Part shown: positions 1 through 55,584 of the stretch, piece after piece
How positions within the stretch are numbered: position 1 is the first letter of the stretch
Layout: the number at the start of each line of letters is the position of its first letter
Source of the DNA: Oscillospiraceae bacterium
Lineage (GTDB): Bacteria > Bacillota_A > Clostridia > Oscillospirales > Oscillospiraceae
Direction of reading: 5' to 3'
Assembly (NCBI GenBank): GCA_024690695.1
Contig: JAILOS010000033.1
Location: 1-55,584, forward strand
Length of the DNA stretch: 55,584 nucleotides
The notes under the pieces: generated by a model
Told to the model about the DNA's origin: nothing
What the model saw: the letters and a program-made list of their open reading frames with translations, nothing else
Database searches by the model: none
Program-made: the position numbers and the translations under genes

Positions 1-158
1 ACTGGACCGCGATCAAGGATATTCAGGGCACGAGCTATCTGGATACAACGGCGCAGAAGGGCGTGAAGTATTGGTACACCGTCCGCGCCGTCAACCAGGC
101 CGGTACGATGTACATCAATTCCTACAACGCCACCGGCTGGAGCGCGACGCGCAAGTAA
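1..158 (+). CDS. C-terminal end of a secreted fn3-repeat protein (5' partial)
   Basis: Only the last 51 codons are present; the frame opens at base 3. The sequence ends with GVKYWYTVRA, then MYINSYNATGWSATRK and a TAA stop. This is the second half of a fibronectin type III-like domain and matches the C-terminus of three intact secreted proteins further on, which are on the opposite strand. By analogy it is the tail of a large exported protein whose N-terminal domains lie outside the window. It differs from the other copies in the loop VNQAGT. The function of the whole protein cannot be judged. Confidence 0.8.
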   Translation, partial: WTAIKDIQGTSYLDTTAQKGVKYWYTVRAVNQAGTMYINSYNATGWSATRK

Positions 159-187
159 TGTCTGAAATATAAAACCCCGGCAAAAAA

Positions 188-217
188 GCCTTCCCCGCTG
201 CGGCGGGGAAGGCTTTT
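188..217 (+). terminator. Rho-independent terminator of the fn3 gene
   Basis: An 11-bp perfect stem, GCCTTCCCCGC (188-198) with GCGGGGAAGGC (203-213), is flanked by A6 upstream and TTTT downstream, 30 bases after the stop codon. The same GCCTTCCCCGC hairpin recurs in other spacers (339-364, 15339-15363, 46408-46431) without a T-tract, so here it probably does double duty as a dispersed repeat. Confidence 0.65.
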
Positions 218-218
218 C

Positions 219-517
219 CAGCGGGCGGGCGACCGCAAGGCGGATGACGGATGAGGCGGAGCGAACAGGGAACGCGGCCAGCCTGCTCAACCCTCGCCCC
301 CTCTCCGTAGGGGCGGCTATCAGCCGCCCGCCGTTCCTGCCTTCCCCGCTGCGGCGGGGAAGGCAAGGGCGACCGCAAGGGTAGCCCCTACGGGATCGCC
401 GCGGTGTTTCCGAGAGATCGCGGGCGGGAAGGCGGCGGGCGACCGCAAGGGTCGCCCCTACGGAGAAGAGACGAGGTTTTCATTGGCGGGCGGCTGATAG
501 CCGCCCCTACGGTCAGT
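219..517. repeat. REP repeat block 1
   Basis: A run of palindromes makes up the spacer. Class A hairpins GGGCGGCTATCAGCCGCCC lie at 311-329 (plus) and 488-506 (minus), each with GTAG at its 5' foot. Class B hairpins GGGCGACC...GGTCGCCC lie at 367-387 (minus, one stem mismatch) and 437-457 (minus); a truncated class B half is at 227-240. The GCCTTCCCCGC hairpin is at 339-364. The stretch GGATGACGGATGAGGCGGA at 241-259 is shared with the 3' flanks of the other fn3 genes. No gene is seen here. Confidence 0.8.
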
Positions 518-688
518 ATGGTCATTGGACAGATGAAACGCTGGGCGTCGAAGCAATCCGGAATCCCTCTCTGGCAAAAATCCTTCCACGAGCACGTGAT
601 CCGGAACGAGAACGACTGCCGGGAGATCTGGGAATACGTCGAAAACAATCCGGCGAAATGGGCCGAGGATCGCTATTACACAGATTGA
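518..688 (+). pseudogene. Remnant of a REP-associated tyrosine transposase (RAYT, IS200/Y1 type)
   Basis: The last 56 residues of a Y1-transposase-like protein are readable: FKR-like MKRWASKQSG, then LWQKSFHEHVIRNEND, IWEYVENNPAKWAEDRYY and a stop. The W-Q-x-x-F-x-E-H-x-I-R-N-E and Y-x-x-x-N-P-x-x-W-x-E-D pattern is typical of the C-terminus of RAYT proteins. The N-terminal part with the HUH motif and the catalytic region is absent: the reading frame runs straight into a class A REP hairpin ending at base 506. RAYTs mobilise REP hairpins with a GTAG foot, which is exactly the repeat type around it. It is a decayed fragment, not an active gene. Confidence 0.75.
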
Positions 689-717
689 ACGGACAGAAGC
701 CCTATAGAAAACAAAGC

Positions 718-760
718 CCGGGCGGGAGCAAGGTTTCCAGGAAACCTTGCTCCCGCCCGG
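718..760. repeat. Long GC-rich inverted repeat (class D), copy 1
   Basis: Two perfect 21-base arms (718-738 and 740-760) begin CCGGGCGGGAGCAAGG and are separated by a single A. CTTTTCT follows. Four more copies are at 6782, 14903, 20378 and 46837. It could terminate transcription read from the left, but the main signature is a dispersed palindrome. The 761-930 stretch after it holds nothing I recognise. Confidence 0.8.
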
Positions 761-930
761 CTTTTCTATGGTTCCCCTTACGGGAGGCATTTTTACGCAG
801 AGGGACTCTCCGTGAAGCGCCGCCTCTCTTCCGCGAAAGGGAAGCTCTTCATCCGTTTCCTCACGCTTCGCGCCCTTTGTCCAAAACGGAAAACGAAAAA
901 CTGCGAATCGGGCGGCTTTCCGCCGCGCTG

Positions 931-959
931 TTGTCAAACGCTCCTTTTCATGGTATAAT
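931..959 (+). promoter_or_regulatory. Sigma-A-type promoter of the FHA-SEDS operon
   Basis: TTGTCA (931-936), 17-base spacer, TATAAT (954-959). It stands 41 bases before the first start codon and is the only good promoter in the spacer. Confidence 0.75.
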
Positions 960-1000
960 AAGTATTTGTAAAACTTTCCGCGAAAAGAGGTGGGGCCCCG

Positions 1001-2698
1001 ATGGACGATCTGGCGACCAGCAGCCTGCTGCTGAGCCGTGCGATGCTCGCGCTGCTGAGCGTGTGCATCCTCGTGCGCTGTCTGCGCTCGATGCTCTCCG
1101 AGCGCTACGAGCCGGAGCAGTGGGCCTCGCTGCAGCTCGGCAAGGAGAGCTTTCCGATCACGCACTGGGAAAACCTCCTCGGACGCTCCCGCAGCGCGGA
1201 CGTGCGCGTGGACCGGGAGCGCGTCTCGCGCGTGCACGCGGTGCTCAAGCGCGGCGCCCGCGGCGTCTGGACCGTGTACGACGTGTTCAGCCGCGGCGGC
1301 GTGTGGGTCAACGACGAGAAGGTCGGCCCGGAGGGCGCGGAGCTGTGCTCCGGCGACGTGATCAATCTCGGCGGCACGGCGCTGCGCTTTCAGGAGCTCA
1401 GCCCCGACAAGCGGCGCCGGCTGGAGGCGAAACGCACCAGCGCCGGAAACCGCGTGTCGCCCTGCGTGTCGCTGATCGAGCTGACGCTGTTTCAGGGCTT
1501 TCTGCTGCTGCAGCTTTTTCTGAGCCTGCCCGGGCACATCGTCCCCGTCGCGCTCAGCTTCGCGGCGCTGGCCGCGCTGGAGTGGTTCTGTTATTTCGCG
1601 ATGCGGCTGATCGACCGCTCCGGCTTCGAGATCGAAACGCTCGCCTTTTATCTGACCTCGATCGGCCTGGCCGTGGCGGCCAGCTCCGTTCCGGACAAGC
1701 TCCTGCGGCAGATCCTGCTGATGGTCGCCGCGGTGGCGCTGTTCCTGCTGCTGGGCTGGTGGCTGCGCAGCCTGCGCCGCGTCACGGCGGTGCGCGCGCT
1801 GGTCGCCGCGGCGGCGCTGGCGCTGCTGGCGCTGAACCTCGCGCTGGGCGAGGAGATCGGCGGCGCGCGCAACTGGGTCACCGTCGGAAGCTATTCCTTC
1901 CAGCCCTCGGAATTCGTCAAGCTCGCCTATCTCTACGTCGGCGCCTCCACGCTCGACCGGCTCTACCGCAGCCGGAACCTCTTCGTCTTTCTGGTCTTCT
2001 CGGCCGTCTGCGTCGGCGCGATGGCGCTGCTCGGCGATTTCGGCACGGCGCTGGTCTTCTTCGTCTGCTTTCTCGTGATCGCTTTCATGCGCTCCGGCTC
2101 GATCGCGACGCTCCTGCTCGCGCTGACCGGCGCGGGCATGGCCGGGATGCTGGCCGCGAGCGTCAAGCCCCATATCGCGCAGCGCTTCGCCGCCTGGGGC
2201 CACGTCTGGGACGACGTGTACGGCGCGGGCTATCAGCAGGCGCGGGCGCTGTCCGCCGCCGCCTCCGGCGGGCTGTTCGGCAAGGGTGCGGGCGGCGGCT
2301 GGCTGAAAAACGTGACCGCCGCGAACACCGACATGGTTTTCGCGATGGTCTGTGAGGAGGAGGGCCTGATCGTCGCCTTCTGCATGGTGCTGGCCGTGCT
2401 GGCGATGGCCTTCTTCGCCGTGCGCGCCACGCGCTACGGGCGCTCGGCCTGGTTTGCGATCGCCGCCTGCGGCGCCGTGACCATCCTGCTGACGCAGACC
2501 GCGCTGAACGTGTTCGGCTCGCTGGATCTGCTGCCCTTCACCGGGGTCACCTTCCCCTTCGTCTCGCGCGGGAACTCCTCGCTTTTGTGCTGCTGGATGC
2601 TGATGGCCTTCCTCAAGGGCGCGGATACCCGGCGCGGCGCGAGCTTCGTCGTCGACCCGCTGCGGGACGACGAGGCGGAAGAAAGGAGCGCGCGATGA
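1001..2698 (+). CDS. FHA-domain SEDS protein (FtsW/RodA/SpoVE family)
   Basis: Likely a membrane peptidoglycan glycosyltransferase that polymerises lipid II. One TM helix near residues 9-29 is followed by a cytoplasmic FHA domain at about 43-135, with the phosphopeptide-binding pattern LGRSRSADVRV, SRVHA and VWVND. After that comes the SEDS core of about ten TM helices from residue 155. SEDS signatures seen are NWVTVGSYSFQPSEFVKLAY, GDFGTALV, the catalytic-loop region WDDVYGAGYQ, GGLFGKGAGGG and FPFVSRGNSSL. An ATG start follows a purine-rich leader (GAAAAGAGGTGGG). It overlaps the next gene, its PBP partner, by ATGA. The FHA domain suggests control by Ser/Thr phosphorylation; that is inference. 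Exact assignment to elongation, division or sporulation is open. Confidence 0.9.
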   Translation: MDDLATSSLLLSRAMLALLSVCILVRCLRSMLSERYEPEQWASLQLGKESFPITHWENLLGRSRSADVRVDRERVSRVHAVLKRGARGVWTVYDVFSRGGVWVNDEKVGPEGAELCSGDVINLGGTALRFQELSPDKRRRLEAKRTSAGNRVSPCVSLIELTLFQGFLLLQLFLSLPGHIVPVALSFAALAALEWFCYFAMRLIDRSGFEIETLAFYLTSIGLAVAASSVPDKLLRQILLMVAAVALFLLLGWWLRSLRRVTAVRALVAAAALALLALNLALGEEIGGARNWVTVGSYSFQPSEFVKLAYLYVGASTLDRLYRSRNLFVFLVFSAVCVGAMALLGDFGTALVFFVCFLVIAFMRSGSIATLLLALTGAGMAGMLAASVKPHIAQRFAAWGHVWDDVYGAGYQQARALSAAASGGLFGKGAGGGWLKNVTAANTDMVFAMVCEEEGLIVAFCMVLAVLAMAFFAVRATRYGRSAWFAIAACGAVTILLTQTALNVFGSLDLLPFTGVTFPFVSRGNSSLLCCWMLMAFLKGADTRRGASFVVDPLRDDEAEERSAR

Positions 2699-3987
2699 AA
2701 AAGATCAACCGGCGCGCCGGGGCCGTGCTGCTGTTGGCGGTGCTGATCCTCGCGGGTCTGGTCCTCTTCACGATCCGCTACGTGGACGACGGACGGCGCT
2801 GGGCTCTGGCCTTCTCCCGCGACAACGCCGGCGCCGCCGGCACGCTGACCGACCGCGACGGCATCGTGCTCGCCGCCTTCGACGCCTCGGGAAACCGCTT
2901 TGCCGACGACGCGGCGACGCGCGTCGCCTGCTACCACGTCACCGGCGACTACTGGGGGCGCACCGGCACCGGCGCGCTGACCCGTTTCTGGGGCGAGCTG
3001 CAGAACTACGACCTGCTCACCGGCACCACCCGCACCGAGACCGTGGATCTCCGGCTCACGGTGGACGCGGCGCTCTGCCGCACCGCCTACGAGGCGCTCG
3101 ACGGGCGCAGCGGCGCGGTGCTGCTGATGAACTACCGCACGGGCGAGGTGCTGTGCCTCGTTTCCGCCCCCTCGGTCGATCCGCTGGACGCCGACGCCGA
3201 GCCGCCCGAGGGCGCATATATCAACCGCTGCCTCTCCGCCTGCTTCACGCCCGGCTCGGTGTTCAAGCTCGTCACGGCCGCCGCGGCCATCGAGACCCTG
3301 CCCAACATGGACAAGCGCAGCTTCTATTGCGAGGGCGAGTATGAGATCGCCGGGGTGCCGATCAAGTGCTCCGGCATGCACTACACCCAGACCTTCGAGC
3401 AGGCGATGGCCAATTCCTGCAACGTCGCCTTCGCGCAGATCGCCGTCAAGGTCGGTCAGGAGCGCATGGTCGAGCACGTGCGGGCCTACGGTTTTCTGGA
3501 CGGGCACAGTCTGGACGGCATCCCCACCGCGGCCGGCAGCTATCCGACGGACTTCGTCGGCGATCCGGAGCTCGCCTGGTCGGGCATCGGGCAGAGCACC
3601 GACCTCGTCAACCCCTTCGCGCTGCTGCGCTTCGTCGCCGCCGTGGCCAACGGCGGCATCCTGGTCGAGCCGCACCTGATCCTCGGCGAGGAGGCGGCGG
3701 AATCCCGCCTGGTCGCGGAGGACACCGCCGACCGGCTCGCCGCGATGATGAGCTATAACGCGGCCGCCCATTATGGCGCGGCCGAAAACTTCCCGGGTCT
3801 TTCGCTCTGCGCCAAGACCGGCACGGCGGAGCTCGGCGACGGAGACTCGCACGCATGGTTCGCCGGCTTTCTGAGCGACCCGGCGCACCCCTACGCTTTC
3901 GTCGTGCTCGTCGAGCGCGGCGGCAGCGGCCTGCGCGCGGCCGGCGGCGTGGCCAACACGCTGCTGCAGCAGGCCGTAAACGGATAA
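2695..3987 (+). CDS. Class B penicillin-binding protein (FtsI/PbpA type transpeptidase)
   Basis: D,D-transpeptidase that crosslinks peptidoglycan outside the membrane; partner of the SEDS protein. A short cytoplasmic N-terminus and one TM helix (about residues 8-27) are followed by a small dimerisation region and the transpeptidase domain. All three active-site motifs are present: S188-V-F-K191 in PGSVFKLVTA, S241-C-N243 and K374-T-G-T. At 430 residues it is on the short side, like PbpA proteins, with no C-terminal PASTA domains. The ATG at 2695 overlaps the preceding TGA, and GAAAGGAG at 2681-2688 serves as its ribosome site, so translation is probably coupled. Confidence 0.92.
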   Translation: MKKINRRAGAVLLLAVLILAGLVLFTIRYVDDGRRWALAFSRDNAGAAGTLTDRDGIVLAAFDASGNRFADDAATRVACYHVTGDYWGRTGTGALTRFWGELQNYDLLTGTTRTETVDLRLTVDAALCRTAYEALDGRSGAVLLMNYRTGEVLCLVSAPSVDPLDADAEPPEGAYINRCLSACFTPGSVFKLVTAAAAIETLPNMDKRSFYCEGEYEIAGVPIKCSGMHYTQTFEQAMANSCNVAFAQIAVKVGQERMVEHVRAYGFLDGHSLDGIPTAAGSYPTDFVGDPELAWSGIGQSTDLVNPFALLRFVAAVANGGILVEPHLILGEEAAESRLVAEDTADRLAAMMSYNAAAHYGAAENFPGLSLCAKTGTAELGDGDSHAWFAGFLSDPAHPYAFVVLVERGGSGLRAAGGVANTLLQQAVNG

Positions 3988-4001
3988 AAGGAACGAACGC
4001 C

Positions 4002-5876
4002 ATGATCGAAATTTCGGTACAGGAACTGAAAAAAGGCTTTGAGATCGGCAGCCCCGTGCTGGACGGCCTGTCCTTCACCGTCAACAGCGGCGAGCGCGTC
4101 GGCATCCTCGGCCCGAACGGCTGCGGAAAGACGACGCTGTTCCGCCTGCTGACCGGCGAGCTGCGCCCCGACGAGGGGAGCGTCGCGCTCGCGCCGGGAC
4201 GGCGCATCGGCCTGATCTCGCAGATCCCCGTCTATCCCGAAGGCTGGACCGTGGAGGACGTGCTGAAGGAGGCCCACCGGCGGCTGCGCGACGTCGCCGG
4301 GCGGCTGGAGGCGCTGGCGGCGCGCATGGAGACGGACGACTCGCCCGCGCTGCTGCGCGAATACGACCGCCTCGCCGCGGACTTCGAGCGGATGGGCGGC
4401 TACGACGCCGAGCACGAGCGAAACCGCGTGGCCAACGGTCTGGAGATCGGCAGCGCGATGCGCGAACAGCTCTTTGACACGCTCTCCGGCGGCGAGAAGA
4501 CCCGCGTCAACCTCGCGCGCCTGATCCTTGAGGACACCGACGTTCTGCTTCTCGACGAGCCGACCAACCACCTCGACCTGCGCGCGACCGAATGGCTGGA
4601 GAGCTATCTGCTCCGCTTCCGCGGGACCGTGCTCGCCATCAGCCACGACCGCTGGTTCCTCGACCGCGTCGTGCAGCGCTGCATCGAGATCGTCGGCGGC
4701 AAAGCCGAGTTCTACAGCGGCAACTACAGCTTTTTCGTCGAGGAGCGGCAGCGCCGCTTTGAGGAGAAGATGAAGCAGTACGAAAAGGACCAGGCCAAGA
4801 TCGAGCAGCTCACCCGCGCGGCCGAGCAGCTTCATCTCTGGGCCTTCATGGGCGCGGACAAGCTGCACAAGCGCGCCTTCTCGATGGAAAAGCGCATCGA
4901 AAAGCTCTCGCAGAGCGAAAAGCCCGCCGCGCAGCGCAGGCTGAACGTGAAGTTCCGGCAGCGTGAATTCGAGGGCGACGAGGCGCTGGTGATCGAGGGC
5001 GTATCGAAAAGCTACGGCAGCCGCCGGCTTTTCGAGGGGCTCAGCCTCACGGTGGGCGGCGGCGAGCACATTGCGCTGATCGGCGACAACGGCGCCGGCA
5101 AATCGACGCTGCTGCGGCTGATCCTCGGCGAGGAGCAGCCGGACGAGGGCTGGCTGCAGCGCGGTCCGTCCATCCGCACGGCCTATCTGCCGCAGACGGT
5201 GCGCTTCGGCTCCGACAGCCGCAGCGCGCTGGAGACGATGCTCTACGACGGGCGCTGCCAGCCGCAGGAGGCCCGCGATCGGCTCGCCGCCTTCGGCTTC
5301 CGCGGCGAGGACGTGTTCACTCCGGTCGGCGCGCTCTCCGGCGGCGAGCGCAGCCGCCTGCGGCTGTGCATGCTGATGGGGCGGGACGTAAACTTCCTGA
5401 TCCTCGACGAGCCGACCAACCATCTGGACATAGCCAGCCGCGAATGGATCGAGGACGCGCTGGCCGATTTCGAGCAGACGCTGCTGTTCGTCTCGCACGA
5501 CCGCTATCTGATCGAAAAGTTCGCCGGGCGCATCTGGTCGCTCGAGGGCGGCGTGCTGACCGACTACCGCGGCGGCTACCGCGAGTTCCTCGCCTGGAAG
5601 GAGCGGCAGAGCGCCTTCCAGCAGGCTGAGAAGGCCAAAGAAAAGGCCGTGAAGAAGCCCGCCGAGAAACGCTCCCGTCCGGCCGACGCCGGCAAGGCCG
5701 CCGCGAAGCTCGAGCGGGAGATCGCCCGGCTGGAGGCGCGGCTGCGCGAGATCGCCGAAGAGAGCGAGCGCTGCGCCGCCGACTATCAGCGGCTGATGGC
5801 GCTCGAAGAAGAAAAGCAGCGGCTCGATGGGGAGCTGCTCGGGCTCTACGAAAAATGGGAGGAGCTGAATCCATGA
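4002..5876 (+). CDS. ABC-F family ATPase (Uup/YdiF-like)
   Basis: Soluble protein of 624 residues with two ABC domains and no TM segments. Domain 1: Walker A GPNGCGKTT (37-45), signature LSGGEKTR, Walker B VLLLDEPTNHLD. Domain 2: GDNGAGKST, LSGGERSR, FLILDEPTNHLD. The linker between them is charged and helical, and the C-terminus is a Lys/Glu/Arg-rich coiled coil. ABC-F proteins act on the ribosome, modulating the peptidyl-transferase centre or giving resistance to ribosome-targeting antibiotics; which applies here cannot be told. The ATG at 4002 follows AAAAGGAAC; an in-frame open stretch upstream overlaps the PBP gene and lacks family similarity. The last bases overlap the next gene by ATGA. 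Confidence 0.93.
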   Translation: MIEISVQELKKGFEIGSPVLDGLSFTVNSGERVGILGPNGCGKTTLFRLLTGELRPDEGSVALAPGRRIGLISQIPVYPEGWTVEDVLKEAHRRLRDVAGRLEALAARMETDDSPALLREYDRLAADFERMGGYDAEHERNRVANGLEIGSAMREQLFDTLSGGEKTRVNLARLILEDTDVLLLDEPTNHLDLRATEWLESYLLRFRGTVLAISHDRWFLDRVVQRCIEIVGGKAEFYSGNYSFFVEERQRRFEEKMKQYEKDQAKIEQLTRAAEQLHLWAFMGADKLHKRAFSMEKRIEKLSQSEKPAAQRRLNVKFRQREFEGDEALVIEGVSKSYGSRRLFEGLSLTVGGGEHIALIGDNGAGKSTLLRLILGEEQPDEGWLQRGPSIRTAYLPQTVRFGSDSRSALETMLYDGRCQPQEARDRLAAFGFRGEDVFTPVGALSGGERSRLRLCMLMGRDVNFLILDEPTNHLDIASREWIEDALADFEQTLLFVSHDRYLIEKFAGRIWSLEGGVLTDYRGGYREFLAWKERQSAFQQAEKAKEKAVKKPAEKRSRPADAGKAAAKLEREIARLEARLREIAEESERCAADYQRLMALEEEKQRLDGELLGLYEKWEELNP

Positions 5877-6727
5877 AAAAAACCGCCTGGCTCTGGGGCT
5901 CCGGCGCGCTGCTCGCGCTGGCGCTGCTGCTGCGCTTCGCCTTTTCCGTCCGGTACCCCGCCTACGCGCTCGGCTTTCTTGCCGTCGGCGTCGTGGTCTG
6001 GCATCTGCGCAAAAACTGGAAGGCCCTCGTCGCCCTGCTGGGCGCCGGCGCCGCCGTGCTGCTTTTCGCGCTGCGGGGCTACGCCTACTGGGCCTACATC
6101 TGCCTTTTCGTCGCGGCGCTGATCGTGCTGCATCGCTTTCTCCCGCCCTTCTGGTGGAAGCTGTTGTCGGCTCTCGTCGCGCTCGGACTGGTCTATTTCT
6201 GCATCGTCGAGGTGCCGATCATCAAAAACGCCCGCACCGACAGGGAGCCCGGCCGGGATTACCTCGTCGTGCTCGGCGCCGCCGTCTACGGCGATCAGCC
6301 ATCGCTGACGCTGCAGCGCCGCCTCGAGGGCGCGCTGGACTATCTCGAGCGCTACCCGGACGCCGTTGCGATCGTCTCCGGCGGCATGGGGCCCGGCGAA
6401 ACCGTCACCGAGGCGCAGGCGATGCACGACTGGCTGCGCGCGCACGGGATCGCCGAGGAGCGGATCATTCTGGAGGAGAAGGCCACGTCCACGATGGAGA
6501 ACCTGCGCTTCTCCTTCGAGCTGATCCGCGAGCGGGGAGACGAGCCGGACGGGAACGTCGCGCTCGTCTCGAGCGCCTACCACCTCTACCGCGCCAAGCA
6601 GATGGCGAAGGCGCAGGGCGTCGCCGCCGCCGGCGTCGCCGCCCCCTGGGGCTACTTTTTCGTGATGCTGAACTATTTCATCCGCGAGGCCTTCGGCGTC
6701 ACGCACCTCTGGGTCTTCGGGTATTGA
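5873..6727 (+). CDS. YdcF/SanA-like membrane protein (DUF218)
   Basis: Four or five hydrophobic segments fill the first 115 residues, followed by a DUF218 (YdcF) domain. That domain reads DYLVVLGAAVYGDQPSLTLQ, a Rossmann-like SGGMGPGE stretch, EKATSTMENLRFS and LVSSAYHLYRAKQMA. Proteins of this family (SanA, ElyC, YdcF) are membrane-linked and have been tied to envelope integrity, but the reaction is unknown. Last gene of the operon with SEDS, PBP and ABC-F, overlapping the ABC-F stop by ATGA. GGGAGG at 5857-5862 sits before the chosen ATG, which removes six residues from the longest possible frame. Confidence 0.85.
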   Translation: MKKTAWLWGSGALLALALLLRFAFSVRYPAYALGFLAVGVVVWHLRKNWKALVALLGAGAAVLLFALRGYAYWAYICLFVAALIVLHRFLPPFWWKLLSALVALGLVYFCIVEVPIIKNARTDREPGRDYLVVLGAAVYGDQPSLTLQRRLEGALDYLERYPDAVAIVSGGMGPGETVTEAQAMHDWLRAHGIAEERIILEEKATSTMENLRFSFELIRERGDEPDGNVALVSSAYHLYRAKQMAKAQGVAAAGVAAPWGYFFVMLNYFIREAFGVTHLWVFGY

Positions 6728-6781
6728 GGACTTCCCGCCGACACGCTGCCGGGCGGGGACGGGGCTTGCGCGTAAAACGAA

Positions 6782-6836
6782 CCGGGCGGGAGCAAGGTTT
6801 TCAGGAAACCTTGCTCCCGCCCGGGTTGTTTTTTCT
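6782..6836 (+). terminator. Terminator of the SEDS-PBP operon, built from class D hairpin copy 2
   Basis: The CCGGGCGGGAGCAAGG inverted repeat (6782-6824) is followed by GTTGTTTTTTC, 54 bases after the last stop codon. A dispersed palindrome seems to have been taken up as the transcription stop. Confidence 0.65.
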
Positions 6837-6845
6837 TGTTTTACC

Positions 6846-6957
6846 TGTCATCCTGAGGAGCCGAAGGCGACGAAGGATCTGCAGGGAGAATGCGGAATGG
6901 AGGCAGGATTTTCCTCGTATTTTCGGTGCAGATTCTTCGCTGACGCTCAGAATGACA
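6846..6957. repeat. MITE-like inverted-repeat element (class E), copy 1
   Basis: Starts TGTCATCCTGAGGAG and ends CTCAGAATGACA, an imperfect terminal inverted repeat. Inner arms are GACGAAGGATCTGCAG and GCAGATTCTTCGC. The centre (about 45 bases) differs between copies. Related copies are at 14968, 20445, 37675 and 46743. No open frame inside. Confidence 0.75.
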
Positions 6958-6988
6958 GGCTTTTTTGGTTTCAGCGGAACGGGCGACC

Positions 6989-7128
6989 GTAGGGGCGGCT
7001 ATCAGCCGCCCGCCAATGAAAACCTCGTCTCTTCTCCGTAGGGGCGACCCTTGCGGTCGCCCGCCGCCTTCCCCGCCGCGGCGGAGAAGGCAGAGAGCGC
7101 GCGGGACGTCGAGGACGCCGTCCCCTAC
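6989..7128. repeat. REP repeat block 2
   Basis: Class A hairpin at 6993-7011 with GTAG at 6989-6992 (plus). Class B at 7042-7062 with GTAG at 7038-7041 (plus). Class C hairpin GGGACG...CGTCCC at 7103-7124 with its CTAC foot at 7125-7128 (minus). The 25-base spacer GCCAATGAAAACC...TCTCC between A and B is conserved at 465-487, 15161-15186 and 46592-46621. The remainder up to 7216 carries the fn3 3'-flank sequence. Confidence 0.8.
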
Positions 7129-7216
7129 GGGGTGGGGCGAGGGCTGCGCAGGCGGGCCGCGTTCCCTTCTCGTTCCACCTCATCCGTCATCCGCCGGGGT
7201 TTTTATACTTCAAAAA

Positions 7217-10200
7217 TTACTTCCTCGTCACGCTCCAGCCGAAGGAGTTGTAGGAGTTGATGTACATCTTGCCGTCCATCGAGATAGCGCGGACGGTGTA
7301 CCAGTACTTCACGCCCTTCTGCGCCGTCTTGTCGATGTAATTCGTGCCCTGCACGTCCGCGATGGCCTCCCACTGGCCGCCCTCGGTCTTGCGGAAGACG
7401 CGGAAGTTCTTCGCGCCGGCGGGCTTGGACCAGACGATCTTCACGCCGGTGGACACGTTCCCGAGCGCGGTGATCTTCGCCATCGCAATGTAGGTGCAGG
7501 TGCGGGGATTGCCCTGCGCGCTGCAGATGCGGCCGTTCGAGTCGACGCATTCGACCGTGTAGGTGTAGCGGCTCGCGGAGACGGCCGACGTGTCGATGAA
7601 GGTCAGCTCGGTGGTCTCGGCGATCGTCGACCACTCGGTCTCGTTCTTGGTGATGTTCTTGCGCAGCAGGCGGTATTTTACCGCGCCCTCGTTGGGCTTC
7701 CACGACACGCGCACGCCGGTGGCGCTGTTGAAGGCCTCGGTCAGCACCGGGGTCTCCAGCGGCTTCATGCTCCAGCCGGTGCCGTTGTAGGAGTTGATGA
7801 GCACGGTGTTGTCCATCGACACGCCGCGCACCGTGTACCAGTACTTCACGCCCTTTTCGGCGGTCGTATCGAGATACTCGGTGCCGAGCACGACGTCCAG
7901 AACCGTCCACTTCGCAACGCCGTCGACCCGGCGCATGACGCGGAAGTTCTTGGCTCCGGCGGGCTTCGACCATTTGAGGGACACGCCCTCGGCGGTCACG
8001 GTGATGTCGGTGATGTCGGCCTTCGCAATGTAGGTGCAGGTGCGGCCGGTCTCGTCGATCGGGCCCTCTTCGCCCTTGGCGTTGATCGGGCGCACGGTGA
8101 AGGTGTAGCGGCTGGCGGACTTGACCGTCTTGTCGATCAGCGTGCACTCGGTCGTCTCGCCGACGACGTGCCACTGCTTTTCACCGATGGTCAGGTTCTT
8201 GCGCAGGAGCTGGTACTTCACGGCGTCGTGCACCGGCTTCCACGACACGCGCACGCCCGTCGCGCTGTTGAAGGCCTCGGTGAGCACCGGGGCGGTAAAG
8301 CCGTCGAGCGCGGGGATCGCCACGGTCTTCTCGTCGGTGTATTCTTTCTCCCCGAGGGTCACCTTCGCGGTGTAGACGATTCTGCCCTCGACGCCGATCT
8401 GCGGATCGGTCGTCTCGCTCGTCACCGTCGCCGCAAGCTCGACGATGTGGCTCGGGTCGTTTTTGCAGGTGAAGGTCGCCGTCGCGGCGCGGTAATCCTC
8501 CGCCCAGGTCCACGTGGGCTCGCCCCAGACGTGGCCGGTGGCCGGGACGTTGCGCAGCGAGAAGCTCTGACGGTGGAAGGCGGGATTCTCAAAGCGCGCG
8601 GAGGTGTAGGTCGTTTCGCCGGGCTCGGTGCAGGTGGGCCGGATGCTGATCCGCGCCGTCACGGCGACGGTCTCGGTCTCGACATGGCTCGGGTCGCGGA
8701 CACAGGCGCGGGACGCGGCGAGCTCGCTGTAGTCGTCCGCCCAGCGGTAGGCCGGCTCGCCCCAGTCGTGGCCGAGGGCCGGAAGCTCGGTATAGCTCGT
8801 GTAATCGCAGCGCGTGCAGGTGTCGTACTCGGTCCAGCCGGGCTGCTCGCAGGTCGCGGCCTGCCCCTCGTGGTGCACGCGCTCGTGCAGCGCGCGGTAG
8901 CGCGGGCCGCTTTCGGCGTCCTCCTCGGGGTACCAGATCGGGCTGCCCCAGCGCATCTGGCCCTTGGCCCACTCGATCGCGTAGGAATCGCAGTTGGCGA
9001 CGAACAGGATGTTCGTGTAGTCGCTCTGAATGATTTGGCCGATGCTGGTGATGGTATCCGGGATGTAGACCGTCAAGTCGCTGCAGCCGTAGAAGGAGTA
9101 GCTTCTCAGCTCGGTCAGCTTGTCGCCCGGCTCGATCACCAGCTCGCGCAGGCCGTAGCAGTTTTCAAAGGGCATCATATTGCCGTAGCCCATGGTTCTG
9201 ACGTTGGCGGGGACCACGACGCGCTCCACGAGATAGCTGCCCGCGAAGGTGCCGTTGAGCCCGTCCACGAAGTCGGGCACGCGCACGTCGCTCTCCGAGC
9301 CGACGTACTTCCAGCACACCAGACCCTGATCGCTGTTCTGGCTGTAGCTGAGCATCCAGTCGGGGTAGCCCTCGTAGTAGAAATACGCGTAGGTCTGGCA
9401 GATCGCCGTGTCGGTGACGCTGCCGCGCTTGACGAAGAGCTTGGCCTTGTTCAGGGAGGGATAGCTTTCCAGATTGTCCTTGGAAATGTTGTCCGGCAGG
9501 TGGATCTCCAGCCCGGCCACGTCGGGGAAGGTTGAGCCGTGGAGCTTGGTCACCGTGGTGGGAATGTTGATCTTCTGCAGTCTGTCGCAGCCGGTGAAGA
9601 CGCTGTAGGAGATCTCCGTCAGACCGTCCGGCAGCTCGATCTCGGCGGCGAAGCGGCAGTCGGCAAAGGTCCCCGCCGTAAGCTTGGTGATGCCCTGCAG
9701 CACGACGATCTTTTTGATCTGGCTGCGGTAGGGCCGCCAGGCGACGTCATCGTGATAGCTGAGGTCGGCCGTAGCGCCGTCGCCCCAGACGGTCAGGGTG
9801 CCCTCGGCGTCAATGTTCCAGTACGTGCCGGAGTAGAGCCCGTTGACGGGCAGCTCGACGGCGCCCGGTTCGACGATGGCGAAGTATACCTCGCTGTACG
9901 AGCCGGAGAAGTTGCCGCAGAAGGTGATGCGGGCCGAGCAGTTGTCGCAGATATCGGTGCGGTTGCCTTCCTCGTAGTCCTTGCCCCAGTATTGCACCGT
10001 GTAGTCCGTGCCCTCGACGAGGGTGCGGCCGTCCAGCTTCCATTTGACCCGGATGTGGATGTCCACGGGGCTGCCGGTGTAGAGCACAGTCTTGTCGTAG
10101 GTCAGCGTGAAGTCGCGCTCGAGGTTGACCGGCATCGGGGTAACGTTGAAGGTGAAGGCGTGCTCGCCGCTGTAGTTGCCGAGGCCGCGGATCGTGACCG

Positions 10201-13200
10201 TCGCCTCGCCGGCGTTGACGTTGTTGGCGCAGCCGAGGATCTCGTAGTCGACGCCCTCGGTCAGATAGCGGGTCTTCTGATTGCCCTGCTCGTTGTAATA
10301 GTAGTTATAGAGCCTGACGGTCGGTTCCTGCGCCTGCCCGCTGTAGTAGGGATTTTCGATGTTGGTTCTGACCGTCTCGATCGCCATCGGGTCGATGGTG
10401 AAGGTCCCGGTCAGCGTGCCTTCGTAGTTGCCCATGCCGGTAGCGATGACCTGCGCCTCGCCGACGTTGACGTTGTTCGCGTAGCTCAGCGTGAAGCTCG
10501 AGCCCACGTAGAGCTCGTAGCCGTCCGCGGTCATGATCTTCGCCGAAGGCCGGAACTCGTGGCCGTCGTAGACGTGCGTATCCGTGTTGTAGGGATAGTT
10601 CTCCCGGCCCACCGTCATCGTGCAGCCCTCGAGCGAGGCGGGGTCGATGTCGAAATTGACGCTCGCTTCGCCGGTGTAGCGGCCGTTGCCGGTGACCGTG
10701 ACGGTCGCGGTGCCGGCGCTCACGTTGTTCTCATAGCTCACCGAGTAGTCCAGGCCGCGCCGCAGGAGCTTCTGCCCCACGTGGACGACGGGCTCTGGCG
10801 TGTGGGCCGTGCGGTCGTAGACGCAGAAGGGGATCGGGTCGATGACCGCCTCGACCGACAGATCGGCACGCTCGTAGATCTCGAACTCGAGCGTCCGCGT
10901 GCCGGCGTAGTTGCCGACGCCGGTCACCACGACGCGCGCCGTGCCGGGGTCGGTGTTGTTATAGTAGGCCACGGTGTAGTCCGTGCCCTCGTTCAGCGCC
11001 TTCGAGCCCCATTTGACCGTCACGCCCGGCGTGATCGGCTCGCCGGTCCAGGCCCAGCGATCGGCCGTCAGCATCGCCTTCAGGTTCGCGCTCGTCATCG
11101 AACGCGGCGCGATCGTGAAGTGCGCCACGCGCCGGCCGACGCAGGTGTTGCGATAGCCCGGGGTGATCGTCGCGGTCGCTTCGCCCGCGTTCGTGTAGTC
11201 GGAGTAGCTGACGTTGTAGTCGGAGCCGCTCTTGAGCGTGTAGCCGTTGCAGGTGATCGTCGGCTCGGGGGTCTGGCTGCTGCCGTTGTAGACCAGATCC
11301 TCGGGGAAGCTCACCGTGACCGCGTCGCTTGCGAGGTCGATCGCCGAGATCGTGTAGCTCTGGCTCAGCGCGCCCGCGTAGGGCCGCAGCGCGATGACCG
11401 TCAGCGTGGCGGTGCCGGGGCCGACGTAATTGCTGTACCGGCCGACGTAGTCCTTGCCCTTGGTCAGCGTCTTGCCGTTCCAGAGCACGGAGTAGTCGAG
11501 CGTCTGGCCCTGGCCGTTGTAGATGAGGCCCTCCAGCGAAGAGATGATCTTCAGCGTGCCGCCGTCGGCCAGGCTCTGCCGGTTGACAAGACCGGAGGCG
11601 TTGAAGGTCTTGCCGAAATTCCCCGTGGTGTATTTGAAGGAGACCGGCGTGCTCTTCGGCGTCTCCTGCCAGAAGGGGCCGACGAGATGCGTCACCGTGA
11701 CGATCAGCGTCTGATTCGGCAGGATGCCGTTGACGTAGCCGTCGGTGTAGATCTGCTCCTCGTCCACGCCCAGCATGGTGGTCGCGACCGTCGCATAGTT
11801 GAAGCCGCCGCTTTCCAGCCAGCAGTAGGACTCGGGGCCGTGGCCGGGCGCGCAGACGGTGGAGCCGCCGACGACATGGGCGACCGTGCCGTCGTCAAGA
11901 ATGACGTCGACGTAGATCTCCGCCTCCGTCGCCTCCGGATCGGTCTCCCAGGAGACGGCGAGGCCGGTCTCGAGCGGGGTGACCTCGACGTCCTGCGGGA
12001 TGTGCTGTGCGAGCTCCGCGTCCGTCAGGCGGCCCATCTCGTAGGTGACGGGCTCCTGCGTGTTGACGTAGCCCCAGCGCTGCACGTCCTCCAGCGTCCA
12101 GGGATTGTCCGTCACGACCACGCCGTTGGTGACGGTCAGCTTGCTGTAGGTGCTGTCGTTTACAAGCTGGCCCTTGTCGGTAAAGGTGACGGTGACGCTG
12201 CCAGCGGTCGCTCCGCTGCCGTTCATCCAGCCGTAGCCGTTGAAGGCCAGCTCCGCGCCCGCGTAGTTGTACAGCGCCATCACCGGGCCGTCGGACGTCA
12301 GATGCTGGATGAACAGCGGCGTGCCGGCCGTGTCGATCATCGTGCCGGTGAGGGTGTGCGTGTTCATCTGGATGTGCACCTCGGTGCCCTGCTCGAGCTT
12401 GAAGCCCTCGGCGGGGAGGACGGTGTCCTTCACCAGGGTGACCGTGGCCGTGCCGTAATCGTCATATTCCACGTTGCCGCTGCCGGAGAGAACGAACCAG
12501 ACCAGCGGATCGTCGGACTGCTCGACGTCCGGCTTCTCCACGGTAAAAGAGACCGTGTTGCCGGGGCAGGTCGTGCCGTTGACCACGGACGCCAGCGTCG
12601 CGTACACGACGTCGCCGTTCAGCAGGCCGTTCACCGCGCCGTCCGTGACCTTCTGCTCCGTGCCGTCGTCCAGGAAGGGCGCGGAAATCCAGACGTAGCA
12701 GCTGCTCCAGTACACCTCGGCCTCGCTGATGTTGAAGCCGCTCGTGCCGGGCACCAGCGGGCCGTCCGGCGCGCCGAGGCGCATGCTGACCGCGAAGTCC
12801 TCCACGCCGTCGACCTTGTTCCAGCGCAGCTCGGCCCGCGTGTAGATCACGTCCGTGTTCGGGTCGACAAGGAAGCCCTGGCTCCAGACCGAAACGCTCT
12901 TCGGCGCGTAGAGCTCGTCCAGCTCCTCCTGCGTCATGGCCTCCCAGATCGCGTAGAAGGTCATGCTCTCGCTGATGTCCAGCGGCGCGCCCGGCAGGAA
13001 CATCGGCGGGCCTTCGGGATCGACGCCCCAGCCGATGAAGTTGTAATACGCGCGGGTGAAGCCGCACTCGGGCGCATAGACCTCGTCGCCGTAGTAGTAG
13101 TAAAGGCTGTTCGTCCAGCCTTCGCCGCCGTTGCCGTCGAAGCGGATGGTGATCTGTCCGCCGCCGCCGGCCTCGGGGTCGTCCGCCGGCTCCTCGTCGG

Positions 13201-13420
13201 GCGTCGCCTCGGGCTCCTCGCCGGGCTCCGGCTCGGGTTCGGGCTCCGGTTCAGGGTCGGGTTCGCCCTCGAGCAGGATCATCGGGACGGGCTCCTCCTC
13301 GTCCTCGCCCTCCAGCACGATCAGTCCGTCGTCGGCGTAAACCGCCGGGACCATCGAGAGGCAGAGGGCCAGGCACAGAAGCAGCGCCAGCAGCCTTTTG
13401 CTTATGCATTTACCTGTCAT
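7217..13420 (-). CDS. Giant secreted multidomain protein: InlB-type, Ig-like, LRR and fn3 repeats
   Basis: 2067 residues. A signal peptide (1-30, ending PAVYADD) is followed by an acidic EP-repeat linker (about 33-85). Next is a Listeria-Bacteroides (InlB_B) type repeat at about 88-160 (ITIRFDGNGGEGW...IGWG), then jelly-like repeats to about 620. Seven Ig/MBG-like repeats follow (about 620-1190; LxEGTDYTVxYxNNxxAGTATVTVTGxGNYxGT), then a BspA-like LRR region (about 1190-1500) and two Cys-containing GHDWGEP modules. Four fn3-like units (about 1700-2067) end in GWSVTRK. There is no LPXTG, SLH or TM anchor, so it is secreted or held by its tail; adhesion is a guess. AAAAGGAGGACGCGAA precedes the ATG; a longer open frame upstream overlaps the DUF3021 gene and is not coding. 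It starts 41 bases after the LytTR-DUF3021 pair, probably in the same transcript. Confidence 0.88.
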   Translation of the reverse strand: MTGKCISKRLLALLLCLALCLSMVPAVYADDGLIVLEGEDEEEPVPMILLEGEPDPEPEPEPEPEPGEEPEATPDEEPADDPEAGGGGQITIRFDGNGGEGWTNSLYYYYGDEVYAPECGFTRAYYNFIGWGVDPEGPPMFLPGAPLDISESMTFYAIWEAMTQEELDELYAPKSVSVWSQGFLVDPNTDVIYTRAELRWNKVDGVEDFAVSMRLGAPDGPLVPGTSGFNISEAEVYWSSCYVWISAPFLDDGTEQKVTDGAVNGLLNGDVVYATLASVVNGTTCPGNTVSFTVEKPDVEQSDDPLVWFVLSGSGNVEYDDYGTATVTLVKDTVLPAEGFKLEQGTEVHIQMNTHTLTGTMIDTAGTPLFIQHLTSDGPVMALYNYAGAELAFNGYGWMNGSGATAGSVTVTFTDKGQLVNDSTYSKLTVTNGVVVTDNPWTLEDVQRWGYVNTQEPVTYEMGRLTDAELAQHIPQDVEVTPLETGLAVSWETDPEATEAEIYVDVILDDGTVAHVVGGSTVCAPGHGPESYCWLESGGFNYATVATTMLGVDEEQIYTDGYVNGILPNQTLIVTVTHLVGPFWQETPKSTPVSFKYTTGNFGKTFNASGLVNRQSLADGGTLKIISSLEGLIYNGQGQTLDYSVLWNGKTLTKGKDYVGRYSNYVGPGTATLTVIALRPYAGALSQSYTISAIDLASDAVTVSFPEDLVYNGSSQTPEPTITCNGYTLKSGSDYNVSYSDYTNAGEATATITPGYRNTCVGRRVAHFTIAPRSMTSANLKAMLTADRWAWTGEPITPGVTVKWGSKALNEGTDYTVAYYNNTDPGTARVVVTGVGNYAGTRTLEFEIYERADLSVEAVIDPIPFCVYDRTAHTPEPVVHVGQKLLRRGLDYSVSYENNVSAGTATVTVTGNGRYTGEASVNFDIDPASLEGCTMTVGRENYPYNTDTHVYDGHEFRPSAKIMTADGYELYVGSSFTLSYANNVNVGEAQVIATGMGNYEGTLTGTFTIDPMAIETVRTNIENPYYSGQAQEPTVRLYNYYYNEQGNQKTRYLTEGVDYEILGCANNVNAGEATVTIRGLGNYSGEHAFTFNVTPMPVNLERDFTLTYDKTVLYTGSPVDIHIRVKWKLDGRTLVEGTDYTVQYWGKDYEEGNRTDICDNCSARITFCGNFSGSYSEVYFAIVEPGAVELPVNGLYSGTYWNIDAEGTLTVWGDGATADLSYHDDVAWRPYRSQIKKIVVLQGITKLTAGTFADCRFAAEIELPDGLTEISYSVFTGCDRLQKINIPTTVTKLHGSTFPDVAGLEIHLPDNISKDNLESYPSLNKAKLFVKRGSVTDTAICQTYAYFYYEGYPDWMLSYSQNSDQGLVCWKYVGSESDVRVPDFVDGLNGTFAGSYLVERVVVPANVRTMGYGNMMPFENCYGLRELVIEPGDKLTELRSYSFYGCSDLTVYIPDTITSIGQIIQSDYTNILFVANCDSYAIEWAKGQMRWGSPIWYPEEDAESGPRYRALHERVHHEGQAATCEQPGWTEYDTCTRCDYTSYTELPALGHDWGEPAYRWADDYSELAASRACVRDPSHVETETVAVTARISIRPTCTEPGETTYTSARFENPAFHRQSFSLRNVPATGHVWGEPTWTWAEDYRAATATFTCKNDPSHIVELAATVTSETTDPQIGVEGRIVYTAKVTLGEKEYTDEKTVAIPALDGFTAPVLTEAFNSATGVRVSWKPVHDAVKYQLLRKNLTIGEKQWHVVGETTECTLIDKTVKSASRYTFTVRPINAKGEEGPIDETGRTCTYIAKADITDITVTAEGVSLKWSKPAGAKNFRVMRRVDGVAKWTVLDVVLGTEYLDTTAEKGVKYWYTVRGVSMDNTVLINSYNGTGWSMKPLETPVLTEAFNSATGVRVSWKPNEGAVKYRLLRKNITKNETEWSTIAETTELTFIDTSAVSASRYTYTVECVDSNGRICSAQGNPRTCTYIAMAKITALGNVSTGVKIVWSKPAGAKNFRVFRKTEGGQWEAIADVQGTNYIDKTAQKGVKYWYTVRAISMDGKMYINSYNSFGWSVTRK

Positions 13421-13461
13421 TTCGCGTCCTCCTTTTGTTTCGGTCTGTCGGTATATGGTAT

Positions 13462-13917
13462 TTACTTTGCTTTTTCCCTGTCGTTGAGCTCGTTGAGCTC
13501 GCGTACCTCGGCCTTGTAGCGCCGGTAGAGGATCAGCCAGATGGCGAAGAAGCCGACGGTCATGATCGCCTCCGTGATCAGCAGCGCCGGGAGCGGCTGA
13601 TCCCAGCGCAGCAGCCGGGAGGTCAGCGCGTAGCCGCCCGCGATCAGCAGATAGTGCGCGGCGGTCGCCAGCGCGAGCGGCCAGCGCTCGATATCGTAGA
13701 GCAGCGTTCCGCCGAAGCACAGCGCGCCGTACAGCCCATAGAGCACCAGCGTCATCAGGATCGCCGGCGTCGCGCCGCCGCAGAGCGCGAGCAGGCCCTC
13801 GCTGACGAGCCGTATGCTCCCGTCCTCCGCGTGATTGATCAGCGTGGGGATGAGCATGACCGCCGTCAGCCCGACGAGAGCGCCGAAGCCGCAGCGATTC
13901 AGGATTTTCTTTTTCAT
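13462..13917 (-). CDS. DUF3021 family membrane protein
   Basis: 151 residues with four hydrophobic helices (GFGALVGLTAVMLIP, ILMTLVLYGLYGAL, LALATAAHYLLIAGGYAL and LLITEAIMTVGFFAIWLI) and a charged C-terminus (RRYKAEVRELNELNDREK). DUF3021 proteins nearly always sit beside a LytTR regulator, as here, and are thought to act as its membrane-bound partner or inhibitor; the mechanism is not settled. The ATG at 13917 lies 8 bases after AAAGGAG. A GTG nine bases upstream would overlap the LytTR stop but has no room for a ribosome site. Confidence 0.85.
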   Translation of the reverse strand: MKKKILNRCGFGALVGLTAVMLIPTLINHAEDGSIRLVSEGLLALCGGATPAILMTLVLYGLYGALCFGGTLLYDIERWPLALATAAHYLLIAGGYALTSRLLRWDQPLPALLITEAIMTVGFFAIWLILYRRYKAEVRELNELNDREKAK

Positions 13918-13922
13918 GCCGC

Positions 13923-14381
13923 TCACTCCTTTCCCGTCAGCCGTTTGCGGATCTGCGGGATGCAGCGGCGGGAGGCCCAGGTCTCCATCCCGCCCGCCAG
14001 CTCCAGACGCAGCGTGCCGCTCCAGGTGAAGTCGAATTTCCGTACCTTGTCGAGGTTAACGAGCTCGTAGCGCGAGATGCGCACGAAGCGGCGGCCGTCC
14101 AGCTCCTTTTCCAGGCTCTGCAGCGACTGGCGCGCCGTGTAAACGCCGTCCTCGGTCACGAGCCGGACCTGCTTGCCGTTGACCGAGACCGACACGATCT
14201 CGTCCGCCCCCAGGCGGCGCAGCGCGCCGTCCGGCCCCGCGGCCGTCAGCAGCTCCGGCGGATGCGCGCCGATGCGCTCCAGCAGCGCGTCCAGCTCTTC
14301 GCCGCGCTCGCTCGCGCGGACCAGCACCTCGATCCGTTCGAGCGAGGGATCCTGCTCGAAGCGGACTATGATCTCTTTCAC
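13923..14381 (-). CDS. LytTR-type DNA-binding transcriptional regulator
   Basis: 152 residues. The C-terminal half is a LytTR domain: EIVSVSVNGKQVRLVTEDGVYTARQSLQSLEKEL, then GRRFVRISRYELVNLDKVRKF. The N-terminal half (KEIIVRFEQDPSLERIEVLVRA...) lacks a receiver-domain Asp, so it is a stand-alone LytTR protein of the DUF3021-associated type. LytTR proteins bind imperfect direct repeats upstream of target promoters. Natural targets would be its own operon, including the giant secreted protein; that is inference. It overlaps the upstream Cys-rich gene by ATGA. Confidence 0.88.
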   Translation of the reverse strand: MKEIIVRFEQDPSLERIEVLVRASERGEELDALLERIGAHPPELLTAAGPDGALRRLGADEIVSVSVNGKQVRLVTEDGVYTARQSLQSLEKELDGRRFVRISRYELVNLDKVRKFDFTWSGTLRLELAGGMETWASRRCIPQIRKRLTGKE

Positions 14382-14581
14382 AGGGCATCACCGCCTTTTT
14401 TGTGCGAGGGATGCGCGCAGCCTCCCCCGGAAGCCGCCTGATAGCGGCACCCGCCGCAATCCGCCGCCGTATCCCCCGCGAGAGGGCACCAGCTCTGGTG
14501 CGGCCAGCCGGTTTTCGTCCGGCAGACCCGGCAGGCAAACAGCGGACAGTCGGCGGCGATCGGAAGCCGTTCTCCGGTCAT
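14378..14581 (-). CDS. Small cysteine-rich protein of unknown function
   Basis: 67 residues with seven cysteines, including C17-x2-C20 and C42-x2-C45, plus C12, C32 and C55 and several His. The pattern suggests a metal-binding knuckle, probably zinc. No signal peptide or TM segment. It is the first gene behind a promoter and overlaps the LytTR start by four bases, so it is co-translated with the regulator. AAGGGAGAGGCT precedes the ATG. I do not recognise the family; a role as a co-regulator or sensor is only a guess from position. Confidence 0.65.
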   Translation of the reverse strand: MTGERLPIAADCPLFACRVCRTKTGWPHQSWCPLAGDTAADCGGCRYQAASGGGCAHPSHKKGGDAL

Positions 14582-14640
14582 AGCCTCTCCCTTCCGCGCC
14601 CGGCGCGCAGCGCGCCGGGGCGATGTCAACAGTTGATTTT

Positions 14641-14669
14641 ATAATATTAAATCCGCCCGGCGAGCGCAA
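14641..14669 (-). promoter_or_regulatory. Promoter of the Cys-rich/LytTR/DUF3021 operon
   Basis: On the minus strand: TTGCGC (14669-14664), 17-base spacer, TATTAT (14646-14641). The leader to the first ATG contains a GC-rich hairpin (about 14598-14617). A second TTGACA at 14629-14624 lacks a -10 at the right distance. Confidence 0.55.
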
Positions 14670-14709
14670 GCGCTTTGGCTCAGGCGGCAGAAAATGCGGC
14701 ATAAACGGC

Positions 14710-14900
14710 GGGCGGATGATAGCCGCCCCTACGGTGTGGGGACGAGGCTTGCGCGGGCGGGCGGATGAAACGCCTCCCCTGCGAGGGGAGGCGTCCTCGG
14801 CGGCCTGCCGCCGAGGACGGAGGGGTTTTGAAAGCCCTCAGTCGGCTGCGCCGACAGACCCAAGACCCCTTTCGGGGGAGCCTCAGGGGAACCATAGAAA
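14710..14900. repeat. Multi-hairpin spacer
   Basis: A class A-like REP with one stem mismatch (14710-14728) is followed by a chain of hairpins. These are CGCCTCCCCTGCGAGGGGAG (14770 on), GTCCTCGGCGG...CCGCCGAGGAC (14792-14817), GTCGGCTGCGCCGAC (14841-14855) and CCCCTTTCGGGGG. A near-copy in opposite orientation is at 46890-47025. No coding potential is evident. Confidence 0.65.
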
Positions 14901-14902
14901 AG

Positions 14903-14945
14903 CCGGGCGGGAGCAAGGTTTCCAAGAAGCCTTGCTCCCGCCCGG
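14903..14945. repeat. Class D inverted repeat, copy 3
   Basis: CCGGGCGGGAGCAAGG (14903-14918) pairs with its complement at 14930-14945, with a slightly larger loop than copy 1. GGCTGTTTTTTTC follows on the plus strand, but no plus-strand gene precedes it. Confidence 0.75.
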
Positions 14946-14967
14946 GCTGTTTTTTTCAACTTTTCCT

Positions 14968-15040
14968 TGTCGTTCTGAGCGTCAGCGAAGAATCCGCAGC
15001 ACAATGCGGAATGCTCCCTGCAGATCCTTCGTCGCCTGCG
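14968..15040. repeat. Class E element, copy 2 (truncated)
   Basis: Begins TGTCGTTCTGAGCGTCAGCG and reaches the right inner arm GATCCTTCGTCGCCTGCG. The outer right end is missing and replaced by ATCTCGCGGAAATGCCGCGG, which itself recurs at 15110-15130. Confidence 0.7.
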
Positions 15041-15067
15041 ATCTCGCGGAAATGCCGCGGTGATCCC

Positions 15068-15363
15068 GTAGGGGCGACCCTTGCGGTCGCCCGCTGCCTT
15101 GGCGCCCGCGATCTCGCGGAAACACCGCGGCGATCCCGTAGGGGCGGCTATCAGCCGCCCGCCAATGAAAACCTCGTCTCTTCTCCGTAGGGGCGACCCT
15201 TGCGGTCGCCCGCTGCCTTCCCTGCCGCGGCGGGGAAGGCAGAGAGAGCGCGGGACGTCGAGGACGCCGTCCCCTACGGAGAGGGGCGAGGCTTGCGCGG
15301 GCCGCGTTCCCTTCTCGTTCCACCTCATCCGTCATCCGCCTTCCCCGCCGGCGGGGAAGGCTT
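15068..15363. repeat. REP repeat block 3
   Basis: Class B at 15072-15092 (GTAG 15068-15071, plus). Class A at 15142-15160 (GTAG 15138-15141, plus). Class B at 15191-15211 (GTAG 15187-15190, plus). Class C at 15252-15273 (CTAC 15274-15277, minus). GCCTTCCCCGC hairpins are at 15214-15240 and 15339-15363. The segment 15295-15345 is the fn3 3'-flank sequence. Confidence 0.8.
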
Positions 15364-15386
15364 TTTTCGCCGGTTTTTTATACTTC

Positions 15387-18300
15387 TTACTTCCTCGTCA
15401 CGCTCCAGCCGAAGGAGTTGTAGGAGTTGATGTACATCTTGCCGTCCATTGTGATCGCGCGGACGGTGTACCAGTACTTCACGCCCTTCTGCGCCGTCGT
15501 ATCGAGGTAACCGGTGCCCTGAACATCCTTGATCGCGGTCCATTCGCCGCCCTCGGTCTTGCGGAAGACGCGGAAGTTTTTCGCGCCGGCGGGCTTCGAC
15601 CAGACGAGCTTGACGCCGTTCGTCACGCTGCCGATCGAGGTGATCTTCGCCATCGCAATGTAGGTGCAGGTGCGGGGATTGCCCTGCGCGCTGCAGATGC
15701 GGCCGTTCGAGTCGACGCATTCGACCGTGTAGGTGTAGCGGCTCGCGGAGGCCGCCGACGTGTCGATGAAGGTCAGCTCGGTGGTCTCGGCGATCGTCGA
15801 CCACTCGGTCTCGTTCTTGGTGATGTTCTTGCGCAGCAGGCGGTACTTCACCGCGCCCTCGTTGGGCTTCCACGACACGCGCACGCCGGTGGCGCTGTTG
15901 AAGGCCTCGGTCAGCACCGGGGTATTCAGCGGCTTCATGCTCCAGCCCGTGCCGTTGTAGGAGTTGATCAGCACCGTGTTGTCCATCGACACGCCGCGCA
16001 CCGTGTACCAGTACTTCACGCCCTTTTCGGCGGTCGTGTCGAGATACTCGGTGCCGAGCACCACGTCGAGCACCGTCCACTTCGCAATGCCGTCGACCCG
16101 GCGCATGACGCGGAAGTTTTTGGCGCCTGCGGGCTTGGACCAGGTGAGCTTCACGCCGTCGGCCGTCACGGTGATATCGGTGATGTCCGCTTTGGCAATG
16201 TAGGTGCAGGTGCGGCCGGTTTCGTCGATCGGGCTCACGTTGCCGTCGGCGTCGATCGCGCGGACCGTGTAGGTATAGCGGTTGGAGGACTTCGCCGTCT
16301 TGTCGATGAGGCTGCACTCCGCCGTCTCGCCGACGACCTTCCAGCGCGTCTCATTCAGAGTCAGATTCTTGCGCAGCAGCTCGTACTTGACCGCGCCGTT
16401 GACCGCTCTCCAGCTCACACGCACACCGGTGGCGCTGTTGAAGGCCTCGGTCAGCTCGGGAGCCCGCAGGCCCTCCAGCGCGGGGATCTCGACCGTCTTC
16501 TGATCGCGGAATTCGATCTCTTCAAAGATCACCGTCGCCGTGTAGACGGTCCTGCCCTCGACGCCGATCTGCGGATCGGTCGTCTCGCTCGTCACCGTCG
16601 CCTCGAGCGCGACGACGTGGCTCGGGTCAACCAGGCAGGTGAAGGTCGCCGTCGCGGCGCTGTAATCCTCCGCCCAACTCCACGCGGGCTCGCCCCAGTC
16701 GTGCACATGCGGCTGCTCGGCCTCGGTGATGGCGAAGTACTCCGTCAGCACGTCGGCCCAGTCCTTGCCGACGAGCTCCTGAATGGCGAGCTGATAGGTC
16801 CCGATCTCCACCGGGAAGGCGTCGATCTCGACGAATTCCTTGCCTTGCAGCTCACGCCAGACGAGACGGGCCTCGCCGCGCTTCTCCAGCTCGTCCCAGG
16901 AGCTCTTGCCGCCGTCGACGCGGATGTTTTTCGCGGGGTCGAAGTCGATCGGCTCGCCGTCGTAGCTCTTGTCGTAGGGCGTGCCGAGGAATTCGTAGCT
17001 GTGCTCGCCGATCGGCTCCGCCGGAACCTGGTTCCAGTAGAGATACACCGGGTATTCGGTCAGCTCGCCGAGCTCAGGATTCGCGCTGCCGGTGCTCCAC
17101 AGGGCGCGGGTGAAGAAGACCTCGCCGTCGGCGTCCTTCGCCAGCAGATAGCTTCCGTGGCCCAGGTTCGGCTCGAAGGCCGTGAAGGCCTGGGTCTCGG
17201 GGTCGATATCCACGTAGAAGCCGTCGTCGCCGGTCCAGCCGCCGCCGCGCCAGACCGAGCCGTTGGCGCCGCCGAAATAGACGTTCCAGCTCGTGCCGGT
17301 GACAAGCTGCAGCAGATTCCGCTCGGGATGCGAGGCGTCGCCCCAGCGGTGATAGTTCGGGTCGCGGCGCATGCAGAACACGTTCTCGCGCAGCTCGCCC
17401 AGCGACACGACGCCGTTTTCATCCGGCTCCGCCGGGATCGCCTCGGCGCGGAGAGTTCCCTCGGGCTCGGGCATCGCCATGACGTAGAGCTGCCCGTCGA
17501 TCTCGCCCATGATGGAGTAGAGGTACCAGCGGGCGCCGGTGGTGATATCGTCGTAATTCGTCACGCGCACGAACTGCGTCGGAGTGATCTCGAACCAGAC
17601 GCTCGGAGAGATCGCGCGCGTCACGCCGTCGAGCGTCTGCGTCAGGACCGCCCGGTAGCTGCCGACGCGGGCCGGGCCGGTAAAGTAATTGCTGTTCCGG
17701 CCGTCGTAGTCGATGATCGCGGGCTCGCCCGTCCAGTCGTCGATCCACTGCACGCCGATCTCGCCGAGCAGCGCCAGCTCGTCCTCGCTGTACTCGCTCA
17801 TCGGACGGCCGTCCAGCAGGATCTTTTCCTTCCAGGCGACGAAGGCGCCTTCGTAGTACTGGCCGGTGCCGTAGTAATGGCTGTAGTTGCTGACCTCCAG
17901 GATATGGCCGCCGACCCGGTAGGGCCCGGTGTGCTCGACGACCCTGCGGTACAGGGACAGGCCGGTGGGCAGCGGGACCTCGGTCGTGCCGCCGGTCTCC
18001 GGGTCCTCGATCCAGCTCCAGGCCTCGCCGTCGTACTGCCTGAAGCAGAGCTCCTCGTCGTAGACGAAGGGATGCGAGGAGTCGAAATAGTGGATGACGG
18101 CGTCGTCCTCCCCGCGGATGTTGAAGTACAGCGCGGTGGGGAACTGGTATTCTCGCACCTCCACCGGGTTTCCTTCCTCGTCCTCGTCGTACCAGAGCTC
18201 ATAGTTCAGCTCGTAGTCGTCTGTGAGCATATCCGTAAAGGACAGCGGACGCTCAAAGTCCCAGCTGTAGTCCTCCACGAAGGAGAAGCCGCCCTCGATC

Positions 18301-20216
18301 AGCGCCGGGTAGCCGTCGTCACCGCCCGCGGCGGCGTATTCCTCATCCGGGTTCTCCAGCAGCCGGAAGGGCGCGCCGCCCGTCCCGTAGACCGTGAGAA
18401 GCCCGTCGGGCAGCTGCACGGTCGGCTCGGTCGCGGCGTCCAGATCGGGAACGATCCAGCCGCCCTCTCCGTCGGAGACCGGGCGCGGCAGATCCAGCGC
18501 AAGGCCGGTCACGGCGTCCACGATCAGGTAGTCGTTGCCGGGGCAGACCATTGAAATGTCGGTGACCGGCTCATAGACCGGGGCCGCCTCGCCGCAGCGG
18601 GAGCACACGCCCGTTCCGTGGTCGTAGTCGTGGCCGAGCGCCGGGCTCGTCACGAAGGAGCGGAGGTCGTAGGTCCCGTAGAAGGTCGAACCGTCCCAGT
18701 CCATGGAGACGCAATAGACGTCCTCGGCCGCGTCCAGATACTTGCCGCAGTCCGGGCAGTAGTAATACAGCGTGTGGCCGTAATGCGTGCAGTCGGGCTC
18801 GCGGGCCGGACAGGCGATCTTGTTCGGGTGCTCGCAGGGCTTCAGATAGAGCAGCAGCTCGCAGTTATCCGGGTAAGCGCCGTACTGGGCGGCGTCCGTG
18901 CTCGTCCGATCGCTGAGGACGAAGCTGCCGCCGCTGAAGGTCAGAAACCAGATCCACTCGCCGAAGTGAACGCCCTTGTCGTAGTTGTACAGATAGCAGG
19001 CCAGGCGGTGGATCATCGCGGCGGCGTCGTCAAAATCGCGCCACTCGGCCGTATAGCCGTCGTTGGGCGTGCCGACCGCGAGAACGGCCCTGCCGGCGTC
19101 CTCGTCCGTGAGCTTCGCGTAGAGCATGCCGCCGCCCTGCAGGCCGAAGTCCGCGTCCAGCACGGCCGCCGAGCCGCTCAGCCCGTCCTCCGTCACGGTG
19201 AGCGCGGAGGCGGCGACGGAATTGCCGGACACGTTGAGCGCACGGTAGGTATCGCCCGCGCGCGCGACGATCACCATCTGATAGTCGCCCTCCGCGCAGA
19301 TATCAAAGCCGCGGCTGAGACGGAAAACCGTGCCGTCGACGTTGAAGAGATCCGGCGCGGGCAGCTCCGGCTCCTCGATCTCGGCCAGAACGGTCATCGT
19401 CGTGTTCACGGAAAGATTGTAGTCTTCATCGCCCTCGCCGCCGTAGACCAGGATCGACTCGTACATCTCCGGCATTTCCTTGAACTTCTCCAGACGGCGG
19501 CCGCCGGCCAGGTAGTCCCTGACCAGCGAGGGGCAGAGGCGGATGTCGACAACCAGCAGATCCGGGTTGCCGCAGACGTCCAGTTTTTCAAGCTTCGTAT
19601 TATTGTGCAGGTTGAGCTCGCTGAAATGGCTGTTGTCCGCCCAGAGTCTGAGCAGCTTTTCGTTCCGGCTCAGGTCGATCTCCGACAGCTCCGTAAAGCC
19701 GAGCGACAGCGTTTCGAGCTTCGTGAGCATCGTCACGTCGATGGTCTCGATCGGGTTGAAGGCCAGATTTACGGAGCGCAGCCGGCGGTTGAAGCTCAGA
19801 TCGACCTCGGTGAGCTGACCGGGCACGCCGAAATCGCCGCTGCAGTCGAGCAGGCGGAGATTGTCGAAATACTCCACGCCCTTGAGCGACGCAACGCCGC
19901 TGCAGGCGAGATCGAGCTCCGTCACAGCGAGCATCTCGTTGACGGAGAGCCAGCCGTTGCGGTCCGTGTCGACGTTTTCGAGGACGTAGGCGCGGAAGGT
20001 CTCGTCCGGGAAGCTCTCCCCGTCGATCTCAAACACGTCGTAGTCGTCCTCCTCATCGAGCAGCGGAAGCGCGTCGTCCGCCTCGCCGTCGAGGGAAATC
20101 AGCTCCGCGTCTTCTTCCCCGTCGAGCAGGATAATTCCGTCGTCGGCCAGGCCGGCGGGGATCATGCTCAGCATCATGGCAAAAATCAGCAGGAAACTCA
20201 GCAGCTTCTTTTTCAT
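15387..20216 (-). CDS. Large secreted protein with EF-hand loop, leucine-rich repeats and fn3 tail
   Basis: 1609 residues. A signal peptide (1-25, MIPAGLADD) is followed by an acidic stretch. A canonical EF-hand-type calcium loop, DTDRNGWLSVNE, lies at residues 83-94. Short LRRs (about 97-230) have the form LTEVDLSFNRRLRSVNLAFN and KLETLSLGFTELSEIDLSRN. A long middle region contains Cys-pair modules (CEHPNKIACPAREPDC, CPDCGKY, CSRCGE) and a GHDYDHG/HDWGEP motif, and four fn3-like units (about 1190-1609) end GWSVTRK. No cell-wall anchor is seen. The start has AGGGAGGG upstream and its own promoter. The tail is nearly the same as in the flanking paralogues, while the N-terminal two-thirds is unrelated, suggesting a shared sorting or adhesion module. 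Function unknown. Confidence 0.88.
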   Translation of the reverse strand: MKKKLLSFLLIFAMMLSMIPAGLADDGIILLDGEEDAELISLDGEADDALPLLDEEDDYDVFEIDGESFPDETFRAYVLENVDTDRNGWLSVNEMLAVTELDLACSGVASLKGVEYFDNLRLLDCSGDFGVPGQLTEVDLSFNRRLRSVNLAFNPIETIDVTMLTKLETLSLGFTELSEIDLSRNEKLLRLWADNSHFSELNLHNNTKLEKLDVCGNPDLLVVDIRLCPSLVRDYLAGGRRLEKFKEMPEMYESILVYGGEGDEDYNLSVNTTMTVLAEIEEPELPAPDLFNVDGTVFRLSRGFDICAEGDYQMVIVARAGDTYRALNVSGNSVAASALTVTEDGLSGSAAVLDADFGLQGGGMLYAKLTDEDAGRAVLAVGTPNDGYTAEWRDFDDAAAMIHRLACYLYNYDKGVHFGEWIWFLTFSGGSFVLSDRTSTDAAQYGAYPDNCELLLYLKPCEHPNKIACPAREPDCTHYGHTLYYYCPDCGKYLDAAEDVYCVSMDWDGSTFYGTYDLRSFVTSPALGHDYDHGTGVCSRCGEAAPVYEPVTDISMVCPGNDYLIVDAVTGLALDLPRPVSDGEGGWIVPDLDAATEPTVQLPDGLLTVYGTGGAPFRLLENPDEEYAAAGGDDGYPALIEGGFSFVEDYSWDFERPLSFTDMLTDDYELNYELWYDEDEEGNPVEVREYQFPTALYFNIRGEDDAVIHYFDSSHPFVYDEELCFRQYDGEAWSWIEDPETGGTTEVPLPTGLSLYRRVVEHTGPYRVGGHILEVSNYSHYYGTGQYYEGAFVAWKEKILLDGRPMSEYSEDELALLGEIGVQWIDDWTGEPAIIDYDGRNSNYFTGPARVGSYRAVLTQTLDGVTRAISPSVWFEITPTQFVRVTNYDDITTGARWYLYSIMGEIDGQLYVMAMPEPEGTLRAEAIPAEPDENGVVSLGELRENVFCMRRDPNYHRWGDASHPERNLLQLVTGTSWNVYFGGANGSVWRGGGWTGDDGFYVDIDPETQAFTAFEPNLGHGSYLLAKDADGEVFFTRALWSTGSANPELGELTEYPVYLYWNQVPAEPIGEHSYEFLGTPYDKSYDGEPIDFDPAKNIRVDGGKSSWDELEKRGEARLVWRELQGKEFVEIDAFPVEIGTYQLAIQELVGKDWADVLTEYFAITEAEQPHVHDWGEPAWSWAEDYSAATATFTCLVDPSHVVALEATVTSETTDPQIGVEGRTVYTATVIFEEIEFRDQKTVEIPALEGLRAPELTEAFNSATGVRVSWRAVNGAVKYELLRKNLTLNETRWKVVGETAECSLIDKTAKSSNRYTYTVRAIDADGNVSPIDETGRTCTYIAKADITDITVTADGVKLTWSKPAGAKNFRVMRRVDGIAKWTVLDVVLGTEYLDTTAEKGVKYWYTVRGVSMDNTVLINSYNGTGWSMKPLNTPVLTEAFNSATGVRVSWKPNEGAVKYRLLRKNITKNETEWSTIAETTELTFIDTSAASASRYTYTVECVDSNGRICSAQGNPRTCTYIAMAKITSIGSVTNGVKLVWSKPAGAKNFRVFRKTEGGEWTAIKDVQGTGYLDTTAQKGVKYWYTVRAITMDGKMYINSYNSFGWSVTRK

Positions 20217-20271
20217 GCTTGCGCCCTCCCTTTTTCTTTCGGTGGTTTATTCTTCTTTTTTGCCATTTTTT

Positions 20272-20300
20272 ATCATAGCACAGCCGACCGGTCAATTCAA
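20272..20300 (-). promoter_or_regulatory. Promoter of the LRR-fn3 gene
   Basis: Minus strand: TTGAAT (20300-20295), 17-base spacer, TATGAT (20277-20272), 55 bases before the ATG. Confidence 0.7.
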
Positions 20301-20377
20301 GCCGCGGGGGAAATAATTCGGGGCCGCGGGGAGACCCTCTGAAAAGCGCCTCCCCTGTAAGAGGAGCCATAGAAAAG

Positions 20378-20420
20378 CCGGGCGGGAGCGAGGTTTCCCG
20401 GAAACCTCGCTCCCGCCCGG
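20378..20420. repeat. Class D inverted repeat, copy 4
   Basis: Perfect 21-base arms at 20378-20398 and 20400-20420. This copy has GAGCGAGG where the others have GAGCAAGG, with the matching change in the other arm, a compensatory pair that keeps the stem. Confidence 0.78.
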
Positions 20421-20444
20421 GCTGTTATCTTGTCAACTTTTACT

Positions 20445-20560
20445 TGTCATCCTGAGGAGCCGCAGGCGACGAAGGATCTGCAGGGAGAATTTGGAACGGC
20501 GGGAACGGGATCTTCCTTGCTTTTTCGGTGCAGATTCTTCGCTGACGCTCAGAATGACAG
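20445..20560. repeat. Class E element, copy 3
   Basis: Complete copy: TGTCATCCTGAGGAGCCGC at the left, CGCTCAGAATGACA at the right. The length and central AT-richer stretch resemble copy 1 at 6846. Confidence 0.75.
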
Positions 20561-20588
20561 ACTTTTTTTGCATTTCAGCAGAACGGGC

Positions 20589-20690
20589 GGGCGGCTGATA
20601 GCCGCCCCTACGGAGAGGGGCGAGGGCTGCGCAGGCCGCGTTCCCTTCTCGTTCCACCTCATCCGTCATCCGCCGGGGGTTTTTATACTT
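20589..20690. repeat. REP block 4 and fn3 3' flank
   Basis: Class A hairpin at 20589-20607 with its CTAC foot at 20608-20611 (minus). The common fn3 3'-flank sequence (GCGTTCCCTTCTCGTTCC at 20638 onward) runs up to the stop codon of the next gene. Nothing else is seen. Confidence 0.78.
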
Positions 20691-20691
20691 A

Positions 20692-23103
20692 TTACTTGCG
20701 CGTCACCGACCAGCCGTAGCTGTTGTAGGAATTGATGTACATGCTGCCGTCCATCGTGATCGCGCGGACCGTGTACCAGTACTTCACGCCTTTTTCGGCG
20801 GTGGTGTCGGTGTAGGTCGTGCCCTGCACGTCCGTCAGCGCCGTCCAGGTGTTTTCGCCGTCGACCTTGCGGAAGATGCGGAAGTTCTTCGCGCCCGCGG
20901 GCTTCGACCAAGTGAGCTTGACGCCGTTCGTCACGCCGCCGATCGACGTGATCTTCGCCATTGCGATGTAGGTGCAGGTGCGGGGGTTCCCCTGCGCGCT
21001 GCAGATGCGGCCGTTACTGTCGATGCACTCGACCGTGTAGGTGTAGCGGCTGGCCGACGCGGCGCTTGTGTCGATGAAGGTCAGCTCCGTCGTCTCCGTG
21101 ACCGTCGACCAATCGGCCTCTTCCTTCGTCAGGTTTTTGCGCAGCAGGCGGTATTTCACCGCGCCGTCGTTGGGCTTCCACGACACGCGCACGCCCGTCG
21201 CGCTGTTGAAGGCCTCGGTGAGGACGGGGGTCTCGAGCGGCTTCATGCTCCAGCCCGTGCCGTTGTAGGAGTTGATCAGCACCGTGTTGTCCATCGACAC
21301 GCCGCGCACCGTGTACCAGTACTTCACGCCCTTTTCGGCGGTCGTGTCGAGGTATTCGGTGCCGAGCACCACGTCGAGGACCGTCCACTTCGCCGTTCCG
21401 TCGGGGCGACGCATGACGCGGAAGTTTTTGGCGCCTGCGGGCTTCGACCACTGGAGGCGCACGCCCTCGGCGGTCACGGTGATGTCGGTGACGTCGGCCT
21501 TCGCAATATAGGTGCAGGTGCGGCCCGCCTCGTCGTAAAGACCGGTCGTTCCGTCTCCGTCGATCGCGCGCACGGTGAAGGTGTAGCGGCTGGCGGAGGC
21601 GACCGTTTTGTCGATGAGGCTGCACTCCGCCGTCTCGCCGACGACCGTCCACTCGGTCTCATTCTTCGTCAGATTCTTGCGGAGCAGCTCATACTTCACG
21701 GCGCCGTCCACCAGCAGCCAGCTCACGCGCACGCCGGTGGCGCTGTTGAAGGCCTCGGTCAGCTCGGGGGCGGGAAGCGACTTGATTATGACCTGAATAC
21801 GTGCGCCGTTGGAATATGCCACGCCGCCGGGGCCTTTGAACATGGCCTCCACACACCATCCGTCCATTTTGGCCGGAACGCGGACGATCTCCAGCGTTTC
21901 ACTATCCAGACCGTTGATCTCACAGCCGAAATACTCTGCCGCTTCAGCCGCCGGTATCATCGTCGCAGCGTCCGGACTGTAAAAACGCCAGGCGATCTCG
22001 GTATAGTATTCCGCCCGCGCTATGAACGTGACCGAACCGCCTTCATATACGATTTCCCCGGCCGGATGCTTGGTAATAAAGGGCTTCGGCACGTAGTCGG
22101 TCGGCCCCATCGGGTAGGCGGCGAAAAACGCCTCGCTGCAGTAGGGCTCCTCGCGCTCGTGATCGGGGTCGCCGAAGGTTTCCGCTTCCATCGAGCGGAG
22201 GAACCAATAATAGCGCGACAGCCCCGCATCCCAGGTGGAGTCGGCGTTGTAGTAATAGCCGTCGTCCATCCGGATGATGTTCCAGGCGTGGGTATAGCTC
22301 GTGACGATGCGGCTGTCCACGCCCTCGGTCAGCAGCATCCGGTAGAGCAGCAGCGCGTAGCCCTGGCAGACCGCCGTGCCGTCGATCAGCGCGGCGTAGG
22401 CCGTGAACTGGAGCACGTATTCGTCGTCTTCATAATGCTCGTAGTCGTATACGACGTTGTCGCAGAGATAGCGGTAGATCGCCAGCGTCTTGCCGTAGTC
22501 GCCCAGACCGTCCAGATCCAGACCGCCCAGCACGGTCTCGACAGCGGCGTCCAGCTCCCGCTCCTGCTCGGCCGTCGTGTAGTAGTCGGCCGCGAGCGTC
22601 CCTTCAAAGACGCGCGCGCCGCCCTTGTACTGATAGCTGTACGACCAGCCGTAGCCGCCGAGCTGCCAGCGCAGATAGTCGCCCTCGGTCGGCTCGCCGG
22701 TGTGCGCCATGGCGCTCTCCAGCAGCGCCGCCGTGTCGAAGGTCTCGTCCGGGGCGAGAACGACCCGGAAGTCGATCTCGTTATCCCGCTGCTTCATGCC
22801 CTCGCGCAGCAGCTCGGTCAGGCCCTCCGTGCCTTCGCAGTCGACGGGCTCGCCGTTCGCGTTCTGCAGCGTGTCGCTCAGACGGCTGTACAGCGCCTCC
22901 TCGTCGATCAGCCCGCGGTAGAGCGGATTGACCGCCAGCTCCGTTTCGCTGCGGACCGGCCCTTCCTCCTCCTCGAGGCGGATCGTCTCAAAAGACGGCT
23001 CCTCCGCGGGCGCGGCCGGGCCGTCGTCGGCAAAAGCCGCCGGGAACAGGCCCGCCAGCAGCGCCAGCGCCAGCAGCAGCGACAGGATCCTCTTGAACTT
23101 CAT
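20692..23103 (-). CDS. Secreted transglutaminase-like protein with fn3 tail
   Basis: 803 residues. A signal peptide (1-26, LLAGLFPAAFADD) precedes a transglutaminase/protease-like (TGc) domain at about 200-300. Its triad is intact: C246 in GTAVCQGYA, H272 in YTHAWNII and D288 in YYNADSTWD. An Ig-like region (about 340-440) and four fn3-like units (442-803) end GWSVTRK. TGc domains in bacterial exported proteins can cleave or crosslink proteins or peptidoglycan stem peptides; which one applies is unknown. AAAGGAGGAGCTAACG precedes the ATG, and a consensus promoter lies just upstream. It is the third of three adjacent secreted genes with the same tail. Confidence 0.88.
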   Translation of the reverse strand: MKFKRILSLLLALALLAGLFPAAFADDGPAAPAEEPSFETIRLEEEEGPVRSETELAVNPLYRGLIDEEALYSRLSDTLQNANGEPVDCEGTEGLTELLREGMKQRDNEIDFRVVLAPDETFDTAALLESAMAHTGEPTEGDYLRWQLGGYGWSYSYQYKGGARVFEGTLAADYYTTAEQERELDAAVETVLGGLDLDGLGDYGKTLAIYRYLCDNVVYDYEHYEDDEYVLQFTAYAALIDGTAVCQGYALLLYRMLLTEGVDSRIVTSYTHAWNIIRMDDGYYYNADSTWDAGLSRYYWFLRSMEAETFGDPDHEREEPYCSEAFFAAYPMGPTDYVPKPFITKHPAGEIVYEGGSVTFIARAEYYTEIAWRFYSPDAATMIPAAEAAEYFGCEINGLDSETLEIVRVPAKMDGWCVEAMFKGPGGVAYSNGARIQVIIKSLPAPELTEAFNSATGVRVSWLLVDGAVKYELLRKNLTKNETEWTVVGETAECSLIDKTVASASRYTFTVRAIDGDGTTGLYDEAGRTCTYIAKADVTDITVTAEGVRLQWSKPAGAKNFRVMRRPDGTAKWTVLDVVLGTEYLDTTAEKGVKYWYTVRGVSMDNTVLINSYNGTGWSMKPLETPVLTEAFNSATGVRVSWKPNDGAVKYRLLRKNLTKEEADWSTVTETTELTFIDTSAASASRYTYTVECIDSNGRICSAQGNPRTCTYIAMAKITSIGGVTNGVKLTWSKPAGAKNFRIFRKVDGENTWTALTDVQGTTYTDTTAEKGVKYWYTVRAITMDGSMYINSYNSYGWSVTRK

Positions 23104-23142
23104 CGTTAGCTCCTCCTTTGAGGCACAGACTTTCTTAATTGT

Positions 23143-23171
23143 ATTATAGCTGTCTTCTCCGGCACTGTCAA
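23143..23171 (-). promoter_or_regulatory. Consensus promoter of the transglutaminase-fn3 gene
   Basis: Minus strand: TTGACA (23171-23166), 17-base spacer, TATAAT (23148-23143). Both hexamers are perfect, so strong basal expression is expected. Confidence 0.82.
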
Positions 23172-23175
23172 CAAA

Positions 23176-23214
23176 GCAAAACCGGCCTCCCGGGAAGCTC
23201 CGGGAAGCCGGTTT
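23176..23214 (-). terminator. Terminator of the wbqC-degT-dehydrogenase operon
   Basis: Arms at 23200-23214 and 23179-23193 (AAACCGGC...CCGG with one mismatch) and a 6-base loop. On the minus strand TTTTGCTTTGTT follows. It stands directly between the dehydrogenase stop and the next promoter. Confidence 0.7.
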
Positions 23215-23224
23215 GCCGTATAGC

Positions 23225-24199
23225 TCATGCGAGACTTTGCAGCGCCTTTCGCAGCGCCTCCGCGCTGCGGTAGAAGCGCTCCATCTCGTCGGCGCTCCAC
23301 TTTTCCTCGATGCGCCGCTCGACGCCGCCCGCGCTGACGATGGACGGGACGCTGAGCGCCACGCCCTCGATGCCGTATTCTCCGGCCAGCGGGCTGGAGA
23401 CGGAGGCGATCGTCGGCCGGCGGTTGATCACCGCGTCGGCCAGCAGACCCACGCAGGTGGCGATGCCGTAGTGCGTCATGCCCTTGGCGGCGATGATCTG
23501 CGCGCCCATCGTCTTGACTTCCTCGGCGATGCGCCGCTTCTGCTCCTCGCCCCAGGGCAGCTCCATCCCCGCACAGTATTCCTCCGCCGGAATGCCGCCC
23601 ACGGTGAGCCGGCTCCAGATCGGGATCTGCGAATCGCCGTGCTCGCCGACGACGCAGCCGTTGACGACGCCGGTGCTGAGGCCCACGTAGTCCGCCACCT
23701 GGCGCACGAAGCGCGAGGAGTCGAGAATGCAGCCGGTGCCGAAGACGGCGCCGCGCGCCCCGCCGAGACGGCGGTCGCAGTAGGCCACCATCACGTCCAC
23801 CGGGTTCGTGACGATCAGGATCGGCGCGCCGTTGTAATAAGGCTCGATCTGCGAGAGGACGCTGTCCATCACCGCGGCGTTGTCGGCGATGAGGTTGATG
23901 CGCGTCTCGCCCGGGCGGCGATTGCGCCCGGCGGTGATGATGATGAGCCCGCTGTCGCTGCAGTCTTCATAATCGCCGACGCGGACCGACGAGGTGCCCA
24001 TGAAGGGGATGCCGTGGCGGATATCCATCGCTTCGCCGCGGGCTCGCTCGCGGTTGCGGTTAATGAGCACGATCTCGGCCGCGATGCTGCGCAGCGTCAG
24101 CGCGTAGGCGATGGAGGCGCCGACATGGCCGACGCCGATAATGGCGATTTTGCGGCCGGGCGCCGAGGCACAGCGGTCGATCGGAATGAATCTGTCCAT
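23225..24199 (-). CDS. L-lactate/malate dehydrogenase family NAD-dependent 2-hydroxyacid dehydrogenase
   Basis: Cytosolic enzyme of 324 residues interconverting a 2-keto acid and an L-2-hydroxy acid. Rossmann motif GVGHVGAS at 22-29; substrate loop TAGRNRRPGETR; TNPVDV near 131; GTGCILDSSRF with D160 and R163; catalytic H187 in GEHGDSQ. The loop residue that is Gln in classic lactate dehydrogenases (GANQKPGETR) aligns with Arg 94 here. Arg at that site is the hallmark of malate dehydrogenase, although the ETR part is LDH-like. The substrate is therefore uncertain. It starts four bases after the aminotransferase and ends in a terminator, so it is the last gene of a polysaccharide-side operon rather than a stand-alone ldh. 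Confidence 0.85.
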   Translation of the reverse strand: MDRFIPIDRCASAPGRKIAIIGVGHVGASIAYALTLRSIAAEIVLINRNRERARGEAMDIRHGIPFMGTSSVRVGDYEDCSDSGLIIITAGRNRRPGETRINLIADNAAVMDSVLSQIEPYYNGAPILIVTNPVDVMVAYCDRRLGGARGAVFGTGCILDSSRFVRQVADYVGLSTGVVNGCVVGEHGDSQIPIWSRLTVGGIPAEEYCAGMELPWGEEQKRRIAEEVKTMGAQIIAAKGMTHYGIATCVGLLADAVINRRPTIASVSSPLAGEYGIEGVALSVPSIVSAGGVERRIEEKWSADEMERFYRSAEALRKALQSLA

Positions 24200-24203
24200 G
24201 GTC

Positions 24204-25340
24204 TCAGGCCTTGCCGGTCTGCTCGCCGTAGGCGCGGATCAGCGCGGCGATCTGCCCGACCTCGGCGTCGGTCAGCGACTGGTGGATCGGGATGCAGAGC
24301 GTGTGGTCGGCGGCGTAATCGGCGTTCGGGAAGCTGCCCTCGACGCCGTAGTGCTTCACGCGGTGCAGCGGGAAGTAGCGGAAGGTAGTGTACACGCCGT
24401 TCTCGCGCAGGAACTTGGCCAGCAGGTCGCGGTCGTTGTCCTTGACCTGGATGTGGTAGAAGTAATAGGTCCCGCGGCAGTATTCGGGCAGCGGATCGGG
24501 CAGGTCGAGCCACTTCAGATCGCCCAGCAGCTCGTCATAGCGGTCGTGGATGGCCTTGCGGCGGGCGATGAAGCCCGGGAGCTTCTCAAGTTGGACGTTC
24601 GCCATCGCGGCGGTGACGTCGTTCATGATCGCGCGGTGGCCGAAGGAGGACACGTCGTACTCCCACCACTTCTTGTCCACGGAGTTGGAATAGCCGCTCT
24701 TGCTCTCGAGGCCGAAGTACAGCCACTTCTCCATCGCGGTCTTCAGCTCGGGGTCTTTGAAGTAGAGCATCGAGCCGTCGCCGCAGACGAGGATCTTCAT
24801 CGCGTCGAAGGACCACATGCCCATGTCGCCGATCGTGCCGCAGGCGCGGCCTTTGTAGGTGGAGTAGACCGAGCAGGCGCTGTCCTCGATGACCTTGATG
24901 CCGTGTCTGTCCGCGAGCGCCAGGATCTCGTCCATCTCGCAGGGGATGCCGCCGTAGTGGATCAGCAGCACGGCCTTCGTCTTCGGCGTGATCTTCTTTT
25001 CGATCTCGGCGGCAGTGGCGTTGAGCGTGCGGGGGTCTACGTCGCAGAGCACCAGCTTCGCTCCGCAGGCGCAGACGGCGTTGCCGGAGCCGACGAAGCT
25101 GATCGAGGGCAGAATGACCTCGTCGCCGGGGCCGATATCGAAGGCGTGCATCGAGGCGAACAGGCCCTCGGTGCAGCAGTTGGTCGTGAAGACATGCTCG
25201 CGGCCGACGCCGAGATGGGCGGCAAAGCCCGTTTCAAAGGCCTCGTTCTCCTTGCCCTTGCCCAGCCAGTTGGACGCGAAGACTTTTTCGATCCGCGCGA
25301 GCTCTTCCTTGCCCAGAGAGGGCTGAAATACGTTGATCAT
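24204..25340 (-). CDS. DegT/DnrJ/EryC1/StrS family PLP-dependent aminotransferase
   Basis: 378 residues. Probably aminates a nucleotide-linked keto sugar. Fold-type I features seen: TTNCCTEGLFASM, GDEVILPSISFVGSGNAV, D153 in VIEDSAC (PLP ring nitrogen) and Lys 182 in SFDAMKILVCGDGSM (Schiff base; canonical form is SFxxxKxxxxGEGG). The Gly-Asp-Gly after the lysine is slightly unusual. With RfbA and RfbB encoded 6-8 kb away, a dTDP-4-keto-6-deoxyhexose is a plausible substrate; WecE/RffA does this reaction in the enterobacterial common antigen pathway, and WecF homologues are also encoded here. The assignment of the sugar is inference. Confidence 0.88.
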   Translation of the reverse strand: MINVFQPSLGKEELARIEKVFASNWLGKGKENEAFETGFAAHLGVGREHVFTTNCCTEGLFASMHAFDIGPGDEVILPSISFVGSGNAVCACGAKLVLCDVDPRTLNATAAEIEKKITPKTKAVLLIHYGGIPCEMDEILALADRHGIKVIEDSACSVYSTYKGRACGTIGDMGMWSFDAMKILVCGDGSMLYFKDPELKTAMEKWLYFGLESKSGYSNSVDKKWWEYDVSSFGHRAIMNDVTAAMANVQLEKLPGFIARRKAIHDRYDELLGDLKWLDLPDPLPEYCRGTYYFYHIQVKDNDRDLLAKFLRENGVYTTFRYFPLHRVKHYGVEGSFPNADYAADHTLCIPIHQSLTDAEVGQIAALIRAYGEQTGKA

Positions 25341-25371
25341 GGGGATACCTCCTGTCGTAATTGGTCCGCGG

Positions 25372-26115
25372 TCATTCGCTTTCCGCCAGGATGCGGCGGC
25401 GCTCCTCCGCTTCGACGAAGTCGAATTCCTTCAGCAGCGCCCGGCATTCCTGCCGCGAACAGAACATCATCACGTCGATGATGGAGAGATTGGGAACAAA
25501 ATCGTTTTTGTACTGCCTGTACGTCACCGGGCGCATGCGCGGGAAGCGCAGCTCGATCCCGGCGGCCTCGAAGCGCGCGCGGTGCGGCTCGTAAAGCGGG
25601 ATGCCGGAGACGGAATTGTAATACTCCGTCGCGCCGAGCAGCGAGCAGATATGCAGCACCTTGTTCTCCGCCTTGAGCGCTGTGTCCTTTTCCAGCTCCG
25701 ACGAGACGATCAGCTCGGTGTCCATGCCGAGGAAATCGGCCATCACGCGCATCTGGAAAGTCAGATAGCGGCCGAGATTGTCCTCCTGCTGCGTCAGCAC
25801 CTTTTCCAGCACCGGCAGCGCCTCGCGGTAATAGGGGGCGCGGGCGTAGCAGGCCCGGAGCGTCTCCAGGAGCTTGCGCTGCTGGATCGGGTCGCAGTTG
25901 ACGCCGACCTCGTTGATATGCTTGTTGGGGCTCGCGCCGAGCAGCGGGAGGTTGATGTTGTGCGCCTGGCCGTTGGTCAGGATCGCGTTGCGGTTGATGC
26001 GCCCGCCCTTGATGAAATTCACGTCGTCGTAAATGACGTAGCGGTCGACGGCGTTCATCAGCTGCCAGTATCCCAGATACGGGAAAAAATACGGCTGCAT
26101 GATTCCGAGCTTCAA
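25372..26115 (-). CDS. WbqC-like family protein
   Basis: 247 residues. The N-terminus MQPYFFPYLGYWQLMNAVDRYVIYDDVNFIKGG is the hallmark of the WbqC family (PF08889), whose members sit in surface-polysaccharide loci next to sugar aminotransferases. Their biochemical role is not established to my knowledge; transfer of a small acyl or aminoacyl group to an amino sugar has been suggested by context. The start is TTG, preceded at 8 bases by AAAGGAGG; the next Met is inside the conserved MQPYFFPYLGY motif and cannot be the start. First gene of the operon wbqC-degT-dehydrogenase, behind its own promoter. Confidence 0.85.
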   Translation of the reverse strand: MKLGIMQPYFFPYLGYWQLMNAVDRYVIYDDVNFIKGGRINRNAILTNGQAHNINLPLLGASPNKHINEVGVNCDPIQQRKLLETLRACYARAPYYREALPVLEKVLTQQEDNLGRYLTFQMRVMADFLGMDTELIVSSELEKDTALKAENKVLHICSLLGATEYYNSVSGIPLYEPHRARFEAAGIELRFPRMRPVTYRQYKNDFVPNLSIIDVMMFCSRQECRALLKEFDFVEAEERRRILAESE

Positions 26116-26168
26116 GGCGGCCGCCTCCTTTCCGGCGCTTTCCGGCCGACCGGAAAACGGCTTTTATC

Positions 26169-26196
26169 ATAATAGCACGCTCTTCCCCGCTGTCAA
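26169..26196 (-). promoter_or_regulatory. Promoter of the wbqC operon
   Basis: Minus strand: TTGACA (26196-26191), 16-base spacer, TATTAT (26174-26169), between the ATP-grasp stop and the WbqC ribosome site. Confidence 0.7.
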
Positions 26197-26214
26197 GAGC
26201 GGGTTTTCAAAAAC

Positions 26215-27405
26215 TCAGCGCCGCAGCTCCAGCTTCAGCGCGGCGGAGATTTCGTCCAGCCGCCGGAAGCAGTCCTGCACGGTCCTGCCGGTGACGACGG
26301 CCTGGCCGATGCGGTCCTTGCCGTCCTCGAAGCGGCGTACCGTGTCGCCGGGGCCGACGTACAGCTCCAGCAGCGCGATATCGTCGCCCGCGGCCTCGCA
26401 GGAGACGGACTCGACGACGCCGTCCTCCTCCGCCATCAGGAAGCGCGAGGCGTTGGCCGTTTCGGTTCCGGGACGCGCGTTGAAGACCTCGCGGGGATCC
26501 TCGCCCATCGCCATGCGCACGATCATCTCGTAGTAATCGACGCCGTAATAGAGGCTGACGAGCTCCGGCAGGCAGGTCGCGCCGGCGCGGCCGGTGAGCT
26601 CGATCATGTAGACCTGCCCGTCGTCGGCCTTGATGAGGTCGATGTTGACGGCGCAGTTGTCGAGGCCGATCGCGCGGATCGCGAGCTCGCACTGGCGCTT
26701 CGTCTCCGCCGTGATCTCCGCGGAGGCGATCAGCGGCGCGGAGTGGCCGATCGGCTTGTTGGCGCTGCCGGTGTAGACCTCGTCGTTGTGCGGCAGGATG
26801 AAGAGGATCTCGCCGCGATAGACGAAGGCCTGGGCGCCGATGTCGATGCCTCTGACGAACTGCTCGACCAGACAGAAGGGCTCGCGCGTGAGCGCCATGG
26901 CCTGAGAAAAGGCCTCGCGCAGCGCGTCGAGCGTCTCGCAGACGTAGATGCCGCGGCTGGCCTGCAGGTCCACCGCCTTGAGGATCACCGGATGCGGCAG
27001 CTCCTCCCAGGCGCGCAGCAGCTCTTCCTCGCCGCTGACCCTGCGGTAGGCCGGGGTTTTGACGCCGCCGGCGATGAAGGCGTCCTTCATCGCGAGCTTC
27101 TGGTTGCTCAGCAGCGCTGCCCGCTCGCTGAGCCCGCACAGGCCCATCTGCTCGCAGACGTATCCCACGGCGCGCACGCCGAGGTCCATGCAGCAGGTGG
27201 CGATGCCGTCGATCTGCAGGGCGCGGGCCTGCTCCAGCACCGCCTTCGGGTCGCGGATATCGACGAAGCAGGCCTCGTCCGCCTCCTCGATGCCGGGATA
27301 GTTGCCGCGGATGCCCGCGACGATCGTATGATAACCGAGCCTTTTGCCCGTGCGGATCAGCGGGACCTGCGTAAGCGTCGCGCCGACGACCATCAGTTTC
27401 TTCAT
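26215..27405 (-). CDS. ATP-grasp domain ligase
   Basis: 396 residues. It has an N-terminal Rossmann-like domain (KKLMVVGATLTQVPLI, similar to biotin carboxylase/PurK preATP-grasp). The ATP-grasp fold follows: HPVILKAVDLQASRGIYVC, EQFVRGIDIGAQAFVYRGE, VNIDLIKADDGQVYMIELTGRAG (Mg-binding Glu/Asn region). ATP-grasp enzymes make an acyl-phosphate and join it to an amine or thiol. In a glycan locus the likely job is coupling an acid or amino acid to an amino sugar, but nothing in the sequence fixes the substrate. It starts two bases after the WecF-like gene; the MKKL start was chosen because residues further upstream would lie inside that gene. Confidence 0.82.
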   Translation of the reverse strand: MKKLMVVGATLTQVPLIRTGKRLGYHTIVAGIRGNYPGIEEADEACFVDIRDPKAVLEQARALQIDGIATCCMDLGVRAVGYVCEQMGLCGLSERAALLSNQKLAMKDAFIAGGVKTPAYRRVSGEEELLRAWEELPHPVILKAVDLQASRGIYVCETLDALREAFSQAMALTREPFCLVEQFVRGIDIGAQAFVYRGEILFILPHNDEVYTGSANKPIGHSAPLIASAEITAETKRQCELAIRAIGLDNCAVNIDLIKADDGQVYMIELTGRAGATCLPELVSLYYGVDYYEMIVRMAMGEDPREVFNARPGTETANASRFLMAEEDGVVESVSCEAAGDDIALLELYVGPGDTVRRFEDGKDRIGQAVVTGRTVQDCFRRLDEISAALKLELRR

Positions 27406-27407
27406 GC

Positions 27408-28565
27408 TCAGAGCTCTCCTCTCTCTTTCTGCTGTTTCAGCGTCTCGAACATCTCCAGCCAGTGCCGGATCACGTCGTCGTTGTTCATGTAGGAATAAAC
27501 CCATTCCTTCGTCGTGTAGACCGGCGGGGCCGTGAACTCCTCCCAGCTCATGCGCCGGATCGCGTTGGTGTCGAAGATCGGCAGGCCCTTCGAGACCAGA
27601 AAATCATAGTAGGGCGTGCCGGCGGGCAGGAAGATCTTCTTGCCCATCAGCAGCAGGATCCGCAGCGTGCCGAGCCCGCAGGGGCGGTCGAAGTCGAACA
27701 CGACGACGTCGATGTTCCACAAGAAGCGGATATAGCTGTCAAAGGGGATGTTCTTCTTGATGACCGCGACCTTGTTTTTCCCGAGCGCCTCCCGGGCGTA
27801 CTTGATCACCGCGTCACGGTATTTCACGCCGCCGTACTGCCCGTTGATGCCGTATATGCCGTAGCTCAGCGGGAGGATGAAGCGGACGTTTTCGTCCTTG
27901 AAGTGCCGCAGCCGCTCGATGATGCGGACGTGGTTGTTGAACTGGAAGGAGTTGTGCGCGATCTGCACCTGGATGCGGCGGTCCGGGTCCGGCTCGCCCT
28001 CGGGCCTCGAGGCCTCGATCTGCTCGATGAGGCCCGTGGCCTCCTTCTTCGGGTTGGCCAGCGGCGTGTAGAAGCACTGCACGCCCTCGCCGAACTGGCG
28101 GTGCACCTCGATCTCGTCGACCGGGAAGCAGCAGCCGACGCGCGGCATGGCCCGCCGGACGGCGCCGTTGATATGGTTCTTGATCCGGCCCTTGAGGCTG
28201 CCCGCGTCGTACTGCCAGAGATACAAATCGGCGCCCCACTCGATCCAGACGGATTTTTTCAGGTATTTCCGGTTGACGTACAGAAAATACAGGTATTTCT
28301 GCGTCGTGAAATAGAGGCTGTGCCAGATGACGACGTCCGCCTCGTCGAGCTGCTTCTGGAAAAAGCGGATGCGGCCGAGCCGCCCGCTCTCCTCGGGGAT
28401 GAACAGCAGCGCCGGGAACTCCTCCAGCTTCGGAAAGCGGGTCTTCGCGGAGGCGTAGGCGGCGATCAGGAAGCGGTGCTCCTCCGGGTCGCAGTGGGAA
28501 TACAGCTGCGAGAGGATCCCGTAGGTGTTTTTCGTGTCGGGGCCGAAAACGTGGAGAAATCTCAT
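27408..28565 (-). CDS. WecF-like glycosyltransferase (Fuc4NAc transferase family, GT56)
   Basis: 385 residues, soluble or peripheral. MRFLHVFGPDTKNTYGIL, ADVVIWHSLYF, KKSVWIEWGADLYLW, IQVQIAHNSFQFNNH, FILPLSYG, VIKKNIPFDSYIRFLWNIDVVVFDFDRPCGLGTLRILLLMGKKIFLP are typical of the TDP-Fuc4NAc:lipid II transferase family (WecF, PF07429). In enterobacteria that enzyme adds 4-acetamidofucose to lipid-linked ECA intermediates. Here a dTDP-activated amino sugar made by RfbA/RfbB and an aminotransferase is a plausible donor. GGGAGGGGACGG precedes the start, which overlaps the upstream gene by ATGA. Confidence 0.85.
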   Translation of the reverse strand: MRFLHVFGPDTKNTYGILSQLYSHCDPEEHRFLIAAYASAKTRFPKLEEFPALLFIPEESGRLGRIRFFQKQLDEADVVIWHSLYFTTQKYLYFLYVNRKYLKKSVWIEWGADLYLWQYDAGSLKGRIKNHINGAVRRAMPRVGCCFPVDEIEVHRQFGEGVQCFYTPLANPKKEATGLIEQIEASRPEGEPDPDRRIQVQIAHNSFQFNNHVRIIERLRHFKDENVRFILPLSYGIYGINGQYGGVKYRDAVIKYAREALGKNKVAVIKKNIPFDSYIRFLWNIDVVVFDFDRPCGLGTLRILLLMGKKIFLPAGTPYYDFLVSKGLPIFDTNAIRRMSWEEFTAPPVYTTKEWVYSYMNNDDVIRHWLEMFETLKQQKERGEL

Positions 28566-29839
28566 TTGCCGTCCCCTCCCTTTCTCAAGGCCTCAAAGAG
28601 CCTGCGCCAGCAGTCGGCGATATAGTCCTCGTCCAGATACTTTGCCAGCTCCGGCGGCAGCGGCTCGTCCGGATCGGGAGCGACCAGCTCCTCCGCCCCG
28701 GCGCCCTTGAGCTCCTCCAGCCGGTGCACCCGCACGCCCCGCGCGCGAAGCTCCGCGTAGAGGAAGGAGTCCTCCGGCAGATAGAGCTTGACCCCGGCGC
28801 ACAGCAGCAGCAGCAGATAGTCGCTCGCCACCGCGTGGCTGCCGGCGAAGACCGCGGCGTTCAGCCGCCGCAGATAGGCCCCGTAGGCCGGGGGCGAGAC
28901 CTTCCGCCCGGGGAACAGGCGCTTCTCGCCCAGACGCCGGGACTGCCTGCGCAGCGTGGCCTTGTAGGCGGCGGCGCCGGCCTCGACGCGGCGCGAGGGG
29001 AGGCAGAAGCCCGTCGGGATCACGAAGTAAAACGGTTCTTCGGCAAAGGGAGCCAGCGCCCGGAAGGCGCGGTTGTGCCGGTTGAGCGCCTGGGCGTTCA
29101 TGCCGATCTGTACCAGCGGCCGCTCCCGCGGACGCAGCGGCTCGATCGGCAGGGCCTGCTCTTTTTCGGCGGCGGCGTCGATCGCGCCCTCTTCTCCGGC
29201 GGCTTCCGCTTCGGCGGCGGCTTCATCGCGCTCCGCCTTCCAGCGCAGATAGGGCTCGACCCCCGGCACGGCGCCGCTTGCCCGGCGCTCGGCGGCCAGC
29301 GCGGCCAGCTCCGCGCCCGGCGGATAGGGCGTGTCGAACACGCGCTTGTCCGGCCAGCACGAGAGCGCGTAGCTTCCGTTGCCCGGGAAGCTCTCCCCGA
29401 GCACGGGGATGCGCCGGCGGACGAAGCGCTGCGCGCAGTTGAAGATCCAGCGCTTGAGCCGGCTGCCGTACTGCGTCCAGCTCTCCTCGTCCACGCCGTC
29501 CTCGATCCACACCGAGCGGCGGCACAGCGCCGGGTCGAGCATCAGGGCAAAGGCGAATTTGCCGCCGTTGCTGCGCAGGCCGTGCCAGACGATCACGTCC
29601 GCCTTCCGCAGCCTTCTGCGCAGAGCCAGCGCGTTCCGCAGGCGCCTGAACGGCCCGCCCCGGCTCTCCAGCGTCTCCACGAACGGAAACTCCAGCAGCC
29701 CCGGGCAGCCCTTGATCAGGCCGGCGCGCGAGATCAGCGTCAGAAAGCGGTGCTCCGACAGGTCGAAGCGCTCCTCCATGCAGCGGAGGAAATCCACGGT
29801 CCGGCCGGTGCTGGCCGGGATCACGTGCAGATATTCCAT
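28562..29839 (-). CDS. Diverged second WecF-like glycosyltransferase
   Basis: 425 residues. It keeps the layout of its downstream neighbour: MEYLHVIPASTGRTVDFL, ADVIVWHGLRSNGGKF, RRSVWIEDGVDEESW, LVQIGMNAQALNRHNRAF, FYFVIPTGF, FPGRKVSPPAYGAYLRRLNAAVFAGSHA and LCAGVKLYLPEDSFLYAEL. Identity to the neighbour is low, so it probably uses a different acceptor or donor. An Ala/Glu-rich low-complexity insert (DEAAAEAEAAGEEGAIDAAA) lies near residue 215. It may have lost activity or serve as a partner; the sequence does not decide. The ATG at 29839 follows GGGAGGACGAGTG. Confidence 0.7.
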   Translation of the reverse strand: MEYLHVIPASTGRTVDFLRCMEERFDLSEHRFLTLISRAGLIKGCPGLLEFPFVETLESRGGPFRRLRNALALRRRLRKADVIVWHGLRSNGGKFAFALMLDPALCRRSVWIEDGVDEESWTQYGSRLKRWIFNCAQRFVRRRIPVLGESFPGNGSYALSCWPDKRVFDTPYPPGAELAALAAERRASGAVPGVEPYLRWKAERDEAAAEAEAAGEEGAIDAAAEKEQALPIEPLRPRERPLVQIGMNAQALNRHNRAFRALAPFAEEPFYFVIPTGFCLPSRRVEAGAAAYKATLRRQSRRLGEKRLFPGRKVSPPAYGAYLRRLNAAVFAGSHAVASDYLLLLLCAGVKLYLPEDSFLYAELRARGVRVHRLEELKGAGAEELVAPDPDEPLPPELAKYLDEDYIADCWRRLFEALRKGGDGK

Positions 29840-29853
29840 CACTCGTCCTCCCA

Positions 29854-30810
29854 TCAGAAAATGCGGTCGATCAGCGCGCTGGCGAAGGAGACCGGCAAAA
29901 ACAGCCACTCTCCGGCCCGGCTCTCCTTCGCCAGCGCGCGGGCAAAGGCCGCGTCCCCGGGGCGCCGCGTCCGCAGGGCGCGCACGAGCGCACCGCGCAG
30001 GATATCGCTGCGCTTTTTCGTAAAGCGCACCGCGCGTCCGAGCTTTTCAGAGGCGTAGGCCTCCAGCGCCTCGGTCATGCGGAGCTCGTCCTCACATTTG
30101 CGCGGATTGTCCTTGAACTGGCGGGAGGTGAGGTTCTGCCCGCCGTGGACGCTCTTCATCCGGTAGGCGCTGAGCGTGCCCGGCACGCGGCCGAAATCGC
30201 CCCGCAGCAGATACATCTCCGTCGAAACGCGGTCGGAGATATGGCGGCTGCATCGGTAGAGCAGCGTCCAGTCCTCCGCGTCGCCGCGGAAGATGTTGCG
30301 CTTGACGACGGTGGCCGTCTGTCCGGGGAGAAAGCGGCCGCCGCTGAAATCCCGGAAGGTGAAGCGCTCCTTGACCCGCACCCAGGGCAGACGCTGCCGG
30401 CGCAGGGGCCTTCCGGCGTCGTCGACCAGCAGGCAGCGGTGCGTGCAGCCGATCTTTTCCGGGTGCGCCTCGAGATACTCCACCTGCTTTTGCAGCTTGT
30501 GCGCGTCGAGCCAGTAATCGTCCCCCTCGCAGAAGGCCAGATACTTCCCGCGGCAGCGCAGCAGCAGATCGTAGGCGTTGTAGGACGCGCCGACGTTGCT
30601 TGCGCGGTCGACGCAGAAAACGCGCGTGGGGCAGGCCGCGGCGAACTGCGCCGCGATCTGCCCTGTGCGGTCTTCAGACGCGTCGTTGCCGACCAGGATC
30701 TCAAAGGTGAAAGAGGTCTCCTGGGAGAGGATGCTCTCCAGCGTCTGCGCTATGGTTTTTTCGCAGTTGTAGGCCAGCACAATCACGCTGACCGTGATTT
30801 CTCCGTCCAT
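29854..30810 (-). CDS. Family 2 glycosyltransferase
   Basis: 318 residues. GT-A fold: VSVIVLAYNCEKTIAQTLESIL, EILVGNDASEDRTGQI and the metal-binding EGDDYWLDAHKLQKQ. The catalytic domain is followed by about 100 residues of basic helices and no clear TM segment. It would add one sugar to the lipid-linked repeat unit at the cytoplasmic face of the membrane. Ten bases separate it from rfbC and fourteen from the next transferase, so all are co-transcribed. Donor and acceptor unknown. Confidence 0.9.
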   Translation of the reverse strand: MDGEITVSVIVLAYNCEKTIAQTLESILSQETSFTFEILVGNDASEDRTGQIAAQFAAACPTRVFCVDRASNVGASYNAYDLLLRCRGKYLAFCEGDDYWLDAHKLQKQVEYLEAHPEKIGCTHRCLLVDDAGRPLRRQRLPWVRVKERFTFRDFSGGRFLPGQTATVVKRNIFRGDAEDWTLLYRCSRHISDRVSTEMYLLRGDFGRVPGTLSAYRMKSVHGGQNLTSRQFKDNPRKCEDELRMTEALEAYASEKLGRAVRFTKKRSDILRGALVRALRTRRPGDAAFARALAKESRAGEWLFLPVSFASALIDRIF

Positions 30811-30820
30811 AAGTCTCCGG

Positions 30821-31366
30821 TCAGAAGCCGGTGACGGCGTCCTTCAAAAAAGGCGCGCGGGCGTCCTTTTCGGAGAGGATGGGGTTTTCGACGCCCCAGT
30901 CGATCGCGAGCTCCGGGTCGTTCCAGCGGATGCCGCCGTCGGCCTCGGGCGCATAGGGGTTGTCGGCCTTGTAGAGAAATTCCACGCGGTCCGTCAGCGT
31001 GACGAAGCCGTGGCCGAAGCCGCGTGGGATCAGAAGCTGGCGCTTGTTGTCCGCCGAGAGCTCGACGGCGACCCACTGCCTGTAGGTGGGGCTCTGCGGC
31101 CGCAGATCCACCGCCACGTCCAGCACCGCGCCGGCGACGCAGCGCACGAGCTTGGCCTGCGCCTTGTCCCCGCGCTGGAAGTGCACGCCGCGCAGCGTCC
31201 CCTTCACGGTGGAGGAGGAGTGGTTGTCCTGCACGAAATCGTAGTGCAGCCCGGCGGCCTCGAAGGCCTTTTTCGACCAGCTCTCCATGAAAAAGCCCCG
31301 GTGATCGCCGAAAACCTTCGGCTCGACGATATAAAGGTCTTTGATCTTCGTTTCGATAAAGTTCAT
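30821..31366 (-). CDS. rfbC: dTDP-4-dehydrorhamnose 3,5-epimerase
   Basis: 181 residues, a cupin-fold epimerase acting on dTDP-4-keto-6-deoxy-D-glucose. Seen: FGDHRGFFMESW, FVQDNHSSSTVKGTLRGVHFQ (catalytic His in RGVHFQ), DVAVDLRPQSPTY, IPRGFGHGFVTLTDRVEFLYKADNPYAPEADGGIRWNDP. The start is the ATG before NFIETKIKDLYIVEP, with GGAAGGGAACGGC upstream; a longer open frame overlaps rfbB and is not conserved. No rfbD (dTDP-4-dehydrorhamnose reductase) is present in the locus. Confidence 0.95.
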   Translation of the reverse strand: MNFIETKIKDLYIVEPKVFGDHRGFFMESWSKKAFEAAGLHYDFVQDNHSSSTVKGTLRGVHFQRGDKAQAKLVRCVAGAVLDVAVDLRPQSPTYRQWVAVELSADNKRQLLIPRGFGHGFVTLTDRVEFLYKADNPYAPEADGGIRWNDPELAIDWGVENPILSEKDARAPFLKDAVTGF

Positions 31367-31385
31367 GCCGTTCCCTTCCGGCCGC

Positions 31386-32405
31386 TCAGCGCCCGCCGTA
31401 CATCCTCTCGTAGTAGTTCCGGTATTCGCCGCTGACGATGGTCTCCCACCAGGAGCGGTTTTCCAGATACCAGCGGATCGTCTGCCGGATGCCCTCGGCA
31501 AACCTCGTCTCCGGCAGCCAGCCGAGCTCGCCGTGGATCTTGCCCGGGTCGATCGCATAGCGCATGTCGTGACCCTTGCGGTCGGCCACGTAGGTGATCA
31601 GCTCTTCGCTCTTGCCGAGCTCATGGCAGATCAGGCGCACGATGTCGATGTTGCGCATCTCGTTGTGCCCGCCGATGTTGTACACCTCGCCGACGCGGCC
31701 GCCGCGCACGACGAGATCAATGGCCTTGCAGTGGTCCTCGACGTACAGCCAGTCGCGCACGTTGAGGCCCTGCCCGTAGACCGGCAGGGGCTTTTCCGCG
31801 AGGCAGTTGGCGATCATCAGCGGGATCAGCTTCTCGGGGAACTGGTAGGGCCCGTAGTTGTTGGAGCAGCGGCTGATGCTCACCGGCAGGCCGTAGGTGC
31901 GGTGGTAGGCCATCGCCAGCAGGTCGGCGCTCGCCTTCGAGCTGCTGTAGGGGCTGCTGGTGCGGATCGGGGTCTCCTCGGTGAAGAAGAGATCCGGCCG
32001 GTCGAGCGGCAGGTCGCCGTAGACCTCGTCGGTCGAGACCTGGTGGTAGCGCCCGATGCCGAAGCAGCGGCAGGCGTCCATCAGCGTCGCCGTGCCGATG
32101 ATGTTGGTCTGCAGGAAGACGCCGGGGTTTTCGATGGAGCGGTCGACGTGGCTCTCGGCCGCGAAGTTGATGACGAGATCGGGCTTTTCCTCTTCAAACA
32201 GGTTGAACACGGCCTCGCGGTCGCAGATGTCCTCCTTGACGAAGCGGAAGTTGGGCAGCTCCATGACCGGCGCGAGCGTGGAGAGATTGCCGGCGTAGGT
32301 CAGCTTGTCCAGGCAGACGATCCGGTCCTCCGGGTGCTCCCGGAGATGGTAGAAGATATAATTGGAGCCGATAAAGCCGGCGCCGCCGGTGACGATGACG
32401 GTCAT
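31386..32405 (-). CDS. rfbB: dTDP-glucose 4,6-dehydratase
   Basis: 339 residues, extended SDR enzyme converting dTDP-glucose to dTDP-4-keto-6-deoxyglucose. NAD site TGGAGFIGSN near the N-terminus; VINFAAESHVDRSI; catalytic YSSSKASAD with Tyr-x3-Lys; STDEVYGD containing the Thr-Asp-Glu triad; RCSNNYGPYQFPEKLIP; VRDWLYVEDHCKAI. Start at MTVIVTG, with GGGAGG upstream. It lies between rfbA and rfbC with gaps of about 20 bases. Confidence 0.96.
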   Translation of the reverse strand: MTVIVTGGAGFIGSNYIFYHLREHPEDRIVCLDKLTYAGNLSTLAPVMELPNFRFVKEDICDREAVFNLFEEEKPDLVINFAAESHVDRSIENPGVFLQTNIIGTATLMDACRCFGIGRYHQVSTDEVYGDLPLDRPDLFFTEETPIRTSSPYSSSKASADLLAMAYHRTYGLPVSISRCSNNYGPYQFPEKLIPLMIANCLAEKPLPVYGQGLNVRDWLYVEDHCKAIDLVVRGGRVGEVYNIGGHNEMRNIDIVRLICHELGKSEELITYVADRKGHDMRYAIDPGKIHGELGWLPETRFAEGIRQTIRWYLENRSWWETIVSGEYRNYYERMYGGR

Positions 32406-32425
32406 AAGGCGATTCCTCCCTTCGA

Positions 32426-33310
32426 TCAAAGGATCTTGCCCTCGGCGACGGTGCGCAGGTGTTCGCCGTAGGGAGATTTGCCGTATTTCGCGGCCACCTC
32501 GTACAGCCGCTCGCGGGAGATCCAGCCGTTGCGGAAGGCGATCTCCTCCGGGGCGGAGATGTTCACGCCCTGCCGCGTCTCGATCATGCGCACGAAGTCG
32601 CCCGCCTCGAAGAGGCTGTCCATCGTGCCGGTGTCGAGCCAGGCGTAGCCGCGGCCGAGGAGCTGCACGTCCAGCTTGCCGCGCTGCAGATACATGTCGT
32701 TGAGCGTCGTGATCTCCAGCTCGCCGCGCCAGGACGGCGTGACGCCGTGGGCCAGCTCGCTGACGCCGGCGGGATAGAAGTAAAGTCCGGTGATCGCGTA
32801 GTTGCTCTTGGGGTTCCTGGGCTTTTCCTCCACGGAGACGACCCGGCCCTTTTCGTCGAACTCCACGATGCCGAAGCGCTCGGGATCGTTGACGTAGTAG
32901 CCGAAGACGGTGGCGCGGCCGTTGACCTCCGCGTTCTTCACCGCGCTGCGCAGGAGCTTGCCGAAGCCGCTGCCGTAGAAGATGTTGTCGCCGAGGATCA
33001 TCGCGCCGGGGCCGCCGGCGAGAAATTCCTCGCCGATCAGGAAGGCCTGGGCCAGCCCGTCCGGCGAGGGCTGAACCTTATAGCTCAGCGAGATGCCGAA
33101 ATGGCTGCCGTCGCCCAGCAGGTCGCGGTAGCGCGGGGTGTCCGCCTCGGTGGAGATGATCAGGATCTCGCGGATCCCGGCCAGCATCAGCGTGGAGAGG
33201 GGGTAATAGATCATGGGCTTGTCGTAGACCGGCAGAAGCTGCTTGCTCGTCACGAGCGTGAGAGGATAGAGGCGGGTGCCCGCTCCTCCCGCAAGAATGA
33301 TACCCTTCAT
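32426..33310 (-). CDS. rfbA: Glucose-1-phosphate thymidylyltransferase
   Basis: 294 residues, makes dTDP-glucose from dTTP and glucose-1-phosphate. The signature [18 protein letters not shown] is at the N-terminus; [53 protein letters not shown] and [11 protein letters not shown] follow. AGGAGGAAGAC precedes the ATG. First gene of the rfbABC-glycosyltransferase operon, directly behind a consensus promoter. Confidence 0.96.
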
Positions 33311-33363
33311 GTCTTCCTCCTGGTTGTTCCGCGCCGCCGCGCAGAGATTTTGCAGTCAAACAA

Positions 33364-34515
33364 CTAATTTATTATAGGGGAATTGTCTTCTTTTGTCAAT
33401 CCGGCCGGGACCGGGACGAGCGAGCGGTACTGCTCCATGACGAGCGGGAAGACCCGCTCGAGGCTGTACGCCTCCGCGTCCCGCGCGGCGCGGTCGGCAA
33501 AGCGCTCGGCCAGCGCGCGCTCCTCCATCAGCCGCGTGATCTTTTTCGCGCAGGCGGAGGCGTCCCCGTACGGATAGAGGAAGCCGTTTTCCCCGTCGCG
33601 GATCAGATCGGCGTGGCCCTTGACGGCGCTGGCGACGACGGGCCGGCGCGCGGCCATCGCCTCCATGACGTTGAAGGGAAGGCCCTCGCTGCGGCTCGCC
33701 GTCACGGCGGCGTCCGCCATCGCGTACCAGGCGCCGATCCCGGCGACCTGCCCGGGGAAGAGCACCCGGCCGGAGAGCCCGAGCTCCTCGGCCAGCGCCT
33801 CGCAGCTGCGCAGCAGCGCGCCGCTGCCGGGCAGCGCCAGCACGGCCCGCTCCGGCAGCTCGCTCAGCGCCCGGATCAGCACCGCCTGGCTCTTGCGCGC
33901 GGAAAACTCCGCCGCGTACAGCAGCACGAAGGCGTCCTCCGGGACACCCAGCCGCTCGCGCAGCTCGCTTCCCGCCCCGGGGGCGGCCGCAAGGCGCGAG
34001 AAATCCACGCCGACGCCGGGGATGCGCTCGATACGCGCGCCGAGCCGATACCGTCTTGCCAGCGCTTCGTCCCAGGCGTTCATCGTCAGCAGCAGGTCGG
34101 TCTCCGGGGCGGTGAGCCGCTCGGCATCCAGCAGCAGCCGCCGCTTCGCCGCGTTCGTCCCGTCGTCGAAGAGATAGCCGTGCACCATGTTGACGAGCTT
34201 CGGCCGCCGCGGCAGGCCCTTGAGCGCCAGACGCGTGAAAAAGGCCGCGAGCGAGGTGTGCGTGACGACCAGCTCGTAGCCCTCGGCGCGGATCAGGCGG
34301 CGAAGCTGCGCGGCCGCGGCAAAATTCTGCGGCGCGCGGATCTGCTTTTTCAGCGGCAGCGCGATCATGCGCCTTGCCCCCGGCACGGTCTCGCCCGGAT
34401 CGGCGCAGGCGACGTCGACCGTCCAGCCGTCCTCGGCCAGGGCGCGCAGATACGGCAGGTGAAAATTCGTGATATGTACCCGCGAAGAGGCGGTGAACAG
34501 CAGCTTGCGTTCCAC
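33364..34515 (-). CDS. Family 4 glycosyltransferase
   Basis: 383 residues, GT-B fold retaining transferase. LFTASSRVHITNFHLPYLRAL at the N-terminus; VVTHTSLAAFFTRLAL and VNMVHGYLF; IERIPGVGVDFSRL; the donor-binding half has LYAAEFSARKSQAVLIRAL, VLFPGQVAGIGAWYAMADAAVTASRSEGLPFNVMEAMAARRPVVAS with the E-x7-E motif. The start is GTG with GGGAGGG six bases upstream. It lies 14 bases after the initiating sugar-phosphate transferase and probably adds the second sugar. Confidence 0.9.
   Translation of the reverse strand: MERKLLFTASSRVHITNFHLPYLRALAEDGWTVDVACADPGETVPGARRMIALPLKKQIRAPQNFAAAAQLRRLIRAEGYELVVTHTSLAAFFTRLALKGLPRRPKLVNMVHGYLFDDGTNAAKRRLLLDAERLTAPETDLLLTMNAWDEALARRYRLGARIERIPGVGVDFSRLAAAPGAGSELRERLGVPEDAFVLLYAAEFSARKSQAVLIRALSELPERAVLALPGSGALLRSCEALAEELGLSGRVLFPGQVAGIGAWYAMADAAVTASRSEGLPFNVMEAMAARRPVVASAVKGHADLIRDGENGFLYPYGDASACAKKITRLMEERALAERFADRAARDAEAYSLERVFPLVMEQYRSLVPVPAGLTKEDNSPIIN
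33371..33399 (-). promoter_or_regulatory. Consensus promoter of the rfbA operon inside the end of the GT4 gene
   Basis: Minus strand: TTGACA (33399-33394), 17-base spacer, TATAAT (33376-33371). The hexamers encode the last residues (LTKEDNSPIIN) of the upstream glycosyltransferase, so the promoter is embedded in coding sequence. Confidence 0.82.
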
Positions 34516-34529
34516 GGAGCGCCCTCCCG

Positions 34530-35912
34530 TCAGACTTCCTCGTTCTTGAACTTGCCCCCGAACACAGTCATCCAGAGGATCTTGAGGTCAAAGCCGAGAC
34601 TCCAGTTTTCGATGTAATACAGGTCGTGCTCGATGCGCTCTTTGATCGAGGTGTCGCCCCGCAGGCCGTTGACCTGCGCCCAGCCGGTGATGCCCGGGCG
34701 CACCTGGTGCTTGACCATGTACAGCGGGACCTCCTCCTTGAAGCGGTCGACGAAGAACGGCAGCTCCGGCCGCGGGCCGACGAGGCTCATGTCCCCCTTC
34801 AGCACATTCCAGAACTGGGGGAACTCGTCCAGCGAGTACTTGCGCAGGAAGGAGCCGAAGCGGGTGCGGCGGTCGTCCGTTTTGCCGCTCCAGGCGGTGT
34901 TCTCCTCGTCGTTGACGCGCATGGAGCGGAACTTGTACATCATAAAGGGCTTTTTGTTGAGCCCCACGCGCTCCTGCCGGAAGATGACCGGCCCCGGCGA
35001 CGAGAGCTTCACGCCGATCGCGCAGAAAAGCATCAGCGGCGAGAAAAGCAGCAGGATCAGCGCCGAACCGACGAGATCCATCGCGCGCTTGATAAAGGCG
35101 TTGGCCCAGTTCTCCAGCGGAATGTAGCGGATGTTCAGCAGCGGCAGCCCGTTGAGGTCGTCGAAATTCGGCCGCGAAGCCATGAACTCCGAGTAAAACG
35201 GGATGATCGACAGGCGCGAGCCGGTCTTTTCGCAGGCGGCGATGATCGCGCCGGTGCGGTCGTAGTCGGCCATGCGCACCGCGGACACGACCTCGTCCGG
35301 GCGCTTCTCGTCCAGCACGGTCTCGAGCGCGCCGTAATCGCCGAGCCAGGTCTCCTCCCAGCCCTCCGCGGGCGCGGCGGAAACGTAGCCCAGCAGATGA
35401 TAGCCCAGCTCGCGGTCGTTTTCGATCTCGTCGGCGTAGCGGCGGGCCATCGGGCTGTCGCCGATCAGCACGACGTGCTTGAGGTTATAGCCCTTCTGGC
35501 GCAGGCGGCGCAGCGTCTTGCGCAGGATATAGCGCTTGCCGCTCAGCAGCAGCAGCGCCAGCAGGAAGGCGACGCCGAGCGCCTCGCGGGAATAGTGGTC
35601 GGCGTGGCTGAGGAAGAGCCAGCTGAGCATGATCGCCAGGTCCAGCAGGCAGGCCGCCCACAGCAGCGGCAGCTCCCTGCGCAGCCGCACGTGCCGGAAC
35701 GAACGGTACAGCCCGAAGGCGGCGAAGGTGAAGAGCTGGAGCAGCGTGTAGGCCGCGCCCGTCCAGTAATAAGAGCTCATCGGCACGCTGATCACGCCGT
35801 TCGGCAGCACGTAGAAGCGCAGCCAGAAGGCCGCGGGAAAGGTCAGAAAGATCATGGCCGCGTCGCTGAGCACGTTCAGCCGGTTGAGCAGTTGTTGATT
35901 CTCTTTGATCAT
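34530..35912 (-). CDS. Undecaprenyl-phosphate sugar phosphotransferase (WbaP/WcaJ type)
   Basis: 460 residues. Starts glycan synthesis by moving a hexose-1-phosphate from its nucleotide to undecaprenyl phosphate. There are four TM helices in the first 125 residues and a cytoplasmic Rossmann-like domain (VVLIGDSPMARRYADEI). A re-entrant helix (KRAMDLVGSALILLLFSPLMLFCAIGV) leads into the catalytic domain: PGPVIFRQERVGLNKKPFMMYKFRSM, KYSLDEFPQFWNVLKGDMSLVGPRPE and RPGITGWAQVNGLRGDT. The architecture matches polyisoprenyl-phosphate hexose-1-phosphate transferases; glucose or galactose is the usual donor. Confidence 0.94.
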   Translation of the reverse strand: MIKENQQLLNRLNVLSDAAMIFLTFPAAFWLRFYVLPNGVISVPMSSYYWTGAAYTLLQLFTFAAFGLYRSFRHVRLRRELPLLWAACLLDLAIMLSWLFLSHADHYSREALGVAFLLALLLLSGKRYILRKTLRRLRQKGYNLKHVVLIGDSPMARRYADEIENDRELGYHLLGYVSAAPAEGWEETWLGDYGALETVLDEKRPDEVVSAVRMADYDRTGAIIAACEKTGSRLSIIPFYSEFMASRPNFDDLNGLPLLNIRYIPLENWANAFIKRAMDLVGSALILLLFSPLMLFCAIGVKLSSPGPVIFRQERVGLNKKPFMMYKFRSMRVNDEENTAWSGKTDDRRTRFGSFLRKYSLDEFPQFWNVLKGDMSLVGPRPELPFFVDRFKEEVPLYMVKHQVRPGITGWAQVNGLRGDTSIKERIEHDLYYIENWSLGFDLKILWMTVFGGKFKNEEV

Positions 35913-35921
35913 AGACGGCTC

Positions 35922-36677
35922 CTAAACCGAGATTTTTCTTTTTCCGTCCAGGAACTCCTGATAGCGGTCGCAGATGCCCTGCACGTCGGTCCCGAATTCG
36001 ATCTGCCGGCCCCGGTGGAGCCAGAGCACCTTGCTGCACAGCTCCCGAACCTGGCTCAGCGAGTGGGAGACGAGGATCGTCGTCGCGCCGCCGGAGATGA
36101 TCTCGCGCATTTTCTTCTCGCTCTTTTTGCGGAAGGCGCCGTCGCCCACCGAGAGCACCTCGTCGAGGATCAGGATATCCGGATCGACGAGGCTCGCGAT
36201 CGAGAAGGCGAGGCGGGACTTCATGCCGGAGGAGAGCTGCTTGAAGGGCCTGTCCTGAAACTCCCGCAGCTCGGCAAAGTCGATGATCTGCTCGTAGGTC
36301 TCGTCCATGTAGCGCCTCGTGTAGCCCAGCATCGCGCCGCGCAGATAGGCGTTTTCGCGCACGGTCAGCTCTCCGTCGAAGCCGGAGCCCAGCTCCAGCA
36401 GCGCCACGACGTTCCCTTCGCGGCGAACGCTGCCCTTCGTCGGCTCCATGATGCCGGAGATCGCCTTGAGCAGCGTGGATTTGCCCGCGCCGTTGGAGCC
36501 GACGATGCCCAGCATGTCGCCCTTTTCCAGCGTGAAGCTGACGTCGCGGTCGGCCCAGAACTCGCGCACCTGATAGTTGCCCGTGATGCGGCGCAGCAGA
36601 TACTCCTTGAGGCCGATCTCCTTAAAGTCTCCCGTGATGTAGCGGATGGAGACGTTTTTCACTTCCAGAACGCTCAT
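35922..36677 (-). CDS. Polysaccharide ABC exporter ATPase (Wzt/TagH type)
   Basis: 251 residues. Walker A GIVGSNGAGKST, signature LSSGMKSRLAF, Walker B DILILDEVLSVGD and the switch SHSLSQVRELC. The N-terminal Y-x-loop region (SIRYITGDFKEIGLKEYLLRRITG) is typical of the glycan-exporting subgroup. It lacks the extra C-terminal carbohydrate-binding domain found in some Wzt proteins, so no chain-terminator recognition is expected from it. Pairs with the permease 11 bases upstream. Confidence 0.93.
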   Translation of the reverse strand: MSVLEVKNVSIRYITGDFKEIGLKEYLLRRITGNYQVREFWADRDVSFTLEKGDMLGIVGSNGAGKSTLLKAISGIMEPTKGSVRREGNVVALLELGSGFDGELTVRENAYLRGAMLGYTRRYMDETYEQIIDFAELREFQDRPFKQLSSGMKSRLAFSIASLVDPDILILDEVLSVGDGAFRKKSEKKMREIISGGATTILVSHSLSQVRELCSKVLWLHRGRQIEFGTDVQGICDRYQEFLDGKRKISV

Positions 36678-36688
36678 AGTCTCCTCCG

Positions 36689-37456
36689 TCAGACGTAATA
36701 CAGAAAACGGGTGTTGAATTTCTTGTACATGAAGCTGCCGAGCCCGAGCGCGATCAGCACGTCCGCCAGCATCAGCAGGTGGAACCAGACGGTCGGGATC
36801 GTGGCCTCGATGACGATCTTGCGGAAATAGCGGATGAAGAGATAGACCGGGTTGAGCAAAAACAGGTTCTGCACCTCGGGGCTGTAGGCGTCGATCGAGT
36901 AGAAGATCGCGGACATGTACATCAGCAGCACTGTGAACACCGACCAGAGATACTGGATATCCCGGAAAAAGACGAACAGCGCCGAGAGGATCAGCCCCAT
37001 GCCGATATTGAAAAGCACCAGCAGGCAGATCGGCACCAGCAGCAGCACGAATTTCCAGGTGAACACGATGTGGTCAAAGATGCAGAAGATGAAAAAGACG
37101 CACAGCGTGAGGCCGAAATTGATCAGCGTCTGCATGTTTTTCGACAGCAGGAACAGGTATTTCGGCACGTTGACCTTCGTAAAGATCGCGGCGTTGCCCA
37201 TCAGGGAGGTCATGCCCTGGGTCGTGGACTCGTTGAAATAGGAGAAAACGAGGTTGCCGCAGAAGAGGTAGATGATATAGTGCTGCATCGTCCGCCCGAA
37301 GAACTGGGTGAACACCAGCTTCATCACCAGCAGCATCAGCAGCGGGGAGATAATGCTCCACGCCATGCCGAGCACCGTGCGCTTGTATTTTTTCTTGAAA
37401 TCCCTTTTGACCAGCTCTTCGAAAAGAAACTGATGCTTTTTCAGTTTTTTCAGCAT
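36689..37456 (-). CDS. Polysaccharide ABC exporter permease (Wzm/TagG type)
   Basis: 255 residues, six TM helices, ABC-2 family. The N-terminus KHQFLFEELVKRDFKKKYKRTVLGMAWSIISPLLMLLVM is diagnostic for Wzm/TagG/KpsM permeases. It moves the lipid-linked glycan across the membrane with the ATPase encoded just downstream. First gene of the export-initiation operon (permease, ATPase, phosphotransferase, GT4). Confidence 0.93.
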   Translation of the reverse strand: MLKKLKKHQFLFEELVKRDFKKKYKRTVLGMAWSIISPLLMLLVMKLVFTQFFGRTMQHYIIYLFCGNLVFSYFNESTTQGMTSLMGNAAIFTKVNVPKYLFLLSKNMQTLINFGLTLCVFFIFCIFDHIVFTWKFVLLLVPICLLVLFNIGMGLILSALFVFFRDIQYLWSVFTVLLMYMSAIFYSIDAYSPEVQNLFLLNPVYLFIRYFRKIVIEATIPTVWFHLLMLADVLIALGLGSFMYKKFNTRFLYYV

Positions 37457-37506
37457 AATTTGATCCCCGGCCTTGTTGAAAAACGGTCGCAGACTGCGCC
37501 AGTGTC

Positions 37507-37535
37507 AGTATAGCATCGTTTCGTGCAGAAAACAA
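37507..37535 (-). promoter_or_regulatory. Promoter of the exporter operon
   Basis: Minus strand: TTGTTT (37535-37530), 17-base spacer, TATACT (37512-37507), 51 bases before the permease ATG. Confidence 0.6.
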
Positions 37536-37613
37536 GAGGCAGGTCCTGGCGGATCGAAACGCCCGCCGGCGTTTCGGCGGCACGGCCACTCGAAAAACCG
37601 TATACAACGCAGC

Positions 37614-37651
37614 AGCGAGGCGAAATCGGGAAAACCCGGTTTCGCCTCGCT
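37614..37651. repeat. Perfect long hairpin of unknown role
   Basis: AGCGAGGCGAAA (37614-37625) pairs with 37640-37651, extended by CGGG/CCCG around an AAAA loop. GGTTTTGTTTG follows on the plus strand, so it looks like a plus-strand terminator, yet both flanking genes are on the minus strand. Confidence 0.65.
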
Positions 37652-37674
37652 GGTTTTGTTTGTCAAATCCGGCT

Positions 37675-37742
37675 TGTCATTCTGAGCGTCAGCGAAGAAT
37701 CTGCAGCAGATCCTTCGTCGCCTGCGGCTCCTCAGGATGACA
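37675..37742. repeat. Class E element, copy 4 (compact)
   Basis: TGTCATTCTGAGCGTCAGCG at the left and GGCTCCTCAGGATGACA at the right, with the inner arms GAATCTGCAG and GCAGATCC back to back. The variable centre of copies 1 and 3 is missing, leaving a 68-base near-palindrome, perhaps the minimal unit. Confidence 0.75.
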
Positions 37743-37749
37743 ATCCGGC

Positions 37750-37875
37750 GGGCGGCTGATAGCCGCCCCTACGGGGTGAGGGCGCGGTTCGCGCAGGAAA
37801 ACGGGACGTCGAGGACGCCGTCCCCTACGGGGAGGACGTGAGGTTCGCGCAGGAAAACGGGACGCCGTCCCCTAC
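37750..37875. repeat. REP block 5
   Basis: Class A at 37750-37768 (CTAC foot 37769-37772), class C at 37803-37824 (foot 37825-37828), and a shortened class C GGGACGCCGTCCC at 37859-37871 (foot 37872-37875), all minus. The last foot supplies the TAG stop codon of the next gene. Confidence 0.78.
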
Positions 37876-39056
37876 AGCCGCTCCTCACCAGCCGTCGGCT
37901 CCTCCCCGTCTCCGGCGAGGGCCAGCAGCAGGAAGGGATGGTACGCCAGCTCGATCAGATGGTGCTCCACCGTGCACTGCAGCGCGATCACCGCAAGCAG
38001 GCCGAGCCGCTCCCAGGCGCCGAGCTTCCGCTGCCGCAGCGCGCAGTACACCAGCACGCCGAGCGCGAGCAGCAGCACCGGCAGGCCGAGCCGCAGCAGG
38101 ACGTTGATATAGGAGCTGTCCAGCCAGAAATACGCGCCCTCGTACTCGTGCGTGCTGCCGAGGCCGCGCATATAGACGAGCTGGGCCAGCAGCGGCACCG
38201 GATAGCTGTCGAAGGCCTCGCGCCCGAGCGACAGGCGCGTGGCGAACACCGCGTCGAGCTTCTGCATCCACGGCGAATCCGGCGTATAGGCCAGCGTCAG
38301 CGCGATCATCCCCGCCGCCAGCAGCGGCGCCGCGGCCGCGAGCAGCGCGCTCACGGCCCCGTTCATCCGGTACTCCCGCCCCTTTTTCGCGGCGAAGGAC
38401 CGGCGGAGCTTGCAGTAGACCAGGCCGGCCGTGAGCAGGCACAGGCACAGCACGGTGTTGCGCGCCTCGCAGAAGACCATGCAGAAGGCGGCCAGCGCGG
38501 GCAGCATCGCGATCTCGATCCAGCGCTGCTTCCCGGCGCGCAGCCAGACGGCGCAGGCCGTGAGGAAAAAGACGTGGGCGCAGAAATCCGTCGGGTAGCA
38601 GATGCCGAAGGCGTAGCGCTCGACGCCCCTGCGCAGATAGACGAGGTTTTCGATCGCCCCGCTCAGCGAGAGGGCCATCGTGACCAGCAGCAGCGGCAGC
38701 GTGGCTGCGAGATAGGTTTTTACGATTTTGCGGAAGGGCACGCCGCGCGCGCCGACAGCGAAGAGCGCCAGCTCCAGCAGGAACCACTGCTCGCCGCGCA
38801 GCACCCACTGGTCCCAGGCGAACAGCGCCAGCACCGCCGCGGCAGCGGCCAGACGCGCCGGGCTCCTTCCCTCGCCGAACAGCAGCCGCAGCGCGACGAC
38901 GAGCGCGCAGAGCGCGAGCAGGCCGAGGCGCATCGCGCGCGTCGGCTGCGCGGGGATCATCGTAGTGCCCCAGAAGGCCTCGAACGAAGCGAGCGCGAGC
39001 AGCAGCAGATACGCCCTCTCCAGCAGAGGCTTCGGCAGTTTCTTTTCGGCGGTCAC
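37872..39056 (-). CDS. Wzy/WaaL-like polysaccharide polymerase or ligase
   Basis: 394 residues, about eleven hydrophobic helices with a large extracytoplasmic loop containing RLSLGREAFDSYPVPLLAQL and GSTHEYEGAYFWLDSSYINVLLRLGL. This layout and the R-x3-W/D-S-Y region are those of O-antigen polymerase/ligase family proteins. In a locus with an ABC exporter a Wzy polymerase is not needed, so it may instead act as a ligase or belong to a second glycan. The start is GTG at 39056 with AAAGGAGG ten bases upstream; a longer frame from a TTG at 39134 would begin inside the promoter -35. The stop codon lies in a REP foot. Confidence 0.75.
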   Translation of the reverse strand: MTAEKKLPKPLLERAYLLLLALASFEAFWGTTMIPAQPTRAMRLGLLALCALVVALRLLFGEGRSPARLAAAAAVLALFAWDQWVLRGEQWFLLELALFAVGARGVPFRKIVKTYLAATLPLLLVTMALSLSGAIENLVYLRRGVERYAFGICYPTDFCAHVFFLTACAVWLRAGKQRWIEIAMLPALAAFCMVFCEARNTVLCLCLLTAGLVYCKLRRSFAAKKGREYRMNGAVSALLAAAAPLLAAGMIALTLAYTPDSPWMQKLDAVFATRLSLGREAFDSYPVPLLAQLVYMRGLGSTHEYEGAYFWLDSSYINVLLRLGLPVLLLALGVLVYCALRQRKLGAWERLGLLAVIALQCTVEHHLIELAYHPFLLLALAGDGEEPTAGEERL

Positions 39057-39105
39057 GGGCGCTTTTCCTCCTTTTGCGGACTGCGGGAGCGCATCCCGCG
39101 CCCAT

Positions 39106-39134
39106 AGTTTACCCCAAGAAGCCGGCAATGTCAA
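39106..39134 (-). promoter_or_regulatory. Promoter of the Wzy/WaaL-like gene
   Basis: Minus strand: TTGACA (39134-39129), 17-base spacer, TAAACT (39111-39106). Divergent from the recJ promoter, with 40 bases between the two -35 boxes. Confidence 0.72.
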
Positions 39135-39174
39135 TTCACCGGCGCAAAGCGGCGCTTTTCCGACCGGGGAAGTC

Positions 39175-39203
39175 TTGAATTGACAGACATTGTCTGTTAT
39201 AAT
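39175..39203 (+). promoter_or_regulatory. recJ operon promoter with a palindromic operator in the spacer
   Basis: TTGAAT (39175-39180), 17-base spacer, TATAAT (39198-39203). The spacer holds a perfect 15-base palindrome ACAGACATTGTCTGT (39183-39197) that ends at the -10 box, the usual place for a repressor site. It does not look like the clostridial LexA box. The operator reading is inference. Confidence 0.7.
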
Positions 39204-39236
39204 AACTTATTCAAAAAAATGTTGGCGGAAGAGGAA

Positions 39237-41246
39237 ATGAAAGAAAAAATCTGGCTGATCCCCTATGAGCGTCCCGAAGCGCCGGAGGCGCTGCTCGCGT
39301 CCGGCTATCCCCCGCTGCTGGCCGCGGTGCTGAAGCTGCGCGGCGTCGTCACGCCGGAGCAGGCGCGGCGTCTGCTCGACGGCGGCGAGGAGACGCTGCA
39401 CGATCCCCTGCGCATGAAGGGCATGGCCGCCGCCGCAGAGAGACTGCGGCGCGCGATCAAAAACAAAGAAACCGTGGCGGTCTACGGCGATTACGACGTG
39501 GACGGCATCACCGCCACCTGCCTGCTGACCGATTATCTGAAGAGCAAGGGCCTGCGCTGCATCCCCTATATCCCGAGCCGCGACGGCGAGGGCTACGGGC
39601 TCAACTGCACCGCCGTCGAGGCGCTGCACGGGCAGGGCGTTGAGCTGCTGATCTCCGTCGACTGCGGCATCACCGCGGCGGAGGAGGTCGCCTTCGCGCG
39701 CTCGCTCGGGATGGACGTCGTCATCACCGACCACCACGAGTGCGGCGCGGGGCCCCTGCCGGAGGCCTGCGCGGTCGTCGATCCGAAGCAGGAGGGCGAG
39801 ACCTATCCCAACGCCTGTCTCGCGGGCGTGGGCGTCGCGCTCAAGCTGGCCTGCGCCTGCGAGGGCGACAGCCGCTCCGTGCTCGAGCGCTGCGCCGACC
39901 TCGTCGCGGTCGGCACCGTGGCAGACGTGATGCCGCTGCTGGACGAAAACCGCACGCTCGTGCGGATGGGCCTGGAAAAGCTGCGGCGCAGCCCGCGGCT
40001 GGGCTTCGCCGCGATGCTCGGACACGCAGGAGTCGACATCGAGCACCTCACGGCCTCGTCGATCGGCTTCGGCGTCGCCCCGCGGCTCAATGCCGCCGGG
40101 CGTCTCGGGCAGACCGATCTGGCTCTGCGCCTGCTGCTGACCGAAGACCCCGCCGAGGCCGACGAGCTGGCCGCGGCGCTGTGCGAGCTCAACCGCAAAC
40201 GCCAGAGCATCGAAAACGAGATCTGGCTCGAGGCGAGCCGGATGCTGGAAAAGCAGCCGCCCGACGGGCCGATCGTGCTGGCCAGCGATCGCTGGCACCA
40301 GGGCGTGATCGGCATCGCCGCTTCGCGCCTGGCCGAGCAGTATTCGCTGCCCACCGTGATGATCTGCCTCAGCGGCGACCACGGCAAGGGCTCCTGCCGC
40401 AGCTGCGCCGGCTTCAATCTCTTCGAGGCTCTCAGCGCCTGCTCCGACTGTCTGACCGGCTTCGGCGGCCACGCGCTGGCTGCGGGGCTGAATCTGCGCG
40501 CCGACCGGGTGGACGAGTTCCGCGCGGCCCTGCGCGACTACTACCTGCGCAACAGGCCCGCGCCCGCGCCGGAGGTGCTCTGCGACCTGCTGATCACGGA
40601 GCCGTCCTGGCTGAGCGAGGAAAACGTCCTCTCGCTCGACGAGCTGGAGCCCTACGGCAGCGAAAACCCGCGCCCGGTGCTGTGCCTGTCCGGCGTGACC
40701 GTGGAGGCGCTCAGCGCCGTGGGCGGCGGCAAGCACCTGCGCCTGCGCGTCAGCCTGCGCGGCGTGAGCTTCGAGGGCATTTTCTTCTCGCACACGGCCC
40801 AGGAGCTGGGATTGCGCGAGGGCGAACGGGCGGATCTCGCCTTCACCCCGCAGATCAACGATTTCCGCGGAAGACGCAGCGTGCAGCTGCTGGTCTCCGC
40901 GGCGCGGCCGCACCGCTGCGGGGAGCTCTGCGCCTCGCTGCTGCGCGGCGAGACGGAGGCGCTCTGGGCCGCCGCGCCCTGGCTGCCCGACCGCGGAGAA
41001 TTCATCCGGGTCTGGAGACTCGTGGAGAAAGAGGGCTTCGCGCTCGGCGGGACCGTCGAGGAGGCGCTCTCGCAGCGTCCGGAGGGCATGGAGCCGGAGT
41101 GCTTCTGCCTGTGCCTGCGCGTGCTGCGCGAGGCGGGCCTGCTCGAGGCTCCGGGGCAGGCGCTTTTCGGGGCGAAGCCCTTCCCCTCGCGCGAAAAGGT
41201 CGATCTGGACGCGACGCCCCTGATGCGTCTGCTGCGCGGCTGCTGA
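39237..41246 (+). CDS. recJ: Single-stranded-DNA-specific 5'-3' exonuclease RecJ
   Basis: 669 residues. DHH-family metal-dependent nuclease used in recombination and mismatch or base-excision repair. Motifs: VYGDYDVDG (D85, D87, D89), DCG at 142, D165-H-H in VITDHHECG, then NAAGRLGQ and FGGHALAAG of the DHHA1 domain, and a C-terminal OB-like part (GGGKHLRLRVSLRGVSFEGIFF). The ATG at 39237 follows GGAAGAGG and is downstream of the promoter; an earlier in-frame ATG at 39219 has no ribosome site. First gene of recJ-rel-dtd-MBL, a common gram-positive order. Confidence 0.93.
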   Translation: MKEKIWLIPYERPEAPEALLASGYPPLLAAVLKLRGVVTPEQARRLLDGGEETLHDPLRMKGMAAAAERLRRAIKNKETVAVYGDYDVDGITATCLLTDYLKSKGLRCIPYIPSRDGEGYGLNCTAVEALHGQGVELLISVDCGITAAEEVAFARSLGMDVVITDHHECGAGPLPEACAVVDPKQEGETYPNACLAGVGVALKLACACEGDSRSVLERCADLVAVGTVADVMPLLDENRTLVRMGLEKLRRSPRLGFAAMLGHAGVDIEHLTASSIGFGVAPRLNAAGRLGQTDLALRLLLTEDPAEADELAAALCELNRKRQSIENEIWLEASRMLEKQPPDGPIVLASDRWHQGVIGIAASRLAEQYSLPTVMICLSGDHGKGSCRSCAGFNLFEALSACSDCLTGFGGHALAAGLNLRADRVDEFRAALRDYYLRNRPAPAPEVLCDLLITEPSWLSEENVLSLDELEPYGSENPRPVLCLSGVTVEALSAVGGGKHLRLRVSLRGVSFEGIFFSHTAQELGLREGERADLAFTPQINDFRGRRSVQLLVSAARPHRCGELCASLLRGETEALWAAAPWLPDRGEFIRVWRLVEKEGFALGGTVEEALSQRPEGMEPECFCLCLRVLREAGLLEAPGQALFGAKPFPSREKVDLDATPLMRLLRGC

Positions 41247-41276
41247 GCCGCATTCCGTTTGGGAGAGGACACGACG

Positions 41277-43526
41277 ATGGACGATATGCTGCAAAAAACC
41301 GGCGCGATGCACGAGCCGCTCGATCCGGACGCAATGTACGTTGATCTGGAGAACCGTCTGCGCTCGATCGGGCATCCGATGGATCTTGCCCGCATCCGCT
41401 CCGCCTACGAGACGGCCAGGCGCGCCCACGAGGGTCAGAAGCGCAAGGACGGCTCTCCCTACGTGACCCACTGCGTAGCCACCGCGCAGATCGCGGTGGA
41501 TTTCGGGCTGGACGAGGATTCGGTCGTCGCGGCGCTGCTGCACGACGTGATCGAGGACACCGACATGACCCGCGAGGAGCTGCAGAAGGCCTTCGGGCCC
41601 GCCGTGGCCGACATCGTCGACGGCGTCACGAAGCTGACGCGCGTGCAGTACACCAGCAAGGAAGACGAGCAGATGGAGAACCTGCGCAAGATGCTCATGG
41701 CGATGGCCAAGGACATCCGCGTGATCCTCATCAAGATCGCCGACCGCCTGCACAACATGCGCACGATGGCCTACCAGTCCGCCGAGAAGCAGCGCAGCAA
41801 GTCGCTGGAGACGATGGAGATCTACGCGCCGCTGGCCCACCGGCTGGGCATGCAGCGCGCCAAGTGGGAGCTGGAGGATCTGGCCCTGCAGTACCTCGAC
41901 CCGGACGGCTACCGCGAGATCACGCAGACGCTGGAGGAGAAGATGCCCCAGCTCGAGGCCTTCATGAGCTCCGTCAAGCTCAAGATCCAGAAGCGCCTGG
42001 ACGAGGAGGGCATCCATGCTTCGATCTTCAGCCGCATCAAGCACGTCTACAGCATCTACCGCAAGATGTACGCCCAGAAGCTGAATCTGGACGGGATCTT
42101 CGATCTGTGCGCCTTCCGCGTGATCGTTGACACGATCCCGGACTGCTACAACGTCCTCGGCATCATCCACGACATGTTCAAGCCCGTGCCCGGGCGCTTC
42201 AAGGACTATATCTCCACGCCGAAGCCCAACATGTACCAGAGCGTGCACACCACCGTCATCGGCTCGGAGGGCATCCCCTTCGAGGTGCAGACCCGCACCT
42301 GGGAGATGCACCACACCGCCGAATACGGCGTCGCGGCGCACTGGAAATACAAGATGGGCGAGAGCAGCAGCGCGCTGCGCGAGGGCGACGAGGACAAGTT
42401 TGCCTGGGTGCGCCGCCTGCTGGAAAGCCAGCAGGAATCCGACGCGCAGGACTTTTTCCACAACCTGAAGATCGACATGTTCGCCGACGAGGTCTTCGTC
42501 TTCTCGCCGAAGGGCGACGTCATCAACCTCCCCGCCGGCGCGACGCCGATCGACTTCGCCTACAGCATCCACTCCGACATCGGCAACCACATGGTCGGCG
42601 CGAGCGTCAACGGCCGCATCGTGACCTTCGACACCGCGCTGCAGAACGGCGACATCGTCGAGATCCGCACCTCGAAGTCCGCGTCCGGTCCCAGCCGAGA
42701 CTGGCTGAACGTGGCCAAGAGCGGCTCGGCCCGCACGAAGATCAAGCAGTGGTTCAAAAAGGAACGCCGCGACGAGAATATCCAGCGCGGGCGCGAGGCG
42801 CTCGCCGACGAGCTGCGGCACAACGGCTATGCGCTCGAGGACGCGCTGGACGACGAGATCATGGCGCCGATCCTCAAGCGTCTGTGCTTTGCGGGCGTGG
42901 ACGACCTCTTCGCCGCCGTCGGCTACGGCGGGCTCACCGCCGAGCGCGCCGCCAACCGCATCCGCGACGAGCTGGCCCGCAGCGCCAGGACCGAGAAGAA
43001 AACCGCCCTCGACAAGGTCGCGCAGGCCGCCGAGCGGCGCGAGCAGCAGGCCGCGCGCAAGGAGGGCAAGCCCGTGCAGGGCGTGCTGGTCGCGGGGCTG
43101 GACAACTGCCTCGTGAAATTCTCCCGCTGCTGCACCCCGGTGCCGGGCGACGACATCGTCGGCTTCATCACCCGCGGGCAGGGCGTGTCGATCCACCGGC
43201 AGGACTGCGAAAACTACCGCAGCCGCCTCAGCCGCGAGCCCGGCGACGGGCGCTGGATCGAGGTATCCTGGGCCGACCAGATCACCGAGAGCTACATCAC
43301 CGCGCTCGAAATCTTCGCCAAGGACCGCTCGGGCCTCGTGATGGACGTGGCCACCGTGCTCAACGGTCTCAACGCCAAGGTGCGCACGCTCAACGCCCGC
43401 GACAACGCCGGCCTGGCGCAGATCCACCTGACGCTCGAGGTCAGGCACGTCTCGGAGCTGCGCGTGATCATCGGCAGGCTGCGCGGCATCCGCGGCGTGA
43501 CGGAAGTGCGCCGCAACGGGAGGTGA
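41277..43526 (+). CDS. relA: Bifunctional (p)ppGpp synthetase/hydrolase (Rel)
   Basis: 749 residues, the stringent-response enzyme. HD hydrolase domain: YVTHCVATAQIAVDFGLDEDSVVAALLHDVIEDT. Synthetase domain: RIKHVYSIYRKM, DGIFDLCAFRVIVD, YQSVHTTVIG, EVQTRTWEMH. TGS domain: DEVFVFSPKGDVINLPAGATPIDFAYSIH. A zinc-finger/RIS region (KFSRCCTPVPGDDIVGFITRGQGVSIHRQDC) and a C-terminal ACT domain follow. The intact HD pair (H-D and E-D) argues for working hydrolase activity. GAGAGG lies nine bases before the ATG. The gap to recJ is 30 bases and to dtd four. Confidence 0.95.
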   Translation: MDDMLQKTGAMHEPLDPDAMYVDLENRLRSIGHPMDLARIRSAYETARRAHEGQKRKDGSPYVTHCVATAQIAVDFGLDEDSVVAALLHDVIEDTDMTREELQKAFGPAVADIVDGVTKLTRVQYTSKEDEQMENLRKMLMAMAKDIRVILIKIADRLHNMRTMAYQSAEKQRSKSLETMEIYAPLAHRLGMQRAKWELEDLALQYLDPDGYREITQTLEEKMPQLEAFMSSVKLKIQKRLDEEGIHASIFSRIKHVYSIYRKMYAQKLNLDGIFDLCAFRVIVDTIPDCYNVLGIIHDMFKPVPGRFKDYISTPKPNMYQSVHTTVIGSEGIPFEVQTRTWEMHHTAEYGVAAHWKYKMGESSSALREGDEDKFAWVRRLLESQQESDAQDFFHNLKIDMFADEVFVFSPKGDVINLPAGATPIDFAYSIHSDIGNHMVGASVNGRIVTFDTALQNGDIVEIRTSKSASGPSRDWLNVAKSGSARTKIKQWFKKERRDENIQRGREALADELRHNGYALEDALDDEIMAPILKRLCFAGVDDLFAAVGYGGLTAERAANRIRDELARSARTEKKTALDKVAQAAERREQQAARKEGKPVQGVLVAGLDNCLVKFSRCCTPVPGDDIVGFITRGQGVSIHRQDCENYRSRLSREPGDGRWIEVSWADQITESYITALEIFAKDRSGLVMDVATVLNGLNAKVRTLNARDNAGLAQIHLTLEVRHVSELRVIIGRLRGIRGVTEVRRNGR

Positions 43527-43530
43527 GACG

Positions 43531-43974
43531 ATGCGCGCCGTGGTAACGAGAGTCAAAAACGCCTCGGTCGAGATCGAGGGCGCAATCACCGCGAAGATCG
43601 GCGTCGGGCTGCTGGTGCTGCTGGGCGTGCACCGCGAGGATACGATGCGCGAGGCCGAGAAGATCGCCGACAAGCTCTGCGGGCTGCGGATCTTCGAGGA
43701 CGAAAACGGAAAGATGAACGTCAACCCCGCCGACGCGGGCGCGGAGCTGCTGATCGTCAGCCAGTTCACGCTCTTCGCCGACTGCCGCTCCCGCCGTCCC
43801 GGCTTTTCGCTGGCCGCGCGGCCCGATACGGCGATCCCGCTTTACGAGGCGGTCGCGGCGCTGTGCCGGGAACGGGGCTTCCGGGTCTCGACCGGGCGCT
43901 TCGGCGCCGATATGCAGGTCCGCTCGCAGAACGACGGACCGGTGACGATCCTGCTGGATACGGAGGAACTGTAA
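43531..43974 (+). CDS. dtd: D-aminoacyl-tRNA deacylase
   Basis: 147 residues, normal length. It removes D-amino acids (and glycine from tRNA-Ala) from charged tRNA. Both signatures are present: S77-Q-F-T-L-F-A-D-C, with the catalytic Thr80 region, and the cross-subunit NDGPVT motif (G136-P137). MRAVVTRVKNASVEI is the standard N-terminus. GGGAGGTGAGACG precedes the ATG; it follows rel by four bases. Confidence 0.96.
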   Translation: MRAVVTRVKNASVEIEGAITAKIGVGLLVLLGVHREDTMREAEKIADKLCGLRIFEDENGKMNVNPADAGAELLIVSQFTLFADCRSRRPGFSLAARPDTAIPLYEAVAALCRERGFRVSTGRFGADMQVRSQNDGPVTILLDTEEL

Positions 43975-43975
43975 C

Positions 43976-44584
43976 ATGCTGATCAAGACCCTGCCCGTCG
44001 GCCAGCTGGAGACGAACTGCTACGTCGTCTCCGACGAGGCCTCGCTCGTCTGCGCGGTGATCGATCCCGGCGACGAGAGCAACACGATCCTGGACTATCT
44101 CGAGGAAAACCGCCTGCAGTGCCGGGCGATCCTGCTGACGCACGGCCATTTCGACCACGTCGGCGCGGTCGCCGCCGTGGCGGAGGAGACCGGGGCGAAG
44201 GTCTATATGAACCGGCGCGACGATCTCGGCGGGCGCGACGCGCACCTTCCCTTCACGCTGCCGGAGAACGGCGCGTACTACGACGAGGGCGACGCGGTGG
44301 AGCTGCCGGGGCTTCGCTTCGAGGTGCTGGCGACGCCGGGACACACGCCGGGCAGCGTCAGTCTGCGCTGCGGCGAGGCGCTCTTCACCGGCGACACGCT
44401 GTTTCGCGGAAGCTGCGGGCGCACCGATCTGTCGGGCGGCAGCACGGACGAGGAGCTGGCGAGCCTGAAAAAGCTCTGCTCCCTGCCGGGGGATTACGAG
44501 GTCTGGCCCGGGCACATGGACGCCACCACGCTCGAGCGAGAGCGGCGCTTCAACTATTACTGCCGCCAGGCCATGCGCCTGTAG
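43976..44584 (+). CDS. MBL-fold metallohydrolase (glyoxalase II-like)
   Basis: 202 residues. Metallo-beta-lactamase fold with the full metal set: T-H56-G-H58-F-D60-H61, HTPGS, GDTLFRGSCGRTDL and the final WPGHMD. Short glyoxalase II-like proteins of this type follow rel-dtd in many Firmicutes; the substrate is generally unknown and may be a thioester or nucleotide. The ATG is one base after the dtd stop; GAGGAACTGTAAC is the ribosome site. A terminator follows. Confidence 0.92.
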   Translation: MLIKTLPVGQLETNCYVVSDEASLVCAVIDPGDESNTILDYLEENRLQCRAILLTHGHFDHVGAVAAVAEETGAKVYMNRRDDLGGRDAHLPFTLPENGAYYDEGDAVELPGLRFEVLATPGHTPGSVSLRCGEALFTGDTLFRGSCGRTDLSGGSTDEELASLKKLCSLPGDYEVWPGHMDATTLERERRFNYYCRQAMRL

Positions 44585-44626
44585 ACCGGCGCGGGACGGG
44601 CGGAAACGGCGTTTTCCGAATAGTCT

Positions 44627-44675
44627 CCGGGCGGACGCGGGGTTTCAAAAGCCCCTGCGTCCGCCCGGTTTTTTT
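44627..44675 (+). terminator. Terminator of the recJ-rel-dtd-MBL operon
   Basis: Twelve-base perfect stem CCGGGCGGACGC (44627-44638) and GCGTCCGCCCGG (44657-44668), then T7. It ends close to, but before, the converging spoIVB gene. Confidence 0.88.
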
Positions 44676-44713
44676 CAGCCCTCGTTAAAAACGGGCGCGT
44701 TTCCCGCGCGGCT

Positions 44714-45706
44714 TTACGCCGCCTGCTCCCCGGCGATGCCGGCGGCCGCCAGCATATCCCGGATGCCGATCCCGTAGCCCCGCCCCGGATCGCTGACCAA
44801 CACATGCGTCACCGCGCCGACGAGGCGGCCGTTCTGCAGGATCGGGCTGCCGCTCATGCCCTGCACGATGCCGCCCGCCCGCTCGAGCAGCTCCGGATCC
44901 GTCACGGCCAGCAGCAGCCGCTGCACGCCTCCCTCCGCGTACACGCGCCGGATCTCCACCGTGTATTCTCCGACCTCGTGTCCGGACAGCGTCGTGCGGA
45001 TTACCGCCGGGCCGGGCACGGCCTCGCCGGTCTCCGCCGCCTGTCCGCCGAGCACGCAGGCCGCCGGGCCGAACAGTCCCTGCTCGGTGTTGCGCTCCAC
45101 GCGCCCGAGCACGCGCCCCGGATCGGCGCAGCCGTTCAGCTCGCCGGGTTCGCCGCTCGCGCCTTTGATCACGTCCACGATCTGCGCGTCGGTGATGCTC
45201 CCGTCCAGCAGCGGCGGCAGCGGCGAGCCGTCGAGCTCGCAGACGGCGTGGCCCAGCGCGCCGTAGACCCCGGTCTCGGGGTCGTAAAAGGTCAGCGTGC
45301 CGATGCCGGTGCTCCCGTCGCGCAGCCACATGCCCAGCATCCAGCGCCCGTCCGACGACAGCGCCGGCTGCAGGCGCAGCTTCAGCTCTCGCCCGCCGCG
45401 CAGCGCCGTCAGCTCGGTTTCCCGACCCCGAAGCGCGGCGATCGCGTCGATCAGCTCGGTCGCGCTGTTGATCGCCCGTCCGTCCAGCCGCAGAATGCGG
45501 TCGCCCTCGCACAGCCCGGCCTCGCGCGCCGGGGAACAAAGTCCGTCGGCGGTCTCCACCTCCGCCAGCCCCGCGACGAGCACGCCCTGCGTCCTGAGAT
45601 CGATCCCCACGGCCTGGCCGCCGACAGCCAGCTCTCTCGCGCAGGCGCAGACGGGCGTCGCCAGCAGCAGCAGGCAGCACAGCGCCGCCGTTATCCCATG
45701 TTTCAT
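44714..45706 (-). CDS. spoIVB: SpoIVB signalling serine protease (stage IV sporulation)
   Basis: 330 residues. Secreted from the forespore, it cleaves SpoIVFA to trigger SpoIVFB and the sigma-K checkpoint. An N-terminal signal anchor (ITAALCCLLLLATPVCACA) is followed by a PDZ domain (about 40-110; SPAREAGLCEGDRILRLDGRAI). The S55 peptidase domain has His153 in YGALGHAV and Ser285 in GMSGSPILQNGRLVGAVTHVLVSDPGRGYGIGI. Shorter than the B. subtilis protein (about 425 residues) but with all core motifs. GGGTGAGGGGC precedes the ATG at 45706. It sits alone here, without the recN or spo0A neighbours seen in bacilli. No clear sigma-G/F promoter could be pointed to. Confidence 0.92.
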   Translation of the reverse strand: MKHGITAALCCLLLLATPVCACARELAVGGQAVGIDLRTQGVLVAGLAEVETADGLCSPAREAGLCEGDRILRLDGRAINSATELIDAIAALRGRETELTALRGGRELKLRLQPALSSDGRWMLGMWLRDGSTGIGTLTFYDPETGVYGALGHAVCELDGSPLPPLLDGSITDAQIVDVIKGASGEPGELNGCADPGRVLGRVERNTEQGLFGPAACVLGGQAAETGEAVPGPAVIRTTLSGHEVGEYTVEIRRVYAEGGVQRLLLAVTDPELLERAGGIVQGMSGSPILQNGRLVGAVTHVLVSDPGRGYGIGIRDMLAAAGIAGEQAA

Positions 45707-46045
45707 GCCCCTCACCCTTTCCGCTTGAAATCGCCCCGGCGGCGGCCCGCCGGAGCCGCAAAAACGGCTTTTGTCGCTGAAAAACAAAACGCCGCCCATG
45801 CCTGTTCAGTATGTGCGGCGGCATGAAAAAAACGCGCGGAATAATCTCTCAGCCTGCCGGATTTTGGGAAAAACGGCCTTCGCGCGGCGTGCGGAGACCG
45901 GCTTCCAGCTTTTTTCTCGTTTGCCGGATTTTGGATGAAGCTCGTTTTCCCCCATAAAAAGCACGAATCCAATGCGGTTCCGTTTATCGCGGCCTTCGCA
46001 TTGGATCTTTATTCGTCGTTTCTTTATTCGTCGTTTTTGCTTTTC
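45707..46045. other. Spacer between spoIVB and the fn3 fragment
   Basis: No convincing gene. It holds a direct repeat TGCCGGATTTTGG (45855-45867 and 45923-45935) and a 10-bp inverted repeat ATCCAATGCG/CGCATTGGAT (45967-45976, 45997-46006). Two exact tandem copies of CTTTATTCGTCGTTT follow (46007-46021, 46022-46036). The fn3 homology starts ten bases further on. Confidence 0.7.
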
Positions 46046-46047
46046 AA

Positions 46048-46380
46048 TGCGTCGACTCGAACGGCCGCATCTGCAGCGCGCAGGGGAATCCCCGCACCTG
46101 CACCTACATTGCGATGGCGAAGATCACCGCGCTCGGGAACGTGACGAACGGCGTCAAGCTCGTCTGGTCGAAGCCCGCCGGCGCGAAAAACTTCCGCGTC
46201 TTCCGCAAGACCGAGGGCGGCCAGTGGGAGGCCATCGCGGACGTGCAGGGTACGAATTACATCGACAAGACGGCCAAGAAGGGCGTGAAGTACTGGTACA
46301 CCGTCCGCGCGATCACGATGGACGGCAAGATGTACATCAATTCCTACAACAGCTACGGCTGGAGCGTGACGAGGAAGTAA
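46048..46380 (+). pseudogene. Promoterless fn3-tail fragment
   Basis: 110 codons match the last one and a third fn3 units of the secreted proteins, from CVDSNGRICSAQGNPRTCTYIA to YGWSVTRK and stop. There is no signal peptide, start region or promoter. The protein is a mosaic: ALGNV and GGQWEAIADVQGTNYIDKTA as in the 7.2-13.4 kb gene, TNGVKLVW and AITMDGK as in the 15.4-20.2 kb gene, NSYGWSVTRK as in the 20.7-23.1 kb gene. The frame is intact, which suggests recent origin or conversion from the active copies. A short product from the internal ATG at 46114 is possible but unlikely. Confidence 0.8.
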
Positions 46381-46402
46381 TAAGTATAAAAAACCGGCGA
46401 AA

Positions 46403-46710
46403 AAAGCCTTCCCCGCCGCGGCGGGGAAGGCGGATGACGGATGAGGTGGAACGAGAAGGGAACGCGGCCCGCCTGCGCAGCCCTCGCCCCCTCTCCGTAG
46501 GGGACGGCGTCCTCGACGTCCCGCGCTCTCTCTGCCTTCCCCGCTAACGGGGAAGGCTTTTTCAGCGGGCGGGCGACCGCAAGGGTCGCCCCTACGGAGA
46601 AGAGACGAGGTTTTCATTGGCGGGCGGCTGATAGCCGCCCCTACGGGATCTCCGCGGCGTTTCCGCGAGATTGCGGGCGCCAAGGCAGCGGGCGACCGCA
46701 AGGGTCGCCC
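46403..46710. repeat. REP repeat block 6
   Basis: GCCTTCCCCGC hairpin at 46408-46431; fn3 3'-flank sequence 46432-46475. Class C at 46501-46522 (GTAG 46497-46500, plus). Class B at 46571-46591, class A at 46622-46640 and class B at 46690-46710, all minus with CTAC feet. The element order mirrors block 3. Confidence 0.8.
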
Positions 46711-46742
46711 CTACGGGATCACCGCGGCATTTCCGCGAGATC

Positions 46743-46814
46743 GCAGGCGACGAAGGATCTGCAGGGAGCATTCCGCATTGTGCTGCGGATTCTTCGCTGA
46801 CGCCCAGAATGACA
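46743..46814. repeat. Class E element, copy 5 (truncated)
   Basis: Mirror of copy 2: it begins at GCAGGCGACGAAGGATCTGC and ends CCCAGAATGACA. The outer left end is replaced by the same TTTCCGCGAGATC sequence as in copy 2, so the truncation predates the duplication. Confidence 0.7.
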
Positions 46815-46836
46815 AGGAAAAGTTGAAAAAAACAGC

Positions 46837-46879
46837 CCGGGCGGGAGCAAGGCTTCTTGGAAACCTTGCTCCCGCCCGG
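46837..46879. repeat. Class D inverted repeat, copy 5
   Basis: CCGGGCGGGAGCAAGG and its complement with a CTTCTTGG-type loop, as in copy 3 of the other arm; CTTTTCTATGG follows. Confidence 0.75.
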
Positions 46880-46889
46880 CTTTTCTATG

Positions 46890-47025
46890 GTTCCCCTGAG
46901 GCTCCCCCGAAAGGGGTTTTGGGTCTGTCGGCGCAGCCGACTGAGGGCTTTCAAAACCCCTCCGGCATTGTCGGCGGCGCCGCCGAGCCCACCTCCCCTT
47001 GCAGGGGAGGCGTTTCATCCGCCCG
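46890..47025. repeat. Multi-hairpin spacer, second copy
   Basis: Chain of small hairpins: GGCTCCCCCGAAAGGGG, GTCGGCGCAGCCGAC, GTCGGCGGCGCCGCCGA, CCTCCCCTTGCAGGGGAGG. It matches 14758-14890 inverted, except that the GTCCTCGGCGG hairpin is replaced by a shorter one. Confidence 0.65.
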
Positions 47026-47044
47026 TCAGAGGCATCCCGCGCGC

Positions 47045-47081
47045 AAAAAATGCCGCTGCCATAAAGGCAGCGGCATTTTTT
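47045..47081 (-). terminator. Terminator of the lipoprotein gene
   Basis: AAAAAATGCCGCTGCC (47045-47060) pairs perfectly with 47066-47081 around a 5-base loop. With A6 and T6 at the ends it can work in both directions; it lies 15 bases after the lipoprotein stop. Confidence 0.88.
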
Positions 47082-47096
47082 CTGTTTCGGGTCGGA

Positions 47097-47843
47097 TTAC
47101 TTCGCGGCCGTCAGAGCCGTGGCCTGGAGGTTGGGCCCGTTGTACCAGTACAGGAAGCCCTCGAGGTCGATCACATCGCCGACCTGCAGCGCCTCGACAG
47201 CCTTGTAGACGTCGGTGTCCTTGCCGCAGAGATAGAACTCCACGCAGAACTCGTAGGGCGTGCCGTCCTTGCTGACCTTGAAGTACAGGTCGTCGCTCTG
47301 GTTCTCGGGATCCTTGTAGGCGAAGGCGGCGCCGGCTTCGTCATAAGCCTCGACCGTCACGCCCTTGAAGGTGACGAGCTGGTTCATGAACTTGGCCATT
47401 TCATCGACGTTGCCCCACGCGGCGGTGGCGTCCGCGGGCTCGGCGACGAAGGTCTTGCCCTCGAGGATCTCGAAGGTGGCGCCTTCGGCGATCTCAATCT
47501 CGCCGGACCACTCGGTCTTGGTGCCGGTGACCTTGATCTTCGTGCCGGGGACCAGCTTCGCGGCGTCTTCCTCGGAGCAGGTCATGTTGTAGATGAAGTA
47601 GGCTCCGTCCTTGTCCGCGGCGTAAACCGTGATCTTATCGGCCCACCAGGACTGATGCGCCTGAACGTAGGCCTCGATGACGACCGGGGAATCCTTCTCG
47701 GCGGCGATATACTCGGCATAGGTCATCACGCCCTCGGACTTCGGATCGTCGTCCTTGTTCTCTTCCGGCTTCTGACCGCAGGCGGCCAGCGCAAGGATCA
47801 TGCACAGAGCCAGCAGAAGCGCAAAGATCTTTTTCATTTTCAT
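47097..47843 (-). CDS. Secreted lipoprotein of unknown function
   Basis: 248 residues. Lipobox LALAAC with Cys22; a short acidic linker (QKPEENKDDDPKSEG) follows. The rest is a repeated small-domain pattern: VVIEAYVQAHQSWWADKITVYAADKDGAYFIYNM...LVPGTKIKVTGTKTEWSGEIEI and LVTFKGVTVEAYDEAGAAFAYK...LQVGDVIDLEGFLYWYNGP. Both look like OB-fold (YgiW/NirD-like nucleic-acid or ligand-binding beta-barrel) halves. No enzyme motif is seen. GGAGG lies only three bases before the first ATG but nine before the second (47837), so translation may begin at MKKIF. It follows the ABC importer but has its own promoter. Confidence 0.8.
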   Translation of the reverse strand: MKMKKIFALLLALCMILALAACGQKPEENKDDDPKSEGVMTYAEYIAAEKDSPVVIEAYVQAHQSWWADKITVYAADKDGAYFIYNMTCSEEDAAKLVPGTKIKVTGTKTEWSGEIEIAEGATFEILEGKTFVAEPADATAAWGNVDEMAKFMNQLVTFKGVTVEAYDEAGAAFAYKDPENQSDDLYFKVSKDGTPYEFCVEFYLCGKDTDVYKAVEALQVGDVIDLEGFLYWYNGPNLQATALTAAK

Positions 47844-47885
47844 TGTCCTCCCAATCGTTGTATGTTCCGAAGAACACCATCTCGT

Positions 47886-47913
47886 ATTATACGCTCTTCT
47901 GTGAATAAATCAA
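47886..47913 (-). promoter_or_regulatory. Promoter of the lipoprotein gene
   Basis: Minus strand: TTGATT (47913-47908), 16-base spacer, TATAAT (47891-47886). The -35 box overlaps the stop codon of the binding-protein gene. Confidence 0.72.
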
Positions 47914-49538
47914 GAGCTCCTCTTCTTTTCCGCCTGTTTCTTTTTTATCAGACGGCGCAGCGACGCCAGAGCGATCAGCGCCCACACGGCGCCCAGCGCG
48001 CTCAGCAGCGCGACGGAGCCCGGCGGCAGCGGCCCGCTTTCCAGCGAATTCTCCAGCCGGTGCAGCGCCGCGACGTCCTTGTAGATCTGGAGGATCGTGT
48101 TTTCGGTGACCTCCTTGTCCTTGTGCTGGCGGGGGTAGAGATTCACGCTCTCGATGAGCTGTCCCGCCGCGTCGCGCACGGAGGCGGAGCCGTTGAACAC
48201 CGGCGTCGTGAAGGTGTTGGCGGTGTTTTCCAGCAGCAGCTCGCTGGCCCGGATCTTGATCGCGTAATGATCGGCGTCCTCGCCGCTGCGGCTGAGATAG
48301 TCGAGGTAAGCCGGGTCGTTCTGCGCCTTGCTCGTCACCGGGACGTAGCCCTCGGTCTCGGCGTAGGGCAGCTGCACCTCGTTGGAGAGCAAGTACTGCA
48401 CGAACAGCCACGAGGCCAGGACCTCCTGCTCGTCGGCCTTGTTGAAAATACACACCGACGGCCCCTGCGAGATCATCACCGGGTGTTCGGGGTCGAACTG
48501 CGGCACGGGGCGCAGCTCGGTCTCGAAGCGCACCAGCCGGTCGGGCGCGATGTCCACCAGCGGGGCCTCCGAGCCCATCCAGGTCGCGCCGGCGGTGGAG
48601 TCCACGGCAAAAATGCACTGGCCGGCGTTGAGGAAGTTCGCGGGGTAGCTGACGTGCTTGAAGGTGTCGAAGGCGCCGCTGCGTGCGTGCTCGGCGATCT
48701 CCAGCAGCAGCTCCTTCGTCGTGTCGTTGAACAGCAGCACCTCGCCCTCGCTCGTCGAGTAGTCCGCGCCGCGCTGGCGGAGCATCTGGATCATCATGTT
48801 GTCGGTGGACTTGTAGATGAAGGGGATAATCGTCTTCTGGCCGTTGACCTTGAAGGTCTCGCCGTCGGCCTCCTTCTCCAGCGCCTTCTCCGAGACCTCC
48901 CAGACGAAGTCCCAGGTCAGCACCTCCGGCAGCTCGTAGCCGAGCTTTTCCACATAGGTCTTGTTGACGTAGCAGGCCTCGGTCGAGCGCATGAAGGGCA
49001 GCGCGTACGTATGGCCGTCCAGCACGCATTCGCTCAGGAACTGCGGCACGATCTCGTCCTTCGTCGGCCCGTCGAAGCGCAGCTCGCTGCCTCCGAGCCC
49101 GTAGCGCGCGTCGTCCATGAAGCGGTCGAGCGGCAGCATCACGCCCTCGCCGGTCATATAGGTCGCGATATGGTCCGGGTAGGTGACGCAGACGTTCGGC
49201 GTCGTGCCGGTGTTGATGTTCGTGATGACGTCGTTGTAAATGCGGCCGTAGTCGGTGTAGAAGATCAGCTTGACGGTGACGTTGGGATAGAGCGCCTGGA
49301 ACTCGTCCCTCGCCTTCTGATAGATGGCGATCTGGGTCTTGTTGGTGTCGTTCTTGGCCCAGAACTTGATCTCGACCGGGCGGCTGTCGTCAAAGGCCGC
49401 GGCCGGCTCCGGCAGCACGGTCTCCTTCGGGGCGCTTCCCTCCGCCTCGGGCTCGGCGCGCTTGCCGTGGCAGGCCGAGAGGGCGCAGAGCATCGCCAGC
49501 GCGAGCAGCAGCCCGAGCGCTTTTCTGAAAAGGCTCAT
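47910..49538 (-). CDS. ABC transporter extracellular solute-binding protein (family 1) with C-terminal TM helix
   Basis: 542 residues. Lipobox LCALSAC with Cys23, followed by a type-1 sugar-binding-protein fold: VEIKFWAKNDTNKTQIAIYQKARDEFQALYPNVTVKLIFY, VCVTYPDHIATYMTGEGVMLPLDRFMDD, YALPFMRSTEACYVNKTYVEKLGYELPEVLTWDFVWEVSEKA and SWLFVQYLLSNEVQ...TEGYVPVTSKA. Unusually, about 100 extra C-terminal residues end in a TM helix (PPGSVALLSALGAVWALIALASLRRLIKKK), giving anchors at both ends. The ATG overlaps the permease stop; AGGAGGGACGAAGGG precedes it. Ligand probably a sugar or sugar-phosphate derivative. Confidence 0.88.
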   Translation of the reverse strand: MSLFRKALGLLLALAMLCALSACHGKRAEPEAEGSAPKETVLPEPAAAFDDSRPVEIKFWAKNDTNKTQIAIYQKARDEFQALYPNVTVKLIFYTDYGRIYNDVITNINTGTTPNVCVTYPDHIATYMTGEGVMLPLDRFMDDARYGLGGSELRFDGPTKDEIVPQFLSECVLDGHTYALPFMRSTEACYVNKTYVEKLGYELPEVLTWDFVWEVSEKALEKEADGETFKVNGQKTIIPFIYKSTDNMMIQMLRQRGADYSTSEGEVLLFNDTTKELLLEIAEHARSGAFDTFKHVSYPANFLNAGQCIFAVDSTAGATWMGSEAPLVDIAPDRLVRFETELRPVPQFDPEHPVMISQGPSVCIFNKADEQEVLASWLFVQYLLSNEVQLPYAETEGYVPVTSKAQNDPAYLDYLSRSGEDADHYAIKIRASELLLENTANTFTTPVFNGSASVRDAAGQLIESVNLYPRQHKDKEVTENTILQIYKDVAALHRLENSLESGPLPPGSVALLSALGAVWALIALASLRRLIKKKQAEKKRSS

Positions 49539-50398
49539 CCCTTCGTCCCTCCTCTCGACACGCCCTCCATGATCTTGTTGCGGAAGACCAGGAACAGGAT
49601 GATCAGCGGCAGCGACACGGCCACGACCGCGGCCATCATCGCCGGCACGTTTTCGCGGCCGAAGCCGTTCTCCCGCAGCTCCTGGATGCCGTTGGACACG
49701 AGGAAATAGGCCTTGTCGTCGGTGATCAGGCGCGGCCAGACGTAGCTGTTCCAGCACTCGATGACCTTGAGGATGACGACGGTGACGACGGTGGGCCGGC
49801 AGATCGGCAGCATGACCTTGAACAGGTACTTGAGGTCGGAGGTGCCGTCGACCTTCGCGGCCTTGTAGAGCTCCTCGGGGATCTGCTCAAAGTTCTCCTT
49901 GAGCAGGTAGATATAGAACACGCTCGTCACCGAGGGCAGGATCAGGCCCCAGAAGGTGTTGCGCATGTTCCAGTGCGTGATCGTGACGAAGTTCGTGATG
50001 ACGACGAGCTCGTTCGGGATCATCATCAGCGCGAGGAACAGCGAGAAGACCAGGTTTTTCCCCCGGAATTTCAGCCGCGCGAAGGCGTAGGCCGCGAAGA
50101 CGATCACGGCGAGCATCATCGCGGTGGTCGCGAGGGTGAAGATCAGCGTGTTGCTGAAATAGCGGGCCAGCGGCACCCCGGTGAAGGCGGTGACGTAGTT
50201 TTCCGCTGTGGGGCTGAGCGTGAAGAAGGCCGGGATACGCTCGGCGCTGTAGGCGCCGTAGCTCTTGACGGAGCTGAGCAGCATCCAGTAGAACGGGAAA
50301 AGCACGATCAGCGCCCAGAGCGTCAGCAGCGCGTAGATCAGCGTCTTGCGCGCCCGCTCGCCGCTTCTGGCCCGGCGTTCGACGGTTTCGTAATCCAT
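49535..50398 (-). CDS. Carbohydrate ABC transporter permease (MalG type)
   Basis: 287 residues, six TM helices. The coupling (EAA) loop reads EELYKAAKVDGTSDLKYLFKVMLPICRP. LLTLWALIVLFPFYWMLLSSVK at the N-terminus and NKIMEGVSRGGTKG at the C-terminus are typical of MalG/UgpE permeases. The start at MDYETVERRARSG follows GGGAGGGGC; longer open frame upstream overlaps the partner permease. Confidence 0.92.
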   Translation of the reverse strand: MDYETVERRARSGERARKTLIYALLTLWALIVLFPFYWMLLSSVKSYGAYSAERIPAFFTLSPTAENYVTAFTGVPLARYFSNTLIFTLATTAMMLAVIVFAAYAFARLKFRGKNLVFSLFLALMMIPNELVVITNFVTITHWNMRNTFWGLILPSVTSVFYIYLLKENFEQIPEELYKAAKVDGTSDLKYLFKVMLPICRPTVVTVVILKVIECWNSYVWPRLITDDKAYFLVSNGIQELRENGFGRENVPAMMAAVVAVSLPLIILFLVFRNKIMEGVSRGGTKG

Positions 50399-50412
50399 TC
50401 TTGCCCCTCCCC

Positions 50413-51303
50413 TCAGCTTCTCACGCTCTTGCGGCTGATCATCAGGTTGATCACCGTGATCGTGAAGACGATGACGAACAGGATCAGCGCGGCGGCCGAG
50501 GCGTAGGACGGGTAGCCGCCGGAGTTGCCGTAGAGCATGTCGTAGACGTAGCCGACGATGGTGTTCATGCCGGCCTCGTTGAGGTTGACGCCGAAGATGG
50601 CTACCTCGTCGGAATAGGCCTTGAAGGCGCCGATGAAGCCGGTGATGACGAGGTAGAAGATCATCGGGGAGATCATCGGCAGGGTGATGCGCGTGAAGAT
50701 GCGCCAGCGCGGCGTGCCGTCCACCCGCGCGGCCTTGTAGTAGTCCGGGTTCACCGAGGCCAGGGCGCTGGTGAGGATCAGGATCTTGAAGGGCATCACG
50801 ACCCAGACCGTGTACAGGCACATCACCAGCATCTTCGCCCAGTAGGGGCCGCTGATGAAGTCCACGGCGCTGCCGCCGAGCGCCATGATCAGGACGTTGA
50901 CGAGTCCCGGCGACTCCGGCGTCTGCTTGAAGAGGATCATGAACACGAGGCCGACGGCCAGCGTGTTCGTCACGTAGGGCAGGAAAAACACGGTCTGATA
51001 GGCCTTGCGCAGGGGCTTGATCGCGCTCAGCCCCAGGGAGATCAGCAGCGCGAGGCCCGTGGACAGCGGCACCGTGATGACGACGAGGATGAAGGTGTTC
51101 TTCACCGCCTGCAGGAAGAAGGGATCGCGCAGGACGTGCGCGTAGTTGTACCAGCCGACGCCCGTGTAGCTCTGCGAGGCGAAGTTGAACTTCTCCTCGA
51201 AGGAATAGGTCAGCACGTCGAACAGCGGGTAGACCATGAACACGCCCAGAAACGCGATGGCCGGCAGCAGGTAGAGCCAGGCCTTCCGATTGTTCTTTTC
51301 CAT
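50413..51303 (-). CDS. Carbohydrate ABC transporter permease (MalF/UgpA type)
   Basis: 296 residues, six TM helices. WLYLLPAIAFLGVFMVYPLFDVLTYSF at the N-terminus and the EAA loop DYYKAARVDGTPRWRIFTRITLPMISP. Pairs with the MalG-type permease 14 bases downstream. GGCGGAGGCGCGC precedes the ATG chosen at 51303. Confidence 0.92.
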   Translation of the reverse strand: MEKNNRKAWLYLLPAIAFLGVFMVYPLFDVLTYSFEEKFNFASQSYTGVGWYNYAHVLRDPFFLQAVKNTFILVVITVPLSTGLALLISLGLSAIKPLRKAYQTVFFLPYVTNTLAVGLVFMILFKQTPESPGLVNVLIMALGGSAVDFISGPYWAKMLVMCLYTVWVVMPFKILILTSALASVNPDYYKAARVDGTPRWRIFTRITLPMISPMIFYLVITGFIGAFKAYSDEVAIFGVNLNEAGMNTIVGYVYDMLYGNSGGYPSYASAAALILFVIVFTITVINLMISRKSVRS

Positions 51304-51316
51304 GCGCGCCTCCGCC

Positions 51317-52414
51317 TTATTCGGCCTCGAAGGGGATGCGCTCTCCGCTCTCGGCATCGAATAGGAAGAGCTTGTTCGGCTTGAGGAAGAAGCGCACGGT
51401 CTCCCCGCTCGCGCCGCCGCGCTCCTCGGCGGGGATGATGGCGCGGATCGCGGCCTCGGCCGCCGGGTGGACGGAGACGACGCTGGTGTCGCGCCCCATG
51501 ACCTCCACGGCCTGCAGCGCGCACTGCAGAGGCCCGTTTTTGCCCAGCACGAAGCCCTCCGGCCGCACGCCGACCAGCACGTTTCCCTCGACGGCGCAGC
51601 GCAGGCGCAGCACGCGGTCTTCGCCGAGGAAGAGCGCGCCGTTTTTCAGCTCGCCCCGGAAGACGTTGATCGGCGGGGTGCCGAGGAAGCGGGCGACGAA
51701 GAGGTTCGCCGGCTCGTCGTAGACCGCCTGCGGCTGTCCGATCTGCTGCACGACGCCGTCCTTCATCACAACGATGAAGTCGGAGATGCTCATGGCCTCC
51801 TCCTGGTCGTGGGTGACGAAGATGGTCGTGATGCCGGTCTCGCGCTGGATGCGGCGGATCTCCTCGCGGGTCTGCAGGCGCAGCCGCGCGTCGAGGTTCG
51901 ACAGCGGCTCGTCGAGCAGCAGCACCCGCGGCCGCTTGACCAGCGCGCGGGCGATCGCGACGCGCTGCTGCTGGCCGCCGGACATCTCGCCGGGCTTGCG
52001 GTCCATCAGCTTTTCGATCTGCACGAGACGCGCGGCCTCCTCGGCCTTGTCCAGCATCTCCTGCTTCGTCAGCTTTTCCTCGCCGCGCAGGTTCTGCAGC
52101 GGGAAAAGGATGTTCTGCCGCACGGTCAGGTGGGGATAGAGCGCGTAGTTCTGGAACACAAGGCCGACGCCGCGGTTTTCCGGCGGGAGCCGGGTCACGT
52201 CGTCCTGGCCGAAGAAGATCTTTCCCTCGGTGGGCGTCTCCAGCCCGGAGATCAGGTTGAGCGTGGTGCTTTTTCCGCAGCCGGAGGGGCCGAGCAGGCC
52301 GATCAGCTTGCCGTCCGGGATCTCGAAGTTGAAATCGTTGACGGCGATCACGTCCGGCTCTTTCTTGTTGCGGTTCGGGAACCTTTTGGTCAGATGCTCA
52401 AGAACGACTTTCAT
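51317..52414 (-). CDS. Sugar ABC transporter ATPase (UgpC/MsmX/MalK type)
   Basis: 365 residues. Walker A GPSGCGKST, Q-loop VFQNYALYPHLTV, signature MSGGQQQRVAIARAL, Walker B VLLLDEPLSNLDARLR, H-loop VTHDQEEAM, and a C-terminal TOBE/OB domain (GVRPEGFVLG...). Energises the two downstream permeases. Having the ATPase first in the operon, with a dedicated promoter, is less usual, since CUT1 systems in Firmicutes often share a distant MsmX. The ATG at 52414 begins the conserved MKVVLEHLTKRF; the ribosome site is weak. Confidence 0.93.
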   Translation of the reverse strand: MKVVLEHLTKRFPNRNKKEPDVIAVNDFNFEIPDGKLIGLLGPSGCGKSTTLNLISGLETPTEGKIFFGQDDVTRLPPENRGVGLVFQNYALYPHLTVRQNILFPLQNLRGEEKLTKQEMLDKAEEAARLVQIEKLMDRKPGEMSGGQQQRVAIARALVKRPRVLLLDEPLSNLDARLRLQTREEIRRIQRETGITTIFVTHDQEEAMSISDFIVVMKDGVVQQIGQPQAVYDEPANLFVARFLGTPPINVFRGELKNGALFLGEDRVLRLRCAVEGNVLVGVRPEGFVLGKNGPLQCALQAVEVMGRDTSVVSVHPAAEAAIRAIIPAEERGGASGETVRFFLKPNKLFLFDAESGERIPFEAE

Positions 52415-52461
52415 GGCGGGCAATCCACTCCGATCCTTAAAAAATGGGCTCTTTCGCTTCA

Positions 52462-52490
52462 ATTAAAACCCAAAGGCGCGGAGAAGTCAA
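52462..52490 (-). promoter_or_regulatory. Promoter of the sugar ABC operon
   Basis: Minus strand: TTGACT (52490-52485), 17-base spacer, TTTAAT (52467-52462). It excludes a longer start for the ATPase gene. Confidence 0.65.
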
Positions 52491-52555
52491 GCGGAGTTTG
52501 CCCGGGCGGCCGCGGGGAAGGCGAGCCGCCGCCGCGGAAAAAACGCAAAGAATGA

Positions 52556-52584
52556 TTGAAAAAACGGTCGGAATGAGGTATGAT
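52556..52584 (+). promoter_or_regulatory. Promoter of the VTC-DUF4956 operon
   Basis: TTGAAA (52556-52561), 17-base spacer, TATGAT (52579-52584), 35 bases before the ATG; divergent from the sugar-transport promoter. Confidence 0.75.
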
Positions 52585-52619
52585 AAAGTGTAAAGTCTTT
52601 TTTGCGCGGGAGAAGGACC

Positions 52620-53342
52620 ATGAAAGACACCGTTTTCACCTTCAAGCGCTACGAAAAAAAATACCTGCTCTCCGCCTCGCAGTACGGGGCGCTGTGGGAA
52701 AAGCTGCGGGAGCATCTGGTGCCGGACCGGTATTTTCAAAGCACCGTCTGCAGCGTCTATTACGACAGCGACGACTTTTCGCTGATCCGCCATTCGCTGG
52801 ACCGCCCGGTCTACAAGGAGAAGCTGCGGCTGCGCAGCTACAACGTCCCCGGCCCGGAGGACCCCGTTTTCGTAGAGCTGAAAAAGAAATACAAGGGCGT
52901 CGTGTACAAGCGGCGCATCGAGCTGCCGGAGCAGCTGGCCGAGCGCTATCTGCGCGGCGAGGCGCATCCGGCCGAGGACAGCCAGATCCTGCACGAGGTG
53001 GATTATTTTCTGAAAACGAACCCCGTCGGCCCGAAGGTCTTCATCGCCTGCGACCGGAGCGCCTGGGTCGACCGCGAGGAGCCGGAGCTGCGCGTCACCT
53101 TCGACGAGAACCTGCGCTGGCGCGGCACGGAGCTGAGCCTGACCGCCGGCAGCGACGGCGCCCCGCTCACCGCCCCGGGCGAGGTGCTGATGGAAATCAA
53201 ATTCCCGCAGGCCGCCCCCGTCTGGCTGGCCCACGCTCTCAGCGAGTTGTCGCTCTTCCCGGTCAGCTTCTCGAAATACGGGACCTGCTACACCCGCGAT
53301 CTGCTTGAAAAATACTTTATTGGAGTGATTGTCTGTGTTTAA
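52620..53342 (+). CDS. VTC-domain protein (polyphosphate polymerase-like)
   Basis: 240 residues, a single VTC domain (PF09359), the tunnel fold that makes polyphosphate from ATP in yeast Vtc4. Basic tunnel motifs are present: RYEKKYLL, YKEKLRLRSY, VFVELKKKYKGVVYKRRI, RVTFDENLRWRG and EVLMEIKFP with the metal-binding Glu. The SPX domain of the eukaryotic proteins is absent, as in other bacterial members. AGAAGGACC precedes the ATG. The next gene starts within its last codons. Whether the product is polyphosphate or another phosphopolymer is unproven in this gene family context. Confidence 0.88.
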   Translation: MKDTVFTFKRYEKKYLLSASQYGALWEKLREHLVPDRYFQSTVCSVYYDSDDFSLIRHSLDRPVYKEKLRLRSYNVPGPEDPVFVELKKKYKGVVYKRRIELPEQLAERYLRGEAHPAEDSQILHEVDYFLKTNPVGPKVFIACDRSAWVDREEPELRVTFDENLRWRGTELSLTAGSDGAPLTAPGEVLMEIKFPQAAPVWLAHALSELSLFPVSFSKYGTCYTRDLLEKYFIGVIVCV

Positions 53343-53997
53343 TAGCGTTATTGGCGCCCAACTCACCCTTTTCGCCTTTCTGATCTGCCTCGGCGGCGCG
53401 ATCGTGCTCGGCGTGCTGACCGCGCTGGTCTTTTCCTTCCGCAGCCGCAGCAGCACGACGCTGGCGCTCGCGCTGGCGCTGCTGCCGCCGATCGTGACGC
53501 TCGTGATCATGATGGTCAACGGGAACATCGGCGCGGGCCTCGCCGTCGCGGGCACCTTTTCGCTGGTGCGCTTCCGCAGCGCGCCGGGCACCGCGAAGGA
53601 TATCTGCGGCATCTTCATGGCCACGGCCATCGGCCTCGCCTGCGGCATGGGCTACGTCGGCGTCGCGGCGCTGTTCTTCCTCGTGATGGCCGTCTTCGTG
53701 CTGGCGCTGGCGCTGGCGCGTCTGGGCGAGGTCAGCAGCGCCTACCGGCACCTGAAGATCACGATCCCGGAGAACCTCGAGTACGACGGGCTGTTCGACG
53801 ATCTGTTCGCCAAGTACACCGTGCGGCACGAGCTGACCAAGGTGAAGACCACAAACATGGGCACGCTCTACGAGCTGAGCTACGATATCTATCTGAAAAG
53901 CGCCGAGGTGCCGAAGGAGTTCATCGACGCGATCCGCTGCCGCAACGGCAATCTGAACATCATCTGCGGCCGCTGCAACGACAGCGAGATGCTGTGA
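53335..53997 (+). CDS. DUF4956 membrane protein
   Basis: 220 residues. Four TM helices (FAFLICLGGAIVLGVLTAL, TLALALALLPPIVTLVIMMV, GIFMATAIGLACGMG, YVGVAALFFLVMAVFVLALALA) with the conserved AVAGTFSLVRFRSAPGTAKDI stretch, then a cytoplasmic ferredoxin-like domain (LKITIPENLEYDGLFDDLFAKYT...). DUF4956 proteins are regular neighbours of VTC-domain and CotH genes; function unknown. The GTG start nine bases after GGAG overlaps the VTC stop by eight bases; a TTG six bases earlier is too close to the ribosome site. Confidence 0.88.
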   Translation: MFNSVIGAQLTLFAFLICLGGAIVLGVLTALVFSFRSRSSTTLALALALLPPIVTLVIMMVNGNIGAGLAVAGTFSLVRFRSAPGTAKDICGIFMATAIGLACGMGYVGVAALFFLVMAVFVLALALARLGEVSSAYRHLKITIPENLEYDGLFDDLFAKYTVRHELTKVKTTNMGTLYELSYDIYLKSAEVPKEFIDAIRCRNGNLNIICGRCNDSEML

Positions 53998-54007
53998 GGT
54001 AAAAACC

Positions 54008-55492
54008 ATGAAAAAACGTCTTGCTCTTCTTCTGGTCCTTCTGCTGGCCCTGGCTCTCGCCGGCTGCGCCGACCCCGTGATCGGCGATCCGGCCCCCGGG
54101 GACGAACAGGCCGCGGCCACGCCTCCGGCCGACGCGGTGATCCTGCTCGAGGGCGACAGCGCCAGCTATCCCGGCGGCGGCGTCGCCATCAGCGGCAGCA
54201 CCGTCACCGTCACCGCCCCCGGCACCTACGCCGTGCGCGGGACGCTCAACGACGGGCAGCTCATCGTCAACACCGGGGAGATCCCCGGCAACGTCACCCT
54301 CGTCTTCGACGGGGCGGACGTCACCTGCCTGGGCGACTCGGCCGTTTACGTCGCGCAGGCCAAAAACGTCAACATCGTGCTCGCCGCCGGCAGCGTCAAC
54401 CGCGTCTGCTCCGGCGTCGAGGCCGACATGGCCGCCTGGAACGACCAGGCCACGGGCGCGGCCATCTTCGCCGAGGACGACCTCGACATCAAGGGCGAGG
54501 GCAGCCTCGCCGTGTACGGCTACCGCAACAGCGGCATCGTCTGCAAGGACGACCTCGACCTGCAGGGCGGCACGGTCACCGTGCTGGCGGCCAACAACGG
54601 CGTGCGCGGCAGCGAGTCCGTGTGCATCACGGGCGGCTCGCTCACCGTGGAGGCCGGCCACGACGGCGTGAAGGCCACCTCGGCCAAAAAAGAGGGCAAG
54701 GGCTGGCTGCACGTCGAGGGCGGCACGGTCTCGGTAGTCTGCCAGGGCGACGGGCTGAGCGCCGAATCGGAGCTGACGGTCTCGGGCGGCTCGGTCAGCG
54801 TACGCACGAAGGGCGATCCGGACGAGCTCAGCTGCAAGGGTCTCAAGGCCAAAACCGCGCTGACGGTGTCCGGCGGCACGCTGGACGTCGAGGCGCAGGA
54901 TCACGCGCTGCACAGCGCCGGCCCCCTGAGCGTCACCGGCGGCAGCGTGCGCGCGGTCTCCGCGGCAGCGAAGGGCCTGGCCGCGCACGAGACGATCACG
55001 GTCGCCGACTGCGAGCTCACGGTGCGCGCGGCGAAGGACGGGCTGGAGTCCGTCACGGAGCTGGTCTTCGAGTCCGGCGTCGTGAACGTGACGGCCGCCG
55101 AGGACGGCCTGAAGGCCGGCGAAAAGGGAACGGGCTTCGACGAGCCCACCGGCGCGGTAACCGTGCGCGGCGGCGAGATCCGCGTCAGCGCGGGCGAAGA
55201 CCCGATCGACGCAGGCCGTGGCCTCACGGTCGAGGGCGGCTCGCTCTTCGCGATCGGCAGCAGCTTCTCCAAGCAGCTGAACGTGACGAGCTCCCTGCCC
55301 TGCCTGCGCTTCTCCTCCGGCGGGGCGAGCGGCGTCGCGGCGAAGATCCTGCTCGGTAAAACCGAGCTCTTCTCGCTCAATGCCTTCTACGATTTCAACA
55401 CGGTCTGGCTCTTTGACGAGGGTCTGACCTCCGGCACGGAATACATTCTCTCCGCGGGCGGCTCCCGCGCGCTGGCGAAGGCGGTCTCGTGA
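54008..55492 (+). CDS. Carbohydrate-binding beta-helix lipoprotein (Cthe_2159-like)
   Basis: 494 residues. Lipobox ALAGC with Cys20; then many short beta-helix rungs of the form GDLDLQGGTVTVLAANNGVRGSESVCITGGSLTVEAGHDGVKA, rich in GG-T/S-V/L and DGL. This matches the DUF4353/Cthe_2159 family of calcium-dependent polysaccharide-binding parallel beta-helices found beside CotH and VTC genes. It would sit on the outer face of the membrane and bind acidic or cell-surface glycan. GAGG eight bases before the ATG. The stop overlaps the next start. Confidence 0.85.
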   Translation: MKKRLALLLVLLLALALAGCADPVIGDPAPGDEQAAATPPADAVILLEGDSASYPGGGVAISGSTVTVTAPGTYAVRGTLNDGQLIVNTGEIPGNVTLVFDGADVTCLGDSAVYVAQAKNVNIVLAAGSVNRVCSGVEADMAAWNDQATGAAIFAEDDLDIKGEGSLAVYGYRNSGIVCKDDLDLQGGTVTVLAANNGVRGSESVCITGGSLTVEAGHDGVKATSAKKEGKGWLHVEGGTVSVVCQGDGLSAESELTVSGGSVSVRTKGDPDELSCKGLKAKTALTVSGGTLDVEAQDHALHSAGPLSVTGGSVRAVSAAAKGLAAHETITVADCELTVRAAKDGLESVTELVFESGVVNVTAAEDGLKAGEKGTGFDEPTGAVTVRGGEIRVSAGEDPIDAGRGLTVEGGSLFAIGSSFSKQLNVTSSLPCLRFSSGGASGVAAKILLGKTELFSLNAFYDFNTVWLFDEGLTSGTEYILSAGGSRALAKAVS

Positions 55493-55584
55493 ACGCCGGA
55501 AGCGGGCCGGAAAAGTCCGGCAAAAAGCGCTGCCGCCGCGCGGCCGCCGGAGCGGTGGCCGCGGTGACGGCGGTGAGCGTGGCC
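55489..55584 (+). CDS. Start of a membrane or exported protein (3' partial)
   Basis: A GTG overlapping the previous stop (GTGA) opens a frame of 32 codons to the window end: a Gly/Ser start, a basic cluster (EKSGKKRCRRAA) and a hydrophobic run AGAVAAVTAVSVA, a typical signal anchor. In this conserved cluster the fourth gene is usually a CotH kinase-family protein, so that is the best guess, but no CotH sequence is visible yet. Confidence 0.55.
   Translation, partial: MNAGSGPEKSGKKRCRRAAAGAVAAVTAVSVA

Follow-up and report, generated by a model that had tools for sequence, protein, structure and literature searches.

Several attachment modules described in Gram-positive bacteria (SLH, CWB2, ChW, choline-binding and, for scaffolds, dockerin) consist of a repeated C-terminal module that is carried by unrelated secreted heads. 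Runs of fn3 domains in extracellular bacterial proteins, in turn, are often spacers or binding modules. WxL proteins are described as combining a C-terminal domain with varied N-terminal parts, and as being held non-covalently at the cell surface (PMC9772566, PMC10599100). The giant surface proteins of Apilactobacillus are reported to be encoded by neighbouring genes that undergo short within-gene recombination (PMC12863079), and GTAG-tagged REPs are described as palindromes with an adjacent GTAG that lie mostly downstream of genes (PMC3733652).

Here we describe a tail of four fn3 domains that, like the attachment modules, recurs at the C-terminus of otherwise unrelated proteins with signal peptides, and that occupies the same position as these modules on relatives of one such head. 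It differs from them in its predicted fn3 fold and in that its anchoring role is a putative one; profiles for SLH, CWB2, ChW, choline-binding and dockerin modules had no match in the three proteins analysed (A, B and C) or in the tail of C. The tail proteins resemble WxL proteins, as outlined in the sources consulted (PMC9772566, PMC10599100), in their varied N-termini and common C-terminal domain, and no WxL match was detected in Pfam profile scans of A, B, C or the C tail. They differ from LPxTG sortase substrates, since none of the 25 tail proteins identified presents LPxTG in its last 80 residues. As neighbouring and recombining genes for large, putatively surface-held proteins, A, B and C are similar to those of Apilactobacillus (PMC12863079), which encode other protein families and for which the abstract mentions no common fn3 tail.

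Neighbouring genes with a common tail

The window, that is, the whole stretch of DNA analysed, encompasses 55,584 nucleotides of an Oscillospiraceae contig (JAILOS010000033.1) and has a G+C content of 65%. As stated in the original prediction, it contains three adjacent genes for secreted proteins (Table 1), which lie on the minus strand and all terminate in GWSVTRK. A database record of 2067 residues (P0087) fits gene A. The two further tails proposed in the window are also real and lie on the plus strand, with the first, originally placed at 1-158, now read from position 3. Elsewhere in the window, an FHA domain and an FtsW/RodA-type protein form a fusion, which is followed by a penicillin-binding transpeptidase (1001-3987, plus strand), genes of the VTC domain, DUF4956 and Cthe_2159 types are consecutive at 52620-55492 (plus strand), and three predicted genes on the minus strand (28562-29842, 37872-39056 and 47097-47837) have no Pfam match at E 0.001.

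Table 1. Coordinates of the genes, tails, silent-identity tracts and flanks in the window.
Feature	Position	Strand	Length
Gene A: signal peptide, repeats, LRR_5, four-fn3 tail	7217..13420	-	2067 aa
Gene B: signal peptide, internalin-like LRR, uncharacterised region, four-fn3 tail	15387..20216	-	1609 aa
Gene C: signal peptide, transglutaminase-like domain, four-fn3 tail	20692..23103	-	803 aa
Tail of A	7217..8290	-	
Tail of B	15387..16460	-	
Tail of C (structure predicted)	20692..21768	-	
Tail end L (gene cut by window edge, head unseen)	3..158	+	
Headless tail O (end of d3, then d4)	46048..46380	+	
A side of A-B silent-identity tract (converted from alignment 423-822)	7469..7867	-	
B side of A-B silent-identity tract (converted from alignment 423-822)	15639..16037	-	
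3' flank of A (hairpin 6784-6822)	6772..7216	-	
3' flank of B (hairpin 14905-14943)	14893..15386	-	
3' flank of C (hairpin 20380-20418)	20368..20691	-	
3' flank of L (hairpin 720-758)	159..778	+	
3' flank of O (hairpin 46839-46877)	46381..47025	+	
Control: intergenic, same dispersed repeats, no tail	37457..37871	.	

The heads had been taken to be unrelated, and they do differ, but the 81 residues immediately N-terminal of the tail are 73% identical between A and B. The signal peptide regions of the three proteins show short, weak similarity. Among the domains originally assigned to the heads, LRR_5 in A (above the Pfam cut-off, with a List-Bact repeat just under it) and the transglutaminase-like domain in C were recovered, the latter bearing its Cys, His and Asp motifs at 245, 272 and 288, in that order, whereas the EF-hand of B and the Ig-like repeats of A, assigned by eye only, had no Pfam match above cut-off. 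The head of B contains an LRR_4 match just under the Pfam cut-off and a long stretch without any Pfam match, and matches NCBIfam InlJ with E 1e-10, far below the cut-off of that model. Genes for a LytTR regulator and a DUF3021 protein (13420-14381, minus strand) precede gene A with a gap of 41 bases, and A and this regulator may share a transcript; for B and C, separate promoter-like sequences were recognised by eye.

Layout and predicted fold of the tail

The tails of A, B and C span 357-358 residues, arranged as four C-terminal fn3 domains (d1 to d4). Their pairwise protein identity is 83-88%, and their DNA identity ranges from 69 to 100% in 90-nt windows. The description of these domains as four nearly identical units applies to the same unit across genes, but not to the units within one tail, which are of two alternating types (d1-d2, d3-d4) with a period of 180 residues; identity between the two halves of a tail is 63-67% across a stretch of 300 nt and reaches 86% within one of 105 nt.

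The AlphaFold2 model of the C tail comprises four fn3 sandwiches (mean pLDDT 94.3, pTM 0.77), each predicted to adopt the seven-strand fold of fn3 domains. Foldseek searches with this model returned four-domain fibronectin fragments at ranks 2-4 (E 5e-14 to 1e-12), with a query TM of only 0.31-0.36 that we attribute to differing inter-domain angles. The tail is thus alike in predicted fold to the fn3 domains (PF00041) of bacterial extracellular proteins, and the scores of tail C (36.2 bits) and of tail protein P0016 (27.4) lie above the curated Pfam cut-off of 25 bits, whereas those of the whole A (18.5) and B (16.7) proteins fall under it. The strict two-pair C-terminal layout and the sequence TEAFNSATGVRVSW, invariant in d1 and d3, also set the tail apart.

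Across 19 tails, strong conservation was observed for TEAFNSATGVRVSW in d1 and d3, and for PAGAKNFRV and INSYN..GWS in d2 and d4. Loops are conserved like strands in d2 (0.79 for loops, 0.77 for strands) and d4 (0.79 and 0.80), and less so in d1 (0.70 and 0.86) and d3 (0.70 and 0.88). Judged by strand order, the conserved d2 and d4 segments lie within, or adjacent to, the BC and FG loops. These loops are a common ligand-binding site of fn3 domains, and those of d2 and d4 perhaps bind a ligand too.

The original prediction noted that no LPXTG, SLH or transmembrane anchor exists in these proteins, and this was corroborated by the absence of SLH matches in A, B and C, of LPxTG in their last 80 residues and of any other stretch with a hydrophobicity equal to that of the signal peptide. 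The suggestion that the tail might be a secretion signal did not hold, given that an ordinary N-terminal signal peptide does secretion. The terminal GWSVTRK was likewise discarded as a sorting signal: it maps to the final strand of d4 and the residues immediately following, has a counterpart (GWSM) in d2 and looks structural.

Distribution of the tail

The tail motif was identified in 25 of 189 protein records, with A, B and C among the 25 and three of our own translations set aside from the count. Two motifs and a C-terminus at the end of the tail are found in 19 of these 25 proteins (20 by script, corrected for the truncated record P0043); the others are P0011, P0020, P0062, P0065 and P0090. 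A simple pattern detects a signal peptide in 21 of the 25, excluding P0011, P0017, P0043 and P0062, some of which look truncated. In other Oscillospiraceae the tail follows LRR, transglutaminase, caspase (P0018) and subtilase (P0104) heads. The secreted P0018, with 703 residues, carries its caspase-like head at 38.8 bits against a cut-off of 21.4.

The other tails among the 19 are 55-95% identical to that of C, and the nearest named relatives are Oscillospiraceae MAGs. In both tail searches, scoring covered the roughly 8000 candidates with the most words in common, and one search is represented by the best 120 of 588 matches. In the wider fn3 family the fn3 run is often not C-terminal, and many of the relatives listed have a transglutaminase or some other domain at their C-terminus. 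A scan of named genomes with a single tail produced 17 pattern matches, none of them a relative, and a scan with alignment A1 produced one relative, L001, with 68% identity in its best segment. Among the genomes around L001, 17 of 101 match the tail at E 1e-3, mostly through distant fn3 domains; stricter searches retained 2 of 102 at 1e-60 and 1 of 400 at 1e-70, and identity above 40% over most of the tail was seen in G001 only. A PDB profile search with alignment A2 returned LRR-column matches and a few fn3 chains, with nothing on function, and a small literature search over partial texts found no paper on this tail.

Gene conversion between tail copies

The comparison of silent codons was based on 358 codon columns, of which 291 specify an identical residue in all three genes; 88 of these 291 are variable. 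Third positions are strongly C/G-biased, with a chance identity of 0.48 at four-fold sites, and the comparison with the other gene pairs is therefore essential. A block of excess silent identity was detected between A and B (permutation P 1e-4). In alignment positions 423-822, a tract picked from the same data that it tests, 125 silent codons are the same and 6 different (131 in total), compared to 142 and 42 (184) elsewhere (Fisher 4.8e-6). Silent identity in this tract is unchanged for A-C (P 0.48) and B-C (P 0.33), indicating that local constraint is not the explanation of the A-B tract.

For the pairs involving C, no clear tract emerged. The longest silent run of B-C spans 38 codons at 417-528 (P 0.002), and its best segment yields P 0.019 on all silent codons and 0.39 on polymorphic codons; the corresponding values for A-C are 0.27 and 0.001. 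The headless copy O is also a mosaic, with five alternating A-like and B-like blocks over 30 sites at which A and B differ (P 1.8e-4) and C-like bases near its end.

A simpler account would be that whole genes were duplicated and that their heads were later replaced or diverged beyond recognition, with no subsequent conversion. The neighbouring position, single orientation and common 3' flanks of A, B and C fit such a history, as does the similarity of their signal peptide regions. Plain duplication does not, however, accommodate the rise in A-B silent identity, which is 0.69 in d1 and reaches 0.97 in d3 with the pairs that include C remaining at 0.73-0.76, nor the mosaic structure of O, nor a tail 95% identical to that of C in a protein (P0006) whose transglutaminase part has no detectable similarity to C, and we regard it as scarcely probable. 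Taken together with the tail tree described below, these patterns support conversion among the tail copies.

Tail phylogeny and head kinship

In the tree of 19 tails, P0006, which has a transglutaminase-LRR head, groups with gene C and with P0007, its own contig neighbour. P0021 and P0014, 52% and 45% identical to P0006 in the transglutaminase part, are nonetheless placed elsewhere, and constraining P0006 with P0021 (p 1e-74) or with both P0021 and P0014 (p 4e-94) was rejected. The transglutaminase part of P0006 did not match the C protein at E 1e-3. This case hence indicates that heads and tails have partly separate histories. The original prediction of a converting 3' module is thus sustained by the A-B silent tract, by the mosaic O and by one case of conflict between the tail tree and head kinship.

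P0014 groups with P0013 of the same contig (support 86/88). Conversely, P0008 and P0016 share a contig and are apart in the tail tree, A, B and C do not form one clade (p 0.0135), and the groupings P0007 with P0012 (p 0.198) and P0008 with P0009 (p 0.059) were not rejected, all of which points to partial homogenisation.

3' flanks and the headless copy

Homology was originally proposed to continue past the stop codon into a common flank. It does so in all five copies, but much of the flank is a dispersed GTAG-type repeat. Insertions aside, the five flanks have in common the ~90 bases that follow the stop codon and a terminal hairpin on GGGCGGGAGC, which occurs at five places in the window, all at tails. 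GTAG-tagged palindromes and other repeats lie in between, in sets that vary among flanks. The tail and flank of O are 92.9% identical to the 3' end of B over 980 columns. The sequence GTAGGGGCGGCT is found at 8 places and GTAGGGGCGACC at 6, and 13 of these 14 lie within the five flanks; the other, at 37761, is in an intergenic region with the same repeats and no tail (Table 1), so the flank is best described as shared ancestry plus dispersed repeats. The window repeats are like GTAG-tagged REPs, as these are outlined in PMC3733652, in their GTAG tag beside a palindrome (read by eye) and in their position within the window, and differ in that no transposase was recognised. Rfam had no match in the window.

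The original prediction also envisaged a mobile module, and the tail and its flank could be conceived as a 3' cassette that is moved by REP-mediated or other transposition and fuses to new heads. The existence of a headless tail with a complete flank and the restriction of the hairpin to the five tails of the window are compatible with this. O begins inside d3, with no in-frame ATG, GTG or TTG (by eye) between the preceding stop and 46048, and may represent a copied 3' end or, equally, a gene that lost its head. A short frame in flank L (517-690, plus strand), which we take to resemble the C-terminus of a REP-associated transposase, would also favour mobility, but it had no match to any Pfam or NCBIfam profile. 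No transposase was recognised at O, and target-site duplications were sought by eye, without defined ends emerging. Furthermore, the tail had no match in 50,697 phage records, only two weak Streptomyces matches (25-26% identity) in 72,556 plasmid records and no confirmed relative in viral contigs. In L001, the tail is followed by a different hairpin (by eye), which implies that the flank belongs to the lineage and not to the tail as such, and that the two do not travel together between lineages. A mobile cassette is consequently very unlikely.

A putative role in surface retention

The heads related to that of C were examined through the best 120 of 1675 matches at E 1e-10 (119 without C), using precomputed Pfam domains. 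An attachment module is present in 71 of the 119 relatives listed: SLH (21), CWB2 (19), dockerin (15), ChW (14) or choline-binding (2). None of these 71 contains fn3, compared to 24 of the 48 others listed (P 3.7e-12), and the pattern persists after clustering the listed proteins at 60% identity into 62 clusters (0 of 33 versus 14 of 29, P 2.7e-6). LRR_5 is not so excluded, accompanying an attachment module in 16 of 26 listed proteins (hand count). In eight proteins checked, the best stretch of the attachment module lies C-terminal to the transglutaminase domain. This position and the mutual exclusion of fn3 and attachment modules indicate that the fn3 tail takes the place of an attachment module, and the exclusion could in part reflect a rule of one C-terminal module per protein. 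Among the fn3 relatives listed, a choline-binding model is matched as well by P0058, P0060 and P0180, and P0080 and P0082 have a membrane-like stretch at their end; in tail protein P0104, dockerin and cohesin gave weak internal matches that do not reach the cut-off. At the genome level no exclusion between tail-like matches and SLH was found (7/17 versus 43/102, hand count), and the absence of sortase was discarded as a reason for the tail, with sortase present in 100 of 102 genomes of the related set.

Judging from these sequence comparisons, the tail is most likely a module for surface retention whose copies are kept similar by gene conversion. It would hold unrelated heads on the cell surface by non-covalent means, and all tails would bind one common surface ligand, perhaps via the BC and FG loops that are conserved in d2 and d4. 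Homologous gene conversion, probably aided by the common 3' sequence, exchanges sequence among the tail genes; the tails of one genome therefore tend to remain similar, and the heads keep their own descent. The fold in this scheme is a predicted one, and we infer the retention, the ligand, the role of the loops and the help of the flank. Taken as a whole, the combination of non-covalent retention and conversion is a plausible explanation that we put forward tentatively, as it falls somewhat short of being probable.

Alternatively, the tail might be a stalk, or a binder of dietary or host glycans, in proteins that are released or held by other means, with conversion still shaping it. This would agree with the frequent use of fn3 runs as spacers or binding modules, with the non-terminal fn3 runs of many wider-family relatives listed and with a nearly universal sortase in the related set. 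A spacer should nevertheless co-occur with attachment modules as LRR_5 does, and none of the 24 listed fn3 proteins meets this expectation; moreover, the tail of the close family is C-terminal in 19 of 25 proteins. We consider a stalk or external binder possible but doubtful. Returning to surface retention, a more specific and rather unlikely version would make the tail a new class of non-covalent anchor in the Oscillospiraceae, used like SLH or CWB2, with d2 and d4 loops that bind a lineage-specific polysaccharide and conversion that keeps the anchors matched to their ligand. The window harbours a polysaccharide locus at 24204-37456 (minus strand), with sugar transferases, dTDP-sugar genes, a WbqC-like gene and an ABC exporter, and this locus is a possible source of the ligand.

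The tail family provides a clear bacterial case of a C-terminal module exchanged between paralogues with unrelated N-terminal parts. Many secreted proteins of gut Clostridia contain fn3 repeats and no anchor recognised by profiles. If the tail is an anchor, many proteins labelled only as fn3-containing would become predictable surface proteins, and the tail might be usable for surface display in such bacteria.
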